Assembly: GCF_014650335.1 (NCBI RefSeq)
Contig: NZ_BMUT01000005.1
Location: 1 to 64,000 of the forward strand
From: Streptomyces hiroshimensis
GTDB taxonomy: Bacteria > Actinomycetota > Actinomycetes > Streptomycetales > Streptomycetaceae
Direction: 5' to 3'
Length of the DNA: 64,000 bases
Shown here: in pieces, positions 1 to 64,000 of the stretch
How the letters are laid out: each line of letters begins with the position of its first letter
Position numbering within the stretch: the stretch's first letter is position 1
The notes under the pieces: model-generated
Told to the model about the DNA's origin: nothing
What the model saw: the letters and a program-made list of their open reading frames with translations, nothing else
Database searches by the model: none
Translations under genes and position numbers: made by a program

Positions 1-237
1 TGATAGGCCGCGGGCTCATCCTGCACCGCCGGAGCTTTCCACCACCAACCATGCGGTCAGCGGTCATATCCGGTATTAGACCCCGTTTCCAGGGCTTGTC
101 CCAGAGTGCAGGGCAGATTGCCCACGTGTTACTCACCCGTTCGCCACTAATCCACCCCGAAGGGCTTCATCGTTCGACTTGCATGTGTTAAGCACGCCGC
201 CAGCGTTCGTCCTGAGCCAGGATCAAACTCTCCGTGA
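1..237 (-). rRNA. rrs: 16S ribosomal RNA, 5' end (partial)
   Basis: Reverse-complemented, this stretch reads as the start of bacterial 16S rRNA: the universal AGAGTTTGATCCTGGCTCAG primer site lies at about 212-231, followed by the first variable region. The mature 5' end is placed near 237 by the TCACGGAGAG start typical of Streptomyces. The gene is transcribed leftward and leaves the window at position 1, so only about 237 nt of the roughly 1.5 kb molecule are present. The downstream 23S and 5S genes must lie outside the window. Confidence 0.97.
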
Positions 238-423
238 ATGTTTACCCGTAATCGGGTGACACTCGCGTTGAGCGGAACGACCAGGAGGAATAATCCCGGT
301 CGTTCACAGCGTCCTCGCTGTGTGTTGCCTGACAGCCCCGAAGGACCGGCAGGACTTTCAAAGGAACCGCGTCCCAGCCAGAAGGCTGAGGACGGGGTAT
401 TTTATAGTCTGGCGTTGACTTTT

Positions 424-449
424 GGCACGCTGTTGAGTTCTCAAGGAAC
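424..449 (-). promoter_or_regulatory. rrn antitermination (boxA-like) region
   Basis: The complement reads GTTCCTTGAGAACTCAACAG followed by CGTGCC. The TTGAGAACTCAA core is a strongly conserved element of actinobacterial rRNA leaders, equivalent to the mycobacterial boxA region bound by NusB/NusE-type antitermination factors. Function is by family knowledge, the match by eye. Confidence 0.7.
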
Positions 450-736
450 GGACGCTTCCTTTGTACTCACCCTCTCGGGCTTTCCTCCGGGCGCTTCCCT
501 TCGTTGTTTCCAACCTTACCAGATCCGTTTTCCGGTCTCTCCCGCTTCTAGAAGAAGCAGTCGGTTCCGAATTCCGTTTCCGGCCCCCTGTTGGAGCGGG
601 GTTTCGCCTTTCAGCTTTCGCTTTCCGGCGGTGATCCCGACTTTATCAGATCGATCCGGTCGGGATTCCCCACCGCCATCGGAACGATCCTTCACGTTCA
701 CGAACGTGTCGGGGTTCCCCTCGCGGTGGAGCCGTA

Positions 737-766
737 AACCTACTGGACGGCCGCGCCCGGATGCAA
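737..766 (-). promoter_or_regulatory. rrn promoter (vegetative sigma type)
   Basis: On the minus strand a -35 box TTGCAT (761-766) is followed after 18 bp by a -10 box TAGGTT (737-742), a close match to the HrdB consensus TTGACA-N18-TAGRRT. It lies just downstream of the rnj terminator and points at the 16S gene about 500 bp away, as expected for the distal promoter of a Streptomyces rRNA operon. Confidence 0.6.
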
Positions 767-797
767 ATCGGCACCGGGGCGGCCGTCCGTTCGGTTG

Positions 798-820
798 ACG
801 AGGCGTCAGAGACGCCTCGT
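798..820 (-). terminator. rnj transcription terminator
   Basis: A perfect 10-bp inverted repeat (ACGAGGCGTC / GACGCCTCGT) with a 3-nt loop begins 6 nt after the rnj stop codon. There is no T-tract, which is common for Streptomyces terminators. It separates rnj from the rrn promoter immediately downstream. Confidence 0.8.
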
Positions 821-826
821 TCCGGG

Positions 827-2512
827 TCAGACCTCGACGACCACGGGCAGGATCATCGGGCGGCGGCGGTAGGTGTCGGAGACCCACTTGCCCATCGTCC
901 GGCGGACGAGCTGCTGGAGCTGGTGGGGCTCCACGACGCCGTCGGAGGCGGACTTGGCGATCACTTCCTCGATCTTGGGAACGACCGCCGAGAAGGCGGC
1001 GTCCTCGATACCCGAACCGCGTGCCTGGATCTGCGGGCCGCTCACCACCTTGCCCGTCGTGCTGTCGACCACGACGAAGACGGAGATGATGCCCTCGTCG
1101 CCGAGGATGCGGCGGTCCTTGAGCGAGGTCTCGGTGACGTCGCCGACCGAGAGGCCGTCCACGTACACGTAACCCGCCTGGACCTTGCCGACGATCTTCG
1201 CCGAGCCGTTCACCAGGTCCACCACGACGCCGTCCTCGGCGATCACGATGTGGTTCTTGGGAACGCCCGTCAGCGCGCCGAGCTCCGCGTTGGCCCGCAG
1301 GTGACGCCACTCGCCGTGCACCGGCATGAGGTTCCTGGGCTTGCAGATGTTGTAGAAGTACAGCAGCTCGCCCGCGGAGGCGTGGCCCGAGACGTGGACC
1401 TTGGCGTTGCCCTTGTGGACGACGTTCGCGCCCCAGCGGGTCAGGCCGTTGATCACGCGGTAGACCGCGTTCTCGTTGCCCGGGATGAGGGACGAGGCCA
1501 GGATGACGGTGTCGCCCTGGACGATCCGGATCTGGTGGTCGCGGTTGGCCATCCGGGACAGGGCCGCCATCGGCTCGCCCTGGGAGCCGGTGCACACCAG
1601 CACGACCTCGTCGTCCGGCAGGTCGTCGAGCGTCTTCACGTCCACGACGAGGCCGGCGGGGATCCGCAGGTAGCCCAGGTCGCGGGCGATGCCCATGTTG
1701 CGGACCATCGAGCGGCCGACGAAGGCGACGCGGCGCCCGTACTCGTGGGCGGCGTCGAGGATCTGCTGGATGCGGTGCACGTGGCTGGCGAAGCTGGCCA
1801 CGATGATGCGCTTCTGGGCACCGGCGAACACCTGGCGCAGGACGTTGGAGATGTCGCGCTCGGGCGGGACGAAACCGGGGACCTCGGCGTTCGTGGAGTC
1901 CACGAGCAGCAGGTCGATGCCCTCCTCGCCCAGCTTGGCGAAGGTCGGCAGGTCGGTGAGGCGGCGGTCCAGCGGGAGCTGGTCCATCTTGAAGTCACCG
2001 GTGTGCACGGCCATGCCGGCGGGGGTGCGGATGGCGACGGCCAGCGCGTCCGGGATGGAGTGGTTGACGGCGATGAACTCGCAGTCGAAGGGGCCCAGGC
2101 GCTCTCGGTCGCCTTCGGCGACCTCGAGGGTGTAGGGCCGGATGCGGTGCTCCTGCAGCTTGGCCTCGATGAGGGCCAGGGTCAGCTTGGAGCCGATCAG
2201 CGGGATGTCCGGCTTCTCGCGGAGCAGGTAGGGGACACCGCCGATGTGGTCCTCGTGACCGTGCGTGAGCACGATGCCGTCGATGTCGTCCAGCCGGTCA
2301 CGGATGGACGAGAAGTCGGGCAGGATCAGGTCGATTCCGGGCTGCTCCTCCTCGGGGAAGAGCACTCCGCAGTCGACGATCAGCAGGCGGCCGCCGTATT
2401 CGAAGACCGTCATGTTGCGGCCGATCTCCCCCAGGCCGCCGAGCGGGGTGACGCGCAGGCCGCCCTCGGGGAGCTTCGGCGGGGGACCGAGTTCAGGATG
2501 CGGGTGGCTCAA
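827..2512 (-). CDS. rnj: Ribonuclease J
   Basis: A 561-aa metallo-beta-lactamase/beta-CASP ribonuclease that processes and degrades RNA (5'-3' exo- and endonuclease activity in the family). The N-terminal half carries the zinc-binding motif LTHGHEDHIGG; further family blocks include VHTGDFKMD and the CASP-domain segment GHASAGEL. The start is TTG at 2512: it has GAGGAG 6 nt upstream and gives a protein starting with SHPHPEL, as in the S. coelicolor homologue. A GTG 21 nt further upstream, which already contains the SD within its reading frame, is less likely. Downstream neighbour is the rRNA operon, upstream dapA; both are separated by terminators, so it is probably monocistronic. Confidence 0.95.
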   Translation of the reverse strand: MSHPHPELGPPPKLPEGGLRVTPLGGLGEIGRNMTVFEYGGRLLIVDCGVLFPEEEQPGIDLILPDFSSIRDRLDDIDGIVLTHGHEDHIGGVPYLLREKPDIPLIGSKLTLALIEAKLQEHRIRPYTLEVAEGDRERLGPFDCEFIAVNHSIPDALAVAIRTPAGMAVHTGDFKMDQLPLDRRLTDLPTFAKLGEEGIDLLLVDSTNAEVPGFVPPERDISNVLRQVFAGAQKRIIVASFASHVHRIQQILDAAHEYGRRVAFVGRSMVRNMGIARDLGYLRIPAGLVVDVKTLDDLPDDEVVLVCTGSQGEPMAALSRMANRDHQIRIVQGDTVILASSLIPGNENAVYRVINGLTRWGANVVHKGNAKVHVSGHASAGELLYFYNICKPRNLMPVHGEWRHLRANAELGALTGVPKNHIVIAEDGVVVDLVNGSAKIVGKVQAGYVYVDGLSVGDVTETSLKDRRILGDEGIISVFVVVDSTTGKVVSGPQIQARGSGIEDAAFSAVVPKIEEVIAKSASDGVVEPHQLQQLVRRTMGKWVSDTYRRRPMILPVVVEV

Positions 2513-2580
2513 AAGACTCTCCTCACCACGCACGCCACATGCCCGCTGGACATATGGCGCGCGTGACCTTCGTGCACTTG

Positions 2581-2658
2581 CAGTTGTTTTTGGGATCTTC
2601 AGTTGTTGGGGATCTTCAGTTGTGCGGTTCCGGCGTATTCACCGGCGTATTCAGTTGT
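2581..2658 (-). repeat. Four ACAACTG heptamer repeats upstream of rnj
   Basis: The heptamer CAGTTGT (ACAACTG on the rnj strand) occurs at 2581, 2600, 2617 and 2652, i.e. with start-to-start distances of 19, 17 and 35 bp, close to two and four helical turns minus a few bases. Three of the copies sit in longer repeats (GGATCTTCAGTTGT twice; a CGGCGTATTCA pair beside them). All lie 70-150 bp upstream of the rnj start. They could be binding sites for a regulator of rnj; no known consensus is recognised. Confidence 0.6.
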
Positions 2659-2670
2659 GAAGTCGTGGGC

Positions 2671-2691
2671 GGACCGGGCGGTGCCCGGTCC
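2671..2691 (-). terminator. dapA terminator
   Basis: A perfect 9-bp stem (GGACCGGGC / GCCCGGTCC) with a 3-nt loop lies 10 nt downstream of the dapA stop codon, in the intergenic region ahead of rnj. No T-run follows on the minus strand. Confidence 0.75.
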
Positions 2692-2701
2692 GGGCGGCGG
2701 G

Positions 2702-3604
2702 TCAGCCGAGCTGTACGCCGCCGGCGGTGAGATCGCGCCGGAGCTGCTCGGTCTCCTGCTCGGTGAGCTCGACGAGCGGCAGCCGCACGGGGCCTGCGGG
2801 AAGCCCCTGCAGGGCCAGGCCGGCCTTGGTGGTCATGACGCCCTGGGTGCGGAAGAGACCCGTGAAGACGGGCAGCAGCTTCTGGTGGATCTCGGTGGCC
2901 TTGCGGACGTCACCGGCCAGGTAGGCGTCGGTCATGGCGCGCAGATCGGCGGCGACGAAGTGGCCGGCGACGGAGACGAAGCCCGCGGCGCCGACGGCGA
3001 GCTGCGGCAGGTTCAGCATGTCGTCACCGGAGTACCAGGCGAGGCCGGAGCGGGCGATGGCCCAGCTCGTGGCGCCCAGGTCGCCCTTGGCGTCCTTGTT
3101 GGCGACGATGCGGGGGTGGTCCGCCAGCCGGACGAGGGTCTCGGTGTCGATGGCGACGCCGCTGCGGCCGGGGATGTCGTAGACCATCACCGGGAGGCCG
3201 GTGGCGTCGGCGACGGCGGTGAAGTGCCGGACCAGGCCCTCCTGCGGGGGCTTGTTGTAGTACGGCGTGACGACGAGGAGGCCGTGGGCGCCCGCCTTCT
3301 CGGCGGCGCGGGCCAGCTCGACGCTGTGGTGGGTGTGGTTGGTGCCGGCTCCGGCGACGACGTGGGCGCGGTCTCCGACCGCCTCGACCACGGCCCGTAC
3401 GAGCTGGGCTTTCTCCGCATCGCTGGTGGTCGGGGACTCGCCGGTGGTGCCGTTGACGATGAGGCCGTCATTGCCGGCGTCCACGAGGTGGGTGGCGAGC
3501 CGCTGAGCGCCGTCGAGGTCGAGGGCACCGTCAGCGGTGAAGGGCGTGACCATGGCGGTCAGGACCCGCCCGAAGGGCGTCTGCGGTGTGGAGGTCGGAG
3601 CCAT
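2702..3604 (-). CDS. dapA: 4-Hydroxy-tetrahydrodipicolinate synthase
   Basis: A 300-aa aldolase-family enzyme that condenses pyruvate with aspartate semialdehyde in the diaminopimelate/lysine pathway. Family marks are VNGTTGESPT near residue 45, the YYNKP tyrosine loop, and VANKDAKGDLG with the Schiff-base lysine. Start: ATG 3604 gives MAPTSTPQTPFGR, matching the S. coelicolor protein; a GTG three codons upstream is the alternative. A -10-like TAGCGT ends 7 nt before this ATG, so the mRNA may be leaderless. The dapB gene, for the next step of the pathway, lies 3 kb away on the same strand. Confidence 0.93.
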   Translation of the reverse strand: MAPTSTPQTPFGRVLTAMVTPFTADGALDLDGAQRLATHLVDAGNDGLIVNGTTGESPTTSDAEKAQLVRAVVEAVGDRAHVVAGAGTNHTHHSVELARAAEKAGAHGLLVVTPYYNKPPQEGLVRHFTAVADATGLPVMVYDIPGRSGVAIDTETLVRLADHPRIVANKDAKGDLGATSWAIARSGLAWYSGDDMLNLPQLAVGAAGFVSVAGHFVAADLRAMTDAYLAGDVRKATEIHQKLLPVFTGLFRTQGVMTTKAGLALQGLPAGPVRLPLVELTEQETEQLRRDLTAGGVQLG

Positions 3605-3611
3605 GAGGGTC

Positions 3612-3617
3612 ACGCTA
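3612..3617 (-). promoter_or_regulatory. Possible -10 element for leaderless dapA mRNA
   Basis: On the minus strand TAGCGT is separated from the dapA ATG (3604) by exactly 7 nt, which would put the transcription start at the A of the ATG. There is no SD sequence before this ATG, consistent with a leaderless message, common in actinomycetes. No good -35 is visible, so this is an inference. Confidence 0.4.
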
Positions 3618-3663
3618 CTCGTTGCTCACCGTGAGGTGCCCCCTCGGGGAGTGCCAAAGGGAT

Positions 3664-3701
3664 CCCGGCACTGCCTGCTCGGGGGTTCAAGCAGTGCCGG
3701 G
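3664..3701. terminator. thyX/dapA intergenic hairpin
   Basis: An 11-bp perfect inverted repeat (CCCGGCACTGC / GCAGTGCCGGG) with a 16-nt loop lies 120 bp downstream of thyX. It probably ends thyX transcription. The plus-strand side is followed by a T-rich run, so it could also act rightward, though no rightward gene ends here. Confidence 0.6.
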
Positions 3702-3820
3702 TCCGTCTTTTCAGACTAGATTAAGGCCACTAAAAGCCGCAATACGGACACCGTCGTTACCGGTCCGTACGGCCTCCCGGAAACCGGGGCCCGGGCGCCA
3801 GGTGCCCGGGACGGCACCGG

Positions 3821-4570
3821 TCAGGGGGCGATGCGGCCGTTCTTGTTGAACGCGGCGTACGTGAGCGGCATGAGCTTCGCCCACTCCGCCTCCATCTTCT
3901 CGCCGACCATCTCGATCTCCCGCTGCGGGAAGGACGGCACGGCCGCCTGCTCGTGCTGCGTGCGCAGGCCGAGGAAGTGCATCAGCGAGCGGGCGTTGCA
4001 CGTGGCGTACATGGAGGAGAACAGGCCGACCGGGAGGACCGAGCGCGCGACCTCGCGGGCCACGCCGGCGGCCAGCATCTCCTGGTAGGCCTCGTAGGCC
4101 TCGCGGTAGGTGCTCTCCATGACGCGCGTGGTCAGCTCGTGCTGCGCATCGGTGCCCTCGACGAAGACGTACTTGCCGGGACGGCCCTCCTGGACGAGCT
4201 TGCGCTCGGCGTCCGGGACGTAGAAGACGGGCTGCAGCTCGCGGTAGCGCCCGGACTCCTCGTTGTAGGACCAGCCCACGCGGTGGCGCATGAACTCGCG
4301 GAAGACGAAGATCGGCGCGCTGATGAAGAAGGTCATCGAGTTGTGCTCGAAGGGGCTGCCGTGGCGGTCGCGCATCAGGTAGTTGATCAGCCCCTTGGAC
4401 CGCTCGGGGTCCTTGGTGATCTCTTCCAGGGACTGCTCGCCGGCGGTGGAGACGCGAGCCGCCCACAGCACGTCGGAGTCGGCCGCGCTGTGCTTGACCA
4501 GCTCGACGCTCACATCGCCGCGAAACGTCGGCTCGGCTTCCTTGGCGGTCTCGGTGGGGCTGTCGGTCAC
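3821..4570 (-). CDS. thyX: FAD-dependent thymidylate synthase
   Basis: A 249-aa flavin-dependent thymidylate synthase, which methylates dUMP using methylene-tetrahydrofolate and NADPH via FAD. The ThyX signature is seen as FMRHRVGW followed by SYNEESGRYRE, and the C-terminal block RSLMHFLGLRTQHEQA is typical. Start GTG 4570 (VTDSPTET) has GGAAGGA 8 nt upstream and gives the family's usual length; a longer frame to 4783 would run through the promoter region of the divergent gene. Flanked by a hairpin downstream and a divergent small membrane-protein gene upstream. The nearby dapA is in the same direction but is separated by that hairpin. Confidence 0.95.
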   Translation of the reverse strand: MTDSPTETAKEAEPTFRGDVSVELVKHSAADSDVLWAARVSTAGEQSLEEITKDPERSKGLINYLMRDRHGSPFEHNSMTFFISAPIFVFREFMRHRVGWSYNEESGRYRELQPVFYVPDAERKLVQEGRPGKYVFVEGTDAQHELTTRVMESTYREAYEAYQEMLAAGVAREVARSVLPVGLFSSMYATCNARSLMHFLGLRTQHEQAAVPSFPQREIEMVGEKMEAEWAKLMPLTYAAFNKNGRIAP

Positions 4571-4781
4571 CGGCGGGGTCCTTCCAGTTGTACGGCTCGG
4601 GGCGGCGCCCAGCCTACGGGCCGCCACTGACACTCGGCGGCCGACGACCCCGCCGCGGCGGCGCAAGCTGCCCACTGGTTGAGATTTTTCACAGAAGTCG
4701 CCGAAAACGGGCACCGCCGGCGCGCTTCGATCGTCCTTACGTACGACAGCAGTTTTCGAGGTTCCTAGGAGAGCCCCCATC

Positions 4782-5024
4782 ATGTTCCGCCGGCGAGAGC
4801 CCGTGCCGTTCGCCTTCGTCGCCGAGGCAGAGCGCTACCGCAGCAACGTCACGCCGCCGCCCCGAGAACGCGCCAGCCGCTCGCAGATAGCCGGCCGCGT
4901 GCTCGTGGGCCTCACGGTGACGACGGGGCTGGTCGGAGCGCTGCTGTTCGGAATGCCGTCGCTGCAGCCGAGCACGCAGGACACGCACCAGTCGCAGCGT
5001 TCCGAGGCCTCGGACGGCCGCTGA
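4782..5024 (+). CDS. Small membrane protein of unknown function
   Basis: An 80-aa protein with a charged N-terminus, one hydrophobic segment (about residues 38-57, VLVGLTVTTGLVGALLFG) and a polar Ser/Gln/Asp-rich tail, so probably a single-pass membrane protein. Start ATG has AGGAG 10 nt upstream. It is divergent from thyX and is followed by a strong terminator, so it looks monocistronic. A similar small gene sits beside thyX in other streptomycetes as far as I recall; the function is unknown. Confidence 0.8.
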   Translation: MFRRREPVPFAFVAEAERYRSNVTPPPRERASRSQIAGRVLVGLTVTTGLVGALLFGMPSLQPSTQDTHQSQRSEASDGR

Positions 5025-5043
5025 CCTGCGAAATGATCATGAC

Positions 5044-5092
5044 GGGTGGGACCCGGCGCACCGACCCTGGTGTGCCCGGGTCCCGCCCTTTT
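5044..5092 (+). terminator. Rho-independent terminator
   Basis: A long GC-rich stem (GGGTGGGACCCGGCGCACC pairing with GGTGTGCCCGGGTCCCGCCC with small mismatches) is followed by TTTTCT. It lies 20 nt after the stop of the 80-aa membrane protein and is one of the few hairpins here with a proper T-tract. Confidence 0.9.
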
Positions 5093-5149
5093 CTATAGCC
5101 TCACCGGGCACAGCCGTTCGAGCGTGCTTGCTGACGAGTGAGGAAATTC

Positions 5150-5713
5150 GTGCCCCTGCCCTTTCTGACCGCCGACCGCGACGCCGGGGAGCTCGCGCCC
5201 GCCGCCGGGGCCGCCGCCCCGCCCGCCTGGGACGAGGACCTCGCCCGCTGGCGCCGTCCCTACCGTCCGGGGCCGTGGCGCGTCGGCGTCACCGCGCTGT
5301 TGCTGCTGCTCGCTTCGTATGTGCTCTTCGCCGCGATGATCATCGCCGTGGCCGGTTCCCTGCCCGGGGCGGGCATCTGCGTCGCCGTCGCCGTCCTGGT
5401 GATCGCCCTCGCAGTGCGCCTGGTGCGGGCCGGGGTGTGGGTGAGCGAGCGCGGGCTGCGGCACGTACGGCTGCTGTCCGCGAAGACGGTGCCCTGGGCC
5501 GATGTGACGGCCGTGCGCACCGCGCAGCAGCCCGTGCGGTGGCTGGGTCTCCCCCGCACCGTGCAGGGGCAGGCGGTCGTCGTGGAGCGCGCGGGCGGCG
5601 CTTCCCTCCCCACGCTGGTCACCGACCAGGGGGCGGACTTCCTCGGGCGTCCGCAGGCGTTCGCGATCGCGTGCGACGCGGTCGAGGGCTGGGCGGCGGA
5701 CTTCCGCCGCTGA
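5150..5713 (+). CDS. PH-domain-like membrane protein
   Basis: A roughly 187-aa membrane protein with an N-terminal polar/Ala-Pro segment, two adjacent hydrophobic helices (about residues 46-85) and a C-terminal region of bacterial PH-domain type: VSERGLRHVRLLSAKTVPW, where a short beta-strand pattern and the W in the first strand pair are typical of this family. Start: GTG 5150 has AGGA close upstream; GTG 5138, four codons earlier, is an alternative with no SD. It stands alone between a terminator and an array of short repeats. The role is unknown; such proteins are conserved in actinomycetes. Confidence 0.8.
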   Translation: MPLPFLTADRDAGELAPAAGAAAPPAWDEDLARWRRPYRPGPWRVGVTALLLLLASYVLFAAMIIAVAGSLPGAGICVAVAVLVIALAVRLVRAGVWVSERGLRHVRLLSAKTVPWADVTAVRTAQQPVRWLGLPRTVQGQAVVVERAGGASLPTLVTDQGADFLGRPQAFAIACDAVEGWAADFRR

Positions 5714-5773
5714 CGGCGGTGCCGCCCGGCGGATGAGCCGGGCGCACACCGCCCCGTGCGGGTCTCCTGCACC

Positions 5774-5846
5774 GCCCCGTGCGGCGCCCCATGCAGCGCA
5801 TCAAGCGCCGCCCCATGCGGGCCCCATGCACCGCCCCATGCGGTGC
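5774..5846 (+). repeat. Short hairpin-repeat array (GCCCCATGC family)
   Basis: Four exact GCCCCATG copies (5786, 5810, 5821, 5833) plus GCCCCGTG near 5775 fill the gap between two convergent genes. One copy extends into a clear hairpin, GCACCGC-CCCAT-GCGGTGC (5828-5846), 13 nt from the stop of the next gene. It belongs to the repeat family described at 45235-45378. Confidence 0.75.
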
Positions 5847-5859
5847 CCCCTGCGGTGCC

Positions 5860-6321
5860 CTAAACAGCGTCCGCCCGGACCGGCTTCCTGTCGTGCAGGG
5901 CGATCGCCCGCTGCATGGCCTTGCGGGCGCGGGGGGTGTCCCGGGCGTCGTGGTAGGCGACGGCCAGCCGGAACCAGCTGCGCCAGTCGGACGGGGCGTC
6001 CTCCGTCTCGGCCTTGCGCTTGGCGAAGACCGCGTCCGCGGAGTCCCGGTCGATGCGCCCGCCGGGGGTGCGCACCAGTTCGTCCACCGGCAGCCCGCCC
6101 TCGGCCTCCAGCTCCCGCGCCAGCCGGTTGGCGTCGCGCGCGAACTTGGTGGTCTGGTAGAGGAACCAGGCGCCGATGAACGGCAGGACCAGCACCGCCG
6201 CGCCGAAGGCGACGGTGGCGGCGGTGCCCTGCTGGATGAGCATCACTCCGCGGCTGCCGACCAGGACGAAGTAGACGACCAGGACGGCGGCCAGGGCGAA
6301 GTAGACGATTTTGGCGCGCAC
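5860..6321 (-). CDS. TPR-like membrane protein
   Basis: A 153-aa protein with two N-terminal transmembrane helices (about residues 5-22 and 35-55), then a cytoplasmic part ending in one tetratricopeptide-like helix pair (SWFRLAVAYHDARDTPRARKAMQRAI). Such proteins are found beside dapB in actinomycetes. It follows dapB by 5 nt, so it is surely co-transcribed as the last gene of the rpsO-pnp-M16-dapB unit. Start is GTG. The function is unknown; TPR helices suggest a protein-protein role at the membrane. Confidence 0.85.
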   Translation of the reverse strand: MRAKIVYFALAAVLVVYFVLVGSRGVMLIQQGTAATVAFGAAVLVLPFIGAWFLYQTTKFARDANRLARELEAEGGLPVDELVRTPGGRIDRDSADAVFAKRKAETEDAPSDWRSWFRLAVAYHDARDTPRARKAMQRAIALHDRKPVRADAV

Positions 6322-6326
6322 GGCGA

Positions 6327-7094
<768 letters not shown>

Positions 7095-7136
7095 CTACAG
7101 CGGTGAACTACATCCCGCGGTGATGACTGCGGTGGC

Positions 7137-8516
7137 TTAAGAAACGGCCTCGTGCAGGCGCGCGGCCTGCTTGTCCTTCAGCGGGCCGATGACGGACAGC
7201 GAAGGACGCTGCCCCAGTACATCGCGGGCCACTTCGCGGACCTCGTCCGGGGTGACGGCCGAGATGCGCGCCAGCATGTCGTCGACGGACATCTGGTCGC
7301 CCCAGCACAGCTCGCTCTTGCCGATGCGGTTCATGAGCGCACCGGTGTCCTCCAGGCCGAGGACGGTGGAGCCCGCGAGCTGCCCCACGGCGCGGCTGAT
7401 CTCCTCGTCCGGCAGTCCCTCCGACGCGACCTTGTCGAGCTCGTCGCGGCAGATCTTCAGGACGTCGTGGACCTGGCTCGGGCGGCAGCCGGCGTAGACG
7501 CCGAAGAGGCCGCAGTCGGCGTAGCCCGAGGTGTAGGAGTAGACCGAGTAGGCCAGACCGCGCTTCTCCCGGACCTCCTGGAAGAGCCGGGAGCTCATGC
7601 CGCCGCCGAGGGCGGTGTTGAGCACGCCGAGCGCCCAGCGGCGGTCGTCGGTGCGCGACAGGCCGGGCATGCCGAGGACGACGTGCGCCTGCTCGGTCTT
7701 GCGGCCGAGCACCTCCACGCGGCCGGCGGTGCGGATCGCACGGGAGCCGGAGCGCGGGTCGACGGGCGTGGCGTCCGTACGGTGCAGGGCGCCGGCCCGG
7801 TCGAAGGCGGCGCGCACCTGGCGGACGACCTTGGCGTGGTCGACGTTGCCCGCGGCGGCCACGACGAGACGCGTCGGGTCGTAGTGCTTCTTGTAGAAGC
7901 GGGCGATCTGGTCGCGCGTGAGGGCGTTGATGGTGTCGACCGTGCCGAGGACGGGGCGGCCCAGGGGCGTGTCGCCCAGCATGGTGTGCGCGAACAGGTC
8001 GTGCACACAGTCGCCGGGGTCGTCCTCCGTCATCGCGATCTCTTCGAGGATCACGCCGCGCTCGGCGTCGACGTCGGCCGCGTCGATCAGCGATCCGGTG
8101 AGCATGTCGCAGACGACGTCGATGGCCAGCGGAAGGTCGGTGTCGAGCACGCGCGCGTAGTAGCACGTGTACTCCTTGGCCGTGAACGCGTTCATCTCTC
8201 CGCCGACGGCGTCGATGGCCGAGGAGATGTCGAGCGCGCTGCGCTTGGCCGTGCCCTTGAAGAGCAGGTGCTCCAGGTAGTGGGTGGCGCCGTTGAGGGC
8301 CGGGGTCTCGTCGCGGGAGCCGACGTTGGCCCAGATGCCGAAGGTCGCGGAGCGCACGGACGGCAGGGTCTCGGTGACGATGCGCAGACCGCCCGGGAGG
8401 GTGGTGCGGCGGACCGTGCCGATGCCGTTCTCGCCCTTGAGGAGCGTTTGGGTACGGGCGACGGCCCGCCCCTCCGAGGAGGTGCGGGCCGTCTTCCGTG
8501 TACTACGGGACGTCAC
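7137..8516 (-). CDS. M16 family zinc metallopeptidase
   Basis: A 459-aa pitrilysin-type peptidase. The inverted zinc motif HXXEH is seen as HYLEH at residues 79-83, with the distal glutamate in ERGVILEEI about 75 residues later; N- and C-terminal M16 halves are both present. The GTG start overlaps the pnp stop (GTGA), implying translational coupling; the arrangement pnp-M16 is widespread in actinomycetes and firmicutes. No signal peptide is visible, so it is likely cytoplasmic. Substrates are unknown. Confidence 0.93.
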
Positions 8517-10738
8517 TTGGCGGACTCGTCCTTGGTCTCGTCGGCCTTGTCGCCGTCCTCGCCCTCGATCACGGGGACGAGGGAGAGCTTGCCGCGCTGG
8601 TCGATCTCGGCGATCTCGACCTGGACCTTCTGGCCCACGCCGAGCACGTCCTCGACGTTCTCCACGCGCTTGCCGCCGGCGAGCTTGCGGATCTGCGAGA
8701 TGTGCAGCAGGCCGTCCTTGCCCGGCATGAGGGAGACGAAGGCACCGAAGGTGGTGGTCTTGACGACCGTACCCAGGTAGCGCTCGCCGACCTCCGGCAT
8801 GGTCGGGTTGGCGATGCCGTTGATCGTGGCGCGGGCGGCCTCGGCGGCCGGGCCGTCGGCGGCACCGATGTAGATGGTGCCGTCGTCCTCGATCGTGATC
8901 TCGGCGCCGGTGTCCTCCTGGATCTGGTTGATCATCTTGCCCTTGGGGCCGATGACCTCACCGATCTTGTCCACGGGGATCTTGACGGTGATGATCCGCG
9001 GGGCGTTGGGGGACATCTCGTCCGGCGTGTCGATCGCTTCCATCATCACGTCGAGGATGTGGAGGCGGGCGTCACGGGCCTGCTTGAGGGCCGCGGCCAG
9101 GACGGAGGCCGGGATGCCGTCCAGCTTGGTGTCGAGCTGGAGGGCGGTCACGAACTCCTTGGTGCCGGCGACCTTGAAGTCCATGTCGCCGAAGGCGTCC
9201 TCCGCACCGAGGATGTCGGTGAGGGCGACGTAGTGCGTCTTGCCGTCGATCTCCTGGGAGATCAGGCCCATGGCGATGCCGGCGACGGGGGCCTTCAGGG
9301 GCACACCGGCGTTCAGCAGCGACATGGTGGAGGCGCAGACCGAGCCCATGGACGTCGAGCCGTTGGAGCCCAGCGCCTCGGAGACCTGGCGGATGGCGTA
9401 GGGGAACTCCTCGCGCGTCGGCAGCACGGGCACGATGGCCCGCTCGGCCAGGGCGCCGTGGCCGATCTCGCGGCGCTTCGGCGAACCGACGCGGCCGGTC
9501 TCGCCGACGGAGTACGGCGGGAAGTTGTAGTTGTGCATGTAGCGCTTGCGGGTCACCGGGGAGAGGGTGTCCAGCTGCTGCTCCATGCGGAGCATGTTGA
9601 GGGTGGTGACGCCCAGGATCTGGGTCTCGCCACGCTCGAACAGGGCGGAGCCGTGAACGCGCGGGATGGCCTCGACCTCGGCGGCGAGCGTACGGATGTC
9701 CGTCACGCCGCGGCCGTCGATGCGCTTCTTCTCCTTGATGACACGCTCACGGACCAGGGACTTGGTCAGCGAGCGGTACGCGGCGGAGATCTCCTTCTCG
9801 CGGCCCTCGAACTCCGGCAGGAGCTTCTCGGCGGCGATCTCCTTGACGCGGTCGATCTCGGTCTCGCGCTCCTGCTTGCCGGCGATGGTGAGCGCCTGGG
9901 CGAGCTCGTCGCGGACGGCCTTGGTCAGGGCGGCCAGGACGTCGTCCTGGTAGTCCAGGAAGACCGGGAACTCACCCTCGGGCTTGGCGGCCTTGGAGGC
10001 GAGCTCGGACTGGGCGCGGCACAGGACCTTGATGAAGGGCTTCGCGGCCTCGAGACCGGCGGCGACGACCTCCTCGGTGGGGGCGTCGGCGCCGTCCTTG
10101 ACCAGCTGGATGGTCTTCTCGGTGGCCTCGGCCTCGACCATCATGATCGCGACGTCGCCGTCCTCCAGGACGCGGCCGGCCACGACCATGTCGAAGACGG
10201 CGTCCTCGAGCTCGGTGTGGGTCGGGAACGCCACCCACTGGCCCTTGATCAGAGCGACGCGGGTGGCGCCGATCGGACCGGAGAAGGGCAGGCCCGCGAG
10301 CTGCGTGGAGCAGGAGGCGGCGTTGATCGCGACCACGTCGTAGAGGTGGTCGGGGTTGAGCGCCATGATCGTCTCGACGATCTGGATCTCGTTGCGCAGG
10401 CCCTTCTTGAAGGAGGGGCGCAGCGGCCGGTCGATCAGACGGCAGGTGAGGACCGCGTCCTCGGAGGGGCGGCCCTCACGACGGAAGAAGGAGCCGGGGA
10501 TCTTGCCGGCCGCGTACATGCGCTCCTCGACGTCCACCGTCAGGGGGAAGAAGTCGAGCTGGTCCTTGGGCTTCTTGGAAGCCGAGGTGGCCGACAGCAC
10601 CATGGTGTCGTCGTCCAGGTACGCCACGGCGGAACCGGCGGCCTGCTTGGCCAGGCGGCCCGTCTCGAAGCGGATGGTGCGGGTGCCGAAGGCGCCGTTG
10701 TCGATGACGGCCTCGGCGTAGTGGGTCTCGTTCTCCAC
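8513..10738 (-). CDS. pnp: Polynucleotide phosphorylase
   Basis: A 741-aa 3'-5' phosphorolytic exoribonuclease, which in Streptomyces was also described as guanosine pentaphosphate synthetase. Two RNase PH domains flank an alpha-helical linker; the C-terminal part has a KH domain ([15 protein letters not shown]) and an S1 domain ([19 protein letters not shown]). GTG 10738 ([10 protein letters not shown]) is taken as start: GAGGAG lies 9 nt upstream and this matches the S. coelicolor N-terminus; the frame stays open 38 codons further but that part is intergenic. It follows rpsO, with a hairpin in between. Confidence 0.96.
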
Positions 10739-10956
10739 CAGGGATATCTCCTCGTCTACGTCCCGGCCCGTGTGGCGGGGACGGTGGCGGAGGAGCGTCT
10801 GTGCTGGCCGGTCTTCGATCGAAGCACCCGGATTCCCTGATCCGGGGGCCACTACCGAGGACCGGCGGCGAGCTGAGCGCTCCCCCTCATACGGTTCGGC
10901 GTAGATGCCGTTGTGGAAACCAGACTACAAAGCTTCTGCTTTCCACGAGATACGCA

Positions 10957-10993
10957 AAGGGAGCGGCCCCCAGTCGGTGGGAACCGCTCCCTT
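10957..10993 (-). terminator. rpsO-pnp intercistronic hairpin
   Basis: A 10-bp perfect stem (AAGGGAGCGG / CCGCTCCCTT) with a 17-nt loop starts 10 nt after the rpsO stop. In S. coelicolor the equivalent rpsO-pnp hairpin acts as a partial terminator and RNase III site; the position here is the same, so the role is inferred by homology. Confidence 0.75.
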
Positions 10994-11002
10994 CACGGTG
11001 TC

Positions 11003-11290
11003 TTACTTGGCGCCGGCGGCACCGCGGCGGATGCCGAGGCGCTCGACCAGGGCGCGGAAGCGCGTGATGTCCTTCTTGGCCAGGTACTGCAGCAGGCGAC
11101 GGCGCTGACCGACCAGGAGCAGCAGGCCACGACGCGAGTGGTGGTCGTGCTTGTGCATCTTCAGGTGCTCGGTCAGGTCCGAGATGCGGCGGGTGAGCAT
11201 CGCGACCTGGACCTCGGGGGAGCCGGTGTCGCCCTCCTTGGTGGCGAACTCGGCCATGATCTGCTTCTTCGTAGCGGCGTCGAGCGACAC
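11003..11290 (-). CDS. rpsO: 30S ribosomal protein S15
   Basis: A 95-aa protein with the S15 pattern throughout: [35 protein letters not shown] and [15 protein letters not shown]. It binds 16S rRNA in the platform of the small subunit. It is the first gene of the leftward rpsO-pnp-M16-dapB unit, an order conserved in bacteria. The SD AAGGAG lies a few nt before the ATG. The long upstream region (11291-11603) should hold its promoter and any S15 autoregulatory site. Confidence 0.97.
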
Positions 11291-11603
11291 GCGATACTCC
11301 TTCTGAGTGTCTTTTGGCCACCGAGTGCCCCTGGTCTCTTACTCAGGGGAGCTTCCGTTACTCGGGAGGCGGGGTCCGCTGGGCGCTGTCCCCAGAGACC
11401 CACGAAGGGCGCTCCGGAGGCGCGTACACAAACGGCCGTTGCACAGAGTACCAGCCCGGACCAGTCCACCTCGCCGGGAGGGGCGGATACGGGGCCCGGG
11501 GCGGGCCGCAGGAGAGCTTGGAGGGCCTGGGGCGGGCGCCTGGGGCGGCGGGCCGTCCCGCCCCATGCACCCGCCCGGCCCCGTGCTCCGCGTCTATACC
11601 GTC
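11291..11603. other. Intergenic region between rpsO and eccD
   Basis: This 313 bp gap upstream of rpsO and downstream of eccD holds no protein I recognise; the open frames here are not protein-like. It must contain the rpsO promoter, but no convincing -35/-10 pair stands out. One copy of the GCCCCATG repeat lies at 11560-11567, 37 nt beyond the eccD stop, in line with the position of this family elsewhere in the window. Confidence 0.6.
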
Positions 11604-13055
11604 CTATCCGGCCGACAGGCTGCGCGCCGCCGAGTACAGGTCGAGGACCGCGAGGCACAGCGGCACGAGCGCGAGGAGGAGGGCGCTCTCGGCGAGATCG
11701 GAGACACGCCCCCAAAAGGGTGACAGACCCCTGGCGGGGACGATCAGCGCGACGGCGGTGAGCAAGGCGCCACCGAGGGTGACGGCCGCGGCGAGCCAGA
11801 GCGTACGGACGTCGCCGGAGCCGCCCCCCGCGGCAGCGGCCGGCCGGAGGGAGAGGCCGAGGACGAGCAGGACGAGGGCGGCGAGACCCGCGCCGAGGAC
11901 GGCGGCGACCTGGGCGGTGTAGCGGAAGAGGCGGGCGCGCAGCAGCATCGCGAGGCCGGCGGTCAGGGCGAGGAGACGAGGCCAGGGGCTGCTGCCGGCG
12001 GCGAAGGCCAGAACGGCCGAGGAGGCCGTGACGAGCGTCGCGCAGCCGCCGACGAGGCCGAGCAGCAGCTCGTGGCCGCGGCGGACCTGTGCGGCGATGC
12101 GCTCGGCGTCGACGGGGTCGGGCCGCCGCCCGCCGTGGGAGGCCCCCCTGTCCCCGGTGACGGCGGAGCGGGGGGCCGCGTAGCCGATGGGGAGGCGGGC
12201 GACGCGGGCGGACAGGCCGGGCAGGAAGGCGACGGCCCCTATGGCGACGACGGCGCAGACCGCGGCGGCCCCGGACGGGCGGGCCTCGGTGAGGATCGCG
12301 CAGAAGGCCGCCACGGTGCCGGTGGCCGCGGCGGTGAAGGCGGCGACGAAGGGGGCGTCCCCGGCGGGCATGACGGCGACGAGCACGGCGGAGGCGACGA
12401 CGACGGCCGCGCAGCCCAGCAGGAACTGCAGCCGCCCGGCGCCCTCGCCCGCCCCCGGGCCGATGATCCCGGAGCCCGCGATCATCACGTGCGGGAGGGC
12501 GGCGAGGCCGAGGGCGACGGCGGAGGCGCGGTCGGCGTAGACCCGGGCCCGTACGCCCGCGAGGGCCGTCAGCAGCACGCCGGCGGCGGCCGCGACGGCG
12601 CCGGGCAGGCCGTGCATGTCATGCCGGGCGGGGTCGGCGAACCAGAGGGCGAGGCCCATGAGGGCGAGGAGCAGCGCTCCGCCCGCCAGGCCGCAGGCGC
12701 GCAGGAGGCCGTCGCTCCACAGCGTGTGGTCGCGGGTGACGGCGGAGGCGACGGCGTCGCTGACGTCGTCGTGCACGGCGGGCGGCAGCGACTCGGCGAA
12801 GGGGCGCAGCGCGAGCAGGTCGCCGTCCAGGACGCGCTGGGCGGCGAGCGAGCGGGCGCTGTCGAGGACGGTGCCGTCGCGGCGTACGAGGTGGTAGCCG
12901 GTGGGGGTGCCGGCCGGCTGGGTCTGGCCGGTCAGGCGCAGGATCTCCGGGTACACGTCGGCGACGGCGATGTCGTCCGGCAGGGCGACGTCGATCCGGC
13001 TGTCGGGCGCGACGACGGTCACTCTGCAGAAGCCGGTCGCAGCGGACGTACTCAC
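11604..13055 (-). CDS. eccD: T7SS integral membrane protein EccD
   Basis: A 483-aa protein with the EccD layout: an N-terminal ubiquitin-like domain (about residues 8-90, CRVTVVAPDSRIDVALPD onward), then about 11 hydrophobic segments from residue 125 to the end. In mycobacteria EccD dimers line the membrane pore of the ESX secretion complex. The gene is divergent from eccC across a 223 bp region with paired -10 elements. It stands alone in its leftward unit. Identification is firm by layout and by the adjacent eccC. Confidence 0.92.
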   Translation of the reverse strand: MSTSAATGFCRVTVVAPDSRIDVALPDDIAVADVYPEILRLTGQTQPAGTPTGYHLVRRDGTVLDSARSLAAQRVLDGDLLALRPFAESLPPAVHDDVSDAVASAVTRDHTLWSDGLLRACGLAGGALLLALMGLALWFADPARHDMHGLPGAVAAAAGVLLTALAGVRARVYADRASAVALGLAALPHVMIAGSGIIGPGAGEGAGRLQFLLGCAAVVVASAVLVAVMPAGDAPFVAAFTAAATGTVAAFCAILTEARPSGAAAVCAVVAIGAVAFLPGLSARVARLPIGYAAPRSAVTGDRGASHGGRRPDPVDAERIAAQVRRGHELLLGLVGGCATLVTASSAVLAFAAGSSPWPRLLALTAGLAMLLRARLFRYTAQVAAVLGAGLAALVLLVLGLSLRPAAAAGGGSGDVRTLWLAAAVTLGGALLTAVALIVPARGLSPFWGRVSDLAESALLLALVPLCLAVLDLYSAARSLSAG

Positions 13056-13127
13056 CTATCAGGCCCCTTGATTCACTTGGCTTCGCGAACACGGCAGTGC
13101 GGCTTCACTGTGCACGGATGTGCGGCC

Positions 13128-13164
13128 ACCCTATCGGGGCCGTATGCCCGTACGCCGATAGGAT
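13128..13164. promoter_or_regulatory. Divergent eccD/eccC promoters with shared palindrome
   Basis: The inverted repeat CTATCGG-N17-CCGATAG (13131-13137 and 13155-13161) carries a -10-like TAGGGT on the minus strand (13128-13133) and TAGGAT on the plus strand (13159-13164). These would start transcription about 65 bp ahead of eccD and about 110 bp ahead of eccC. Neither has a good -35 box; each -35 region overlaps the other promoter. A related arrangement lies between eccB and eccE. Confidence 0.5.
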
Positions 13165-13278
13165 CACCGTTCCGCGCATGGGGCCGTCGCCTTCGGGGCG
13201 ACAGGCGGCAGGCGGGTGTGCGCGCCGTGCCGCTGCCACGCGGAACTTACTTGCCGTGCGGAGGGGTTGAGGCATCCG

Positions 13279-16200
13279 GTGAGCCAGATCGTGGTCAGTC
13301 GTCCGCCGAGGGCCCTGCCGCCGGAGGTGCCCGGCGAGGCGATCCGGCTGGAGGCGCCGCCGGAGCTGCCGAGGGACCGTCAGGAGGGGCTGCTGATGCA
13401 GCTGCTGCCGACGCTCGGGATGGCCTCGTCGATGGTCTACTTCTTCATGCCGGGCGCCGCTCCGATGATGAAGATCATGGGCGTCCTGATGATGTGTTCG
13501 ACGCTCGGCATGACCGTGGCGATGATCGTCCGACACCGTCAGGGCACCCAGGGCCGGACCGCCGACATGCGCCGCGACTACCTCAAGTACCTCGCGCAGA
13601 CGCGGCGCACCGTGCAGCGCACCGCCAAGGCGCAGCGTGACGCGCAGTTCTATCTGCACCCCTCCCCCGAGCAGCTGTGGTCGGTGGTGGCCGAGGGCAC
13701 GCGTCTGTGGGAACGGCGCGCGAGCGACGAGGACTTCGCACAGGTCCGCATCGGGCTGGGCACGCAGCAGCTCGCGACGCCGCTGGTGGCGCCGGAGACG
13801 GCTCCGATAGACGAGCTGGAGCCACTGACGACGGGCGCGATGCAGCAGTTCCTGGCGGCGCACGGCTCGCTGGACGGCATGCCGGTGGCGCTGTCGTTGC
13901 GCGCCTTCTACCACGTGACGCTGTCGGGCGAGCCGGAGGCGGTGCACGGCACGGCGCGGGCGCTGGTGGCCCAGTTGGCGACGCTGCACTCGCCGGACGA
14001 CCTCGTCGTGGCCGTGGTCGCGGCACGGGGCGCGGCGTCGTACTGGGAGTGGACGAAGTGGCTGCCTCATGTGCAGGTGCCCGGGGCGGTGGACGGGGCC
14101 GGCGCACGGCGGCTGATCGGTGACGACCTGACGGAGCTGGAGGAGCTGCTGCGGCCGCGCCTGGAAGGGCGTACACGGTTCAGCCGGGACGGTCAGCCGC
14201 TGCTGGACCAGCCGCACGTCGTGGTCGTGCTGGACGGTGCCGCGGTGCCGGCGGACTCGGTGTTCGCGGCGCCCGAGGGGCTGCAGGGCGTGACCGTCCT
14301 CGAGGTGGTGACGGGGGATCTGGGCGAGCCGCGCGGCGGGCTGTCGGCCGTGGTACAGCCCGGTTCGCTGCGGCTGGAGTCGCAGGTCGCGGTCTACGAG
14401 GGGGTGCCGGACTCCCTCGCCATGGAGGCCGCCGAGGCGCTCGCGCGGCAGCTGGCGCCGCTGCGCATGGGCACGGGCGGCGACGGCGAGGAGCCGCTGC
14501 TGGCGAACCTGGACTTCACCGACCTGCTGGGGCTGGGTGACGCGGGCTCGGTGGACGTCACGCGCGCGTGGCGGCCGCGGTCGGCGGCGGAGCGGCTGCG
14601 CGTGCCGATCGGCGTCAGCGAGGACGGCGCTCCGGTGATGCTGGACCTCAAGGAGGCGGCGCAGGACGGCATGGGGCCGCACGGGCTGTGCGTCGGCGCG
14701 ACGGGCTCGGGCAAGTCCGAGCTGCTGCGCACCCTCGTCCTGGGCCTCGCGGTCACGCACAGCTCCGAGACGCTGAACTTCGTCCTCGCCGACTTCAAGG
14801 GCGGCGCGACCTTCGCGGGCATGTCGCGGATGCCGCACGTCGCGGCGGTCATCACCAACCTCGCCGACGACCTGACGCTGGTCGACCGCATGCGCGACTC
14901 GATCACCGGCGAGCTGCAGCGCCGGCAGGAGCTCCTGCGCGCGGCGGGCAACTACGCCAACATCCACGACTACGAGCGGGCGCGGGCGGCCGGTGCCGCG
15001 CTGGAGCCGCTGGCCTCACTCGTCCTGGTGATCGACGAATTCAGCGAGCTGTTGACGGCGAAGCCCGACTTCATCGACATGTTCATCCAGATCGGCCGCA
15101 TCGGCCGGTCCCTGGGCGTGCACCTGCTGCTGGCCTCGCAGCGCCTGGAGGAGGGCCGGCTGCGCGGCCTGGAGACGTACCTGTCGTACCGGATCGGCCT
15201 GCGGACGTTCTCGGCGGCGGAGTCCCGTACGGCGCTCGGGGTGCCGGACGCGTACCACCTGCCGTCGGTGCCGGGGTCCGGCTATCTGAAGTTCGGTACG
15301 GATGAGATGACGCGTTTCAAGGCGGCGTATGTCTCGGGCACGTACCGGTCGGCCGCGGGCACGGGGCCCGGCATGGGGCCCGGCGCGGGGCCGCTGCCGA
15401 TCGAGCGCCGGCCGGTCCTGTTCACCGCCGAGCCCGTCCCGGTCACCTACACCGCCGCGGCGCCCGCGGCACCGGCCGCGCCCGGGCCCGGCGACGACGC
15501 GCTGGCCGACACCGTCCTCGACGTGATCGTGCGCCGGCTCGAAGGCCAGGGCCCGCCGGCCCACCAGGTGTGGCTGGCGCCGCTGGAGCGGTCCGCGGCC
15601 CTCGACGAGCTCCTGCCGGCACTCTCGGTGGTGCCGGGCCGCGGCCTGACCGCACCGGAGCACCCGCGCCCCGGCCGGCTCAGCGTCCCGCTCGGCCTGG
15701 TCGACAAGCCCTTCGAGCAGCGGCGCGACGTCCTCCACCGCGACTTCTCGGGTGCGGCGGGCAACATGCTGGTCGTCGGCGGCCCCCAGTCCGGCAAGTC
15801 GACGCTGATGCGGACGCTGGTGTCGGCCTTCGCGCTGACGCACACACCGGCCGAGGTGCAGTTCTACGGGCTGGACTTCGGCGGCGGCGGGATGTCCGCG
15901 GTCGCCGGCCTGCCGCACGTGGGCGGCGTGGCGTCCCGGCTCGACCCCGAGCGCGTACGCCGTACGGTCGCCGAGGTGGCGGGCATCCTGGCCCGCCGCG
16001 AGGAGTACTTCCGGGCGCACGCGATCGACTCCATCGGCACCTACCGGCGGCTGCGGGCGACGGGCGAGATCACGGACCAGCCGTGGGGCGACGTCTTCCT
16101 GATCGTCGACGGGTGGGCCGGCTTCCGGCAGGAGTACGAGATGCTGGAGGGGGTCGTCGCCGACCTCGCGGCGCGCGGCCTCGGCTACGGCATCCATGTC

Positions 16201-17247
16201 GTCGTGACCGCCTCCCGCAGTATGGAGGTGCGCGCCTCCCTCAAGGACCAGCTCCTCAACCGCCTGGAGCTCCGGCTCGGCGACACCATGGACTCGGATT
16301 TCGACCGCAAGGTCGCCGCGAACGTCCCCGCCGGGGTCCCCGGCCGCGGCCAGCTCCCCGAGAAGCTCCACTTCATGGCCTCGCTGCCCCGTATCGACTC
16401 CGGCAGCGACCCCGAGACCCTCACGGACGGCACCGCCGCCATGGTGCGCGCCGTCAGCGAGGCGTGGGGCGGCCCCGGCGCACCCGGCGTGCGGCTCCTG
16501 CCGCGCCGGCTGCGCGCCGACGACCTGCCCAAGGGCTTCGAGCACCCGCAGCACGGAGTGGCCTTCGGCATCGACGAGACCGATCTGGAGCCGGTCTTCG
16601 TCGACTTCGACACGGACCCGTTCTTCCTCGTCTTCGGCGAGAGCGAGTCCGGCAAGACCGCCCTGCTGCGCCTTCTGGCCAAGCAGATCACGGAGCGCTA
16701 CGGCCCGGACGAGGCGAAGATCGTGGTCGGCGACTACCGGCGCACGCTCCTCGACGTCGTCCCCGACACGCACCTGCTCGAGTACGCGCCGATCGCCTCG
16801 GCCCTGACGGTGCACGCCGACGCCCTCAACCGCCTCATGGAACGGCGCGCCCCGCAGCCCGACATCACACCGCAGCAGCTGCGCGAGCGCAGCTGGTGGT
16901 CGGGCCCGCGTTTCTTCGTCATCGTCGACGACTACGAGCTCGTCTCCACCGGCAGCGGGAACCCGCTGGCCGTCCTGACCGAGAACCTCCCCTTCGCCCG
17001 CGACGTGGGGGTGCGCTTCATCATCGCGCGCAGCTCCGCCGGCGCGTCCCGGTCGATGTACGAGCCCTTCATGCAGCGTGTGAAGGAGCTGGGCGCCCAG
17101 GGCGTCCTGCTGTCCGGCGACCCCGGGGAGGGCGACCTGCTCGGCGGCGTGCGGCCGCAGGGAATGCCGCCGGGGCGCGGGTACTTCGTGTCGCGGAAGC
17201 GGGGGGTTCCGCTGGTGCAGGTGGGGTGGCTGCCGGAGGAGGTGTGA
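13279..17247 (+). CDS. eccC: T7SS ATPase EccC (FtsK/SpoIIIE type)
   Basis: A 1322-aa membrane-bound motor of the ESX system. Two transmembrane helices lie near residues 35-80 (LPTLGMASSMVYFFMPGAAP and MGVLMMCSTLGMTVAMIV), followed by three FtsK-type ATPase domains: P-loops GATGSGKSE near residue 474, GGPQSGKST near 833 and GESESGKTA near 1118, each with an acidic Walker B (LVIDEF, LIVDGW, VIVDDY). This is the fused EccCab form. Start: GTG 13279 (VSQIVV) has GAGG 6 nt upstream and matches the S. coelicolor protein; the frame is open 21 codons further. EccC binds Esx substrates through its C-terminal domain. Confidence 0.95.
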   Translation: MSQIVVSRPPRALPPEVPGEAIRLEAPPELPRDRQEGLLMQLLPTLGMASSMVYFFMPGAAPMMKIMGVLMMCSTLGMTVAMIVRHRQGTQGRTADMRRDYLKYLAQTRRTVQRTAKAQRDAQFYLHPSPEQLWSVVAEGTRLWERRASDEDFAQVRIGLGTQQLATPLVAPETAPIDELEPLTTGAMQQFLAAHGSLDGMPVALSLRAFYHVTLSGEPEAVHGTARALVAQLATLHSPDDLVVAVVAARGAASYWEWTKWLPHVQVPGAVDGAGARRLIGDDLTELEELLRPRLEGRTRFSRDGQPLLDQPHVVVVLDGAAVPADSVFAAPEGLQGVTVLEVVTGDLGEPRGGLSAVVQPGSLRLESQVAVYEGVPDSLAMEAAEALARQLAPLRMGTGGDGEEPLLANLDFTDLLGLGDAGSVDVTRAWRPRSAAERLRVPIGVSEDGAPVMLDLKEAAQDGMGPHGLCVGATGSGKSELLRTLVLGLAVTHSSETLNFVLADFKGGATFAGMSRMPHVAAVITNLADDLTLVDRMRDSITGELQRRQELLRAAGNYANIHDYERARAAGAALEPLASLVLVIDEFSELLTAKPDFIDMFIQIGRIGRSLGVHLLLASQRLEEGRLRGLETYLSYRIGLRTFSAAESRTALGVPDAYHLPSVPGSGYLKFGTDEMTRFKAAYVSGTYRSAAGTGPGMGPGAGPLPIERRPVLFTAEPVPVTYTAAAPAAPAAPGPGDDALADTVLDVIVRRLEGQGPPAHQVWLAPLERSAALDELLPALSVVPGRGLTAPEHPRPGRLSVPLGLVDKPFEQRRDVLHRDFSGAAGNMLVVGGPQSGKSTLMRTLVSAFALTHTPAEVQFYGLDFGGGGMSAVAGLPHVGGVASRLDPERVRRTVAEVAGILARREEYFRAHAIDSIGTYRRLRATGEITDQPWGDVFLIVDGWAGFRQEYEMLEGVVADLAARGLGYGIHVVVTASRSMEVRASLKDQLLNRLELRLGDTMDSDFDRKVAANVPAGVPGRGQLPEKLHFMASLPRIDSGSDPETLTDGTAAMVRAVSEAWGGPGAPGVRLLPRRLRADDLPKGFEHPQHGVAFGIDETDLEPVFVDFDTDPFFLVFGESESGKTALLRLLAKQITERYGPDEAKIVVGDYRRTLLDVVPDTHLLEYAPIASALTVHADALNRLMERRAPQPDITPQQLRERSWWSGPRFFVIVDDYELVSTGSGNPLAVLTENLPFARDVGVRFIIARSSAGASRSMYEPFMQRVKELGAQGVLLSGDPGEGDLLGGVRPQGMPPGRGYFVSRKRGVPLVQVGWLPEEV

Positions 17248-17333
17248 CGGGAGGGACGTGTCACGGGAGGACGCATGCGGGAGGACGTATGGCGGCAGGA
17301 CGTATGGCGGGAGGACGTATGGCGGGAGAGGGC
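17248..17333 (+). repeat. Tandem 15-bp repeat after eccC
   Basis: Directly after the eccC stop come five and a half units of CGGGAGGACGTATGG (lengths 16, 14, 15, 15, 15 and a partial unit). Each full late unit contains GGAGG followed 4 nt later by ATG, i.e. a ribosome-binding site plus start codon. The ATGs at 17289, 17304 and 17319 are in one frame, but the frame they open does not resemble a protein. Probably a slippage-generated repeat. Confidence 0.8.
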
Positions 17334-17507
17334 ATTGTCCCCGTGGCCGGCTTTCCGTGCGAGCGCTTTGCGAATCGCCTCTGCCGCGGTTCCATCGGGA
17401 GTACGCTGCTCACGAATGTTGCCCCTGCAGGCGCCGACCGGCCCCAACTGGCCCGGCGCCGCGGCGATCCGGCGGAAATTGCGCACCCGAAAGGCGGCCC
17501 CTGCCCC

Positions 17508-17738
17508 ATGGACGAACGCGAGAAGGACGAGCTGTACGCCCGCGACATCTCCGGTCTCGAATGGCTGAGTGCGCCCGAGGCCGCGGAGGACGAGGAGCGC
17601 GTCGAGATCGCCTACTTCTCCGACGGTGCAGTGGCGATGCGGTCCTCGACCGACCCCGGCACCGTGCTGCGCTATACCCCGGCCGAATGGCGGGCGTTCG
17701 TGCTGGGTGCGCGTGACGGCGAGTTCGACCTGAAGTGA
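17508..17738 (+). CDS. DUF397 domain protein
   Basis: A 76-aa protein whose second half fits the DUF397 pattern common in Streptomyces: VEIAYFSDGAVAMRSSTDPG followed by a YTPAEWRAFVLGARDGEFD ending. DUF397 proteins usually sit beside a helix-turn-helix regulator and act in antitoxin-like pairs (WhiJ-type loci); none is present here. Start ATG 17508 is the only sensible one, but the SD is weak, with GGCGG 8-12 nt upstream. It lies 260 bp after eccC, so it may be read with eccC or from its own promoter. A link to secretion is only by position. Confidence 0.75.
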   Translation: MDEREKDELYARDISGLEWLSAPEAAEDEERVEIAYFSDGAVAMRSSTDPGTVLRYTPAEWRAFVLGARDGEFDLK

Positions 17739-17746
17739 ACGCGCCT

Positions 17747-17782
17747 GGGGGCGGACCGCCGGATTGCCGGCAGGCCGCCCCC
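17747..17782. terminator. Bidirectional terminator between DUF397 gene and esxA
   Basis: GGGGGCGG and CCGCCCCC form an 8-bp outer stem around an inner GCCGG-ATTG-CCGGC stem. It sits 9 nt after the DUF397 stop and 55 nt from the end of esxA, between convergent genes. Confidence 0.75.
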
Positions 17783-17837
17783 GTTGCCGTGTCGCGGATC
17801 GGCAGACACGGATCGGCGGACACGGATCAGTAGCTGA

Positions 17838-18146
17838 TCAGTAGCTGATGTCGAACAGCTGTGACGCCTTCTTGTCCGTCGCGTGAAAGTGCTCGCCGCC
17901 CTGCTGAACCAGGTCCGCGACCTGCTTCAGCGTCTGCTGGATGTGCGCGCTCCGCCGCCGGAACTCCGCATCCACCTGCAGCATCATCTGGTGGGCCTCG
18001 CCCTCCCAGCCGGCCGCGACCTTGTTCACGGCGTTGCGCATGGATTCCAGCTCGCGCTCGATCACGCCCGCGGCCTTCTTGATGTCGCTGGCCGTGGTCT
18101 GAAGGGAGCTGTAATTGACTACAAGCTCTCCGCCCTGATCTGACAT
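17838..18146 (-). CDS. esxA: WXG100 secreted protein EsxA
   Basis: A 102-aa all-helical WXG100 protein: helix-turn-helix hairpin with the WEG turn at WEGEA in the middle (about residue 47). It should pair with EsxB and be exported by the ESX machine; in S. coelicolor the EsxA/EsxB pair is reported to be secreted and needed for normal sporulation. Start ATG 18146 (MSDQGGELVV). The C-terminus ends QLFDISY; the 11 bp around the stop codon are directly repeated just after it. It lies 157 bp after esxB, the gap being filled by 14-bp tandem repeats. Confidence 0.93.
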   Translation of the reverse strand: MSDQGGELVVNYSSLQTTASDIKKAAGVIERELESMRNAVNKVAAGWEGEAHQMMLQVDAEFRRRSAHIQQTLKQVADLVQQGGEHFHATDKKASQLFDISY

Positions 18147-18180
18147 GTGTCCCCACCCTCTGTGGTGCTGCTCAACGGTC

Positions 18181-18310
18181 GAGTCGAAATGGCCGAGTCG
18201 AAATGATGTGACGGGCAGAAGTGCCCGGCCGGATCCGTACCGCCGGACCAGTGCTTCCGGACCCGCAAGTCCGGATCCGTACTTCCGGACCCGTACTTCC
18301 GGATCAGTAG
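18181..18310 (-). repeat. 14-bp tandem repeats between esxB and esxA
   Basis: Two repeat tracts share a 14-bp period. At 18181-18208, GAGTCGAAATG occurs twice at a distance of 14. At 18231-18310, GGAYCCGTACTTCC-like units run five times with small changes, and a sixth partial unit overlaps the esxB stop. The period is not a multiple of 3, so the tract is not coding. It may be simple slippage or a structured spacer in the esxB-esxA message. Confidence 0.85.
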
Positions 18311-18696
18311 TTGTCGATCCCGCTGGACGGCGCGCCGGAACCTCCGGCAGCGGCGGCAGAAGCGGGTGCGGCGCCACCGCCGCCGATGTCGATGCCCTTC
18401 ATCCGGGCGGCGATTTCCCCGTCGGTCGCCCCGGAGGCACGGTGCGTCAGGACGACGGCCTCACGCACGCGGTCGATCATGCGGCGCACCCGGTCGTGGT
18501 CGTCGTTCAGGTCGCTCTGCGCCTTGCGGAAGGCCCGGTGCGCCTCGCCCTTCCACGAGCTGCCGCCGTCCAGGGTCGCGATGACGTTCGCCAGCTGACG
18601 AAGGTTCGCCGAGAAATGTGAGCTGGTCTTGTCGATGGCGTCCGTGAAGGTCTTGAAGGCCTCGTCACTGACCTTCTGCCTGCCGTTCTCCGACAT
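18304..18696 (-). CDS. esxB: WXG100 secreted protein EsxB
   Basis: A 130-aa WXG100 protein with the WKG turn at SSWKGEAH (about residue 48) between two long helices, and a C-terminal Gly/Ala/Ser-rich tail of about 30 residues (GIDIGGGGAAPASAAAAGG). In the ESX family the C-terminal tail of one partner carries the export signal read by EccC. Start ATG 18696 (MSENGRQKVS); the frame upstream runs into the promoter. First gene of the esxB-esxA unit, read leftward after mycP. Likely forms a heterodimer with EsxA. Confidence 0.92.
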   Translation of the reverse strand: MSENGRQKVSDEAFKTFTDAIDKTSSHFSANLRQLANVIATLDGGSSWKGEAHRAFRKAQSDLNDDHDRVRRMIDRVREAVVLTHRASGATDGEIAARMKGIDIGGGGAAPASAAAAGGSGAPSSGIDNY

Positions 18697-18755
18697 GTTC
18701 CGCCTTTCCCCCCGAGGGGCGTTGTCTGCCACGCCCGTGAAAGGCGCCAAATGTC

Positions 18756-18784
18756 ACTCTAGCCACTCACGGTGCATGCCCCAA
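18756..18784 (-). promoter_or_regulatory. esxB-esxA promoter
   Basis: On the minus strand TTGGGG (18779-18784) and TAGAGT (18756-18761) are spaced by 17 bp, a good vegetative-type promoter. It lies 60 bp upstream of the esxB start in the gap after mycP, giving the Esx pair its own transcript. Confidence 0.6.
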
Positions 18785-18814
18785 CTGCACACACAAGGCG
18801 GCACTTTGACGGGC

Positions 18815-20563
18815 TCATCCGCCGCGCAACGCCCGGCGGCGGCGGTGTTCCCTCCCCACCACGGCCAGCCCGGCGATCGACGCGACGAGCACGGCCGCGC
18901 CGCCGAGTGCGTACGTGGCGAGGCGCTCCTTCCGCTGCTGCGGTGACTCGCCCACGGCGAGGGGGGCCACCGCGGGGGCCCGGACGCCGCGGGCCTCCGG
19001 CTTGGCCGGGGCGACGCGGTCGAGGGGGTGCGCATCGTCGGTGAGGGCACGGACCGGATCGACGACGCCCCAGCCGATGTAGGGGTCGTGGCCGCTGGTG
19101 GCGCGTTCCGCGGTCTGTTCGATCTGGGCGACGACCTGGTGCTGCTTCCAGTCGGGGTGCTTGGCGCGGATGAGGGCGGCGACCCCGGCCACGTACGGGG
19201 CGGAGAAGCTGGTGCCGTTGTCGACGCACTGGCCGCCCAGGGGGACGGTGGAGACCATCTCGACTCCGGGTGCGGCGACGCCGACGAACTCGCCGGGCTG
19301 CGAGAAGACGGCGCGCTCGTTGTTGCGGTCGGAGGCGCCGACCGCAAGGACGCCCTTGTACGCGGCGGGGTAGGTCTCCTTGACGTCGCCGCCGAGGCCG
19401 TCGTTGCCCGCCGAGGCAACGACGACGACGTCCTTCTCCAGCGCGTCCTTCACGGCCCGTTCGAGGTCGGAGTCGGGCTTCAGGGCCTTCGTCGTGTCCT
19501 GGGAGATGTTGATGACGCGCGCTCCCGCGGCGACGGCCAGGCCGATGCCCTGGGCCAGGGTCCGGGACGTGCCCGTGCCCTTCTCGTCGTTCTGGCGGAT
19601 CGGGATGATGACCGACTCGGGTGCGATGCCGACGAATCCGCTACCGGGGGACGGGCGGGCCGCGATGATGCCGGCGACCTTGGTGCCGTGCCCCACCAGG
19701 TCGAGGGTGGGATCGGGCTTCGGCTTCTCCGGCTCCTTCTCCTTCTCTTTCTCCGGCGGCTTGTCGGGGCTCTTCGACGGGCTCGGCTCCGCGGACTTCT
19801 CCGGGTTCTTCGACTCGTCCTTCTTGTCGGCGGCCGGGGAACCGGAAGACGAGCCGGGTTTCGGCGTGCTCTTCTCCCCGTCCTTGTCCCCGACCTTGTC
19901 CCCGTCCTTCTTCCGGTCCCGCCCTCCGCCCGAGGGGCCGGGAGACGGACCGGGCCTGGGCTCGCGGGGCGCGTCCTGTGCGTTCGCCCTGACGCTCGTC
20001 CCCTCCGTCGCCCCGTCCGTCACCCCGCCCCTTGCCGCGTCCTTCGCCCCCTCCTTGGCCGCCGCCTCCGCCATGCCCGTCAGCAGGTCGGCCCCGCTCT
20101 CGACGTCGACGGCCCCCCTGAGCTGCGGGTTCCGGACGTCGACGCCCGAGTCGATGACGGCGACGCGGACCGGCCGGCCCGCGCTGTCGCGGCCCTTGGT
20201 GTCCTGCCAGAGCCGGTCGAGGAGGATCCGCTGGAGCGACCAGGGGGTGCCCTTGATCGTCTTGGCGGGGTAGGTGCACTCACCGCTGCCGTCCAGATAC
20301 ACGGGAGCGGATGACGCCACAGGGGCAGGTGACATCACCGAGGCAGACAAGATCACTGAGGCGGGTGACGTCGCTGGGGCAGGTGAAGCAGCGCGGGCGG
20401 GTGAAGCACCCGCGGCGGACGCGGGCGCAGGCGCGGGAGCGGGCGCAGGCGCGGATGCGGCCGCCGCAGCTGCTACGAGTGCCGCCGCCAAGGCGGCGTT
20501 GAGCGCTGTCGTCGTACGGAGGGGCATCGGCCGTCTCGTCATCCGTGGCATCGGCTCTCTCAC
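18815..20563 (-). CDS. mycP: T7SS mycosin, subtilisin-like protease MycP
   Basis: A 582-aa membrane-anchored serine protease of the ESX complex. Residues 16-40 form a signal peptide, followed by an Ala/Pro-rich linker; the catalytic triad is D138 (VIDSGVD), H292 (GHGTKVAG) and S452 (NGTSFSAPY), with N387 (AGND) for the oxyanion hole; one transmembrane helix near residues 550-572 and a basic tail end the protein. Between D138 and H292 there is an insert of about 115 residues rich in K, E, D, P and S (165-282), far longer than in subtilisin. The GTG start overlaps the eccB stop (GTGA), so the two are translationally coupled. Confidence 0.93.
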   Translation of the reverse strand: MREPMPRMTRRPMPLRTTTALNAALAAALVAAAAAASAPAPAPAPAPASAAGASPARAASPAPATSPASVILSASVMSPAPVASSAPVYLDGSGECTYPAKTIKGTPWSLQRILLDRLWQDTKGRDSAGRPVRVAVIDSGVDVRNPQLRGAVDVESGADLLTGMAEAAAKEGAKDAARGGVTDGATEGTSVRANAQDAPREPRPGPSPGPSGGGRDRKKDGDKVGDKDGEKSTPKPGSSSGSPAADKKDESKNPEKSAEPSPSKSPDKPPEKEKEKEPEKPKPDPTLDLVGHGTKVAGIIAARPSPGSGFVGIAPESVIIPIRQNDEKGTGTSRTLAQGIGLAVAAGARVINISQDTTKALKPDSDLERAVKDALEKDVVVVASAGNDGLGGDVKETYPAAYKGVLAVGASDRNNERAVFSQPGEFVGVAAPGVEMVSTVPLGGQCVDNGTSFSAPYVAGVAALIRAKHPDWKQHQVVAQIEQTAERATSGHDPYIGWGVVDPVRALTDDAHPLDRVAPAKPEARGVRAPAVAPLAVGESPQQRKERLATYALGGAAVLVASIAGLAVVGREHRRRRALRGG

Positions 20564-22170
20564 GACCCCTGCGGCTGCCTGGCGCTGTTGGTGTCCAGGC
20601 GCGGCCCGGTCGGCAGGAACTGCGACCAGTTCGCGGGCACCGGCAGCGGGTTCACCTTTCCGTAGCCGAGCCTGGTGCGGGCCTGGTCGGACTCGGCCGG
20701 TCCGGCGGCTCCCGGCCCCGTGCCGTCGGCCGCACGGGCGGGATCGGACGAACCGTCCGGCTCCGCGGAGGGCGTCGCGTTCTCGCCGATCCTCGACTTG
20801 CCCGCACCGCTGTCGTTGTTGGACTGGACGGCGTAGCGCAGCCCGGTGTCGGTGACGAGGAAGACCGACCCGCTGTTGGTCTGACGCCCCGTGACCTGGC
20901 GGTAGAGGAGACCGGAGCCCGGGGTGACGTAGGCACTGGTGGCGCCGTCGGGGATGGTCGCCGGGTAGCCGTCACCGGCCCAGGCGGCGAGTTCGGGGGT
21001 GCCTCCGGCGGACATGCCGCTGAAGATGCTGCAGACGGTGTGGTGGGAGTCGTTGGAGCGCCCAAGGAAGTTGGCCTGCCGTGGCACCTGGGAGGGCCAG
21101 TGGTACTGCCCGTAGAACTCGTCGTCCGCCGGCGTGAAGGCCGCCGCGCTCACCCGCTCGGGTACGCCGGCCTGGCCGAGCGGTGCCAGCTTCCGGCTGT
21201 TGAGGAGGAGCTTCGCGACGAACGGCGAGACGCGCTGGACCTGTCCGCGCAGCACGACGTAGTTCTGCGTGCCGTTGCCGGTGGGCGCTTCGAGGACCAT
21301 GCCGACGCGGTCGGCCTTGCCGGGCAGGGTGCCGGTACCCGCGCCCGCGCCGATGTCGCCACCGGTCTCCGGGAAGACGATGGGCGCGCCGTCGTGGAAG
21401 GTGTCCAGCCAGTCCTTGGTGACCGGCTGCGGCTTGGCGCCGTCGTTGAAGACGGAGCGGAGCAGCAGGTTGTGGTCGGAGGGGTCGGCGGACTGCCAGC
21501 CGGCCCCGCCGAGCAGGTATTTGGTGCCCTGGGGGTCGACGAGGTAGCGGGCGCCGTCCGGGCCCTGCACGTAGAGGGCCTGGTTGCCGCGCAGGCGCTC
21601 CTCGCCGGTGAGCCTCTTGAGCTTGGGGTCGCGTCCGGCGATCAGGAAGACGGCCTTCTGGGTGGTCCGCCCGCCGGCACCGGGCTGTTCGCAGACGGCC
21701 CAGTGCTTCTGCTTGCCCGCCTCGTCGGATCCCGGCATGCGGTCGGGCGCGTAGGGGATGCCGAGCGTCGGGCCGCGCGGGATGTGGCCGTTGTCGAGCT
21801 CCTCTTCCTTCACCTTGATGACGGAGGACTTCTCGGGGGTGAGGAGCAGTTTCGCGGAGGCGAAGTTGAGGACGGGGTGCAGTTGCTTCTTCTTGTCCGT
21901 CGTCAGGACGACGTAGCGGGTCGTTGACTGGCTGCCGACGATGACGTGCGCGGCCTCGTCGTCCCAGCCCTTCGGCGCGGTCGGCCGGAACATGCCCCAG
22001 GCGCCGAAGCCTGCGATCAGCACGGCACCGGCGACGATGCCCGGCAGGACGGCGCGCAGGGGGCGTGGCGCCCCCTCCTCGGTGCCGTTGGGCGAGGGCT
22101 GCAGGAAGGCTGCGACCGTTCGCTTCCTCGCGAAGATGTAGGCATTGAGCTCATCCCGCCGTGATGCCAT
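20560..22170 (-). CDS. eccB: T7SS membrane protein EccB
   Basis: A 536-aa EccB: a cytoplasmic start of the family type (MASRRDELNAYIFARKR), one transmembrane helix near residues 43-60 (GIVAGAVLIAGFGAWGMF), and a large extracytoplasmic domain with the family block GWQSADPSDHN and paired cysteines (C159 region AVCEQ and HTVCSIF). In mycobacteria EccB joins the cytosolic ring to MycP on the outer face. It is read leftward with mycP and is divergent from eccE across a 173 bp promoter region. Confidence 0.93.
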   Translation of the reverse strand: MASRRDELNAYIFARKRTVAAFLQPSPNGTEEGAPRPLRAVLPGIVAGAVLIAGFGAWGMFRPTAPKGWDDEAAHVIVGSQSTTRYVVLTTDKKKQLHPVLNFASAKLLLTPEKSSVIKVKEEELDNGHIPRGPTLGIPYAPDRMPGSDEAGKQKHWAVCEQPGAGGRTTQKAVFLIAGRDPKLKRLTGEERLRGNQALYVQGPDGARYLVDPQGTKYLLGGAGWQSADPSDHNLLLRSVFNDGAKPQPVTKDWLDTFHDGAPIVFPETGGDIGAGAGTGTLPGKADRVGMVLEAPTGNGTQNYVVLRGQVQRVSPFVAKLLLNSRKLAPLGQAGVPERVSAAAFTPADDEFYGQYHWPSQVPRQANFLGRSNDSHHTVCSIFSGMSAGGTPELAAWAGDGYPATIPDGATSAYVTPGSGLLYRQVTGRQTNSGSVFLVTDTGLRYAVQSNNDSGAGKSRIGENATPSAEPDGSSDPARAADGTGPGAAGPAESDQARTRLGYGKVNPLPVPANWSQFLPTGPRLDTNSARQPQGS

Positions 22171-22233
22171 GTGTAGCCGCTTCTCCCCTGGTCTCGGCGC
22201 CGGTCGACAGGCACTGCGCTGGGTCCGGTTGTC

Positions 22234-22259
22234 CTACCGGCCCCCTACTATGCCGGTAG
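22234..22259. promoter_or_regulatory. Palindrome in eccB/eccE divergent promoter region
   Basis: CTACCGG-N12-CCGGTAG (22234-22240 and 22253-22259; one more paired base on the inner side) lies between eccB and eccE. Its arms carry -10-like TAGGAC (minus) and TAGGGA (plus). The arm sequence is close to that of the eccD/eccC palindrome (CTATCGG / CCGATAG), suggesting common control. No -35 boxes are convincing. Confidence 0.5.
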
Positions 22260-22343
22260 GGATCAACACGTCCGTCAGGGACCTGCGCTGATCCGGGTTT
22301 TCGGTCCGGCCCGTGGATACGGCCGGCGACGGCTGAGGGAGCT

Positions 22344-23633
22344 GTGACGGGCATGGGTGCCACAACGCGCGTACGGGCTCCGGGGAATGCCGCTCCCGGG
22401 GCAGGCGTGGCCGTCCCCCGCGCCGCGGTGCGGGGCGGAAGCGTCGGGCCGGTGCGACTGCAGCAACTGGTGCTGGTCGAGGTCGCTGTGGCTCTGGTGC
22501 TGCTCGCCTGGCCGGCCGGCCCGGTGCTGCTGGTGCCGGCCGTCGTGGTGGCCGTGGTGCTGGCGCTGCTCGCGGTGGTCCGGCCGGGGCAGCGGCCGAT
22601 GGCGGAGTCGCTGGCGGCCTCGGTGGCGCTCCGCGACCGCGCGCGCCGGGCGGCTCCGGCGGATGCGGGCACGGACCCGGCGATGGCGCCGGTCGTGGAG
22701 TGCGAGCCGGCCCTGCGGACCGGCACGTTCACGGACCGCGAGCAGCGCGGGATCGGTCTGGTCGGTGACGGGACGTTCGTGTCCGCGGTGCTGCGCGTCG
22801 ACGCCGTGGACGCCCCGCTGCGCCCGCTGCGGGCCGAGAAGGCGCTGCCGCTGGCCCTGCTGCGGGACGCCTTGGACGTCGACGGCATCCGGCTGGAGTC
22901 CGTACAGGTGGTGCAGAGCACCCTGCCGGCGCCCGCTCCGCACCTGCCGGCCGATGCGCTCTCGGCGCGGAACTACGCACCGCTGCAGGCCCTTTCGGGT
23001 GCTCCTGCGGTCCGCACCACGTGGGTGGCGCTGAAGCTCGATCCCGAGCTGTGCCCGGAGGCGGTCGAGGCGCGGGGAGGCGGCGAGAAGGGGGCGCACC
23101 GCTGCGTGCTGCGAGTGGCGGACCAGTTGGCGAGCCGGCTGCAGGGGGCGGGGTTCCGGGCGGCGCTGCTGTCCGAGGACGAGCTGACGGCTGCGATATC
23201 CACGGCCGCGAACGTCAATCCGGTCGCCTCCGCACAGGCCGCGCGCACGGCCACGCCCGTGCGGCGGACGCTGGAGAGCGCCCGGACCCTGCGGTGCGAC
23301 GACCGCTGGCACACCACGTACTGGGTCGCGCGCCTGCCGCAGCTGGGCCCGGGGGCCACTCCCCTGCCGCAGCTCGCCGCACTGCTCACCTCGCTGCCCG
23401 CGCTGTCGACGACGCTGAGCCTGACGCTGGGGCGCGGGCGCATACGCAACGGGCGCCATGCGCCGACGCTGACGACATACGTCCGGGTGACCGGCCGCAG
23501 CTCCGACGAACTGGCGGCGACGCGGCGGGATCTGGAGCGGGCGGCTCGCTCCGTGAGGGCCGGGCTCGTACGGCTCGACCACGAGCAGGTCCCCGGCATG
23601 CTCGCCACTCTGCCGCTGGGAGGTACGCGGTGA
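22344..23633 (+). CDS. eccE: T7SS protein EccE
   Basis: A 429-aa protein of the EccE family: two close transmembrane helices (about residues 42-80, VLVEVAVALVLLAWPAGP and VLLVPAVVVAVVLALLAVV) and a C-terminal cytoplasmic domain with the GIGLVGDGTFVSAVLRV block. EccE sits at the periphery of the ESX membrane complex. GTG start with GAGGGA upstream. Its stop overlaps the start of the next gene by 4 nt (GTGA). Confidence 0.88.
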   Translation: MTGMGATTRVRAPGNAAPGAGVAVPRAAVRGGSVGPVRLQQLVLVEVAVALVLLAWPAGPVLLVPAVVVAVVLALLAVVRPGQRPMAESLAASVALRDRARRAAPADAGTDPAMAPVVECEPALRTGTFTDREQRGIGLVGDGTFVSAVLRVDAVDAPLRPLRAEKALPLALLRDALDVDGIRLESVQVVQSTLPAPAPHLPADALSARNYAPLQALSGAPAVRTTWVALKLDPELCPEAVEARGGGEKGAHRCVLRVADQLASRLQGAGFRAALLSEDELTAAISTAANVNPVASAQAARTATPVRRTLESARTLRCDDRWHTTYWVARLPQLGPGATPLPQLAALLTSLPALSTTLSLTLGRGRIRNGRHAPTLTTYVRVTGRSSDELAATRRDLERAARSVRAGLVRLDHEQVPGMLATLPLGGTR

Positions 23634-24427
23634 CGGCTACTGCCCCGGTGCCTTCGGCCCCGACGCCTTCTCCGGGGCAGATGCCTTCGCCGGGGCCGGG
23701 GAACGCGCCCGGTTCCGGCGCCGGGCGGCCGCGCTTCGGTCTCGGCCTGCCGGGGCCCCGGCGCGGCCGACACGAGCTCGCTCCCGAGGAATTCGAAGCA
23801 CTGGCGCTGCCCGTCGGTGACGACGGTGTGGTCATCGGCACCGGTCCGCAGGACGAACCGGCGGTCCTCGGGGTGGCCCGCCCCGTGCCGTTCGGCGCCG
23901 TCCTGATCGGCGGCGCCTGGACGGCGCAGGTCATCGCCCTGCGCACGGTCGGTACGGGCGCCAGGGTCGCCGTGGAGACCGGCCGCCGCCAGGTGTGGAC
24001 CACGCTCGCGCAGGCCGCCAACGGCGGCCACCAGTGTGTGACCTTGCACGACGTCGGGCGGGTGCCTCCGCAGGGCCCATCGGTGCACAGCCCGGTCCTG
24101 GTCGTGCGCGACTGCGGCGCGCGGCCGCCCCTCGGCCGGGTCATGACCGCGCCCTGGCAGTCCGTACTGACGCTGCTTCCCTACCTGGGGCCGGACGCAC
24201 CGCGCCTGCTGGGCAGCGCGGACCTCGTCGGCGTCCAGCGGGTGTCGCCGGAGGAGGCGCGGCAGCTCGGCCTGCTCCTCGGGCTGCCGCAGGCCGACGT
24301 CGAGGCGCTGCCCACGCTCCCGGAGACGGTGACGCTGTGGTGCGCCGGGCGGTCGTGGACGTACGTCGACGTGCGGGCGACGGATGCGGAGACGAGGCTG
24401 CTGGGCGCCCCGCGCCGCGTGGACTGA
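23630..24427 (+). CDS. T7SS-associated conserved protein
   Basis: A 265-aa protein translationally coupled to eccE (GTG inside the eccE stop, with GGAGG upstream). The first 45 residues are Pro/Gly/Ser-rich and probably disordered; the rest is a mixed alpha/beta domain with a central LIGGAWTAQVIALRTVGTGA block followed by a strand-rich part, somewhat like a repeated EccE-type or nucleotide-fold module. No signal peptide or membrane helix. Function unknown; the constant position after eccE in streptomycetes suggests a cytoplasmic partner of the secretion complex. Confidence 0.8.
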   Translation: MTATAPVPSAPTPSPGQMPSPGPGNAPGSGAGRPRFGLGLPGPRRGRHELAPEEFEALALPVGDDGVVIGTGPQDEPAVLGVARPVPFGAVLIGGAWTAQVIALRTVGTGARVAVETGRRQVWTTLAQAANGGHQCVTLHDVGRVPPQGPSVHSPVLVVRDCGARPPLGRVMTAPWQSVLTLLPYLGPDAPRLLGSADLVGVQRVSPEEARQLGLLLGLPQADVEALPTLPETVTLWCAGRSWTYVDVRATDAETRLLGAPRRVD

Positions 24428-24492
24428 CCGGCTGCACGGAATGCGAGCAGACGGAACGCCAAAGGACGCGGCATGAACAGCGGCATAAACAG

Positions 24493-24524
24493 ACGGGGCG
24501 CGCACCCAGTGGTGCGCGCCCCGT
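24493..24524. terminator. Bidirectional terminator
   Basis: A perfect 14-bp stem (ACGGGGCGCGCACC / GGTGCGCGCCCCGT) with a CAGT loop lies between two convergent genes, 65 nt after the eccE-partner stop and 36 nt from the end of the beta-propeller gene. Confidence 0.88.
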
Positions 24525-24560
24525 TCCCGCAGGGAAGCCGGAACCGGCAGGCCGTTACCG

Positions 24561-26372
24561 TCAGCCCTTGCCGAAGGCGAGGAGCAGCTTGTTGGCGTCG
24601 GGGCCTTCGGAACTGCTGCCCGACAGTCGCGTGTTGGCGATGATGAGGCGGTCCCCCTCGTACAGGTACCTCGCGCTGAAGAACATGTCCTCGGCCTTCA
24701 TGGTGGCCTTCGGGGCCTGCAGCACGACCTTCGGCTCGCCGTCGGGGCCGATGCTCACGACGGCGCCCGCCTTGTCGTACGACGGCTCCTGGTACGCGAA
24801 GACCTTGTCGCCCTCCGCCCGGAGCGGCATGAGCTGAGGCTTGGTCCTCTTCGAGGCCCACTTGCGCTTTCCGGTGTCGAGGTCGAAGGCGTGGATCTCG
24901 TTGCCGGCCGAGTAGCTGTCCTCACCGCCGGTCGGCAGGTAGAGGGTGCTGTCGGTCGCGGCGACGCCCTGGCAGCCGCCCAGGTCGTGACCCATGATCG
25001 ACAGACCGCAGGTCGGCGTGTACGTCTCCTTGCCCTGGTCGATGACCGAGCGTTCCTTGCCGTCCTTGAGGGCGACGACCGCGCCGCTCTTCTTGTCCCG
25101 GGACAGGAGGAAGACGACGGCCGGCTCGCTGGAGTAGATCTTCCTGGTCCCCAGGCCCTTGCGGCCGTCGTACGTCCACACGGGCTTGCCGGTGGAGGTG
25201 TCGAGTTTCTCGATGTGCGAGGTCTCGTCGTCGACGCACTGCCACGAGCGCAGCATCGCCTTGCCGCCCGCGAAGCCGTCCACGGAGCAGCCGGCCTCCA
25301 GTCCGGGGGTGGAGATGGGCTCCCCGTCGCTCACCCGGAGCATGCCGGAGCCGCCGAACCAGGCCGCCCCGACCGCGTTGCCGCTGAGGGCCATGTCCAG
25401 TCCGATGAAGCTCTCTGCGAAGCCGCCGGACTTGGGGATCGGCTTGTCCCAGCCCTTCTTGCCCTCCTTGAGGTCGAGCATGGCGTAGTTGGCGCAAGAG
25501 TCCTTCGTGTCGCCGTCGTAGGCCACCACGACCTTGCCGTCGTCCGTGACGTCCGCGGGCGCCGCGCAGACCCTCTTGGGCAGGGCGATGGACCACTTCT
25601 CCTTGCCGTCGGAGGTGGAGTAGGCGATGACCTTCTCCTGGACGGTCTTGACGACGTAGTCGCCGAACGCCCACACGCCGGGCACCGCGGAGCCCGCCTG
25701 CTCGACCTGGGGGCCGTTCTGGTTGATGAGGACCTTGGCCTCGCCGTCCTGGCGACCGCTGTTGGGATCGTCGTCATCCTCGCCGTCGCGCGGGCCGGCC
25801 GTACCACCGCTGTCGCCGCCGGTGCTCCCGTTCTTACCGGGTGAGGCACTGCCGGAGGCCTTCGGCGGGTGCGGGTCGTCGCCGCCGCTGCCGGTCAGGG
25901 CCCATACGCCGCCTCCTGCCGCGAGCAGTACGGCGACGGCCGCGCCGATGATGACGGCCGTCCGCTTCTTGTCCGCTCCCCCGGCAGGGGGCCCGGCGGG
26001 CGGCGGGGCGCCGAAAGGCTGCCCCGGGGGCGGGTAGGCACCGTAGGGGCCGGGCTGCTGCTGCGCGTACGGGTTCGGGTTCGGGTTCGCCGACGGGTAC
26101 GGGTACGGGGCGGCCGGGGAGGGGCTGCCGGGCGCCGCGGGGCCGCCCCATGCGGGCTGCGCGGGCGGGGCACTGGGCGGCGAAGGCGGCACGGGGGGAA
26201 CTGCCGGCGGCTGGAAGGACGGCTGGGTGGTCGCCTGGGCCGGCGGCGGAGCGGGCGGCTGCTGTGGCTGCTGCGGGGCTTTCGCTGCCGGGTCCTGCGG
26301 TGCGCCGGTGCCGTCCTCCGGAGTCGGAGGCTGGTTCGGCGGCATCGGTGGGGGTGGGGGCGGCTGGACCAT
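24561..26372 (-). CDS. Membrane-anchored PQQ-like beta-propeller protein
   Basis: A 603-aa protein in three parts: a Pro/Gln/Ala-rich N-terminus of about 130 residues (NPNPNPYAQQQPGPYGAYPP), one transmembrane helix near residues 137-157 (VIIGAAVAVLLAAGGGVWAL), then an acidic linker and an extracytoplasmic beta-propeller with repeated PQQ-type blades (SDGKEKWSIAL, KLDTSTGKPVWTYDG, AFDLDTGKRKWASKR). Several Cys pairs fit an exported domain. ATG 26372 has AGAGGT upstream. It is convergent with the eccE unit and divergent from the EspI-like gene. Possibly a sensor or scaffold for the secretion system; a Ser/Thr kinase-like cytoplasmic part is absent. Confidence 0.82.
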   Translation of the reverse strand: MVQPPPPPPMPPNQPPTPEDGTGAPQDPAAKAPQQPQQPPAPPPAQATTQPSFQPPAVPPVPPSPPSAPPAQPAWGGPAAPGSPSPAAPYPYPSANPNPNPYAQQQPGPYGAYPPPGQPFGAPPPAGPPAGGADKKRTAVIIGAAVAVLLAAGGGVWALTGSGGDDPHPPKASGSASPGKNGSTGGDSGGTAGPRDGEDDDDPNSGRQDGEAKVLINQNGPQVEQAGSAVPGVWAFGDYVVKTVQEKVIAYSTSDGKEKWSIALPKRVCAAPADVTDDGKVVVAYDGDTKDSCANYAMLDLKEGKKGWDKPIPKSGGFAESFIGLDMALSGNAVGAAWFGGSGMLRVSDGEPISTPGLEAGCSVDGFAGGKAMLRSWQCVDDETSHIEKLDTSTGKPVWTYDGRKGLGTRKIYSSEPAVVFLLSRDKKSGAVVALKDGKERSVIDQGKETYTPTCGLSIMGHDLGGCQGVAATDSTLYLPTGGEDSYSAGNEIHAFDLDTGKRKWASKRTKPQLMPLRAEGDKVFAYQEPSYDKAGAVVSIGPDGEPKVVLQAPKATMKAEDMFFSARYLYEGDRLIIANTRLSGSSSEGPDANKLLLAFGKG

Positions 26373-26767
26373 CAGCGCATACCTCTTGGGTGCGGGCCCG
26401 TCACGCGATCTGCCTCCCCCCGCAATCCGGATGGAATGCACGAGCCATTCCGCCGGAAAGGAGCGAATCGGGCGCGGATCCCGCGCTGTTGTGACACTCG
26501 AGCGGGGAATCTTTGTATCACCCGCCTCCTGCGCCCCACCGGTCCGGTTGCCGACGCCCGGAGGCCCGGGCGGCGTGCGGGGCGGCCGGTGGGGTGGGGG
26601 CGGGCCTGCCCCGGCGGTGCGTATGACGATTAGGCTGGGCAGGTGTACGGACGGGGGACCTCATCGGCCTCTCCCGTCGCAAACGGGGGAGACCCGGGCG
26701 GTCGGACGACGGGAACGGTCGGGCCCGACAGGCACTTCATGGGCGCTAGACCACACCAGGAGGCAAT
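26373..26767. promoter_or_regulatory. Divergent promoter region, beta-propeller / EspI-like genes
   Basis: This 395 bp gap has no protein-like frame. A plus-strand -10 candidate TAGGCT (26631-26636) preceded by CTGCCC 19 bp upstream could drive the EspI-like gene, leaving a leader of about 125 nt. No clear promoter was found for the leftward gene. No strong inverted repeat was seen. Confidence 0.4.
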
Positions 26768-29700
26768 GTGAGCAGCGATCGGGACGAGATCCGCGCAGGC
26801 GGGTCCGCAGCCGGCGGGGACCGGTCCGACGCCGGTCACGATCACGAGCCCGACACCATGGGCGAGTTCACCATCGACTACACGCCACCTGCCTGGTACA
26901 CGCAGAACGCCTCTTCCGCAGTGGCTCCCACGGCGGGCCCGGGCAGTACCGGAGGTGAGGGGCAGCAGCTCCCCCCTCCCCCGCCTTCGGGTGAACCGCT
27001 GGGGATGCCGTCTGCGGCAGCCGAGGCGCGGAGCGACCGGGCGGAGCCCGCTTCCGGGGAGACCGCTGCGGCAGGCGGGCTGAAGAGCCCTGCCACGATG
27101 CGGTTCTCCGCAGCAGCACTGCAGGACGAGATCGCGGCACGGGGCGGCGAGGCCGCATCCGGGCCGGGCACGAACGCCGGTGACGCAGTGGCTGCGGCAA
27201 AGGCCGACAGCGTCCCGGGGCCGGGCGCCGCTGGCGCCCCGGGTGACACGGACGCCGTGGCCCGGCATGAGGCGGGCGCTGCGGCGCGGCATGAGGCCGA
27301 CGCCGAGTCGGGCACGGGGCCCGGGCACGAGGCCGCGGGCCCCGATGCCGGGAGCCGCTCCGAAACCGTTGCGGGCCGGACGGAGGACGAGAGTGCTTCT
27401 CCCCTCGCCGGTGCCACTGCTGACGACCAGAAGGCCGGCCGGGGCCCCGCAGAGAGCGCGCACCCGGCTCCCGAGGACAGCTCGGGGGCCGCTTCGGCTC
27501 ACGAGGCCACGGAGACCCCCTCCGACTCCGAGGCCGGGCACGCCGCTCCACGCCCCGAGGGCACCATGCGGTTCTCCGCCGCCGCGCTGCGCGACCGCGT
27601 CGCCGAGCGTACGAGCGAAGAGCCGGCGGAAGCAGCACAGGATGCGCAGGCGGCCGCCTGGGCCCCGCCGCCGGTCCCCCAGGCCGCGCTGCCGCCCCTC
27701 CCGCCGAACTTCGCCCCTGCGGCACCGGCACCGGCCGTACAGCAGCCTGCCGACATGCCCGCGCCTCCCCCCATGCCACCGCAGGGCTTCCCGCCCGCCC
27801 CGGGCCCGTACGCCGCGGCCCAGCAGGGCGGTTCCGCCGTGCCCGCCGCTCCTGAAGCGCAGCAGGCGCCCGCAGAGCCTCAGTCGGCCGCGCATGGGGC
27901 CGGCGGTGTCCCTGTCCCGCCGAACGGCCTGACGCCGACTCCCTACCCGCCTGCGCCGTCCTTCCCGCAGCCCGGCGCCCAGGGCGCCCCCGTGCCGCCC
28001 GCGCTCAACTCCCCTGCGCCGCAGGACGGCTACGGATACCCGCGGGCCGACGCGCATGGAGCGCCCGTGCCGCCGCCCCTCGACGGCTCCCCGCAGCCCG
28101 GCATCCACGGCGCGGCCGACAACGCGGCCCCCGCCCCGTACACGGCTGCTCCCGCCCCGCAGGACGGTTACGGGTACCCGCGCCCCGAGGCGCACGGGGC
28201 GGCCGCCCCTGTACCGGCGCCGGCGCCGGCGCCCCATGCCTTCCCGGCGCCGCCCGCGCTGCCGCACCAGGCCGCTCCCGCGCTTCCCCCCGCGCAGGAC
28301 GCCGCCGCTCCGACGCCGCAGGGCCTCACCGGGCCGCATGAGGCCCCCATGCCGCCTGCGCCGAACACTCTCGCGCCGCAGGGCGGTTACGGATACCCGC
28401 GCCCGGAGGCCCCCGTGCCCCACGCGCCGGTACCTCCTGCGCTCGACGGCGCCCCGCGCCCCGAGGCGCACGGGGCCCCGGTGCCCCCGGCGCTGGACGG
28501 CCTCCCGCAGCCGGACGCCCACGCCCCGCAGGCCCCGACGCCCACGCCCCACGCCGACCCGCAGCAACTCCCCTACGCACAGCCCTCCTTCGACGGCTCC
28601 CCCGCGCTGCCGCCGGCGGTGCAGGCACAGCCGGGCCCCGCGGGCGCGCACGAGGCGGCTGCGGCGCCCGCCCCCGCCCCGTACCCGTACGCCCAGACCC
28701 CGTACCCCGACGCCTCCCTGCCGCCGGCCGGGGACGGCGGCCAGGGCGGGGTGCCCGCCGACCCGCGCGCCGGCGGCTGGCCCACGGTGACGCCGGAGCA
28801 GCGGCAGCGGTCCGTGCACGGGGCCCCGCTCGGGTTCACCGCTTCCATGGAGCTGTCCTCGGAGCGGCTGCTGCGCAGCAAGCCGAAGCCGAAGAAGCAG
28901 ATCGCCGGCCCCCGGTTCAAGTTCGGGGGCAAGAAGGAGGAGGCGGAGCGCCAGCGCAGGCTGGAGCTGATTCGTACGCCCGTCCTCTCGTGCTACCGGA
29001 TCGCCGTGATCAGCCTCAAGGGTGGCGTCGGCAAGACGACCACGACCACCGCCCTCGGTGCGACGCTCGCCAGCGAGCGCCAGGACAAGATCCTCGCGAT
29101 CGACGCCAACCCCGACGCGGGCACGCTGGGCCGCCGCGTGCGGCGCGAGACGGGCGCGACGATCCGTGACCTCGTGTCGGCGATCCCGAGCCTGCACAGC
29201 TACATGGACATCCGCCGGTACACCTCACAGGCGCCCTCCGGCCTGGAGATCATCGCCAACGACGTGGACCCGGCGGTCTCCACGACCTTCAACGACGAGG
29301 ACTACCGGCGGGCGATAGACCTGCTCGGCCGCCAGTACCCGATCATCCTCACGGACTCGGGTACCGGTCTGCTCTACAGCGCCATGCGCGGCGTCCTCGA
29401 CCTCGCCGACCAGCTGATCATCGTCTCGACGCCCTCCGTCGACGGCGCGAGCAGCGCCAGCACCACGCTCGACTGGCTCCATGCGCACGGCTACGCCGAG
29501 CTCGTCTCCCGCAGCGTCACCGTCATCTCCGGGGTCCGCGAGACCGGAAAGATGATCAAGGTCGAGGACATCGTGTCCCACTTCGAGCAGCGCTGCCGCG
29601 GTGTGGTCGTCGTCCCGTTCGACGAGCACCTGGCGACCGGCGCCGAGGTCGACCTGGAGATGATGCGGCCGAAGACCCGCGAGGCCTACTTCAACCTCTC

Positions 29701-30010
29701 GGCCATGGTGGCGGAGGACTTCACCCGGGCCCAGCAGCAGCGCGGCGTCTGGGGCGGCGATCCTGCACCTCAGCAGCAGCCGCAGCAGCAGGCGGCTCCG
29801 GCCGCGCCGGTGCCCGCCCAGTACGCCCCGGAGCAGCAGCCCCAGCAGCAGCCGGGCCAGCCGGCCCCGGCCCCCGCTCCGTACCACCCGTACGCCGCCC
29901 CGCAGGGCCCGTACGGCGGCGCGCAGCCGGGCCCGTACGCACAGCCGGGGCAGCCCGGGCAGCAGGGCCACCCGGGACAGCCGGGCGGCTACGGCTACCC
30001 GCAGCAGTAG
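26768..30010 (+). CDS. EspI-like MinD/ParA ATPase with long disordered N-terminus
   Basis: A 1080-aa protein. Residues 1-720 are low-complexity (Pro, Ala, Glu, Gly), with recurring modules: TMRFSAAAL at about residues 109 and 265, and GYGYPR-containing units at about 420, 466 and 539. Residues 740-1000 form a MinD/ParA-type ATPase with deviant Walker A ([14 protein letters not shown]), [12 protein letters not shown] and a switch II region [13 protein letters not shown] Gln/Pro/Gly-rich tail ends in GYGYPQQ. GTG start with AGGAGG 5 nt upstream. The layout is that of mycobacterial EspI and S. coelicolor SCO5717, both next to ESX genes; it may regulate or energise the secretion system. Confidence 0.85.
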
Positions 30011-30051
30011 CGCGCACGGAGCGCGCAGCGCACCAGCACCGGGAAACGCAC

Positions 30052-30095
30052 GAGGAGGGGCCCCGGGCGGCGATCGCCGCCCGGGGCCCCTCCTC
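30052..30095. terminator. Bidirectional terminator
   Basis: A 44-bp perfect palindrome (arms GAGGAGGGGCCCCGGGCGGC... around a central GATC) lies 41 nt after the EspI-like gene and 24 nt from the end of ribF, between convergent genes. It is the strongest hairpin in the window. Confidence 0.93.
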
Positions 30096-30119
30096 ACATG
30101 TCCGATGCCGCGGCAGCCG

Positions 30120-31079
30120 TCAGGCCGCCGTCTTCTCGTGTGCGGCCACCAGGTCCCGCGCCCGCTTCACGTCGCCCGCCATGCACAGCAGCAGCGCCTC
30201 GATGGACTCGAACTTCTCCATGCCGCGCAGGTAGGCGAGGAAGTCCACGGCCGCATGGAGCCCGTAGAGGTCGAGGTCGGTCCGGTCGATGGCGTACGCC
30301 TCGACGGTGCGCTCCGTCGCGTCGAACTGCACGTTCGTGCCGACGGAGATGGCCGCGGGCATGGACTCGCCGCCCACGGTCAGCCAGCCGGCGTAGACGC
30401 CGTCGGCGGGGATCGCGGTGTGCGGCAGCGTCTCCACGTTGGCCGTCGGGTAACCCAGTTCGCGGCCGCGCTGCGCGCCACGCACCACGACGCCCTCGAC
30501 GCGGTGCGGGCGGCCGAGGATCTCCATCGCGCCCGCGACGTCGCCCTCGGCGACCAGGCGCCGCGTCAGCGTGGAGGAGAAGGGCTGCCCGCCGCCCGCC
30601 TCGCCGCTGACGAACAGGTCGATGACCTCGACCTCGTAGTCATACGTAGCACCGAGCTCCGTCAGGAAGTCGACGGTGCCCGCGGCACGGTGCCCGAAGC
30701 GGAAGTTGGGGCCCTCCACGACGAGCTTGGCGTGCAGCTTGTCGACGAGTACCTTCACCACGAAGTCGGCGGGCGAGAGCTTCGAGAACTCCGCCGTGAA
30801 GGGCAGGATCAGCACGGCGTCGACGCCCAGCTCGGCCATGAGCTCCGCGCGCCGGTGGTGCGGCGCCAGCAGCGGCGGGTGACTGCCCGGCCGCACGACC
30901 TCGCTCGGGTGCGGGTCGAAGGTCACCACGACCGACGGCACCCCGAGCTCGCGCGCCCGCTCCACGGTCCGCCCGATGATCAGCTGGTGCCCGCGGTGCA
31001 CACCGTCGTACGAGCCGATGGTGACGACGCTGCGCCCCCAGTCCTGGGGGATGTCCTCCAAGCCACGCCAGCGCTGCAC
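30120..31079 (-). CDS. ribF: Bifunctional riboflavin kinase / FAD synthetase
   Basis: A 319-aa enzyme that converts riboflavin to FMN and FAD. The N-terminal nucleotidyltransferase domain shows GSYDGVHRGHQLII and VTFDPHPSEVVRPG; the C-terminal kinase domain shows RELGYPTANVE and YAGW. GTG start. It lies 51 nt after the big trypsin/STAND gene, so the two may be one unit; in other streptomycetes ribF follows truB nearly directly, as here apart from that large gene. Confidence 0.95.
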   Translation of the reverse strand: MQRWRGLEDIPQDWGRSVVTIGSYDGVHRGHQLIIGRTVERARELGVPSVVVTFDPHPSEVVRPGSHPPLLAPHHRRAELMAELGVDAVLILPFTAEFSKLSPADFVVKVLVDKLHAKLVVEGPNFRFGHRAAGTVDFLTELGATYDYEVEVIDLFVSGEAGGGQPFSSTLTRRLVAEGDVAGAMEILGRPHRVEGVVVRGAQRGRELGYPTANVETLPHTAIPADGVYAGWLTVGGESMPAAISVGTNVQFDATERTVEAYAIDRTDLDLYGLHAAVDFLAYLRGMEKFESIEALLLCMAGDVKRARDLVAAHEKTAA

Positions 31080-31130
31080 TGTGCCCGCTCCTCGCCCGAA
31101 CCCGAACTTTTGTCTGTCGATTACGCAGGA

Positions 31131-34100
31131 CTAAGAGTGCCATGCCGGTTCTCGGCGCCCCGCATCGGCCGGTCCAGTGACTGTCAGGTCAGGAGACACG
31201 GCCGCGCCGGACGGGTCCGGGGCGTCACCGGGGCCGTCCTGCCCCGCCCAGGCGGTGAGCTTGATGCGCGCTCGCGGGCCGACCACGACGGCCCACTGCG
31301 CGGGCGCGGAGCGCAGCCAGCGGAGCACCTGCTCCCCGAAGACGGGGATCTCGCGGGACAGCTGCACCATGCGGCGGTCGAAGCAGGCCGCCCCCTCGGG
31401 GCTGCGGGCCATGAGCAGACCGGTGCGGTGCACGAGGTCCCGGGTGCGGGCCTCGGTGCGCTCCCCCGCGCCGGCCGCCACGGCGCGCAGCAGAGCGTCC
31501 AGGACGGTGACATCGCGCTCGAAGGGCCCGTACTGCTCACGCTCCAGCAGCACCTCCAGCAGCTCCTGGCGCAGCGGTCGCGACAGCGGCGTGCCGGGGA
31601 AGGCCAGGACGGGGGCCAGGGCACGGCGCACCTGGGGCGGGCGGCTGCTGAGCAGGTGGACGACGAGCGGGAAGAGGACGGAGCGGGCCGCGGGGCCTTC
31701 TTCGAGCCGGCGGTCGACGAAGGCGGCGGCGAGCTCCGCGCCCTCGGGGTGGTGCTCCACGTACTCCTGGACGAGGGCCGCGGCCCGCCGGGCGAGGGCG
31801 GGCGTGGTGACCTCGGCGAGGGTGCGCAGGACGTCCCCGGGCCCGTCACCCCGTACGTACAGCCGCGCGCGGTACGCCGCGAGGACCGGTTCGGGGTGGG
31901 TGGTCAGGGCGGGCGCCAGGGCACCGGCGGGCAGGTGAGGGTCGCACGCGGCGAAGAGGGCCAGGGCCCGCTGGAGGTGCTTGGCGCGCGTCTCCTGGTC
32001 GCGGACGAGGAGGGCGAGCGCGGTGCCGTGCAGGGCGCCCTCCGCGGGGCGCGCCAGCAGCGCGAGCGCGGAGTAGCGCAGCAGCTCGCGGTCGGCGGCG
32101 GTGGTGACGTGCTGTGCGGCCTTGAGGGCGTACGCGGCGGCCGCCACATGCCGCTCGATGCGGTCGTCGTGGGCCCACCGGTCCACGGCCCGGCAGACGG
32201 CGGACGGCTCGTCCTCGGCGAGGGCGGCGAGGAGCTCGTCGGCACGCGGGTGCGCGGCGTCCACCAGGGCTTCGGCGAGGTCGTCGACGGCACGGTGCCG
32301 GTGCGTGTGGAGCAGGACCTGGGCGGCCGTGGAGACCGTGAGCCTCAGGTGGTCGCCGTACGGGGCGGCCTGCAGGGGACGCTCGTCGGAGAACCAGCGG
32401 CACAGCAGGGCCTGAGCGGCGCAGGGCTCCTCGGCGAGGACGGTCATGACCGCGGGCAGGAAGCGGTCGGTGTGCGGCGGCTGGGGCGTCTGCCGGGGCT
32501 GTTCCGGGCCCGGGGCAGAGCTCTCCAGAGCCTGGGCCTGGTACTGGGTCTGGCCGGGGGGCGGGGCGTCTGCGGGGAGCAGCAGGCGCAGGAGGTCGAG
32601 CCGCTCGGCGAGCCCGAGGGGCAGCCGGAGCCAGAACCATGGCCCGAATTCGGCCAGGCCGCTCAGGGAGTCCGTCGCCCCGCTGTCGAAGCCGCCCAGG
32701 GCCACGGAACGGGCCGTGAGGCGCTCCGCGAGGAGCCGGAGGGCTCCCAGGTAGGGGGTGGCGTCCGGCACGCGCAGGAGGGTCTCGCCCAGGAGGTGCG
32801 CCGCCCACCAGGCGGGGTCAGGGAGCGCGGGGCGGCGCTCGTCGTCCGTACCGGCCGTCTGCCCGGACGGGGGGAGCGCGGCGACCGCGTCGACCAGGGC
32901 GCCCAGCCGGCGCGCGAGGGCGTCGGGGCCGGAGCGCCGCGCCAGGAGGAGCAGGGCCTGCAGGACGGGGCCGATGCGGTGGCGCGGCACGGGCAGCGGC
33001 CTGCGGGCCCGCTGCCGGGCCGCACGGCGGCTGCGGCGGCGCGCGGCCGTCGAGCGCGGTGCACGGCTCGATCCGGGGGGCGGCGGCACGTGTCCCTCGA
33101 TCGCGGGCCCCCCGCCCGGCCGCGACGGCAGGCGGGCGTCGTGCTCACCGGAGCCGCCCTCGGGCTCGTACCAGCGGTGGACGAGAGTGTGCAGGGCGGC
33201 GTCGAGGTCGAGGTGGGCGCCTTGCAGCCAGTCGGCGAACTCCTCGTGCGCAAAGCGGTAGCCGGTGCCGGCCGGGACGAGCAGGCCCTCGGTGAGGACG
33301 GCGGAGGCCCAGCCGTTGCGCCACGGGAAGAGCTCTTCGAAGGCCTCGCGCTCCAGCTCTCCCTGCCCGGGGCCCAGGCACCGCCGGGCCGCCTCGTGCA
33401 CCTGCCCGGCGACGCGCGCGGCGAGCCTGCGCACGGCCGTACCGCGCAGCGCGGGGCGGCGCCCGGCCGCCAGCCGTACGGCGATGCGCAGGCAGACCAG
33501 GTCCAGGTAGGCGGAGAAGATGTCCCAGCGGTCAGGGGGCCTGGCCGCCCCGTCCTCGCCCGCCCGGCCGCCCGGTGCGGTGCCGCCCGGGAGCGCGGCG
33601 CGCACCTCGGAGAGCAGGCGGAGGGCGAGCGGGTGGGCGGCGTCCCCCTGATGAATGGCGTCCGGCGGGATGCCGTAGAGAGCGCGGGCTCGCTCGGCCT
33701 GCAGGGGGCCGAGGTCGGTCAGGCTGACGCAGGGCGGCAGGCTGCGCGGCGTGGCCGACGCCGTCGACGCATGAAGCACCGTGCGCGGGAAGAGGTCGCC
33801 GGCGGTCTCCCAGTGCTCCGGGCGGCAGGCGACGACGAGCCGGGCGGACGTCTCCTCCAGCCACTGGGCGGTCGCCGCGGTCCAGGCCGGCAGGGCGTGT
33901 GCGAGGACCGGCGGGACCTCCTCGGGGCCGTCGAGGACGACGAGGAGGGGCCGCCCCACGCGGTCCCCCAGCGCAGCCACGGCCTCGGGGGTGGCCTCGG
34001 CGGGGTCGCCCACCGTGCCGGCCGCACCGGCGGAGGCGGTGACGATCCGGGCGGCAGCTGCGAGGGCCCGCGCGATCGCGTCCCGCAGGCTGGTGTCGCC

Positions 34101-35336
34101 GTCCTCCAGGTCCGCACCGCGCAGCCAGAGCGTGGGGGCCGGTTCAGCGCCCCGTGCGCGCCGGGAAGCGAGCGAGAGGAGCTCCGTCGTACGCCCCGTC
34201 CCGGGGCCGCCCACGAGGCCGAGGACGGCGGCGGGACCGTCCGCGTCCCCCTCGTCCTCCGCGACGCCCAGTGTGTCCGGATCCGTGGACGCTCCGGGTT
34301 CCGGCCCGTCGGCGGGATGGCGCGCGCCGGGCAGGTCGCCGATCCAGCGCCCACCGGGGCCGCCGCCGGGGGTACCGCGCCAGGCGCGCGGCGGGACGGT
34401 CACCACCAGCACGCCCGGGGCCCCCGTGCCGCCCTGGGCGGGGAAGGGTTCCGGGACGGGTTCATCGGGCGGCGGTTCGGGGGCGGGCGGACGGTCGGCG
34501 TCCTCCGGCATCCGGTCGCCGGTGTCCCCGGGAGCATCCGCATCCGCGCCCGCGAGGCCGGCGTGATCCTCGTCCGGCTCCAGGAAGCGCGTGAACTCCC
34601 GGGCGATCTCCGGCCGCTCCACGGGGTCGCGCCAGTCGCGTGCCGTGATGATCGGGCCGAGGGACGTCGCCGTCAGCTGGAGGGCGCCCGCAAGGTTGAG
34701 ATCGGGGCCGAAGGCGGGCACCGTGGCCGCGTTGCGCTCCAGGAGGGCCGCCAGGGGGCCGTCCGGGGAGGCCGCGGCCGCCGCACGGAGCGGGATGGCG
34801 AAACCTCCGGAGCGGCGCTCGGCATGGAGCGCGGTACCGAGGACGGCCACGACTGTCCCCGTACGGGCGTCGATGACCGGGCCGCCGGTGGCCTCCTCGC
34901 CGAGCCGCAGGCCGTCGCGCTCGCCCAGGGAGAGCTCCACCGCGGCGTCGAGCAGGTGGAAGCGGTCCGTGGCCGTGTAGGTGACCAGGGCCTCGCCGAT
35001 GACCTGGGCGCGCTGCCAGTGGCCCGCCCGCAGCCGGACGCTCGCCCCGTCCTCGATGCGCTCCGCGGCGGCGACGGGCAGGGGGGCCACGCCGAGGCCC
35101 TCGGTGCGCACCAGTGCCAGGTCGCAGCCCGGCAGGGGCGTCACCGCCTCGGCACCCACCAGGCACGTACGGTCGCCCGGGGCCAGCAGCACCAGGCGCG
35201 CCAGGCCGTCGACGGCCTCATGGCTGGTGATCATCGTGCCGCGGTCGTCGGCGATGAAGCCCGTACCGCGCGGCCTCCCGGCGAGGTCTCTGATGCGCAC
35301 CAGGAACTCGTCCGCATCGGTCCGCCGACCGCTCAT
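31131..35336 (-). CDS. Trypsin-like / STAND NTPase / helical-repeat protein
   Basis: A 1401-aa protein of unusual build. Residues 10-170 resemble a trypsin/HtrA-fold protease with H39 (ITSHEAVDG) and D72 (GCDLALV), but the usual GDSGGP serine is a threonine (EATGGPV, T150). A Pro/Asp-rich linker leads to a P-loop NTPase at about 370-620: Walker A GGPGTGRTT, with Arg in place of the usual Lys, and Walker B LLVVLDGPEE, the STAND-type signature. The rest (about 640-1380) is helical, Ala/Leu-rich, repeat-like. ATG 35336 has GGGGAGG 8 nt upstream. Trypsin-plus-STAND proteins are predicted to act as ligand-sensing, conflict-type systems; nothing here shows the trigger. Next gene is ribF. Confidence 0.8.
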   Translation of the reverse strand: MSGRRTDADEFLVRIRDLAGRPRGTGFIADDRGTMITSHEAVDGLARLVLLAPGDRTCLVGAEAVTPLPGCDLALVRTEGLGVAPLPVAAAERIEDGASVRLRAGHWQRAQVIGEALVTYTATDRFHLLDAAVELSLGERDGLRLGEEATGGPVIDARTGTVVAVLGTALHAERRSGGFAIPLRAAAAASPDGPLAALLERNAATVPAFGPDLNLAGALQLTATSLGPIITARDWRDPVERPEIAREFTRFLEPDEDHAGLAGADADAPGDTGDRMPEDADRPPAPEPPPDEPVPEPFPAQGGTGAPGVLVVTVPPRAWRGTPGGGPGGRWIGDLPGARHPADGPEPGASTDPDTLGVAEDEGDADGPAAVLGLVGGPGTGRTTELLSLASRRARGAEPAPTLWLRGADLEDGDTSLRDAIARALAAAARIVTASAGAAGTVGDPAEATPEAVAALGDRVGRPLLVVLDGPEEVPPVLAHALPAWTAATAQWLEETSARLVVACRPEHWETAGDLFPRTVLHASTASATPRSLPPCVSLTDLGPLQAERARALYGIPPDAIHQGDAAHPLALRLLSEVRAALPGGTAPGGRAGEDGAARPPDRWDIFSAYLDLVCLRIAVRLAAGRRPALRGTAVRRLAARVAGQVHEAARRCLGPGQGELEREAFEELFPWRNGWASAVLTEGLLVPAGTGYRFAHEEFADWLQGAHLDLDAALHTLVHRWYEPEGGSGEHDARLPSRPGGGPAIEGHVPPPPGSSRAPRSTAARRRSRRAARQRARRPLPVPRHRIGPVLQALLLLARRSGPDALARRLGALVDAVAALPPSGQTAGTDDERRPALPDPAWWAAHLLGETLLRVPDATPYLGALRLLAERLTARSVALGGFDSGATDSLSGLAEFGPWFWLRLPLGLAERLDLLRLLLPADAPPPGQTQYQAQALESSAPGPEQPRQTPQPPHTDRFLPAVMTVLAEEPCAAQALLCRWFSDERPLQAAPYGDHLRLTVSTAAQVLLHTHRHRAVDDLAEALVDAAHPRADELLAALAEDEPSAVCRAVDRWAHDDRIERHVAAAAYALKAAQHVTTAADRELLRYSALALLARPAEGALHGTALALLVRDQETRAKHLQRALALFAACDPHLPAGALAPALTTHPEPVLAAYRARLYVRGDGPGDVLRTLAEVTTPALARRAAALVQEYVEHHPEGAELAAAFVDRRLEEGPAARSVLFPLVVHLLSSRPPQVRRALAPVLAFPGTPLSRPLRQELLEVLLEREQYGPFERDVTVLDALLRAVAAGAGERTEARTRDLVHRTGLLMARSPEGAACFDRRMVQLSREIPVFGEQVLRWLRSAPAQWAVVVGPRARIKLTAWAGQDGPGDAPDPSGAAVSPDLTVTGPADAGRREPAWHS

Positions 35337-35809
35337 CCGCCGAACCTCCCCGCCGTGCACTTACCCCGACGGTAGGCAGCGGATGATCGGCAGGACCAGG
35401 TCGTCTCAGGAACGCGCCCCCTTCCACACCCGCTATTCACTCCGAGCGCCTGCCCAATGGGGTGAATTGTGGGAGCGGTGTGGATAGACGACTGGGAGGA
35501 GGGGGATCGTGGGGCGTGGAGCGACGGATGACGGCTCCCCGCCCCACGGTGGTGGGGCATATGCGCCCGGCTTGCCTGTGCAGCGGCATACGAGGACGGG
35601 CCCCGTCTCCTCCAGGACCAGGACGGCGCGCTGCGGGCGCCCAGAGGCCCGTACGGCGCGTGCAGCGCCCCATCCGGAGCAAGGGCGCCCCGTCCGGCAC
35701 AAGGCCGTCCAGGAGCCGGCAACAGCCCTGAGCGGCCGCCACCGGCCGCGGCCAGGCAGAAGGGCACGGCGCCGCGCCAGGCGCCGGCCGTGCCCTCCGC
35801 CGGCCGGCT
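35337..35809. other. Intergenic region between truB and the trypsin/STAND gene
   Basis: This 473 bp gap holds the truB terminator and presumably the promoter of the trypsin/STAND gene. Just upstream of that gene is an imperfect inverted repeat ATTCACTCC-N15-GGGGTGAAT (35435-35467 area). On its minus strand TTGGGC-N16-TAGCGG could be a weak promoter. The overlapping open frames have no protein character I recognise, and I see no RNA gene. Confidence 0.5.
35761..35796 (-). terminator. truB terminator
   Basis: A 10-bp perfect stem (AGGGCACGGC / GCCGTGCCCT) with a GC-rich 16-nt loop starts 14 nt after the truB stop codon. No T-run follows on the minus strand. Confidence 0.75.
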
Positions 35810-36712
35810 CTAGCCGAAGGCCGCCAGGCTCTTCGCCCGGCCGCCCTGGTTCTCCAGGAGCACCAGGAAGCGCCCGTCCGGACCGAAGGCCGCGATCGGC
35901 CCCGTGGTGTCGAAGAGCGGGACGCGTACGCGCACGCCGTTGGCGAGCAGGCGCGCCTGCTCCTCCGTGACGTCCCAGCGCTGGAAGGCCGCAGCGGCCG
36001 CCTCGGCGACGGGCATGATCGTCAGCTCCTCCTGGAGCTGGTCCAGCGTGCGGGCCTCGCCCAGCCCGTACGGGCCGACGCGCGTCCGCCGCAGGGCGGT
36101 GAGGTGGCCCCCCACGCCCGTGTCGGCGCCCAGGTCGCGCGCGAGGGCGCGCACGTACGTCCCGGAGGAGCAGACGACGGAGACCAGCAGGTCCTGCACG
36201 GGGGTGCCGTCCGCGGCCTCCGCAGGGGTCACGGCGTGGACGGCGAACGACGAGACGGTGACCGGCCGGGCCGGGATCTCGAAGTCCTCGCCCTCGCGCG
36301 CCCGCTTGTACGACCGCTTGCCGTCGATCTTGATCGCGCTGACCTTCGACGGGACCTGCATGATCGCGCCGGTGAGCTTGGCGACACCCGCGTCGATCGC
36401 CTCACGGGTGACCGCGGAGGCGTCCGCCGAGGAGGTGATGTCGCCCTCGGCGTCGTCCGTGACGGTGTTCTGCCCCAGGCGGATCGTCGCGACGTACTCC
36501 TTCTCGGTCAGCGCGAGGTGGCCGAGAAGCTTCGTCGCCCGCTCGATGCCAAGGACGAGGACGCCCGTCGCCATGGGGTCGAGCGTCCCCGCGTGCCCCA
36601 CGCGGCGCGTCCGCGCGATGCCGCGCATCTTCGCGACGACGTCGTGCGAGGTGAAGCCGGCCGGCTTGTCGACGATGACAAGGCCGTCCGGCGGGGTCTC
36701 CTTGTGCTTCAT
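35810..36712 (-). CDS. truB: tRNA pseudouridine-55 synthase
   Basis: A 300-aa enzyme that makes pseudouridine 55 in the T-loop of tRNAs. The catalytic aspartate lies in GHAGTLDPMATGVL; KPAGFTSHDVV and the YVATIRLG and SGTYVRALARDLG blocks also match. ATG 36712 overlaps the rbfA stop by 4 nt (ATGA), so translation is coupled. Last gene of the nusA-infB type translation cluster before a terminator. Normal length. Confidence 0.95.
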   Translation of the reverse strand: MKHKETPPDGLVIVDKPAGFTSHDVVAKMRGIARTRRVGHAGTLDPMATGVLVLGIERATKLLGHLALTEKEYVATIRLGQNTVTDDAEGDITSSADASAVTREAIDAGVAKLTGAIMQVPSKVSAIKIDGKRSYKRAREGEDFEIPARPVTVSSFAVHAVTPAEAADGTPVQDLLVSVVCSSGTYVRALARDLGADTGVGGHLTALRRTRVGPYGLGEARTLDQLQEELTIMPVAEAAAAAFQRWDVTEEQARLLANGVRVRVPLFDTTGPIAAFGPDGRFLVLLENQGGRAKSLAAFG

Positions 36713-37164
36713 TCGCCGGCAGCGTCCTTGTCGTCCTCGTCCTCGCCCGGCTTGCGGTACGGGTCGGCCTCGCCCGCGTACGCCGCGCCCGAGGACGCCT
36801 GGCGCACCTTGGCGTCGGAGGCCCGGGCCTGGTCGAGGAGGTCCTCGATGGTGCGGGCGTTCTCCGGCAGGGCGTCCGCCACGAACGTCAGGGTCGGCGT
36901 GAACTTGATGCCGGCCGCGCGGCCGACCTCCGAGCGCAGGATGCCCTTGGCGCTCTCCAGCCCCGCGGCCGCGCTCGCGCGCTCCTCGTCGTCGCCGTAG
37001 ACCGTGTAGAAGACCGTAGCCTCCCGCAGGTCGCCGGTGACCCGGGTGTCCGTGATGGTCACATGCGAGCCGAGCCGCGGGTCCTTGATTCCGCGCTGCA
37101 GCTTCTGGGCGATCACCTCGCGGATGAGGTCCGCCAGCCTTTTCGCACGCGCGTTGTCGGCCAC
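36709..37164 (-). CDS. rbfA: Ribosome-binding factor A
   Basis: A 151-aa 30S maturation factor binding near 16S helix 1. It shows the KH-type core of the family: RLADLIREVIAQKLQRGIKDPR, VTITDTRVTGDLREATVFYTVYG and KFTPTLTFVADAL, followed by an acidic, Lys/Asp-rich tail usual in actinomycetes. Coupled to truB downstream and 51 nt after the DUF503 gene. Confidence 0.95.
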   Translation of the reverse strand: MADNARAKRLADLIREVIAQKLQRGIKDPRLGSHVTITDTRVTGDLREATVFYTVYGDDEERASAAAGLESAKGILRSEVGRAAGIKFTPTLTFVADALPENARTIEDLLDQARASDAKVRQASSGAAYAGEADPYRKPGEDEDDKDAAGE

Positions 37165-37215
37165 TGGTCCGTCTCCTTCTTCTTGTCCATTGTGCTTGTG
37201 GCGCCGCTGACGCGC

Positions 37216-37512
37216 TCAGTCGTCGTGGTCGCCGTGGAACCGCCGCCTGACCGAGAGCAGCTCCACTTCGGGACGTGCGGCGACCCAGCGCTCGCAGCGG
37301 TCCAGTAGGTCGGTGAGGTGCCCCGCGTCCCCGGAGACCGCCGCCAGGCCGATCGTCGCCCGGCGGTAGAGGTCCTGGTCGCCGACCTCCGCCACACTCA
37401 CCGCGTACTTGCGGTGCAGCTCGGCGACGATCGGGCGGACGACGGAGCGCTTCTCCTTCAGCGATCGGACGTCGCCGAGGAGAAGGTCGAAGGACAGAGT
37501 CCCTGCATACAT
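37216..37512 (-). CDS. DUF503 (YlxP-like) protein
   Basis: A 98-aa DUF503 protein (SFDLLLGDVRSLKEKRSVVR at the N-terminus is diagnostic). The family is found between infB and rbfA in many Gram-positive bacteria and is thought to bind RNA or ribosomes; its role is not settled. The ATG (MYAGTL) has no clear SD, being preceded by ACGT. It lies 186 bp after infB, beyond two hairpins. Confidence 0.9.
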   Translation of the reverse strand: MYAGTLSFDLLLGDVRSLKEKRSVVRPIVAELHRKYAVSVAEVGDQDLYRRATIGLAAVSGDAGHLTDLLDRCERWVAARPEVELLSVRRRFHGDHDD

Positions 37513-37557
37513 ACGTGACGGGTGAAGCCCACCCGGGAGGCGTGAGGTTTACCTGTG

Positions 37558-37582
37558 GTGTACGGCTCTTCGAACCGTACAC
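37558..37582 (-). terminator. Second hairpin between infB and DUF503 gene
   Basis: An 8-bp perfect stem (GTGTACGG / CCGTACAC) with a 9-nt loop lies 8 nt beyond the main infB hairpin and 45 nt upstream of the DUF503 start. It could add to termination or sit in the leader of the DUF503-rbfA-truB message. Confidence 0.5.
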
Positions 37583-37589
37583 GCAACGG

Positions 37590-37631
37590 CCGGGGCCGAT
37601 CGACGGAATATGCTCCGCCGACCGGCCCCGG
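37590..37631 (-). terminator. infB terminator
   Basis: A long near-perfect stem (CCGGGGCCGATCGACGGA pairing with TCCGCCGACCGGCCCCGG apart from two mismatches) around an ATATGC loop lies 67 nt after the infB stop. It should stop or slow transcription between infB and the DUF503-rbfA-truB genes. Confidence 0.8.
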
Positions 37632-37698
37632 GGTCGATCCCGCCCGTCGCCCGACCACCACCCCTGGTGGACCGCGCTTCGCGCGGGCAGCTACACGA

Positions 37699-40600
37699 TC
37701 AGCCGCGCGGCTTCTCGCGCATCTCGTACGTCGCGATGACGTCGTCGATCTTGATGTCGTTGAAGTTTCCGAGGTTGATACCGCCCTCGAAGCCTTCGCG
37801 GATCTCCGTGACGTCGTCCTTGAAACGACGCAGACCGACGATGTTGAGCTCCTCCGCGATGACCTTGCCGTCGCGGATGAGGCGCGCCTTGGTGTTGCGC
37901 TTGACCTCGCCGGAGCGGATGAGAACACCCGCGATGTTGCCCAGCTTGGACGAGCGGAAGATCTCGCGGATCTCCGCCGTACCGAGCTCGACCTCTTCGT
38001 ACTCCGGCTTCAGCATGCCCTTGAGGGCCGCCTCGATCTCCTCGATCGCCTGGTAGATGACCGAGTAGTACCGGACGTCGACGCCCTCGCGCTCGGCCAT
38101 CTGCGTGGCACGGCCCTCGGCGCGGACGTTGAAGCCGATGACGATGGCGTCGGAGCCGGTCGCCAGGTTGATGTCGGACTCGGTGACCGCACCCACACCG
38201 CGGTGCAGGATCCGGATCTCGACCTCTTCGCCGACGTCGAGCTGGAGCAGCGAGGACTCGAGAGCCTCCACCGAACCGGACGCGTCGCCCTTGATGATGA
38301 TGTTGAGGTCCTGGACCAGACCGGCCTTGAGCACCTTGTCGAGGTCCTCGAGGGACACCCGGCGGGTGCGCTTGGCGAAGGCGGCGTTGCGCTCACGCGC
38401 AGCGCGCTTCTCGGCGATCTGGCGGGCCGTACGGTCCTCGTCGACGACGAGGAAGTTGTCGCCCGCACCCGGAACGTTGGTGAGACCAAGGACGAGGACG
38501 GGGGTCGACGGACCCGCTTCCTCGACGTTCTGGCCCTTGTCGTCGAGCATGGCGCGGACACGGCCGTAGGCGTCACCGGCGACCATCGTGTCACCGACGC
38601 GGAGGGTACCGCGCTGGACGAGCACGGTGGCCACGGCACCGCGACCGCGGTCGAGGTGGGCCTCGATCGCAATACCCTGCGCGTCCTGCTCCGCGTTGGC
38701 GCGCAGGTCGAGCGCGGCGTCGGCGGTGAGGACGACGGCCTCGAGCAGCTTGTCGATGTTCAGACCCTGCTTGGCGGAGATGTCGACGAACATCGTGTCG
38801 CCGCCGTACTCCTCGGCCACCAGACCGAACTCGGTGAGCTGACCGCGCACCTTGGTCGGGTCGGCGCCCTCGACGTCGATCTTGTTGACCGCGACCACGA
38901 TCGGCACGTCGGCCGCCTTGGCGTGGTTCAGGGCCTCGATCGTCTGCGGCATGACACCGTCGTTGGCCGCCACCACGAGGATCGCGATGTCGGTCGACTT
39001 GGCACCACGGGCACGCATGGCGGTGAACGCCTCGTGACCCGGGGTGTCGATGAAGGTGATCTTGCGCTCTTCGTCGTTGACGTCGGTGGAGACCTGGTAG
39101 GCACCGATGTGCTGGGTGATGCCACCGGCCTCGCCCGCGACCACGTTGGTCTTGCGGATCGCGTCGAGGAGTCGCGTCTTACCGTGGTCGACGTGACCCA
39201 TGACGGTCACGACCGGCGGACGCGCGACGAGCATCTCCTCGCCGCCCTCGTTCTCACCGAACTCGATGTCGAACGACTCGAGCAGCTCGCGGTCCTCCTC
39301 CTCGGGGCTGACGATCTGAACCGTGTAGTTCATCTCGCCGCCGAGGAGCTGCAGCGTCTCGTCCGAGACGGACTGCGTGGCCGTGACCATCTCGCCGAGG
39401 TTCATCATCACGGCGACGAGCGACGCCGGGTTGGCGCCGATCTTCTCCGCGAAGTCGGTGAGGGAGGCACCGCGCGACAGGCGAATGGTCTCGCCGCCGC
39501 CGCGGGGCAGCATCACGCCGCCGACGGACGGGGCCTGCATGGCCTCGTACTCCTGGCGCCTCTGGCGCTTGGACTTGCGGCCACGACGGGCCGGACCGCC
39601 GGGACGGCCGAAGGCACCCTGCGTGCCGCCACGGGCACCCGGGCCGCCGGGACGACCGCCGAAGCCCGGACGACCGCCGCCGAAGCCTCCGCCGCCACCG
39701 GGGGCACCGCCACCGGGACGACCGGCGAAGCCGCCGCCGCCACCGGGACGACCGCCGCCGCCGGGACCGGCCGGACGACCGGCGAAGCCGGGACGACCGG
39801 CACCGCCGCCGGGACGACCGGCACCGCCGCCGGGACCGCGACCGCCGCCACCGGGGCCCGGACGCGGGCCGGCAGCCGGACGCTGCGGCATCATGCCCGG
39901 GTTCGGGCGGTTACCGGAGGGAGCGCCACCGGGACGCGGGGCGCCACCGGGGGCACCCTGCGGACGGGGCATGCCGCCCGGGGTCGGACGGGCGCCGCCC
40001 GGACCCTGCGGACGGGGAGCACCGCCGGGACCGCCCTGCGGACGCGGAGCGCCCGGAGCACCCTGGCCGCCGGGGCGCGGCGCGCCACCGGGACGGGGGG
40101 CCTGCGGACGGGCCATGCCCGTGGAGCCACCGGAGGTGAAGGGGTTGTTGCCCGGACGGGGACCGGCCGGACGGGCGCCACCGGGACGCGGGGCACGCTC
40201 GCCCGCACCACCGGGACGCGGGGCGCGCTCGGGGCGGCCGCCGTCACGCTGGCCGGCGGGACCGGGGCGGGCGCCACCGGGACGCGGACCGGGCGTCGCA
40301 CCGGGGCGCGGCGCGGCGGGACGCTCCGCGGCCGGACGCTCGGCAGCCGGACGCTCCGTGGCCGGCGCGGAGAACTCCGCGACGGGCACCGGGGTGACCG
40401 GGGCCGGCTTGGCCGGAGCCGCCGGGGCAGGCTTGGGACCCGGACGCGGGCCGGGAGCCGGCGCGGCCGGGGACGGCTTGGGGGCAGCTGCCTCCGCCGC
40501 CGGCTTGGGGGCGGCGGGACGGGGCGCACCCGGAGTGGGGGCACCCGGCTTGGGGGCCGCGGCCTTACGCGGCGCCGCGGGCTTCGCACCGGGCTTGCCG

Positions 40601-40767
40601 GCGCCGCCGGGACCCTGCAGTGCGTCTGTCAACTTGCGGACAACCGGCGCCTCGATCGTCGAGGACGCCGAACGGACGAATTCACCAAGTTCTTGGAGCT
40701 TGGCCATGACGACCTTGCTCTCCACTCCGAACTCCTTGGCGAGTTCGTATACCCGGACCTTAGCCAC
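37699..40767 (-). CDS. infB: Translation initiation factor IF-2
   Basis: A 1022-aa IF-2. It opens with the small IF2-N module ([18 protein letters not shown]), then about 320 residues rich in Pro, Gly, Ala and Arg (many GGAPRPGG-like repeats), a second IF2-N-type domain, and the GTPase core with [12 protein letters not shown] near residue 523, DTPGHEAF and NKID. Domains II-IV follow and end in EMREKPRG. It places fMet-tRNA on the 30S subunit. The long low-complexity N-terminus is usual in Streptomyces. It is 183 bp after ylxR, with 11-bp repeats in between. Confidence 0.97.
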
Positions 40768-40817
40768 TTCGCTCCTTCTAGGTCCGGGGTGTCCACCGGA
40801 CCGTCGCTACTTCATGG

Positions 40818-40850
40818 GCGTACTCATCGCGTACTCATCGAGTGCTCATC
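40818..40850 (-). repeat. Three 11-bp repeats upstream of infB
   Basis: GCGTACTCATC occurs at 40818-40828 and 40829-40839, and GAGTGCTCATC at 40840-40850, an exact 11-bp period, i.e. about one helical turn. It lies 50-85 bp upstream of the infB start and could be a protein-binding array or slippage product. Confidence 0.7.
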
Positions 40851-40889
40851 GCAATCTCGACCTACTTCCAACTCGCGAGGTACCTGACC

Positions 40890-40945
40890 GCACGGTTACC
40901 CGTGCCGTGCTTCTTACAGTGGGGCCATACCCCGCGCATGCGGGG
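40890..40945 (-). promoter_or_regulatory. Hairpin pair between ylxR and infB
   Basis: Two perfect small stems follow the ylxR stop: CCCCGC-GCAT-GCGGGG (40930-40945) starting 5 nt after it, and GCACGG-TTAC-CCGTGC (40890-40905). They may be a weak terminator or attenuator between ylxR and infB. Confidence 0.5.
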
Positions 40946-40950
40946 CCGAT

Positions 40951-41232
40951 CTACTGCTGTTCGATCTGTTCGATGCACCGGCGGAGCTCCGCCGTATCGA
41001 GCGGCCCCGGGCTTTTGAAGGCCCTGGGAAACGCCCGGCGGCGGACCGCCAGGTCGAGACAGACCAGTGTGGGGTGCACGGAGGCACCCCGGCCGGGCAG
41101 CGTACCGCGAGGATCGGGGACGCAGGCGCCCTCGATCATCACGATCCGCAGCAGATCGCCCTTGGCCGCTCGCTCCCGGCATCCCACACAGGTTCGCTCA
41201 GGGCATGCGCGGGCATGCGTCCGGCCAGACAC
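40951..41232 (-). CDS. YlxR (DUF448) RNA-binding protein
   Basis: A 93-aa protein with the DUF448 signature ERTCVGCRERAAKGDLLRIV and GRGASVHPTLVCLDLAV. The family lies between nusA and infB; in Bacillus the homologue binds RNase P and is named RnpM. GTG start (VSGRTHARACPERTC). Length is normal. It is 115 bp after nusA, and 183 bp before infB. Confidence 0.92.
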   Translation of the reverse strand: MSGRTHARACPERTCVGCRERAAKGDLLRIVMIEGACVPDPRGTLPGRGASVHPTLVCLDLAVRRRAFPRAFKSPGPLDTAELRRCIEQIEQQ

Positions 41233-41347
41233 TGTTCAGTCTACCTCCCCGCGCCCACCCCGCCCCTGGGGGGCATGATCGGGCACGTATGCGTTTCGGC
41301 CACGATGCCGGGGCCCGCACTCGCGGACCCCGGTGTCATGAACGTGA

Positions 41348-42349
41348 TCAGGCTCGGCCGGATTCCCGGTCGGGCTGCTCGGTGTCCGGGCGGATGTCGA
41401 TGCGCCACCCGGTGAGGCGCGCGGCCAGGCGGGCGTTCTGCCCCTCCTTGCCGATGGCCAGCGAGAGCTGGTAGTCGGGCACGGTCACCCGGGCGGAGCG
41501 CGCGGCGAGGTCCACGACCTCGACCTTGCTCACCCGCGCGGGGGACAGCGCGTGCGCCACCAGCTCGGCGGGGTCGTCCGACCAGTCGACGATGTCGATC
41601 TTCTCGCCGTGCAGCTCGGCCATCACGTTGCGCACCCGGCCGCCCATGGGGCCGATGCAGGCGCCCTTGGCGTTGAGGCCGGAGCGCGTGGAGCGGACCG
41701 CGATCTTGGTGCGGTGACCGGCCTCACGGGCGATGGCGGCGATCTCCACCGAGCCGTCCGCGATCTCCGGCACCTCGAGAGCGAAGAGCTTCTTGACCAG
41801 ATTCGGGTGGGTGCGCGAGAGCGTGACGGACGGACCGCGCACGCCCTTCGCCACCCGTACGACGTACGTGCGCAGGCGCGTGCCGTGCTTGTACTCCTCG
41901 CCGGGGACCTGCTCCTGCACCGGCAGGATGGCCTCCAGCTTGCCGATGTCCACGAGGACGTTCTTCGGGTCCTTGCCCTGCTGGACGATGCCCGCGACGA
42001 CGTCGCCCTCACGGCCCGCGAACTCACCGAAAGTGATCTCGTCCTCGGCGTCGCGCAGACGCTGGAGGATGACCTGCTTGGCGGTGGTCGCGGCGATCCG
42101 GCCGAAGCCGGACGGCGTGTCGTCGAACTCGCGGGGCTCCTCGCCCTCCTCCAGGTCCTGCGGGTCCTCCTTGGCCCACACCGTCACGTGACCGGTGGAG
42201 CGGTCCAGCTCCACGCGGGCGCGGCGACGGCTCCCCTCGGTGCGGTGGTAGGCGATGAGGAGGGCCGACTCGATCGCCTCGACCAGCAGGTCGAAGGAGA
42301 TCTCCTTCTCTCGCACCAGACCCCGCAGGGCACTCATGTCGATGTCCAC
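41348..42349 (-). CDS. nusA: Transcription termination/antitermination factor NusA
   Basis: A 333-aa NusA: N-terminal RNA-polymerase-binding domain ([30 protein letters not shown]), an S1 domain ([28 protein letters not shown]), then KH1 ([18 protein letters not shown]) and KH2 ([17 protein letters not shown]). The C-terminal acidic repeats of E. coli NusA are absent, as usual in actinomycetes. It starts 2 nt after rimP. It should also serve the rRNA antitermination site seen at 424-449. Confidence 0.96.
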
Positions 42350-42351
42350 GG

Positions 42352-42897
42352 CTACGCCTCCTCTTGGCTCTCGTCGGTTTCATCGGCGGCCTCTGCCGCC
42401 GTGTCTGCGGTCTTCTCCGCGGCCTTGCGGTTGAACTCGATCTCCACGCGGGCCTTCGCGATCTCGCCGAAGGCCAGGCGCCGGGAGGTGGGCTTGCGGC
42501 CCTTGACTCCCGGGACCTCCATGTCCAGCCCCTCGTCGTCCACCGCGACGATGCGCGCCACGAGCTCGCCGCCCTCGGCGAGCTGCACCTTGATCAGACG
42601 GCCGGTGGCACGCACGTAGTGCCGGTGCTCGGTCAAAGGGCGGTCGGCGCCGGGGGAGCTGACTTCCAGGACGTACGGGGCGCCGCCCATGGCATCCGTC
42701 TCGTCGAGCTTCTCGGAGACGGCGCGGCTGACTTCCGCACACTCGTCCAGCTCGACGCCCGCATCGGAGTCCACCACGATGCGCAGCACACGCCGCTTGC
42801 CCGCCGTGGTCACCTCGATCTCTTCCAGATCCAGCTCCCGCGCGCTCACGAGAGGGGCCAGCAGCTCGCGCAGCCGCTCGCTCTGGGTGGTGCTCAT
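42352..42897 (-). CDS. rimP: Ribosome maturation factor RimP
   Basis: A 181-aa 30S assembly factor: an alpha/beta N-terminal domain ([39 protein letters not shown] and [20 protein letters not shown]) and a C-terminal SH3-like barrel; an extra acidic tail ([16 protein letters not shown]) follows. First gene of the leftward rimP-nusA-ylxR-infB cluster, 2 nt before nusA; a promoter is seen upstream. It is divergent from the lipoprotein gene. Confidence 0.95.
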
Positions 42898-42952
42898 CCG
42901 GGTGACTCCTCGGCCGCGTGTGCTGTTGTGGGAAAGTCGCGTGTCAGGTCAA

Positions 42953-42982
42953 AGCCTATCTGTTCCGGCAGCCGACTGACGA
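42953..42982 (-). promoter_or_regulatory. rimP-nusA operon promoter
   Basis: On the minus strand TCGTCA (42977-42982) and TAGGCT (42953-42958) are 18 bp apart. The -10 is a very good HrdB match, the -35 fair (4 of 6 to TTGACA). The start would lie about 50 nt upstream of rimP. Confidence 0.55.
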
Positions 42983-43066
42983 TTCGGTGCCTCGTCCACG
43001 GCCATCGGCCGGCGCGCCGGTACGCTCACGTGCGGTGATCATGACCGGACCGGCGGAAAGAGGATC

Positions 43067-43759
43067 GTGGCGTTCACGACGACGACGCGGGGCCCGGCCG
43101 GCCCGCACCGACGCAGGGTACTGGCAGGGGGCGCCGCGGTTCTGCTGAGCGCCGGCGCCGGGGGGCTGCTCACCGGCTGTTCGGGCGCCTCAGGGGCACC
43201 CGCAGGCCCTTCCGCCGCGGAGCGGCTGCGCACCGCGGCGGGGCACGACTCCACGCAGCTGCTGGCGCGCTACGACGCCACGATCGCGGCGCACGGGGGG
43301 CTCGCGGAGCGGCTGCGGCCGCTGCGGGAGGAAGTGGCGCGCCATGCGGAGGCTTTCGGCGCGCGGCGGGGGGCGTCGGGCGTGCCGCGGGGTTCGCATG
43401 AGGCGGTGCATGGGGCGGCGGAGGGGGGCTCGCATGGGGCCCCGCATGAGGCAGCGGACGAGGGTGCGGAGGAATCGCACGGGGCGACGACCCCGGCGCC
43501 GTCCGGCTCCCCGGGCCCTTCTGAGTCGTCGTCGCCTTCTACGGGCTCCCTCGCCCCAGGCGCTTCCGCTTCCGCGCGTACAGACGACGTACCGGGCGAT
43601 GAGAAAGCGGCCCTGGCCGCGCTGGCCGACGCCGAGCGGCGCACGGCGGACAACCGCGCCAAGGCTCTCGGCTCCGCCCCGCCCGAACTGGCCCGGCTGC
43701 TCGCCTCGGTGGCCGCCGCGGGCGCGGCCCACGCCTACCTGCTGGGGAGTGACGCATGA
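43067..43759 (+). CDS. Lipoprotein with His-Gly-Ala repeat insert
   Basis: A 230-aa exported protein: twin-arginine-like start (HRRRVLAGGAAVLLSAG) and lipobox LLTGC with Cys at about 44. The flanks (residues 55-105 and 180-230) are helical and conserved in style with the next gene's partner. In the middle (about 105-165) is a low-complexity part with repeated HEA/HGA triplets, encoded by CATGGGGC/CATGAGGC copies of the short hairpin repeat (43397, 43409, 43433, 43445, 43478), followed by a Ser/Pro-rich stretch. GTG start with AGAGG upstream. Its stop overlaps the next start (ATGA). Function unknown. Confidence 0.8.
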   Translation: MAFTTTTRGPAGPHRRRVLAGGAAVLLSAGAGGLLTGCSGASGAPAGPSAAERLRTAAGHDSTQLLARYDATIAAHGGLAERLRPLREEVARHAEAFGARRGASGVPRGSHEAVHGAAEGGSHGAPHEAADEGAEESHGATTPAPSGSPGPSESSSPSTGSLAPGASASARTDDVPGDEKAALAALADAERRTADNRAKALGSAPPELARLLASVAAAGAAHAYLLGSDA

Positions 43760-44256
43760 CGGAGACGGCGAGCCCCAGGGCGCCCAAGGACCCCGCCGTG
43801 CGGGAGGCGCTGCGGGCGGCCCAGGCCGCGCTCGGGGCCGAGCACGCCGCCGTGTACGGCTACGGAGTCGTCGGCGCGCGCGTGGCGCAGGAACGGTCGG
43901 CGGAGGCGCGCGAGGCCTACGACGCGCACCGTGCGCGGCGCGACGCGATGAGCCGGGCCGTACGGGACCTGGGCGGCGTGCCCGAGGCTGCGGCGGCCGG
44001 GTACGCGCTGCCGTTCCCCGTCCCGGATGCGGACGCCGCCGTGCGGCTGGCGGCGGAGCTTGAGGCGCGCGTCGCGGCCGTATACGCCGATCTTGTGGCA
44101 GCCGCCCGTGGTGACCTGCGGATCGAGGCGGCCGGCGGGCTGCGTGAGGCGGCAGTGCGCGCCGTGCGCTGGCGCGGTGGCGGCGGCGTAGCCTTCCCTG
44201 GGCTCACGGAGCGGACTGCTCCGGGCGCGCCAAGCGGTTCACCCGACCGCCCCTGA
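43756..44256 (+). CDS. Ferritin-like DUF4439 protein
   Basis: A 166-aa, largely helical protein of the ferritin-like DUF4439 type (ALGAEHAAVYGYGVVGARV at the start of the first helix; AELEARVAAVYADLVAAA near the end). The Glu/His positions that would bind metal in a four-helix bundle are partly present (E29, H30), but a full di-iron site is not obvious. It is coupled to the lipoprotein gene (ATGA overlap), so the two probably act together. In actinomycetes such pairs lie next to rimP. Function unknown. Confidence 0.82.
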   Translation: MTETASPRAPKDPAVREALRAAQAALGAEHAAVYGYGVVGARVAQERSAEAREAYDAHRARRDAMSRAVRDLGGVPEAAAAGYALPFPVPDADAAVRLAAELEARVAAVYADLVAAARGDLRIEAAGGLREAAVRAVRWRGGGGVAFPGLTERTAPGAPSGSPDRP

Positions 44257-44287
44257 CCGGCAAGGACGAAAAGGACAGCACAGGGAT

Positions 44288-45223
44288 ATGAGCAACGCCG
44301 ACGACCGCTTCGCACCTCCGGAGCGGCTGGTGCGGACCCTGGGCTCCGAGCCGGCGGACGGGGCGGGGCGCCAGTGGCTCGCTTCGCTGCCGGAGCGGGT
44401 GCGCGAGTTCGCGGAGCGCTGGGAGCTGACCCCGGAGCGGGTGCACGAGCCGGGCGGGCGGAGCAGCGTCGTCGTCCTCGCGCGCCGCGCCGACGGCACG
44501 GGCGCCGTGCTGAAGCTGGAAGTGCCGGGCGAGGCTGCCGCCTTGGAGCATGCGGCGCTGGCGTACTGGAACGGCCTGGGGGCGGTCCGGGTGCTCCAGG
44601 CGGAGCCCGAGGCGGGCGCACTCCTCCTGGAGCGGCTGCGTGCCGGTGTGAGCCTGCGGTCCCTGGCCGAGGCGAAGGCGGTCCTGGAAGCGACGGCGAC
44701 GCTGCAACGCCTGTGGGTGCGTCCGGCAGATGACCACCCGTTCCTTTCGGTGGCCGACCACACGACGCGCCTCGCAGGCGACCTGCGGAAGCAGCGCGAG
44801 CAGCCGTGGGCGGCCGACGCCCGAGCCGTCGTCGACGAGGCCCTGGAGCTACGGGACGCGCTGACGGCCGACGCCGACGCCGCAGAGCCGGCGTCGCTGC
44901 TGCACGGTGACTACGAGCAGGGCAAGGTGCTGGCGGGCGAGCGGGCCCCTTGGCTGGCCGTCGGCCCCAGGCCGCTGGTGGGTGAGCGGGCCTACGACCT
45001 GGCGTGGCTCGCCCGTGACCGGGTCGACACCCTGATGGCCTCGCCCGGGGCCGCAGCCATCGCCCGGCGGCGTGTGGCCAAGCTCGCCGACGCCCTGGAC
45101 GTCGACCGCGACCGGCTGCGCGGCTGGACCCTCTTCCGTACGGCGGAGGCGGGCATGCGCGAACTCGCCTCAGGGGCGCGCGCACGGGGCGAACTCCTGC
45201 TGGAGTTCGCGGGGATGCTCTGA
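44288..45223 (+). CDS. Degenerate aminoglycoside-phosphotransferase-like protein
   Basis: A 311-aa protein with the fold of the APH family (streptomycin-6-kinase type): K76 in AVLKLEVP would be the ATP lysine, and HGDYEQGKVL (H206, D208) the catalytic loop. Two key residues are altered: the loop Asn is K213, and the metal-binding Asp of the IDP motif is G226 (LAVGPRPLVGE). So it may be a pseudokinase or use another chemistry; antibiotic resistance should not be assumed. It follows the ferritin-like gene by 31 nt and is the last of the rightward trio, ahead of the 45.3 kb repeat array. Confidence 0.75.
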   Translation: MSNADDRFAPPERLVRTLGSEPADGAGRQWLASLPERVREFAERWELTPERVHEPGGRSSVVVLARRADGTGAVLKLEVPGEAAALEHAALAYWNGLGAVRVLQAEPEAGALLLERLRAGVSLRSLAEAKAVLEATATLQRLWVRPADDHPFLSVADHTTRLAGDLRKQREQPWAADARAVVDEALELRDALTADADAAEPASLLHGDYEQGKVLAGERAPWLAVGPRPLVGERAYDLAWLARDRVDTLMASPGAAAIARRRVAKLADALDVDRDRLRGWTLFRTAEAGMRELASGARARGELLLEFAGML

Positions 45224-45234
45224 CGGGGTGTCCC

Positions 45235-45378
45235 GCCCCATGCGGTGCGGGAGCCTCCGCCCCATGCGGGCCCTTCTCCGCCCCATGCGGCGCGAGCACC
45301 CGCGCCCCATGCGGACCCCGTCTCCGCCCCATGCCATGCCGGAATCCCGCCCCATGCGAGTTCAGGCTCCGCCCCATG
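45235..45378 (+). repeat. Array of seven short hairpin repeats, about 22 bp period
   Basis: GCCCCATG occurs at 45235, 45259, 45280, 45304, 45326, 45349 and 45371, i.e. steps of 24, 21, 24, 22, 23 and 22 bp. Most copies extend to CCGC-CCCAT-GCGG, a tiny 3- to 4-bp stem with a fixed CCCAT loop; the 10-14 bp between are unrelated. It fills the gap between the convergent APH-like gene and proS. No ORF, no tRNA. Confidence 0.88.
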
Positions 45379-45417
45379 CGGCCGGGGCACGGGGCCCCGG
45401 CCGTCTTCGACGAACCG

Positions 45418-47115
45418 TCAGCGGCGCGCGCTGAGGCGCTCGATCGCCTCGGCGACCGGGAGCTCCTCACGGGCACCCGTGCGCCGGTCCTTCAGCTCGA
45501 CGAGCCCCTGGGGCGCCCCGCGGCCGACCACCAGGATCTCCGGGATGCCGATCAGCTCGGCGTCGGTGAACTTCACGCCCGGGGAGACGCCGGTGCGGTC
45601 GTCGACGAGGACCCGGACGCCTGCCGAACCCAGCTTGTCGGCGAGCTCCAGGGCGAGTTCGGTCTGTACGGCCTTGCCCGCCGCGACGATGTGCACGTCC
45701 GCCGGGGCGACCTCGCGGGGCCAGCACAGGCCGGACTCGTCGTGCGTCTGCTCGGCGAGAGCCGCCACGGCGCGGGAGACGCCGATGCCGTACGAACCCA
45801 TGGTGACGCGGACCGGCTTGCCGTTCTGCCCGAGGACGTCGAGCCCGAAGGCGTCGGCGTACTTGCGGCCCAGCTGGAAGATGTGGCCGATCTCGATCGC
45901 CCGGCCGATCTCCAGTCCCGCCCCGCAGCGGGGGCAGGGGTCGCCCGGCTCGACCACGACGACATCGAGGTACTGGTCGACCTCGAAGTCCCGTCCGCAC
46001 ACCACGTTACGGGCGTGCGTACCGGGCTTGTTGGCACCGGTGATCCAGGCGGTGCCGGGCGCCACGCGCGGGTCGGCGATGTAGCGCAGCTTGAGGCCCT
46101 GCGGGCCGACGTAGCCCCGTACGAGGTCGGGCCGGTCCGCGAAGTCCTCGGCGGTGACCAGCTCGACGACGGCGGGTGCCAGGTGCTCCCCCAGCTTGCC
46201 GAGGTCGACCTCGCGGTCGCCCGGCACGCCGACGGCGGTGATCTCGCCGTCGACCTTGACGAGGAGGTTCTTCAGCGTCGCGGAGGCCGGCACGCCGAGG
46301 TGGGCCGCGAGGGTCTCGATGGTGGGCGTGTCGGGCGTGTCCAGCTCCTCGACGGCCCCGTGGCCGGCGGGGTCGGAGGGGCTCACGGCCACGGTGACGG
46401 CTTCGGTGTTGGCGGCGTAGTCGCACTGCGGGCAGTCCACGAAGGTGTCCTCGCCGGCTGCGGCCGGGGCGAGGAACTCCTCGGACGCGGAGCCGCCCAT
46501 GGCGCCCGAGACGGCGGAGACGACGCGGTAGTCGAGGCCGAGGCGCTCGAAGATGCGGGTGTACGCCTCGCGGTGCAGACGGTAGGACTCGGCGAGCCCT
46601 TCGTCCGTGGTGTCGAAGGAGTAGGAGTCCTTCATCTGGAACTCGCGCCCGCGCAGCACGCCGGAGCGGGGCCGGGCCTCGTCACGGTACTTGGTCTGGA
46701 TCTGGTAGAGGATCACGGGCAGGTCCTTGTAGGACGTGCACTGGTCCTTGACCGTGAGGGTGAAGATCTCCTCGTGCGTGGGGCCGAGCAGGTAGTCGGC
46801 GCCCTTGCGGTCCTTGAGGCGGAAGAGGAGGTCGCCGTACTCCTCCCAGCGCCCGCTGGCCTCGTAGGGCTCCTTGGGCAGCAGGGCGGGCAGCAGGACC
46901 TCCTGGCCCCCGATGGCGTCCATCTCCTCCCGCACCACCCGGGAGACGTTGTCCAGCACCTTCTTGCCGAGCGGCAGCCAGGTCCAGACACCGGCGGACG
47001 AGCGTCGGACGTAGCCGGCGCGGACCAGCAGCTTGTGGCTGGCGGTCTCCGCGTCGGCCGGGTCGTCGCGCAGTGTCTTCAGCAGCGTGGTGGACATGCG
47101 CTGGACATGGGCCAT
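45418..47115 (-). CDS. proS: Prolyl-tRNA synthetase
   Basis: A 565-aa class II synthetase of the bacterial type, with the editing (INS) domain between motifs 2 and 3 (about residues 225-400). Motif 1 is in the [18 protein letters not shown] region, motif 2 is GPTHEEIFT and [10 protein letters not shown], motif 3 [15 protein letters not shown]-terminal anticodon-binding domain follows. The ATG has CAGGAG 7 nt upstream; the same SD lies in the 3' arm of a hairpin (see 47121-47155). It is 132 bp after the GNAT gene on the same strand. Confidence 0.96.
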
Positions 47116-47120
47116 CGTGG

Positions 47121-47155
47121 GTCTCCTGGCAAGGCGTAGGGAATGGTCAGGAGAC
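47121..47155 (-). promoter_or_regulatory. proS leader hairpin covering its SD
   Basis: On the proS strand GTCTCCTG (47148-47155) can pair with CAGGAGAC (47121-47128) over 8 bp, with a 19-nt loop. The second arm contains the proS SD (AGGAG) just 7 nt before the start codon, so the folded form would hide the ribosome-binding site. A candidate for translational control. Confidence 0.5.
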
Positions 47156-47247
47156 TAGCGGCAGCCGGGGCTCCGCTGAAACGAGTTCTCACGCCGGGCG
47201 GGATCACGTCCGGCGGCCCACGCGGCCCCACCCTCCGGCCCCGTGCC

Positions 47248-47781
47248 TCACCCCAGCAGCGGCAGCGGGGCCCCCATCACCACGTACGGGCTCTGGGCGC
47301 TGGGGAAGTGCACGGGGCGCGCCAGGTCGCGGTAGCCGAGCCTGCGGTAGAGGGCACGGGCCGGGGACTCGGTGTCGACGGCGGAGAGGATCGAGCGCGG
47401 CTCGGCGGCGCTGTCGGTGATCATGGTGATGAGGGCCCGGCCGATGCCCCGTTTCTGGAAGTCGGGGTGGACGTGCAGCTCCGTGATGACGAAGGAATCG
47501 TCGAGCCACCCTTCGGTGCCCGTGGCGCGCAGGTAGGGCTCGACGACGCCCGACCACCAGTGGGTGCGGTCGTTGGGCATCCCGTAGACGAAGCCGACGA
47601 GCCGCCCGCCCCGGGCGGTTGCCCCGAGGGCGCGGGCACCGCGGGAGGCGAGGTGGCGCAGCACGATGTGCCGCCGTACGGCGACCTCTTCCGCGGTGAG
47701 CCCGAAGGCCTGTGCCTGCACGGCCAGCGCGTCGTCGACCCGCGCGGCGAGGTCGAGCGGCCCGACCACGATGTCATCCAT
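47248..47781 (-). CDS. GNAT family acetyltransferase
   Basis: A 177-aa GNAT protein. The acetyl-CoA motif A is VHPDFQKRGIGRALITMI (Q-x-x-G-x-G/A pattern) after the strand SFVITELHV; motif B ends RALYRRLGYRDLA. Residues 1-60 differ from typical RimI and are Ala/Val-rich. It follows the second GNAT gene by 63 nt in a leftward row that ends in proS. Substrate unknown. Confidence 0.85.
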   Translation of the reverse strand: MDDIVVGPLDLAARVDDALAVQAQAFGLTAEEVAVRRHIVLRHLASRGARALGATARGGRLVGFVYGMPNDRTHWWSGVVEPYLRATGTEGWLDDSFVITELHVHPDFQKRGIGRALITMITDSAAEPRSILSAVDTESPARALYRRLGYRDLARPVHFPSAQSPYVVMGAPLPLLG

Positions 47782-47844
47782 GCGGGGAGGCTACCCGCAG
47801 GTTCCCTGCGCGCGGGGCCCGGCGGGTCGGAACAGCACGCCGGC

Positions 47845-48690
47845 TCAGAACAGCACGCTCATGAACGCGCCGGTCTCCTCGAAGCCCACGCGCCGGTAGG
47901 CGGCCCGTGCCGCGGTGTTGTAGTCGTTGACGTAGAGGCTGACGACGGGCGAGACCTCGGCGAGGGCGTAGCGCAGGACGGCCGCCATGCCGGTCACGGA
48001 CAGGCCGCGGCCGCGGTGCTCGGGGGCGACCCAGACGCCCTGGATCTGGCAGGCGCGGGGCGTCGCGGCGCCGATCTCGGCCTTGAAGACGACACGGCCG
48101 TCCTCGATGCGGGCGAAGGAGCGGCCGGAGCCCACGAGCTCGGCGACGCGGGCCTGGTAGAGGAGCCCGCCGTCCCCGGCGAGCGGGGAGACGCCGACCT
48201 CCTCGGTGAACATGGCCACGCAGGCCGGCATGATCACTTCCATCTCGTCCTTGCGGATGCGGCGGACGAGGGGATCGGCCTCGATGTCGGCGGGCATGGA
48301 GCGGGTGACCATGAGGGGCTGGTGGGCGCGGACCTCGCGCGCGGGGCCCCAGTGGGGCTCGAGGAGCGACCAGAGCGCGGACGTGGCCTCCGCGGGGCCC
48401 ACGATGGAGGAGCAGCGGCGCCCCGCGCGGCGTGCACGGTCGGCGAAGGCCCGTACGGCCTCGGGCCCCGCGCAGATGGGGACGAGGTTGGCGCCTGCGT
48501 AGCAGAGGGACTCGAGGCGGCCGCCGGAGTACCAGCCCCACATCTCGCCGCCGAGCCGCCAGGGATCGAGGCCCGCGACCTGGACGCGGGCGGCGACGAA
48601 GGCGTTGGCGACGGGGTCGCGGTCGAGGACGTCGAGGGCGGCCTCGATGTCGCCGGGCTCCAGGACCTTGGTGGTGGTCGTCGTCAGCAC
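47845..48690 (-). CDS. GNAT family acetyltransferase with DUF4081 domain
   Basis: A 281-aa protein: an N-terminal DUF4081 part (VLDRDPVANAFVAARVQVAG and RLGGEMWGWY), and a C-terminal GNAT domain with motif A QIQGVWVAPEHRGRGLSVTG and ending YNTAARAAYRRVGFEE. Start GTG 48690 (VLTTTTTKVLEP) matches the actinobacterial family; a longer frame to 48771 lacks support. It is conserved next to ispG in actinomycetes. Substrate unknown; N-terminal protein acetylation is one guess. Confidence 0.85.
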   Translation of the reverse strand: MLTTTTTKVLEPGDIEAALDVLDRDPVANAFVAARVQVAGLDPWRLGGEMWGWYSGGRLESLCYAGANLVPICAGPEAVRAFADRARRAGRRCSSIVGPAEATSALWSLLEPHWGPAREVRAHQPLMVTRSMPADIEADPLVRRIRKDEMEVIMPACVAMFTEEVGVSPLAGDGGLLYQARVAELVGSGRSFARIEDGRVVFKAEIGAATPRACQIQGVWVAPEHRGRGLSVTGMAAVLRYALAEVSPVVSLYVNDYNTAARAAYRRVGFEETGAFMSVLF

Positions 48691-48785
48691 GTGTGGATTT
48701 GCCTCACCGTCGCGGGGCCCGAGGCCATGGGAACAGGTCTTGGAACTGTACCTCTCAGCCTCCTGGCGCACCCCCCTTGTGGCCG

Positions 48786-48793
48786 CATGGGGC
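48786..48793 (+). repeat. Single CATGGGGC repeat copy
   Basis: One GCATGGGGCGG copy lies downstream of ispG, just beyond its terminator, and upstream of the DUF4081 gene. It fits the placement of the family after leftward genes. Confidence 0.6.
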
Positions 48794-48804
48794 GGGAACC
48801 GCCG

Positions 48805-48839
48805 GTGCCCCGCCCCGTGCTGGACGGGAGGCGGGGCAC
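48805..48839 (-). terminator. ispG terminator
   Basis: A perfect 10-bp stem (GTGCCCCGCC / GGCGGGGCAC) with a 15-nt loop lies 37 nt after the ispG stop. Confidence 0.75.
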
Positions 48840-48876
48840 AGCGGTGTGCGTGGGCGCACGAGGCGCCCGTGAGGGG

Positions 48877-50034
48877 TCAGCCGGCGACGCTGATCTTGGG
48901 CTCGCCGGAGGCGACGCCGTCCTTCTCCATCTGCTCGGCGATCTTCAGGGCTTCCTCGATGAGGGTCTCCACGATCTTCGACTCCGGCACGGTCTTGATG
49001 ACCTCGCCCTTGACGAAGATCTGCCCCTTGCCGTTACCCGAAGCGACACCCAGATCGGCCTCACGGGCCTCACCCGGACCGTTCACGACGCAGCCCATCA
49101 CCGCGACGCGCAGCGGCACCTCCATGCCCTCCAGACCGGCACTGACCTGATCCGCGAGCTTGTACACATCCACCTGCGCACGACCGCAGGACGGGCAGGA
49201 GACGATCTCCAAACGGCGCTGGCGCAGGCCCAGGGACTCCAGGATCTGCATGCCGACCTTGATCTCCTCCGCCGGCGGCGCCGACAGCGAGACACGGATC
49301 GTGTCACCGATGCCCTCCGACAGCAGCGCACCGAACGCCACCGCGGACTTGATCGTGCCCTGGAACGCCGGCCCCGCCTCCGTCACACCCAGGTGCAGCG
49401 GGTAATCACACTGCGCCGCCAGCTGACGGTACGCGTTGACCATGACGACCGGGTCGTTGTGCTTGACCGAGATCTTGATGTCGCGGAAGCCGTGCTCCTC
49501 GAAGAGCGACGCCTCCCACAGCGCCGACTCCACCAGCGCCTCAGGCGTCGCCTTGCCGTACTTCTGCAGCAGCCGCCGGTCCAGCGACCCCGCGTTCACA
49601 CCGATACGGATCGGCGTACCCGCATCCGAGGCCGCCTTCGCGATCTCCTTGACCTTGTCGTCGAACTGCTTGATGTTGCCCGGGTTCACACGGACCGCCG
49701 CGCACCCCGCATCGATCGCCGCGAAAACGTACTTCGGCTGGAAGTGGATGTCCGCGATCACCGGAATCTGCGACTTCTTCGCGATCACCGGAAGCGCGTC
49801 CGCGTCATCCTGCGTGGGACAGGCCACCCGCACGATCTGGCAGCCCGACGCCGTCAGCTCCGCGATCTGCTGAAGCGTGGCACCGATGTCCGACGTCCTG
49901 GTCGTCGTCATCGACTGCACCGAGACGGGTGCGTCGCCTCCGACGGCCACGGAGCCGACCTGGATCTTGCGGCTGACCCTGCGGTCGGCGAGCTTGATCG
50001 GAACGGAAGGCATTCCAAGCGAAATCGCAGTCAT
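48877..50034 (-). CDS. ispG: 4-Hydroxy-3-methylbut-2-en-1-yl diphosphate synthase
   Basis: A 385-aa iron-sulfur enzyme (GcpE) of the MEP isoprenoid pathway, converting MEcPP to HMBPP. The N-terminal TIM barrel starts [12 protein letters not shown] and has VADIHF, VRVNPGN; the C-terminal part carries the 4Fe-4S ligands in SCPSCGR and GCVVNGPGE. It follows rseP (174 bp gap) and dxr in a leftward row, an order common in actinomycetes. Normal length. Confidence 0.97.
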
Positions 50035-50151
50035 GTGGCGAGCAACCCCAAGGTGTGAATCAAGGTCCCGAGATCGGCGGGCTCCGCTTCGAGATTACGG
50101 CACCCGGTCCGTTCGAAGCACATCCCACCGCGGAGGCCCCCCAAACGTAGA

Positions 50152-50196
50152 CGACCGGCCACAGACTGCAGCCGGTCGCCACAAACGGGCGTTTGT
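50152..50196 (-). terminator. Hairpins between rseP and ispG
   Basis: Two perfect 7-bp inverted repeats lie just after rseP: ACAAACG-GG-CGTTTGT (50181-50196) and CGACCGG-N13-CCGGTCG (50152-50178). They could be a terminator, or an operator in the ispG leader. Confidence 0.5.
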
Positions 50197-50208
50197 CCCC
50201 GCTTCGCG

Positions 50209-51510
50209 CTAGGTGAGCCGCACAGGATTCACCACGTCCGCGATGAGGACGAGAAGAGTGAAGCAGATGAAGATTCCCGCCACCACATAGGCGACCGGCA
50301 TCAGCTTCGCGACGTCGAACGGCCCCGGGTCGGGGCGGCGGAACACCTTCGCGAAGGCGCGCCGCACGGACTCCCACAGGGCCCCGGCGATGTGCCCGCC
50401 GTCCAGCGGCAGCAGGGGCAGCATGTTGAACAGGAACAGCGAGAGGTTGAAGCCCGCGACCAGGAACAGCATGGTGGCGATCTGCTGCGACGGCGGGATG
50501 TCGAGGTTGAAGACCTCACCGCCGACCCGTGCCGCGCCGACGACGCCCATCGGGGAGTCCGCCTTGCGCTCGCCGCCGTCGAAGGCAGCGTTCCACAGGT
50601 CGGGGATCTTGCTGGGAAGGGCGATCAGTGACTCGACGCCGGACTGCACCATGTCGCCCATACGGTCGACGGACTGGCCGAAGCTCTGCGGCACGACGCC
50701 CGTGGCGGGCGCGAAGCCGAGGAAGCCGGCCGTCACGTACTGCCCCTTGATGGGCGCGCCCTTGCTGTCGTACTTCTGGACCTGGTTGGAGATGAGGTTC
50801 GCGCTCAGGGTCTTACGGACGCCGTCCCGCTCGACGGTGACGGTGGCGGGGCCGGTGGTCTTGCGGATCTCCTTCTGGAGCGTGGCCCAGTCGTCCGTAC
50901 GGTGCCCGTTGAACGCCACGATCTTGTCGCGCGGCTTGAGGCCGGCGGCCTTGGCCGGGGAGTCCGGGTTCCCCTTGCCGCACTTGTCGGTCTGGGCGCT
51001 CGCTGCGACGACGCAGTCGGAGACGGTGGAGACGGTCGTCGTCTGCGTGTTGATCCCGAAGGACATCATCACGCCGAGGAAGATCACGACGGCCAGGACG
51101 AGGTTCATGAACGGCCCGGCGAACATCACGATCACGCGCTTCCACGGCTTGCGCGTGTAGAACAGCCGGGACTCGTCACCGGGCTGCAGCTCCTCGAAGG
51201 CGGCCGAGCGGGCGTCCTCGATCATGCCGCGCCACGGCGAGGTGGAGCGGGCGGCGATCCGGCCGTCCGCGCCGGGCGGGAACATCCCGATCATGCGGAT
51301 GTAGCCGCCGAGCGGGATGGCCTTGACCCCGTACTCGGTCTCGCCCTTCTTGCGCGAGAAGATCGTCGGCCCGAAGCCGACCATGTACTGCGGCACGCGG
51401 ATGCCGAAGAGCTTCGCGGTCGACAGGTGGCCGAGCTCGTGCCAGGCGATCGAGAAGAGCAGGCCCACCACGAAGACGACTATCCCGAGGACCGTCATCA
51501 GTGTCGTCAT
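50209..51510 (-). CDS. rseP: Site-2-type intramembrane zinc protease (RseP/Rip1 family)
   Basis: A 433-aa M50 membrane protease. The zinc motif HELGH is at residues 24-28 in the first transmembrane helix, with the second motif [10 protein letters not shown] near residue 365; a PDZ-like domain is in between ([16 protein letters not shown]). Four hydrophobic segments are seen. It cuts membrane anti-sigma factors or signal peptides in relatives; the actinobacterial name is Rip1. The ATG overlaps the dxr stop by 4 nt (ATGA), so it is coupled to dxr, as in many bacteria. Confidence 0.93.
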
Positions 51511-52787
51511 GCGCGGGCCTCCGAGGTCGCCTTCGCGGTACGGGATGCCGGAGCCGTCCGCGCTGCCAGTTCACGGGCCCGGGCGCGTGCCCAGGCCTCC
51601 GCTTCCAAGACGTCCGCGACGGTGAGGCGGGTTCCCGTGGTGGGCGTGCCGTGTTCCGCCACCACCTCCGCGACCGTATCGACAATCCCGTTGAACGGCA
51701 GCCCGCCCGCGAGGAAGGCGTCGACGCACTCCTCGTTGGCCGCGTTGAAGACGGCGGGCGCCGTGCCCCCGAGCTCGCCCACGTGCCGGGCCAGGGCGAC
51801 CGACGGGAAGGCCTCCTCGTCGAGCGGGAAGAACTCCCAGGTGGAGGCCGTGGACCAGTCGAAGGCGGGGGCCGCGTCCGGGATCCGCTCCGGCCAGCCC
51901 AGGCCGATGGCGATGGGGCCGCGCATGTCCGGCGGGGTGGCCTGGGCCAGCGTGGAGCCGTCCACGAACTCCACCATCGAGTGGACGTAGGACTGCGGGT
52001 GGACGACGACCTCGATGCGGTCGAACGGGATGTCGTACAGCAGGTGCGCCTCGATGACCTCCAGTCCCTTGTTGACCAGGGTCGCGGAGTTGATCGTGAT
52101 CACCGGCCCCATGGACCAGGTCGGGTGCGCGAGGGCGTCCTCACGGGTGACGGAGGCCAGCTCGGCCTTCGTACGGCCCCGGAAGGGCCCGCCCGAGGCC
52201 GTGACGACCAGCTTGCGGACCTCGGCGCGCGTGCCGCCCAGCAGCGCCTGGAAGAGCGCGGCGTGCTCGGAGTCCACGGGGATGATCTGGCCGGGCTTGG
52301 CGAGCGCCTTGACCAGCGGGCCGCCGACGATCAGCGACTCCTTGTTGGCCAGCGCGAGCGTCCGGCCGGCCTCCAGGGCGGCCAGGGTCGGCGCCAGGCC
52401 GATCGAGCCGGTGATCCCGTTGAGGACGGTGTGGCACTCGCTGCGCGCCAGCTCGGTGGCCGCCTCGGGCCCCGCCAGGATCTCGGGGAGCGGCTCCCCC
52501 GCCCCGTACTGCACCGCCAGCGCCTCGCGCAGCGCGGGCACGGTCTCGGCACGGGCGACGGCGACGGTGCGCACCCGCAGCTGCCGCGCCTGCTCGGCGA
52601 GGAGCCCCACGCGGCCGCCGGCGGCCGACAGGCCGGTCACCCGGAACCGGTCGGGGTTGCGGAGCACGAGATCGATGGCCTGGGTCCCGACCGAGCCGGT
52701 CGAACCGAGGATCACGATCTCGCGGGGTCCGCCCGCGGCGGTGGGGGCGGAGTAGCGCAGATGCGGGTCAGCGAGGGAGTCCGTCAT
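51507..52787 (-). CDS. dxr: 1-Deoxy-D-xylulose 5-phosphate reductoisomerase
   Basis: A 426-aa enzyme that makes MEP from DXP. NADPH motif [10 protein letters not shown], then [29 protein letters not shown] and the metal-site region LANKE/IPVDSEH are clear, followed by [12 protein letters not shown] and the C-terminal helical domain. ATG 52787 ([12 protein letters not shown]) is taken as start; the open frame upstream runs into the repeat array. No strong SD is visible. Coupled to rseP downstream, with ispG beyond: two steps of the MEP pathway in one row. Confidence 0.93.
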
Positions 52788-52925
52788 GGACTCATTGTTG
52801 CGTCTTCCGCCCGGAGAGCGGACAGGGAGCCCCCGTACGGCCTCTGGGGAGCGGTGTCGGCGTGGGGCGGGGGCGGGCTTACCGGTAGCGAGGAGCCGGG
52901 GGTGAGCGCGGGGCGGGGGCGCCCG

Positions 52926-53112
52926 CATGGGGCGAGGGCAGGCACGCATGGGGCGGAATGCCGGCTGCGCACGGGCCGAGGCCACGCCCGCATGGGGCGA
53001 GGCAGACCACCCCGCCGCATGGGGCGCGGCAGACCGCCCCGCGTGGGGCGGGGCGGGGCTGCGTGGGGCGGGGAGACCCTGTGCATGGGGCGGGGAACGC
53101 TGCGCACGGGGC
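52926..53112 (+). repeat. Array of about nine short hairpin repeats
   Basis: CATGGGGC or one-base variants occur at 52926, 52947, 52970 (CACGGGCC), 52991, 53018, 53042 and 53062 (CGTGGGGC), 53084 and 53105 (CACGGGGC), steps of 20-27 and mostly 21-24 bp. Diverged copies stay in phase, so the period is real. Units read CGC-AYGGG-GCG; the last is TGCGC-ACGGG-GCGCA. Orientation is opposite to the 45.3 kb array. Confidence 0.88.
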
Positions 53113-53120
53113 GCAAGGTC

Positions 53121-53162
53121 TCCGCCTCATGCGGGGGCACCCGCACCCCCGCATGAGGCGGA
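53121..53162 (-). terminator. Acyl-CoA dehydrogenase gene terminator
   Basis: A perfect 17-bp stem (TCCGCCTCATGCGGGGG / CCCCCGCATGAGGCGGA) with an 8-nt loop begins 25 nt after the stop. Its arms contain the CATGAGGC form of the repeat, so it may have grown from a repeat pair. Confidence 0.88.
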
Positions 53163-53187
53163 GGCCACCTCGCGCGGGACTGCGGGC

Positions 53188-55122
53188 TCAGCGGATGGGG
53201 CGGTGGACGTTGTCCGTCTTGGCCGGGCCGGGTGTGGCGTCCGCGATCCAGGGGCCGTCACCGCTGGGGTCGAGGATGCCGGCCTCGAGCCACTCGTACG
53301 CCCCGGACATCACTCCGGAGACGACCTTGCGGTCGAGGTCGTCGGTGTTCGTCCATAGCCGCCCGAAGAGCTCCTCCGTGCGGATCCTGGCCTGCCGGCA
53401 GAAGGCGTCGGCGAGCTCGTACGCTTCCACGCCGTGCTCACCCTCGGCACGCAGCCGCTCCGCACGGACGCAGGCCGCGCTCATCGCGAAGAGCTCCGCG
53501 CCGATGTCGACGATGCGCCCGAGGAAGCCCTGCTTGGTCTCCATGCGGCCCTGCCAGCGCGACATGGCGTAGAAGGTGGAGCGGGCGAGTTTGCGCGAGG
53601 AACGCTCGACGTAGCGGAGGTGGGTGGCGAGGTCGCGGTGGCCCGCGGGACGGAATTCCGCGTAGGTGCGCGGGAGCTGCCCGGGGCCGGTGACCAGTTT
53701 GGGCAGCCAGCGGGCGTAGAAGCCCCCTGCGCGGGCTCCTGCGCGGGCCTTGTCGCCCAAGGACTTGTCCGGGTCGATCAGGTCGCCTGCGACGGAGAGG
53801 TGGGCGTCCACGGCCTCGCGAGCGATCAGCAGGTGCATGATCTCCGTGGAGCCCTCGAAGATGCGGTTGATGCGCGCGTCGCGCAGCATCTGCTCGGCGG
53901 GGACGGCGCGCTCGCCCCGTGCGGCGAGCGAGGCGGCGCTCTCGTAGCCCCGTCCGCCGCGGATCTGCACGAGTTCGTCGGTCATCAGCCAGGCCATCTC
54001 GCTGGCGTACAGCTTGGCGAGGGCGGCCTCGATACGGATGTCGTTACGGTTCTCGTCGGCCATCTGGCCCGAGAGGTCGAGGACTGCCTCCAGGGCGAAG
54101 GTGGTCGCGGCGATGAAGGAGATCTTCGATCCCACCGCCTCGTGCTTGGCGATGGGCTTGCCCCACTGCTCACGCGCCGTGGACCACTCGCGGGCGATCT
54201 TCAGCGCCCACTTGCCGCCGGCGACGCACATGGCGGGGATGGAGAGCCGGCCGGTGTTGAGCGTCGTCAGGGCGATCTTGAGTCCGGAGCCCTCGGGGCC
54301 GATGCGGTTGGCGGCGGGGACGCGCACCTGGTGGAAGCGGGTGACGCCGTTCTCGAGGCCGCGCAGGCCCATGAAGGCGTTGCGGCGCTCGACGGTGACG
54401 CCGTCCGCCGCGGCCTCGACGACGAAGGCCGTGATACCTCCCTTATGGCCCTCGCTCCTGGGGACCCGTGCCATGACGACCAGCAGGTCCGCGACGACGC
54501 CGTTGGTCGTCCAGAGCTTGACCCCGTCGAGGATGTAGTCGTCGCCGTCGGGGACCGCGGAAGTGGCGAGGCGCGCGGGGTCGGAACCGACGTCCGGCTC
54601 GGTGAGCAGGAACGCCGAAATGTCGGTGTGTGCGCACCGCGGGAGGAAGGTTTCCTTCTGCTGCTGAGTACCGAAAAGTTTGAGCGGCTGGGGCACCCCG
54701 ATCGACTGGTGGGCGGAGAGCAGCGCGCCGACGGCCGGGCTGACGGAGCCCACGACGGCGAGGGCCTTGTTGTAGTAGACCGACGTGAGCCCGAGGCCCC
54801 CGTACTTGGTGTCGATCTTCATACCGAGGGCGCCGAGCTCCTTGAGCCCGTTCACCGTCTCGTCCGGGATCCTCGCCTCGCGCTCGATCCGGGCGGGGTC
54901 GATACGGTTCTCGCAGAAGTCGCGCAGCTTCGCGAGGAACTCCTCGCCGCGCCGTACATCCTCCAGCGCGGGGGTCGGGTGCGGGTGGATCAGGTCGAGG
55001 CGGAACCGGCCGAGGAAGAGCTCCTTGGCGAAGCTCGGCTTCTTCCAGTCCTGCTCCCGGGCCGCTTCGGCGACCTGGCGTGCTTCGCGCTCGGAGACCG
55101 GTCGTACGGATGGTGCGGTCAT
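53188..55122 (-). CDS. Acyl-CoA dehydrogenase family protein
   Basis: A 644-aa flavoprotein of the acyl-CoA dehydrogenase superfamily, in the large form (about 250 residues longer than short-chain enzymes). The FAD/substrate blocks are AFLLTEPDVGSDPARL, LDGVKLWTTNGVVADLL and, near the catalytic base, QIRGGRGYESAASL and NRIFEGSTEIMHLLIAREA; the extra C-terminal helical part resembles that of very-long-chain enzymes. Chain length and substrate cannot be told. A 19-bp palindrome lies 32-50 bp upstream of the ATG. It stands alone; the neighbours do not belong to one pathway. Confidence 0.9.
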   Translation of the reverse strand: MTAPSVRPVSEREARQVAEAAREQDWKKPSFAKELFLGRFRLDLIHPHPTPALEDVRRGEEFLAKLRDFCENRIDPARIEREARIPDETVNGLKELGALGMKIDTKYGGLGLTSVYYNKALAVVGSVSPAVGALLSAHQSIGVPQPLKLFGTQQQKETFLPRCAHTDISAFLLTEPDVGSDPARLATSAVPDGDDYILDGVKLWTTNGVVADLLVVMARVPRSEGHKGGITAFVVEAAADGVTVERRNAFMGLRGLENGVTRFHQVRVPAANRIGPEGSGLKIALTTLNTGRLSIPAMCVAGGKWALKIAREWSTAREQWGKPIAKHEAVGSKISFIAATTFALEAVLDLSGQMADENRNDIRIEAALAKLYASEMAWLMTDELVQIRGGRGYESAASLAARGERAVPAEQMLRDARINRIFEGSTEIMHLLIAREAVDAHLSVAGDLIDPDKSLGDKARAGARAGGFYARWLPKLVTGPGQLPRTYAEFRPAGHRDLATHLRYVERSSRKLARSTFYAMSRWQGRMETKQGFLGRIVDIGAELFAMSAACVRAERLRAEGEHGVEAYELADAFCRQARIRTEELFGRLWTNTDDLDRKVVSGVMSGAYEWLEAGILDPSGDGPWIADATPGPAKTDNVHRPIR

Positions 55123-55153
55123 GAGGCACCTCGCCGCTTCAGTCGGGGCCGTC

Positions 55154-55172
55154 CCGGTCGGCTACCGACCGG
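55154..55172. promoter_or_regulatory. Operator-like palindrome upstream of acyl-CoA dehydrogenase gene
   Basis: CCGGTCGG-CTA-CCGACCGG is a perfect palindrome with 8-bp arms, centred 41 bp upstream of the start. Its form (CCGAC/GTCGG-type arms) is like operators of TetR-family regulators that control fatty-acid degradation genes in Streptomyces; the regulator is not in this window. Confidence 0.6.
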
Positions 55173-55298
55173 TACTACTGGACCGTATGTACCCGATCCT
55201 CCCGGCATCTACCAGACCTCGCGCAACGTTCCGGCCCGGGGAGCAGCGAGAGGGCCGCGCGGAGCGGGGACGGCGCCTCGTGCGGGGCGCGGGACGAT

Positions 55299-55435
55299 GC
55301 CCCATGCGGGGCTCAGGGCGGGGAGTAGTTGGCGCCCCGTGCGGGGCATGGGGCGGGGAGCAGTTGCCGCCTCATGCAGGGCATGGGGCCATGGGACGAG
55401 GCATGGGGCATGGGGCGGCCGGTCAGCGCCCCATG
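55299..55435 (+). repeat. Mixed-orientation short hairpin-repeat array
   Basis: Copies at 55299 (GCCCCATG), 55334 (GCCCCGTG), 55347, 55382, 55402 and 55409 (CATGGGGC) and 55428 (GCCCCATG). Unlike the other arrays both orientations are mixed, so larger hairpins are possible. The last copy lies in the 3' end of the response-regulator gene and supplies its final codons (GMGR). Confidence 0.8.
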
Positions 55436-56148
55436 CCCGGGGTGACCAGACCGCTCTCGTAGGCGACGACGACCGCCTGTGCACGGCTGCAGAGGCCGAG
55501 CTTGGCCATCGCACGGTTGAGGTGGGTCTTGACGGTGGCCTCGCTGATGACGAGCTCGGCGGCGATCTCGGCGTTGGACAGGCCCCGTGCGGTGGCGCGC
55601 AGTACCTCCAGCTCCCGGCCGGTCAGCGCCTCAAGGGCGGCGCCGGGCGGCGCAGCGGCGCCGACGCCGGCGCGCTGGGTGAACGCCTCGACGAGGCGGC
55701 GGGTGACGCTGGGCGCGAAGAGTGTGTCGCCCCCTGCCACGGCCGTGACGGCCGCCAGGAGCCGCTGCGGGCCCGCGTCCTTGAGGAGGAAACCGGCCGC
55801 GCCGGCGCGCAAGGCCGCATACACGTACTCGTCGAGGTCGAAGGTGGTCAGCACCAGGACACGGGGCGGAGGGGGCGGCGCGTCCCGCAGGATGCGCTCG
55901 GTGGCCGTGATGCCGCTGAGGTCGGGCATCCGGATGTCCATGAGGATCACGTCGGGCCGGTGCTTCGCGGCGAGCGCTATGGCCTCCTGGCCGCCGGACG
56001 CCTCGGCGACGACCTCCATGCCGGGCGCGGCGCGCAGCAGGGCGGCGACGCCGGCGCGGATGAGTACCTGGTCGTCGACGACGAGGACACGGATGTCCCC
56101 CGTGGGGCCCGTATCAGGGGCCTTGGTCTCTCCGGCCTTCCCAGTCAT
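55423..56148 (-). CDS. NarL/LuxR-type response regulator
   Basis: A 241-aa response regulator: receiver domain with VVDDQ acidic pair, phospho-acceptor D71 (LMDIRMPDLSG), and conserved T/K (LVLTTFD, LLKDA), then a LuxR helix-turn-helix (LTGRELEVLRATARGLSNAEI, TVKTHLNRAMAKL). It overlaps the kinase gene upstream by 35 nt, so the two form a co-translated pair. The final codons come from a repeat copy. Target genes unknown; orthologous systems often act on membrane stress or transporter genes, of which none is adjacent. Confidence 0.93.
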   Translation of the reverse strand: MTGKAGETKAPDTGPTGDIRVLVVDDQVLIRAGVAALLRAAPGMEVVAEASGGQEAIALAAKHRPDVILMDIRMPDLSGITATERILRDAPPPPPRVLVLTTFDLDEYVYAALRAGAAGFLLKDAGPQRLLAAVTAVAGGDTLFAPSVTRRLVEAFTQRAGVGAAAPPGAALEALTGRELEVLRATARGLSNAEIAAELVISEATVKTHLNRAMAKLGLCSRAQAVVVAYESGLVTPGMGR

Positions 56149-57373
56149 CCCCCGCCGTCCCTCTCCCGTGCGACGCCGGCTGCAACGGGAGGGTGAGCCG
56201 GACCTCGAACCCGCCCTCGTCGCGCGGGCCGGCGGCCAGGGTTCCCCCGTAGATCCTGGCGCGCTCGCGCATGCCGATCAACCCGTGCCCGCCTGTCGGG
56301 TCCGGGATGGCCGGAACGTTTCCCTGCCCGGTGTCGGTGACCCGTACGGACAGCCGGTGCGAGCTGAACGCGACGTGGACGGTGGCCCGCGCGGGGCGGG
56401 CGTGCTTGATGACGTTCGTCAGCGCCTCCTGGACGACGCGGTACGCGCACAGGTCGGGGCCCGGCGCGAGGGGCCGCCACTCCCCCTCGATCCGCAGTTC
56501 CACTTCAACGCCTGCCGCCCGCACCCGGTCGGCCGTCTCCTCGAGCCGGTCCAAGCCGGGCGTCGGCTGGTACGGGCCCTCGCCAGCGTTCTCGCCAACG
56601 CCCTCCGGGCCGACGCGCAGGACGGCCAGGAGCCGGCGCAGTTCCTCCAGAGCCTCGCCGCTGGTGGCCGAGATGGTGCCGAGTGCGTTGCGCGCGGTGC
56701 CGGGGTCGGCTGTGAAGACGTAGTGGGCGAGGCCCGCCTGGACGGATATCACCGACATGTGGTGGGCGACCACGTCGTGCAGCTCGCGGGCGATGCGGAC
56801 GCGCTCCTCGGCGACGGCGCGGCGGGCGTTCTCCTCGCGCTCGCGGCGGAGCTGCTCGGTCAGCTCGGACAGGGTGCGGTTGCGGGCGGCCAACTTGCGC
56901 GCGTTGTCGCCGAACTTCCACAGGATGCAGGGCACGACCAGGGACTGGGCTAAAGCCGTCGTGATGTCGTTGTTCCGGGAGAGCAGCCCGCCAGTCACCC
57001 AGACCGCGGCGAGCACGGCGCCGCAGACCGCGGCGTGGGCCGTGCGGCGTACGGAGGCGACCGTGTACAGCGCCAGCATCAGGGCTGCACTGTTGACGAC
57101 CGGCCAGAACCCGGCCGCGATGTACCACAGCCACAAGGCGGTGGCGCCGGCGAAGACCGTGACGGGCGCGCGGCGGCGGGCTGCGAGGGAGAGGTTGATG
57201 ACGCAGATCAGCCCGTAGCCCAGGGCATCCGGCCGGTCCCAGTACCAGCCTTCGGGCGGGCGTTCACTGGCGAGCAGCAGTGCCACGACGGTGAAGCCCA
57301 CCGCCAACGGCACGTCCAGGGCCGCCCTCGGCCAGCCCGCGACATGCCGTTCCAGCGCCCGAACCGTCCGCAT
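56114..57373 (-). CDS. Two-component sensor histidine kinase
   Basis: A 419-aa kinase of the HisKA_3 (NarX/DesK-like) type. Four or five hydrophobic segments cover residues 10-150; no large sensor domain is seen. The H-box is EERVRIARELHDVVAHHMSV (His in RELHDVV), with N-box EALTNVIKHA and G-box GGHGLIGMRER. The C-terminus overlaps the regulator gene. Start: ATG 57373 (MRTVRALERH) is preferred since the N-terminus then resembles relatives; ATG 57409, 12 codons upstream, is possible. Neither has a strong SD. Confidence 0.9.
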   Translation of the reverse strand: MRTVRALERHVAGWPRAALDVPLAVGFTVVALLLASERPPEGWYWDRPDALGYGLICVINLSLAARRRAPVTVFAGATALWLWYIAAGFWPVVNSAALMLALYTVASVRRTAHAAVCGAVLAAVWVTGGLLSRNNDITTALAQSLVVPCILWKFGDNARKLAARNRTLSELTEQLRREREENARRAVAEERVRIARELHDVVAHHMSVISVQAGLAHYVFTADPGTARNALGTISATSGEALEELRRLLAVLRVGPEGVGENAGEGPYQPTPGLDRLEETADRVRAAGVEVELRIEGEWRPLAPGPDLCAYRVVQEALTNVIKHARPARATVHVAFSSHRLSVRVTDTGQGNVPAIPDPTGGHGLIGMRERARIYGGTLAAGPRDEGGFEVRLTLPLQPASHGRGTAGDDWEGRRDQGP

Positions 57374-57707
57374 CGCCGCAGGGTAGCCGCCGTGGCAGCG
57401 GTTGGGCATCGGTCAGGCGGAGGCTGTGCCGCCTACCGCGCCGGTTGGAGAAGACCTTCCGGCTACTGCGTGGGTTGAGGGAGGAATTCCACCCGTTACG
57501 GGACGACCGGCGCGCAGCCGCTCCGTACCGTCGGTGAGGTCGGCCCGGGTTGGTACGGGGGACAGGCCGACGGTACGGGGGAACGCAGTGCGCTCCGCGC
57601 TCTGGGCTGGGCACGGGGCGCACTGTGCGGGCATGAGGCCGGGCTTGCGGCAGCCGCACACGTGGCGTGGGGGCCGGCATGGGGCGGGGGGGCATGGGGC
57701 GAGGCGG
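57374..57707. other. Intergenic region between kinase gene and quinone oxidoreductase gene
   Basis: This 334 bp gap should contain the promoter of the two-component pair. Its left part has no recognisable gene. The right part carries short hairpin repeats (CACGGGGC 57612, CATGAGGC 57632, CATGGGGC 57678 and 57693), the last ending 8 nt before the oxidoreductase stop codon. Confidence 0.65.
57612..57700 (+). repeat. Short hairpin-repeat cluster
   Basis: Four copies of the CAYGRGGC family (57612, 57632, 57678, 57693) directly after the quinone oxidoreductase gene; steps of 20, 46 and 15 bp. Less regular than the other arrays. Confidence 0.65.
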
Positions 57708-58667
57708 TCAGTCGCCGACCGTGAGCACGATCTTCCCGGCGGTGCGGCCCGTCTCCCCGAGTTCGTGTGCCTTGGCGGCCTCCGCGAGCGGCAGGACAGC
57801 GGCGATCTCGGTGCGCAGCCGCCCGGACTCGACGAGCTCGCTGATGCCCCGCAGGCCCGCCAGGTCGGGCTCGACCATCATGCGCACGGCGCGGATGCCG
57901 CGCTCGCGCGCCTCGGCGAGGACCGGCTCCGTCAGGGGGAGCAGCGAGACGAGGGTGCCGCCGGCGCGGAGAGTACGCAAGGAGCGGGCCGGGTAGTCGC
58001 CACTGATGGACTCCACGACGGCGTCGAGGCCGCTGAGCTCCTCGGCGAAGTCCTGCTCGCGGTAGTCGATGAGTTCGTCGGCTCCGAGGCCCCGCAGGAA
58101 CTCGTGCTTGGCGGCGCTTGCGGTTCCGATGACGTACGCGCCCCGCGCCTTGGCGATCTGGACGGCCAGGTGGCCCACGCCGCCCGCAGCCGCGTGGATC
58201 AGCACGCGCTGCCCCTCGGTGACGCGGGCGGTGTCCACGACGGCCTGCCACGCCGTGAGGGCGGCGAGGGGCAGTGCAGCGGCCTGTACGTGGTCGAGAC
58301 CTTGCGGCTTGGGGGCGAAGTGCCGGGCGGGCGCGGCGACGTACTCGGCGTACGCGCCGGCCGGGTGCGGGAAGCGCGGCATGCCGTACACCTCGTCGCC
58401 CGGGGCGTACAGCGTCACGCCGTCGCCGACCGCCTCGACCACACCCGAGACGTCGAAGCCGAGACCGAAGGGCGGGGTGTCCCCGGTGTAGTAGTAGCCG
58501 CGCGCCCGGGTCTTCCAGTCGACGGGGTTGACCCCCGCGGCCCGTACCCGCACGAGGATCTCGGTGGGCCCCGCCACGGGGCGGTCGGTCTCGGCCAGGC
58601 GCAGCACCTCGGGGCCGCCGGCGGACTCCTGACGGATGGCGTGCATGCGGGCGGGGGCTGCGTTCAT
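57708..58667 (-). CDS. NADP-dependent zeta-crystallin-like oxidoreductase
   Basis: A 319-aa medium-chain reductase of the quinone oxidoreductase (zinc-free) group: VRVRAAGVNPVDWKTR, GFDVSGVVEAVGDGV and the dinucleotide motif AAAGGVGHLAVQIAKARGA, with no Cys/His zinc ligands. The expected activity is NADPH-dependent reduction of quinones or enones. ATG 58667 has GGAG 9 nt upstream; the open frame further upstream is not protein-like. It is a single gene between repeat clusters; no regulator is adjacent. Confidence 0.9.
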   Translation of the reverse strand: MNAAPARMHAIRQESAGGPEVLRLAETDRPVAGPTEILVRVRAAGVNPVDWKTRARGYYYTGDTPPFGLGFDVSGVVEAVGDGVTLYAPGDEVYGMPRFPHPAGAYAEYVAAPARHFAPKPQGLDHVQAAALPLAALTAWQAVVDTARVTEGQRVLIHAAAGGVGHLAVQIAKARGAYVIGTASAAKHEFLRGLGADELIDYREQDFAEELSGLDAVVESISGDYPARSLRTLRAGGTLVSLLPLTEPVLAEARERGIRAVRMMVEPDLAGLRGISELVESGRLRTEIAAVLPLAEAAKAHELGETGRTAGKIVLTVGD

Positions 58668-58995
58668 GGCGGTGGGCTCCTTGCGGTCGTTCTGTTTCGA
58701 TGCCCCCAGACTTCCGGAGATCACGAACGACAACGAGTGGCCTGACTGCCACGGTTCGCAAGAATCCGGCCAGACGGGTCGCGAGGTTGCCCTGGGGCCG
58801 CAGTCGCCCCAGCCGACGGCACGAGGCCACCGCACGGGGCTGCTGCATGGGCCCGCCTCCCTCGCCCCATGCGGTTCGGCAGGCAGCCGGAGGGGCACGG
58901 GCAGGAACACAGACGGCCGGGGCGCGCACGGAGCGCGCCCCGGCCGTCAGGCGGGACTCCTCTACCTGCAGGCGCGTGCCTTCAGGTAGTTGCTA
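58668..58995. other. Intergenic region between oxidoreductase and aldehyde dehydrogenase genes
   Basis: This 328 bp gap contains the promoter of the leftward oxidoreductase gene (not resolved), a pair of repeat-family copies (CATGGGCC 58844 and GCCCCATG 58864, 20 bp apart), and the aldehyde dehydrogenase terminator. No protein-like frame was seen. Confidence 0.6.
58912..58948. terminator. Aldehyde dehydrogenase gene terminator
   Basis: A perfect 16-bp stem (GACGGCCGGGGCGCGC / GCGCGCCCCGGCCGTC) with a 5-nt loop, 47 nt after the stop codon. Confidence 0.85.
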
Positions 58996-60441
58996 CTACA
59001 GGGCCAGACCCGTCAGGACGAGCACACGCTCGTAGGTGTAGTCGTCCATCGCGTAGCGCACGCCCTCGCGCCCCACGCCGGACTGCTTGGCGCCGCCGTA
59101 GGGCATCTGGTCCGCACGGTAGGACGGGACGTCGCCGATGATGACGCCACCGGTCTCCAGTGCACGGTGCGCCCGGAACGCCGTCTGCAGATCGTGCGTG
59201 AAGACACCGGCCTGCAGGCCGTAAGGAGAATCGTTGACCGCGGCGAAAGCGGCCTCCTCGCCCTCGGCCTTGGTGATCGTCAGGACGGGGCCGAAGACCT
59301 CCTCGCAGGCGATGGTCACGTCGGCCGGCACGTCCGCGAGCACGGTCGGGGCGTAGGTCGCGCCGTCGCGCTTGCCGCCGGTGAGGAGAGTGGCGCCCTT
59401 CTCCACAGCCTCGTCCACCCAGGACTCCACCCGCTTGGCGGCGTCCTCGCTGACCAGCGGGCCGACGTCCGTCGCGGCGTCCGACGGGTCACCGGTGACC
59501 TGCGCCTCGACGGCGGCGACGACCTTGGGCACGAGGCGCTCGTACAGCGAGGCGTCCGCGATGACCCGCTGCACCGAGATGCAGGACTGGCCGCCCTGGT
59601 AGTTCGAGAAGGTCGCGATGCGCTGCGCGGCCCAGTCGAGGTCCTCCTCGGAGGACCAGTCGGCCAGGACCACGGCCGCGCCGTTGCCGCCGAGCTCGAG
59701 GGTGACGTGCTTGCGGGGGGCGGAGTCGAGGATCGACCAGCCCACCGGCCCGGAGCCCGTGAAGGAGATGACCGGCAGGCGCTCGTCCTGGACGAGGGCC
59801 GGCATACGGTCGTTCGGGACCGGCAGCACGCTCCAGGAGCCCGCCGGCAGGTCCGTCTCGGCCAGGATCTCGCCCAGTACGAGGGAGGAGATCGGGGTCG
59901 CCGGAGCAGGCTTGAGGATGATCGGCGCGCCGACGGCGATCGCCGGGGCGACCTTGTGGGCGCTCAGGTTCAGCGGGAAGTTGAACGGCGCGATGCCCAG
60001 CACGGTGCCGCGCGGGAAGCGGCGGGTCAGCGCCAGGCGGCCGGTGCCGCCCGCGTCGGTGTCGAGGCGCTGCGCGTCACCGGCGTTGAAGCGGCGGGCC
60101 TCCTCGGCGGCCCAGCGGAAGACGGAGACGGCACGGCCGACCTCGCCTCGGGCCCACTTGATGGGCTTGCCGTTCTCGGCGGAGATGAGCTGGGCTATCT
60201 CCTCGGCGCGCTCGGTGAGCCGCTTCGCGACGTGGTCGAGGGCGGCGGTCCGCACGTGCGCGGGCGTCGCCGCGAACTCCTCTCGGACGGCGTGCGCGGC
60301 GGCCACGGCCTCCTCGACCTGCGCCTCGGTGGGCACGCTCACGGTGCCGACGAGACGGCCGTCCCAGGAGTTCGTGACGTCGAAGGTCTCCTCGCCGGTG
60401 GCCTCGCGGCCGGCCAGCCAGAACGCGTGGGGAGCAGTCAC
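58996..60441 (-). CDS. NAD(P)-dependent aldehyde dehydrogenase
   Basis: A 481-aa aldehyde dehydrogenase with the Rossmann region IAPFNFPLNLSAHK, the catalytic Glu in LELGGNG and the catalytic Cys in YQGGQSCISVQR. The sequence is closest in feel to the glyceraldehyde/succinate semialdehyde group; the physiological substrate is uncertain. GTG 60441 (VTAPHAFWLAG) is the start that gives the usual length; GGAAGG lies upstream. A PucR-type regulator is encoded upstream on the same strand and probably controls it, as such pairs (often with an aminotransferase in GABA or polyamine breakdown) are common in Streptomyces. Confidence 0.92.
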   Translation of the reverse strand: MTAPHAFWLAGREATGEETFDVTNSWDGRLVGTVSVPTEAQVEEAVAAAHAVREEFAATPAHVRTAALDHVAKRLTERAEEIAQLISAENGKPIKWARGEVGRAVSVFRWAAEEARRFNAGDAQRLDTDAGGTGRLALTRRFPRGTVLGIAPFNFPLNLSAHKVAPAIAVGAPIILKPAPATPISSLVLGEILAETDLPAGSWSVLPVPNDRMPALVQDERLPVISFTGSGPVGWSILDSAPRKHVTLELGGNGAAVVLADWSSEEDLDWAAQRIATFSNYQGGQSCISVQRVIADASLYERLVPKVVAAVEAQVTGDPSDAATDVGPLVSEDAAKRVESWVDEAVEKGATLLTGGKRDGATYAPTVLADVPADVTIACEEVFGPVLTITKAEGEEAAFAAVNDSPYGLQAGVFTHDLQTAFRAHRALETGGVIIGDVPSYRADQMPYGGAKQSGVGREGVRYAMDDYTYERVLVLTGLAL

Positions 60442-60612
60442 AATCCCGGCCCTTCCCAAGTGGTGTGGATATTGCTCCCCCACGGTAGGTGCGGGGCGGC
60501 CGGGCGCCGATTGTCCGCGGTGGAGCAGTACCGGGGCGGGGGGCACCGCAATGGCGGAGTGGCGGGTGCCTCATGCGCCCTCAGGGCCGAGGACCGCCCG
60601 CCGTCGCAGCGG

Positions 60613-60620
60613 CATGGGGC
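60613..60620 (+). repeat. Single CATGGGGC repeat copy
   Basis: One copy in the 218 bp gap between the regulator and aldehyde dehydrogenase genes, 40 nt after the regulator stop; again just 3' of a leftward gene. Confidence 0.55.
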
Positions 60621-60659
60621 CCACGCCTGCGCCCCGTACGGCGCGTCAAGACCTGGGTG

Positions 60660-62315
60660 CTACTCCTGTCCCGAGGCCGAAGTCGCCTTCAGGGCCAGCC
60701 ACAGCTCCATACGGACGTCGGGATCATCGAGGGAGCGGCCAAGGATCTCCTCCACCCGGCGCATGCGGTAGCGCAGCGTGTGACGGTGGACGCCGAGGTC
60801 CGCCGCCGCCGCGTCCCACTGGCCGTGGCGGGAGAGCCAGGCGCGCAGGGAGGCGACGAGGTCGCCGCGGCCCGTCGCGTCGTGCTCGCGGAGTGCCCGC
60901 AGCATGCCGTCTGCGAAGGCACGTACCGCATCGTCCGCGAGGAGCGGCAGCACCGAGCCGGCGGCGACCTCTTCGTGCTCCACGAGGACCCTGCCGCGGC
61001 GGCGTGCGACGGACAGGGCCTGCTCCGCCTGGCGGAAGGCCGCCGCGGCGGCGATGGGCCCCGCGGGGGCGGACAGGCCGATGACGAGGTCGCAGGCGGG
61101 GGCGGCGGCGCTGCGGTCCCGGGGCCGTGCCTTCGTCCCGCGGCGGGCTTCTATGGCCCGGGCGTGTTCCCCGCATGCCGCGGCGACCGCCCCTCCGTCA
61201 GGCGCGAGGACGACGAGCCGTTCGCCGTCCGGGACGACCAGCAGCGGCTCCGCCACGCGGCCCGCGGCGGTCTCCAGGGCGTCCGCGAGTACGGCGAGCG
61301 GCTCCACGGGAGGCTCGGACTCCCCCTCCGGGCCGACGCTGTCAGCGTCGGTGGGCGCGTCCGCCGCCTCCGCGACGATCATCCGGAAGGGTGCGTCCAG
61401 CAGGCTGCCGTACAGGTCTCCGGCGACGGCCCGTGCATGGTCCGGTTCGCCGGCGAGGAGCATGCGCAGCAGTGCCGCACCCAGTCGCTGCTCCGCCTCC
61501 TGCAGGGCCCGGGAGCGCTCGGTGGTGAGGGTGAGGAGGGCGATCGCGGAGTGCACGGCGTAACGCTCGGCGGTGCCCAGGGGCGCGCCCGTGCCGACGG
61601 CGAGGACTCCGCGTGCACGCCGCCCCGAGCCGAGGGACTGCAGTTCGACCCGGTCGGCGCCTTCCTCTGCGGGATCCGTTCCCACGACGGCCGTGGCGGG
61701 CGCGGGGCGCTCCCGCAGCCGCTCGACGTCCGCTCCGAGGCGCGCGGCCCGGCGCGCGGCCCACTCGGGCGCCGCCGCGACGACGGCGCCCGAGGCGTCG
61801 TACAGCGCCGCCCACCCGTCGAGGTGCGCGGCGAGCCTGGCGACGAGGGCCGCCGGCCCGTCCGGGCCGAGTGCGGCCCGGGTCAGTTCGCGCTGGGCCT
61901 CGAAGCCGGCCGTCACCGCCCGGTACTGGTCGGCCGCGATGGCCGCGGACACCGCCTTAGTGATGGCGATGAAGGGCGTACGGCGGGGCACCTCCAGCAG
62001 GGGCAGGCCCTCGTCCCGTGCGGCGTCGACCAGAGCCTCAGGCACCTGCTCGTAGTTGACGCCGACCGCGAAGCCGAGGCCGACGACGCCTGCGCGCACG
62101 AGGCGGCGGACATACTGCCGCATGGCCTCCGGATCCTCCGCGTCGATCTTCAGCGCGGTGATCAGCAGCAGCTCGCCGCCGTCCATCCACGGCACGGGGT
62201 CGGCCAGCTCGCTGACGTGTGCCCAGCGGACGGGCCTGTCCAGCCGGTCCTCCCCCGCGAGGACCGCGAGCTTCAGCGCGGAGTGGTGGACGAGTGAGGC
62301 GAGCGTGAGGGGCAT
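60660..62315 (-). CDS. PucR-family transcriptional regulator
   Basis: A 551-aa regulator: N-terminal PucR domain (PLTLASLVHHSALKLAVLAG and VRWAHVSELADPVPWMDGGE), a GGDEF-like/CdaR middle region, and a C-terminal helix-turn-helix (AAAADLGVHRHTLRYRMRRV) ending in VRMELWLAL. ATG 62315 has GAAGGT upstream. PucR-type proteins sense metabolites and activate neighbouring catabolic genes; the aldehyde dehydrogenase gene just downstream is the natural target. Normal length. Confidence 0.92.
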   Translation of the reverse strand: MPLTLASLVHHSALKLAVLAGEDRLDRPVRWAHVSELADPVPWMDGGELLLITALKIDAEDPEAMRQYVRRLVRAGVVGLGFAVGVNYEQVPEALVDAARDEGLPLLEVPRRTPFIAITKAVSAAIAADQYRAVTAGFEAQRELTRAALGPDGPAALVARLAAHLDGWAALYDASGAVVAAAPEWAARRAARLGADVERLRERPAPATAVVGTDPAEEGADRVELQSLGSGRRARGVLAVGTGAPLGTAERYAVHSAIALLTLTTERSRALQEAEQRLGAALLRMLLAGEPDHARAVAGDLYGSLLDAPFRMIVAEAADAPTDADSVGPEGESEPPVEPLAVLADALETAAGRVAEPLLVVPDGERLVVLAPDGGAVAAACGEHARAIEARRGTKARPRDRSAAAPACDLVIGLSAPAGPIAAAAAFRQAEQALSVARRRGRVLVEHEEVAAGSVLPLLADDAVRAFADGMLRALREHDATGRGDLVASLRAWLSRHGQWDAAAADLGVHRHTLRYRMRRVEEILGRSLDDPDVRMELWLALKATSASGQE

Positions 62316-62414
62316 GGCACCTTCGGAGGGGCGTCGTGGCAAAAGTGCCGTCGCGTATGAACATCTGTGACCGATTCTGCCTCAGTGGAGCAATCACCGG
62401 TAACACGAGCCGGT

Positions 62415-64000
62415 TCACCGCTGCAGATCGACGAGCACCGGCGGCGCGCTGTTCCCCCGCACGGAGGTCACGGACAGCACGGCATGCCCCGCAGGCACCG
62501 CGTGCGCCAGCTCCGACGCGGACCAGCGCTCCCGTTCCACCTTGCGCACCGTCACCGACTGGGCGGTCACCGCGCGCCCCGTGACCAGCCTGCGCACCAC
62601 GTGAGTGACGCGGGTCAGCGGCTCGTGGGCAATGACCTGACGGTCGGTGACGTCGCGGGTCTCCACCCACTCCTTGCCCCACACCTCCGCGAAGCGCGCC
62701 CCGTCCCAGGTGGTGACGCCGGAGAACGCCATGCGGCAGCCGACGGAGCCCAGCAGCGCACTGCGCAGGGACTCGGGTACGTCGTCGAGCGTACGGAGGG
62801 TGAGCAGCGCCCCCGCATTGGCCGAACGGAGCCGCGCCAGGCCCCGTACGGCCTCGGGGGTGACGGCGTGGGTGGCGTCGTCGAGGACGAGGCACGCGAA
62901 GAGGGAGCGGTCGCCCCGGGCGACCGCGCACTCCGTGAACTGGGCGAGGACGAGCCGGGCCAGCATCCGTGACGCCTCGGCGTGCCCGCGCTCGGGCAGG
63001 TCGATCCGTACGCGCAGGGGGTGCTCCAGGGCGCGCAGGGAGAAGGTGCGCGAAGGGTCGGTGGTGTCGAAGAAGCGAGCGAAGGCGGGGCGGTCGAGCA
63101 GTGCGAGGCGGTCGGCGAGCATGGGGCCCGCGTCACCGGGGCGGTGCGCCTGGCGCTCCCGCGCGTCGATCTCGCGGATGAGCGCTTCCTGCCCCGCGTC
63201 CGTGAGGGCGGCGCGCAGGGAGGCCACAGCGGCGGGCGTACCGTCCAGGAGCTCGCGCAGTTCGGGGACGGACGGGAAGCGGCCGTGAGCGGCCCGGTAG
63301 GGGCCGAGGATCTGCGCCAGGGCGGTCGCGGCCCGGCGGCCACCCTCACCCGGCAGTGTGGCGGTGAGGTCGCCCACGAGGCCTTCGGCGAGGACTGCGG
63401 CGGCCTCGTCGGGGTCGTCGGTGCCGCCGTAGAGGTCGAGGTCATACGCGGAGTCCGGTCGGCCGATGCGCACCACGACGTCGAACGCCCCGTCGGGCGC
63501 GAGCCCCGCCCCCGCCGCGCCGACCGCGACGACGGCCGCCCGGCCGGCGAGCGCCTGCAGGCACAACGACTCCAGGACGGGGCGGCTCAGCCGGTCCGTC
63601 TTGCCGCTGCCGGGCGGCCCGACGGCGAGCAGGGAGGTACCCAGCAGACGGGGGTCGAGGGCGAACCCGGTACCCCGGTGCAGGTAGGGGTTGCGCTCGT
63701 CGTCCACGGCGGTGCCGATGCGCACCTGCCGGGTGACGAGGTCGTGGCGCGCGGCGCGTACGGGCAGATCGCGCGCACCGGACGGGTGCGCGCAGGCGGC
63801 CGCCCCGTGCCGCAGAACGGCTTCGGTGAACGCGGCGAGCCGTCCCGGCTGCACGCGTACGGTCTGCCAGGCGCGCTCGATACGGGAGTGGTCGACGTCG
63901 TTCATCAGCCCGGCCCGCGCTTCCGCGGCGAGCCGTTCCGCCGCCTCATGCGCGCCCGCGGCGCGCAGCTGGGGCCAGTCGGCCGGGTCCTGGTGCGGAC
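62415..64000 (-). CDS. VirD4/TraG-like P-loop ATPase, 5' end outside window (partial)
   Basis: At least 528 codons of an ATPase with P-loop AVGPPGSGKTDRL and an acidic Walker B LFACLVLDD, in the style of conjugation coupling (VirD4/TraG) ATPases. The nearest ATG is 63905, but the frame stays open with coding-like sequence to the window edge (HEAAERLAAEARAGL just upstream), so the gene most likely starts beyond 64000. It lies 99 bp upstream of the PucR gene. Such orphan ATPases are conserved on Streptomyces chromosomes; a transfer function is not shown and no relaxase is nearby. Confidence 0.8.
   Translation of the reverse strand, partial: PHQDPADWPQLRAAGAHEAAERLAAEARAGLMNDVDHSRIERAWQTVRVQPGRLAAFTEAVLRHGAAACAHPSGARDLPVRAARHDLVTRQVRIGTAVDDERNPYLHRGTGFALDPRLLGTSLLAVGPPGSGKTDRLSRPVLESLCLQALAGRAAVVAVGAAGAGLAPDGAFDVVVRIGRPDSAYDLDLYGGTDDPDEAAAVLAEGLVGDLTATLPGEGGRRAATALAQILGPYRAAHGRFPSVPELRELLDGTPAAVASLRAALTDAGQEALIREIDARERQAHRPGDAGPMLADRLALLDRPAFARFFDTTDPSRTFSLRALEHPLRVRIDLPERGHAEASRMLARLVLAQFTECAVARGDRSLFACLVLDDATHAVTPEAVRGLARLRSANAGALLTLRTLDDVPESLRSALLGSVGCRMAFSGVTTWDGARFAEVWGKEWVETRDVTDRQVIAHEPLTRVTHVVRRLVTGRAVTAQSVTVRKVERERWSASELAHAVPAGHAVLSVTSVRGNSAPPVLVDLQR

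Follow-up and report, generated by a model that had tools for sequence, protein, structure and literature searches.

What is a row of seven short repeated words doing in the gap beside proS in Streptomyces hiroshimensis, and why there? The DNA analysed here (the window) is the first 64 kb, 64,000 nucleotides, of contig C5 (439,563 bp) in a genome of 7.76 Mb and 37 contigs. A sequence-only reading had proposed a seven-fold recurrence of tiny hairpins at 45 kb with steps of 21–24 bp, and the recurrence is present exactly: GCCCCATG(C) occurs seven times between 45235 and 45379, at steps of 24, 21, 24, 22, 23 and 22 bp, with the full CCGC-CCCAT-GCGG form in four of the seven units. Counted as GCATGGGGC, the word has 37 copies in the window against 1.40 ± 1.28 expected (maximum 7 in 100 dinucleotide shuffles), so within the window the excess over background that was proposed as a check is there. 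The arrays reported at 5.8, 53.0 and 55.4 kb and all the single copies named were found as well, together with copies absent from that first list at 13.2, 14.7, 15.4, 26.1, 27.9, 28.2, 43.4 and 63.1 kb, some of them intragenic. The features are as follows.

1–64000, no strand: left third of the motif domain (C5, 1 to about 200 kb)
1–238, minus: 16S rRNA 5' end, the left limit of the motif domain
5786–5841, minus: array of four GCATGGGGC, convergent gap
11560–11568, minus: single GCATGGGGC
13176–13184, plus: single GCATGGGGC
14669–14677, plus: single GCATGGGGC, within a called gene
15371–15379, plus: single GCATGGGGC, within a called gene
26145–26153, minus: single copy (CCGCATGGGGCGG), within a called gene
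27892–27900, plus: single GCATGGGGC
28231–28239, minus: single GCATGGGGC
43408–43440, plus: two GCATGGGGC with GCATGAGGC variants close by, in the low-complexity part of ORF 43067–43759
45235–45379, minus: array of seven GCATGGGGC, convergent gap adjoining proS
48785–48793, plus: single copy (CCGCATGGGGCGG)
52925–53091, plus: five GCATGGGGC plus variants GCGTGGGGC, GCACGGGGC and GCATGAGGC
55299–55436, no strand: six GCATGGGGC in both orientations, plus variants
57677–57700, plus: GCATGGGGC pair
58864–58872, minus: single GCATGGGGC
60612–60620, plus: single GCATGGGGC
63119–63127, plus: single GCATGGGGC, within a called gene

The copies in ORF 43067–43759 sit in its low-complexity middle, and the gene adjoining the seven-copy array (44288–45223) resembles aminoglycoside/hydroxyurea kinases (Pfam APH_6_hur). 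In line with the impression that no named element is involved, no Rfam family matches the repeat at gathering score; in the window only SSU rRNA and Actino-pnp (RF01688; 10807–10866, minus strand) were matched.

Form and placement of the nine-base word

The repeat is a directional 9-bp motif, ccGCAYGRGGCgg; it is not a conserved hairpin, and it does not form arrays with a fixed 22-bp step. In noncoding copies aligned from three genomes the 9-mer tends weakly to be preceded by C and followed by G; its core is invariant by construction since it was set by the search. Covariation at the flanking pairs −1 to −4 gave p > 0.15 in 11 of 12 tests (the single positive is −1/+1 in genome G084, p 0.0055), and pairing stops at the core GC..GC in 26 of 55, 38 of 80 and 32 of 84 copies, so the conserved stem has to be given up. 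Taken whole, the 45-kb array does fold better than all but one of 200 shuffles, whichever strand is used (z −2.57 and −2.49).

The proposed 22-bp period describes the 45-kb array and does not extend to the domain, where same-strand neighbours are mostly 12–27 bp apart. With all variants included, the most frequent spacing in the S. hiroshimensis domain is 24, with much at 20–27 bp; S. roseoverticillatus NRRL B-3500 (G265) and G084 have peaks at 12 and 24 and at further multiples, S. catenulae at 7, 14 and 28, and strain NRRL F-5630 shows no clear period. Because these peaks differ among lineages there is no fixed helical phase, and a unit of two helical turns does not survive the comparison. 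The idea of a protein- or RNA-binding array is plausible for binding as such, without its stem and its two turns.

Copies of all variants fall on both strands (plus/minus 126/117 in S. hiroshimensis, 156/161 in G265 and 207/175 in G084), contrary to a placement nearly always 3' of leftward genes; the bias towards gene 3' ends behind that description is real. Copies per kb in S. hiroshimensis amount to 4.4 in convergent, 1.7 in tandem and 0.4 in divergent gaps (53 copies), and this order recurs in each of five genomes. Summed over the five, the antisense to sense ratio in tandem gaps is 212:112 (212 of 324 antisense), a tally in which orientation means less for NRRL F-5630, whose word is half a palindrome. 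Genes were called with a simple codon-based finder, which gives approximate starts and misses some genes, so coding/noncoding splits are approximate. Where copies lie in genes across the domain of G265 and G084, their commonest reading is HEA (AHEA, PHEA, GHEA).

One domain beside an rrn operon

The main fact beyond the first view of the locus is that the repeat is confined to one domain of about 200 kb. Along C5, from 0 to 300 kb, GCATGGGGC counts per 20 kb are 8, 3, 24, 15, 6, 5, 6, 5, 1, 1, 0, 0, 0, 0 and 1, density declining with distance from the rrn operon past about 160 kb. Pairs of the form GCATGGGGC-N8..20-GCATGGGGC number 22 in the whole genome, 21 of them at C5 5.8–136 kb and one on C7 (binomial 3e-36, for a region picked after seeing the data), and the reversed control pattern gives 0 genome-wide. 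Noncoding density is 1.529/kb in C5 0–195 kb (53 copies) vs 0.029/kb outside (4 copies), and coding density 0.131/kb (21 copies) vs 0.017/kb (12 copies). The contrast is conservative, because five of the pieces in the 860-kb outside sample were chosen for the motif matches they contained. Equal density inside genes, which the sequence-only reading had said would count against it, is not what these numbers show. GCACGGGGC, GCGTGGGGC and GCATGAGGC are enriched in the domain too, GCACGGGGC up to about 210 kb.

The left limit is sharp and lies at an rrn operon, one of six. In genome G005 the same genes adjoin a complete rrn operon whose far side corresponds to the start of C1 in S. hiroshimensis; synteny thus suggests that C1 is the neighbour across the operon here as well, and the first 100 kb of C1 carry the motif at background. 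A 16S model search of the S. hiroshimensis genome returned nothing, presumably because contigs break in rrn operons. Another operon, on C16, was recognised by a 99% match to window 1–420, and its 100-kb 5' flank, the one other such flank tested, has no motif excess; nor does the initial 20 kb in any of 15 further contigs, which are not known to be rrn flanks. With the C1 side, the C16 flank and these contig starts all lacking an excess, a general property of rrn flanks is not supported. C16:1–20000, beside that other operon, contains a palindrome, GTGATCAC, ten times vs 0.7 expected.

The same position, other words

The closest named relative of S. hiroshimensis (G000) in a proS tree is S. roseoverticillatus. 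In it and in G084 the collinear domain is enriched chiefly for GCATGAGGC: the domain totals for GCATGGGGC/GCATGAGGC are 74/15 in S. hiroshimensis (190 kb), 56/106 in G265 (160 kb) and 68/112 in G084 (190 kb). The extent of the domain is similar in G084 and, within the compared sequence, in G265. Across 392 genomes of the genus, pairs (G or A pattern) number 38 in G084, 34 in G265, 23 in S. hiroshimensis and 5 in S. rimosus NRRL WC-3904 (G072); any other genome has at most 5, and the 5 of G410 include 3 from one 7-bp tandem. With a maximum of 38 pairs in these 392 genomes, and of 5 beyond the carriers, the sample does not support the idea that a 200-kb segment came in from a species carrying the motif genome-wide. 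Among the ten places listed for each, the pairs of G084 are all on its C2 at 595–713 kb and those of G265 on its C30 (7), C36 (2) and C32 (1); the first 20 kb of this C32, containing its listed pair, do not map to the domain. Neither G018 (48 kb compared) nor G005 (100 kb) is enriched in the corresponding region. Contigs of G265 (C39), G084 (C27) and G018 (C34) all end at 49.05–49.07 kb of the window (stretch 48.9–49.1 kb), inside a conserved gene at 48877–50013, possibly ispG, which suggests that this gene is duplicated and breaks short-read assemblies.

We surveyed 80 proS loci of GTDB genomes, up to ±10 kb each. The motif family reaches a high count in 4 of the 80 (S. roseoverticillatus 17 GCATGAGGC; S. 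rimosus 8 and S. catenulae 10 GCATGGGGC; S. zagrosensis 16 GCACGGGGC), and two further loci, SID11385 and NRRL F-5630, carry 50 and 56 copies of another word, ACGTCGCG. The remaining 74 loci are without such enrichment within up to ±10 kb, including those of relatives as near as 90–93%. The 8 copies of S. rimosus lie on C171 (20 kb), collinear with C5 40.5–61 kb. S. catenulae has 34 pairs (GCATGGGGC then GCAYGGGGC), all 34 on six contigs mapping to C5 0.6–131 kb (for its contig C32, 20 kb containing the pairs were examined).

The word of NRRL F-5630 is palindromic, CGCGACGTCGCG, with 50 overlapping inverted pairs. Its 74 ACGTCGCG pairs are distributed over contigs C10 (55), C60, the proS contig (15), C52 (2), C32 (1) and C114 (1), so that 70 of 74 are on two contigs syntenic with C5 28–138 kb; C60 and C10 (100 kb) are collinear with C5 28.7–52.8 and 59–138 kb, while C52 corresponds to C5 206–223 kb and C32 to the C1 side. 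The C52 and C32 pieces reach a noncoding word density of 1.7 and 1.9/kb, the domain one of 7.1/kb. The same word in S. hiroshimensis stands at 0.036/kb, well below those two pieces, so either the domain limits are softer in NRRL F-5630 or the word is commoner genome-wide.

SID11385 has 115 pairs over many small contigs. Near 1166, 5107 and 6851 of its proS locus (L165), a longer palindrome-like stretch (ACGTGGCATATGCCACGT-like) stands beside ACGTCGCG copies, and in two of these three cases the sequence downstream is similar as well; the stretch is possibly a promoter or operator present in several copies. In S. zagrosensis, long pure 7-bp tandems (GCACGGA) flank proS on both sides (L127, 2167–2252 and 6251–6316). 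The words CCCGGCTT, TGCGGATG and GGACGGGG of other species looked like a tandem run or scattered, coding words and were left uncounted.

In the proS tree (33 rows: 31 chosen of the 80 loci, G000 and G084) S. hiroshimensis, S. roseoverticillatus and G084 form one clade, S. rimosus and S. catenulae fall in another with relatives between them that are motif-poor, as judged on ±10 kb of proS or less, and the two ACGTCGCG genomes in a third. The GCATG group changes twice on this tree, a count as low in 177 of 500 shuffles and uninformative, with unlabelled rows ignored. Several independent gains and an old feature lost many times are both possible.

How the words change was followed in orthologous gaps. 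In four gaps inspected across G000, G265 and G084 the arrays mostly do not align copy by copy. Global alignments with anchored ends of gaps of 40–900 bp covered 63 of 80 (G265) and 73 of 88 (G084) noncoding GCATGAGGC copies, of which 28/63 (0.44) from G265 are identical in G084 vs 0.12 in non-orthologous gaps and, conversely, 31/73 (0.42) vs 0.13. Flanking 9-mers are identical at 0.10 and 0.09 (null 0.04 and 0.07); between these two close species, the 9-mers outlast their flanks far better. GCATGGGGC of S. hiroshimensis faces GCATGAGGC in 8/42 cases in G084 and 10/42 in G265 (null 0.09, 0.11) and is identical in 4/42 in each (null 0.03, 0.05). In the reverse direction GCATGAGGC faces GCATGGGGC in 8/61 and 8/73 (null 0.05), with 1/61 and 3/73 identical. 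The excess towards concerted base change is modest, about twofold over the alignment null. Inside a genome, neighbouring copies have spacers that resemble each other more (downstream identity 0.38–0.52, upstream 0.41–0.58) than those of random copies do (0.35–0.36 and 0.35–0.38), so some copies arise by local duplication.

A putative factor, its rivals and known systems

The domain keeps a common position while its words are exchanged, and such lineage-specific marking of one domain calls for something tied to place and not to sequence. We propose, at a probability of roughly 0.45, that the 9-mers are putative recognition sites of a factor that acts on the domain and whose specificity shifts from lineage to lineage. 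A sequence-specific DNA-binding or DNA-processing factor would act from the rrn operon to about 200 kb away. Sites would be gained, partly through local duplication, and retained where the DNA is little constrained, which would leave them mostly intergenic, particularly at the 3' ends of genes, with some in coding stretches that tolerate them. Shifts in the specificity of the factor would replace GCATGGGGC by GCATGAGGC in sister species and by an unrelated palindrome in another clade. The model explains why there is a 9-mer at all, why it outlives its flanks, why it also turns up in coding DNA and why another word takes its place in other lineages; that a factor exists and binds, and whatever part it may have in organising, segregating or repairing the domain, is what we infer. 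Several observations weigh against it: the convergent-gap placement and promoter avoidance would also be expected of neutral insertions, local duplication contributes and S. zagrosensis has plain 7-bp tandem repeats, the base switch is only about twofold over its null, 74 of the 80 proS loci are unenriched, and in NRRL F-5630 pieces outside the domain core also exceed the level of the word in S. hiroshimensis.

A thin search, consisting of a homology table of the domain genes and Pfam scans of 20 window proteins, found no factor, and its gene may lie at any place in the genome. Nearly all genes called in C5 0–235 kb have close homologues in G265 or G084, and most domain genes also in the compared sequence of G416, G426 and G005 (beyond 140 kb, C5 was compared only with G265 and G084). 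The 20 proteins include T7SS/ESX parts, RNase J, dapA- and thyX-like genes, a ParA/MinD-like ATPase, a two-component pair and a PucR regulator, and none of them stands out as the factor. The two-component pair (55423–57313) and a zinc dehydrogenase (57708–58667) lie close to the density peak and have counterparts in G265 and G084, and S. rimosus has a DNA match at 55.4–57.2 kb; they were not found in the compared S. catenulae sequence, nor in G005 beyond a 52-residue match. S. catenulae has the motif, and there is no space on its contig C66 into which they would fit, which makes them unlikely as the common factor. A PQQ/BamB-like gene (24561–26192) was found in G265 and not in G084, G416 or G005. 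The window at 11–35 kb carries a Type VII secretion (ESX) locus with EccD, two WXG100 proteins and EccB, beside which lie a weakly trypsin-like protein and the ParA/MinD-like ATPase.

The main rival, a real possibility though a doubtful one, is a local mutational process that creates or expands short GC-rich repeats in the domain with no receptor at all, by replication slippage, template switching or repair copying where the DNA upstream of a heavily transcribed rrn operon is prone to break, chance seeding giving the lineage differences. Replication blockage and breakage at rrn operons are discussed in the excerpt of PMC9723626, and the domain adjoins such an operon. This process would account for the place, the lineage-specific periods (12/24; 7/14/28) and the neutral-looking placement, and it fits the 7-bp tandem runs in S. 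zagrosensis and S. catenulae, the partial likeness of neighbouring spacers and the fast turnover of whole gaps. It explains less well the many 9-mers that stand alone between unrelated flanks, a pattern that neither copying nor slippage would produce, the 9-mer that outlasts its flanks, and the C16 rrn flank without motif excess, though GTGATCAC is abundant in the first 20 kb there.

An unlikely alternative is that a recombinogenic or protected site, Chi-like and favoured in conversion, spreads by biased repair or transfer in a domain with frequent breaks, with no benefit to the cell. Fast turnover and sequence replacement do resemble drive, copies enter coding DNA too, and density falls off with distance from the rrn operon. 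The Chi sites that are known occur throughout the genome and are shared within groups, and the one other rrn 5' flank tested has no excess, both of which speak against it. Very improbable, in our view, is an RNA element of transcribed hairpins ending or stabilising mRNAs, as first suggested; the 3'-end bias, the antisense preference in tandem gaps and the folding of the 45-kb array would suit it, but the stem positions lack covariation, an element serving mRNA ends in general would not be expected to keep to one domain, and copies occur in both orientations and within genes.

Comparison with known systems shows likenesses and differences. REP/BIME and MITE-like repeats are likewise short, intergenic and rich at gene 3' ends, but REP/BIME form a palindromic stem-loop conserved by covariation and are dispersed genome-wide, whereas here one of 12 covariation tests is positive and the repeat is not genome-wide. 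In a CRISPR array one strand carries identical repeats, set apart by unique spacers at regular intervals, at one locus; here 9-bp repeats on both strands are irregularly spaced over about 200 kb. Units of a minisatellite or VNTR are alike over their full length; here the downstream spacers of neighbours have an identity of 0.38–0.52, random ones 0.35–0.36, and some lineages have true 7-bp tandems. Sites of parS are dispersed and short, their function carried by their distribution, and form a conserved palindrome clustered at oriC, while the 9-mer is non-palindromic and differs between lineages (in G005, proS lies 5.63 Mb along a chromosome contig of 7.24 Mb). Eukaryotic centromere satellites offer an analogy, as their position is conserved and their sequence changes fast; they form a homogeneous block, unlike these short sites dispersed among ordinary genes. 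The matS sites of the E. coli Ter macrodomain are likewise a short motif over-represented in one domain only, but they mark the terminus domain and have a known protein, MatP, according to the excerpt of PMC4786541, whereas here dense 9-mer arrays lie beside an rrn operon. The sameness of matS across related species also has no counterpart here, with variant or unrelated words and close relatives lacking enrichment. The 8-bp TRS words of clt and of chromosomal clt-like sites in Streptomyces are similarly short and repeated, and are recognised by a motor, TraB, with plasmid-specific recognition (excerpts of PMC4170104 and PMC9513070); they mark a plasmid transfer locus, in contrast to a chromosomal domain of about 200 kb with a few hundred copies of all variants. 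KOPS and nucleoid-occlusion sites are also dispersed short sites whose chromosomal distribution is their function (excerpt of PMC4786541). The strand polarity of KOPS/FtsK along the replichore is absent here, as the plus and minus counts show.

The nine-base word looks like a fast-changing address label for part of the chromosome. Tentatively, the region may be centromere-like or territory-marking, a conserved domain beside an rrn operon in which site sequences would be exchanged along with a putative fast-evolving factor. We know of no bacterial chromosome with such evolutionary turnover of dense short sites, and a literature search found no such arrays described in the titles and the beginnings of abstracts among the papers listed. 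Under the mutational alternative, the finding would still describe a stretch of about 200 kb of conserved DNA with its own mutational regime. If the recognition-site model is right, Streptomyces would label a chromosomal domain with a system that keeps the address and changes the label. That would offer a tractable bacterial model of how binding sites and their factor evolve together, and chromosome compartments bounded by rrn operons would be tied to a sequence signature.
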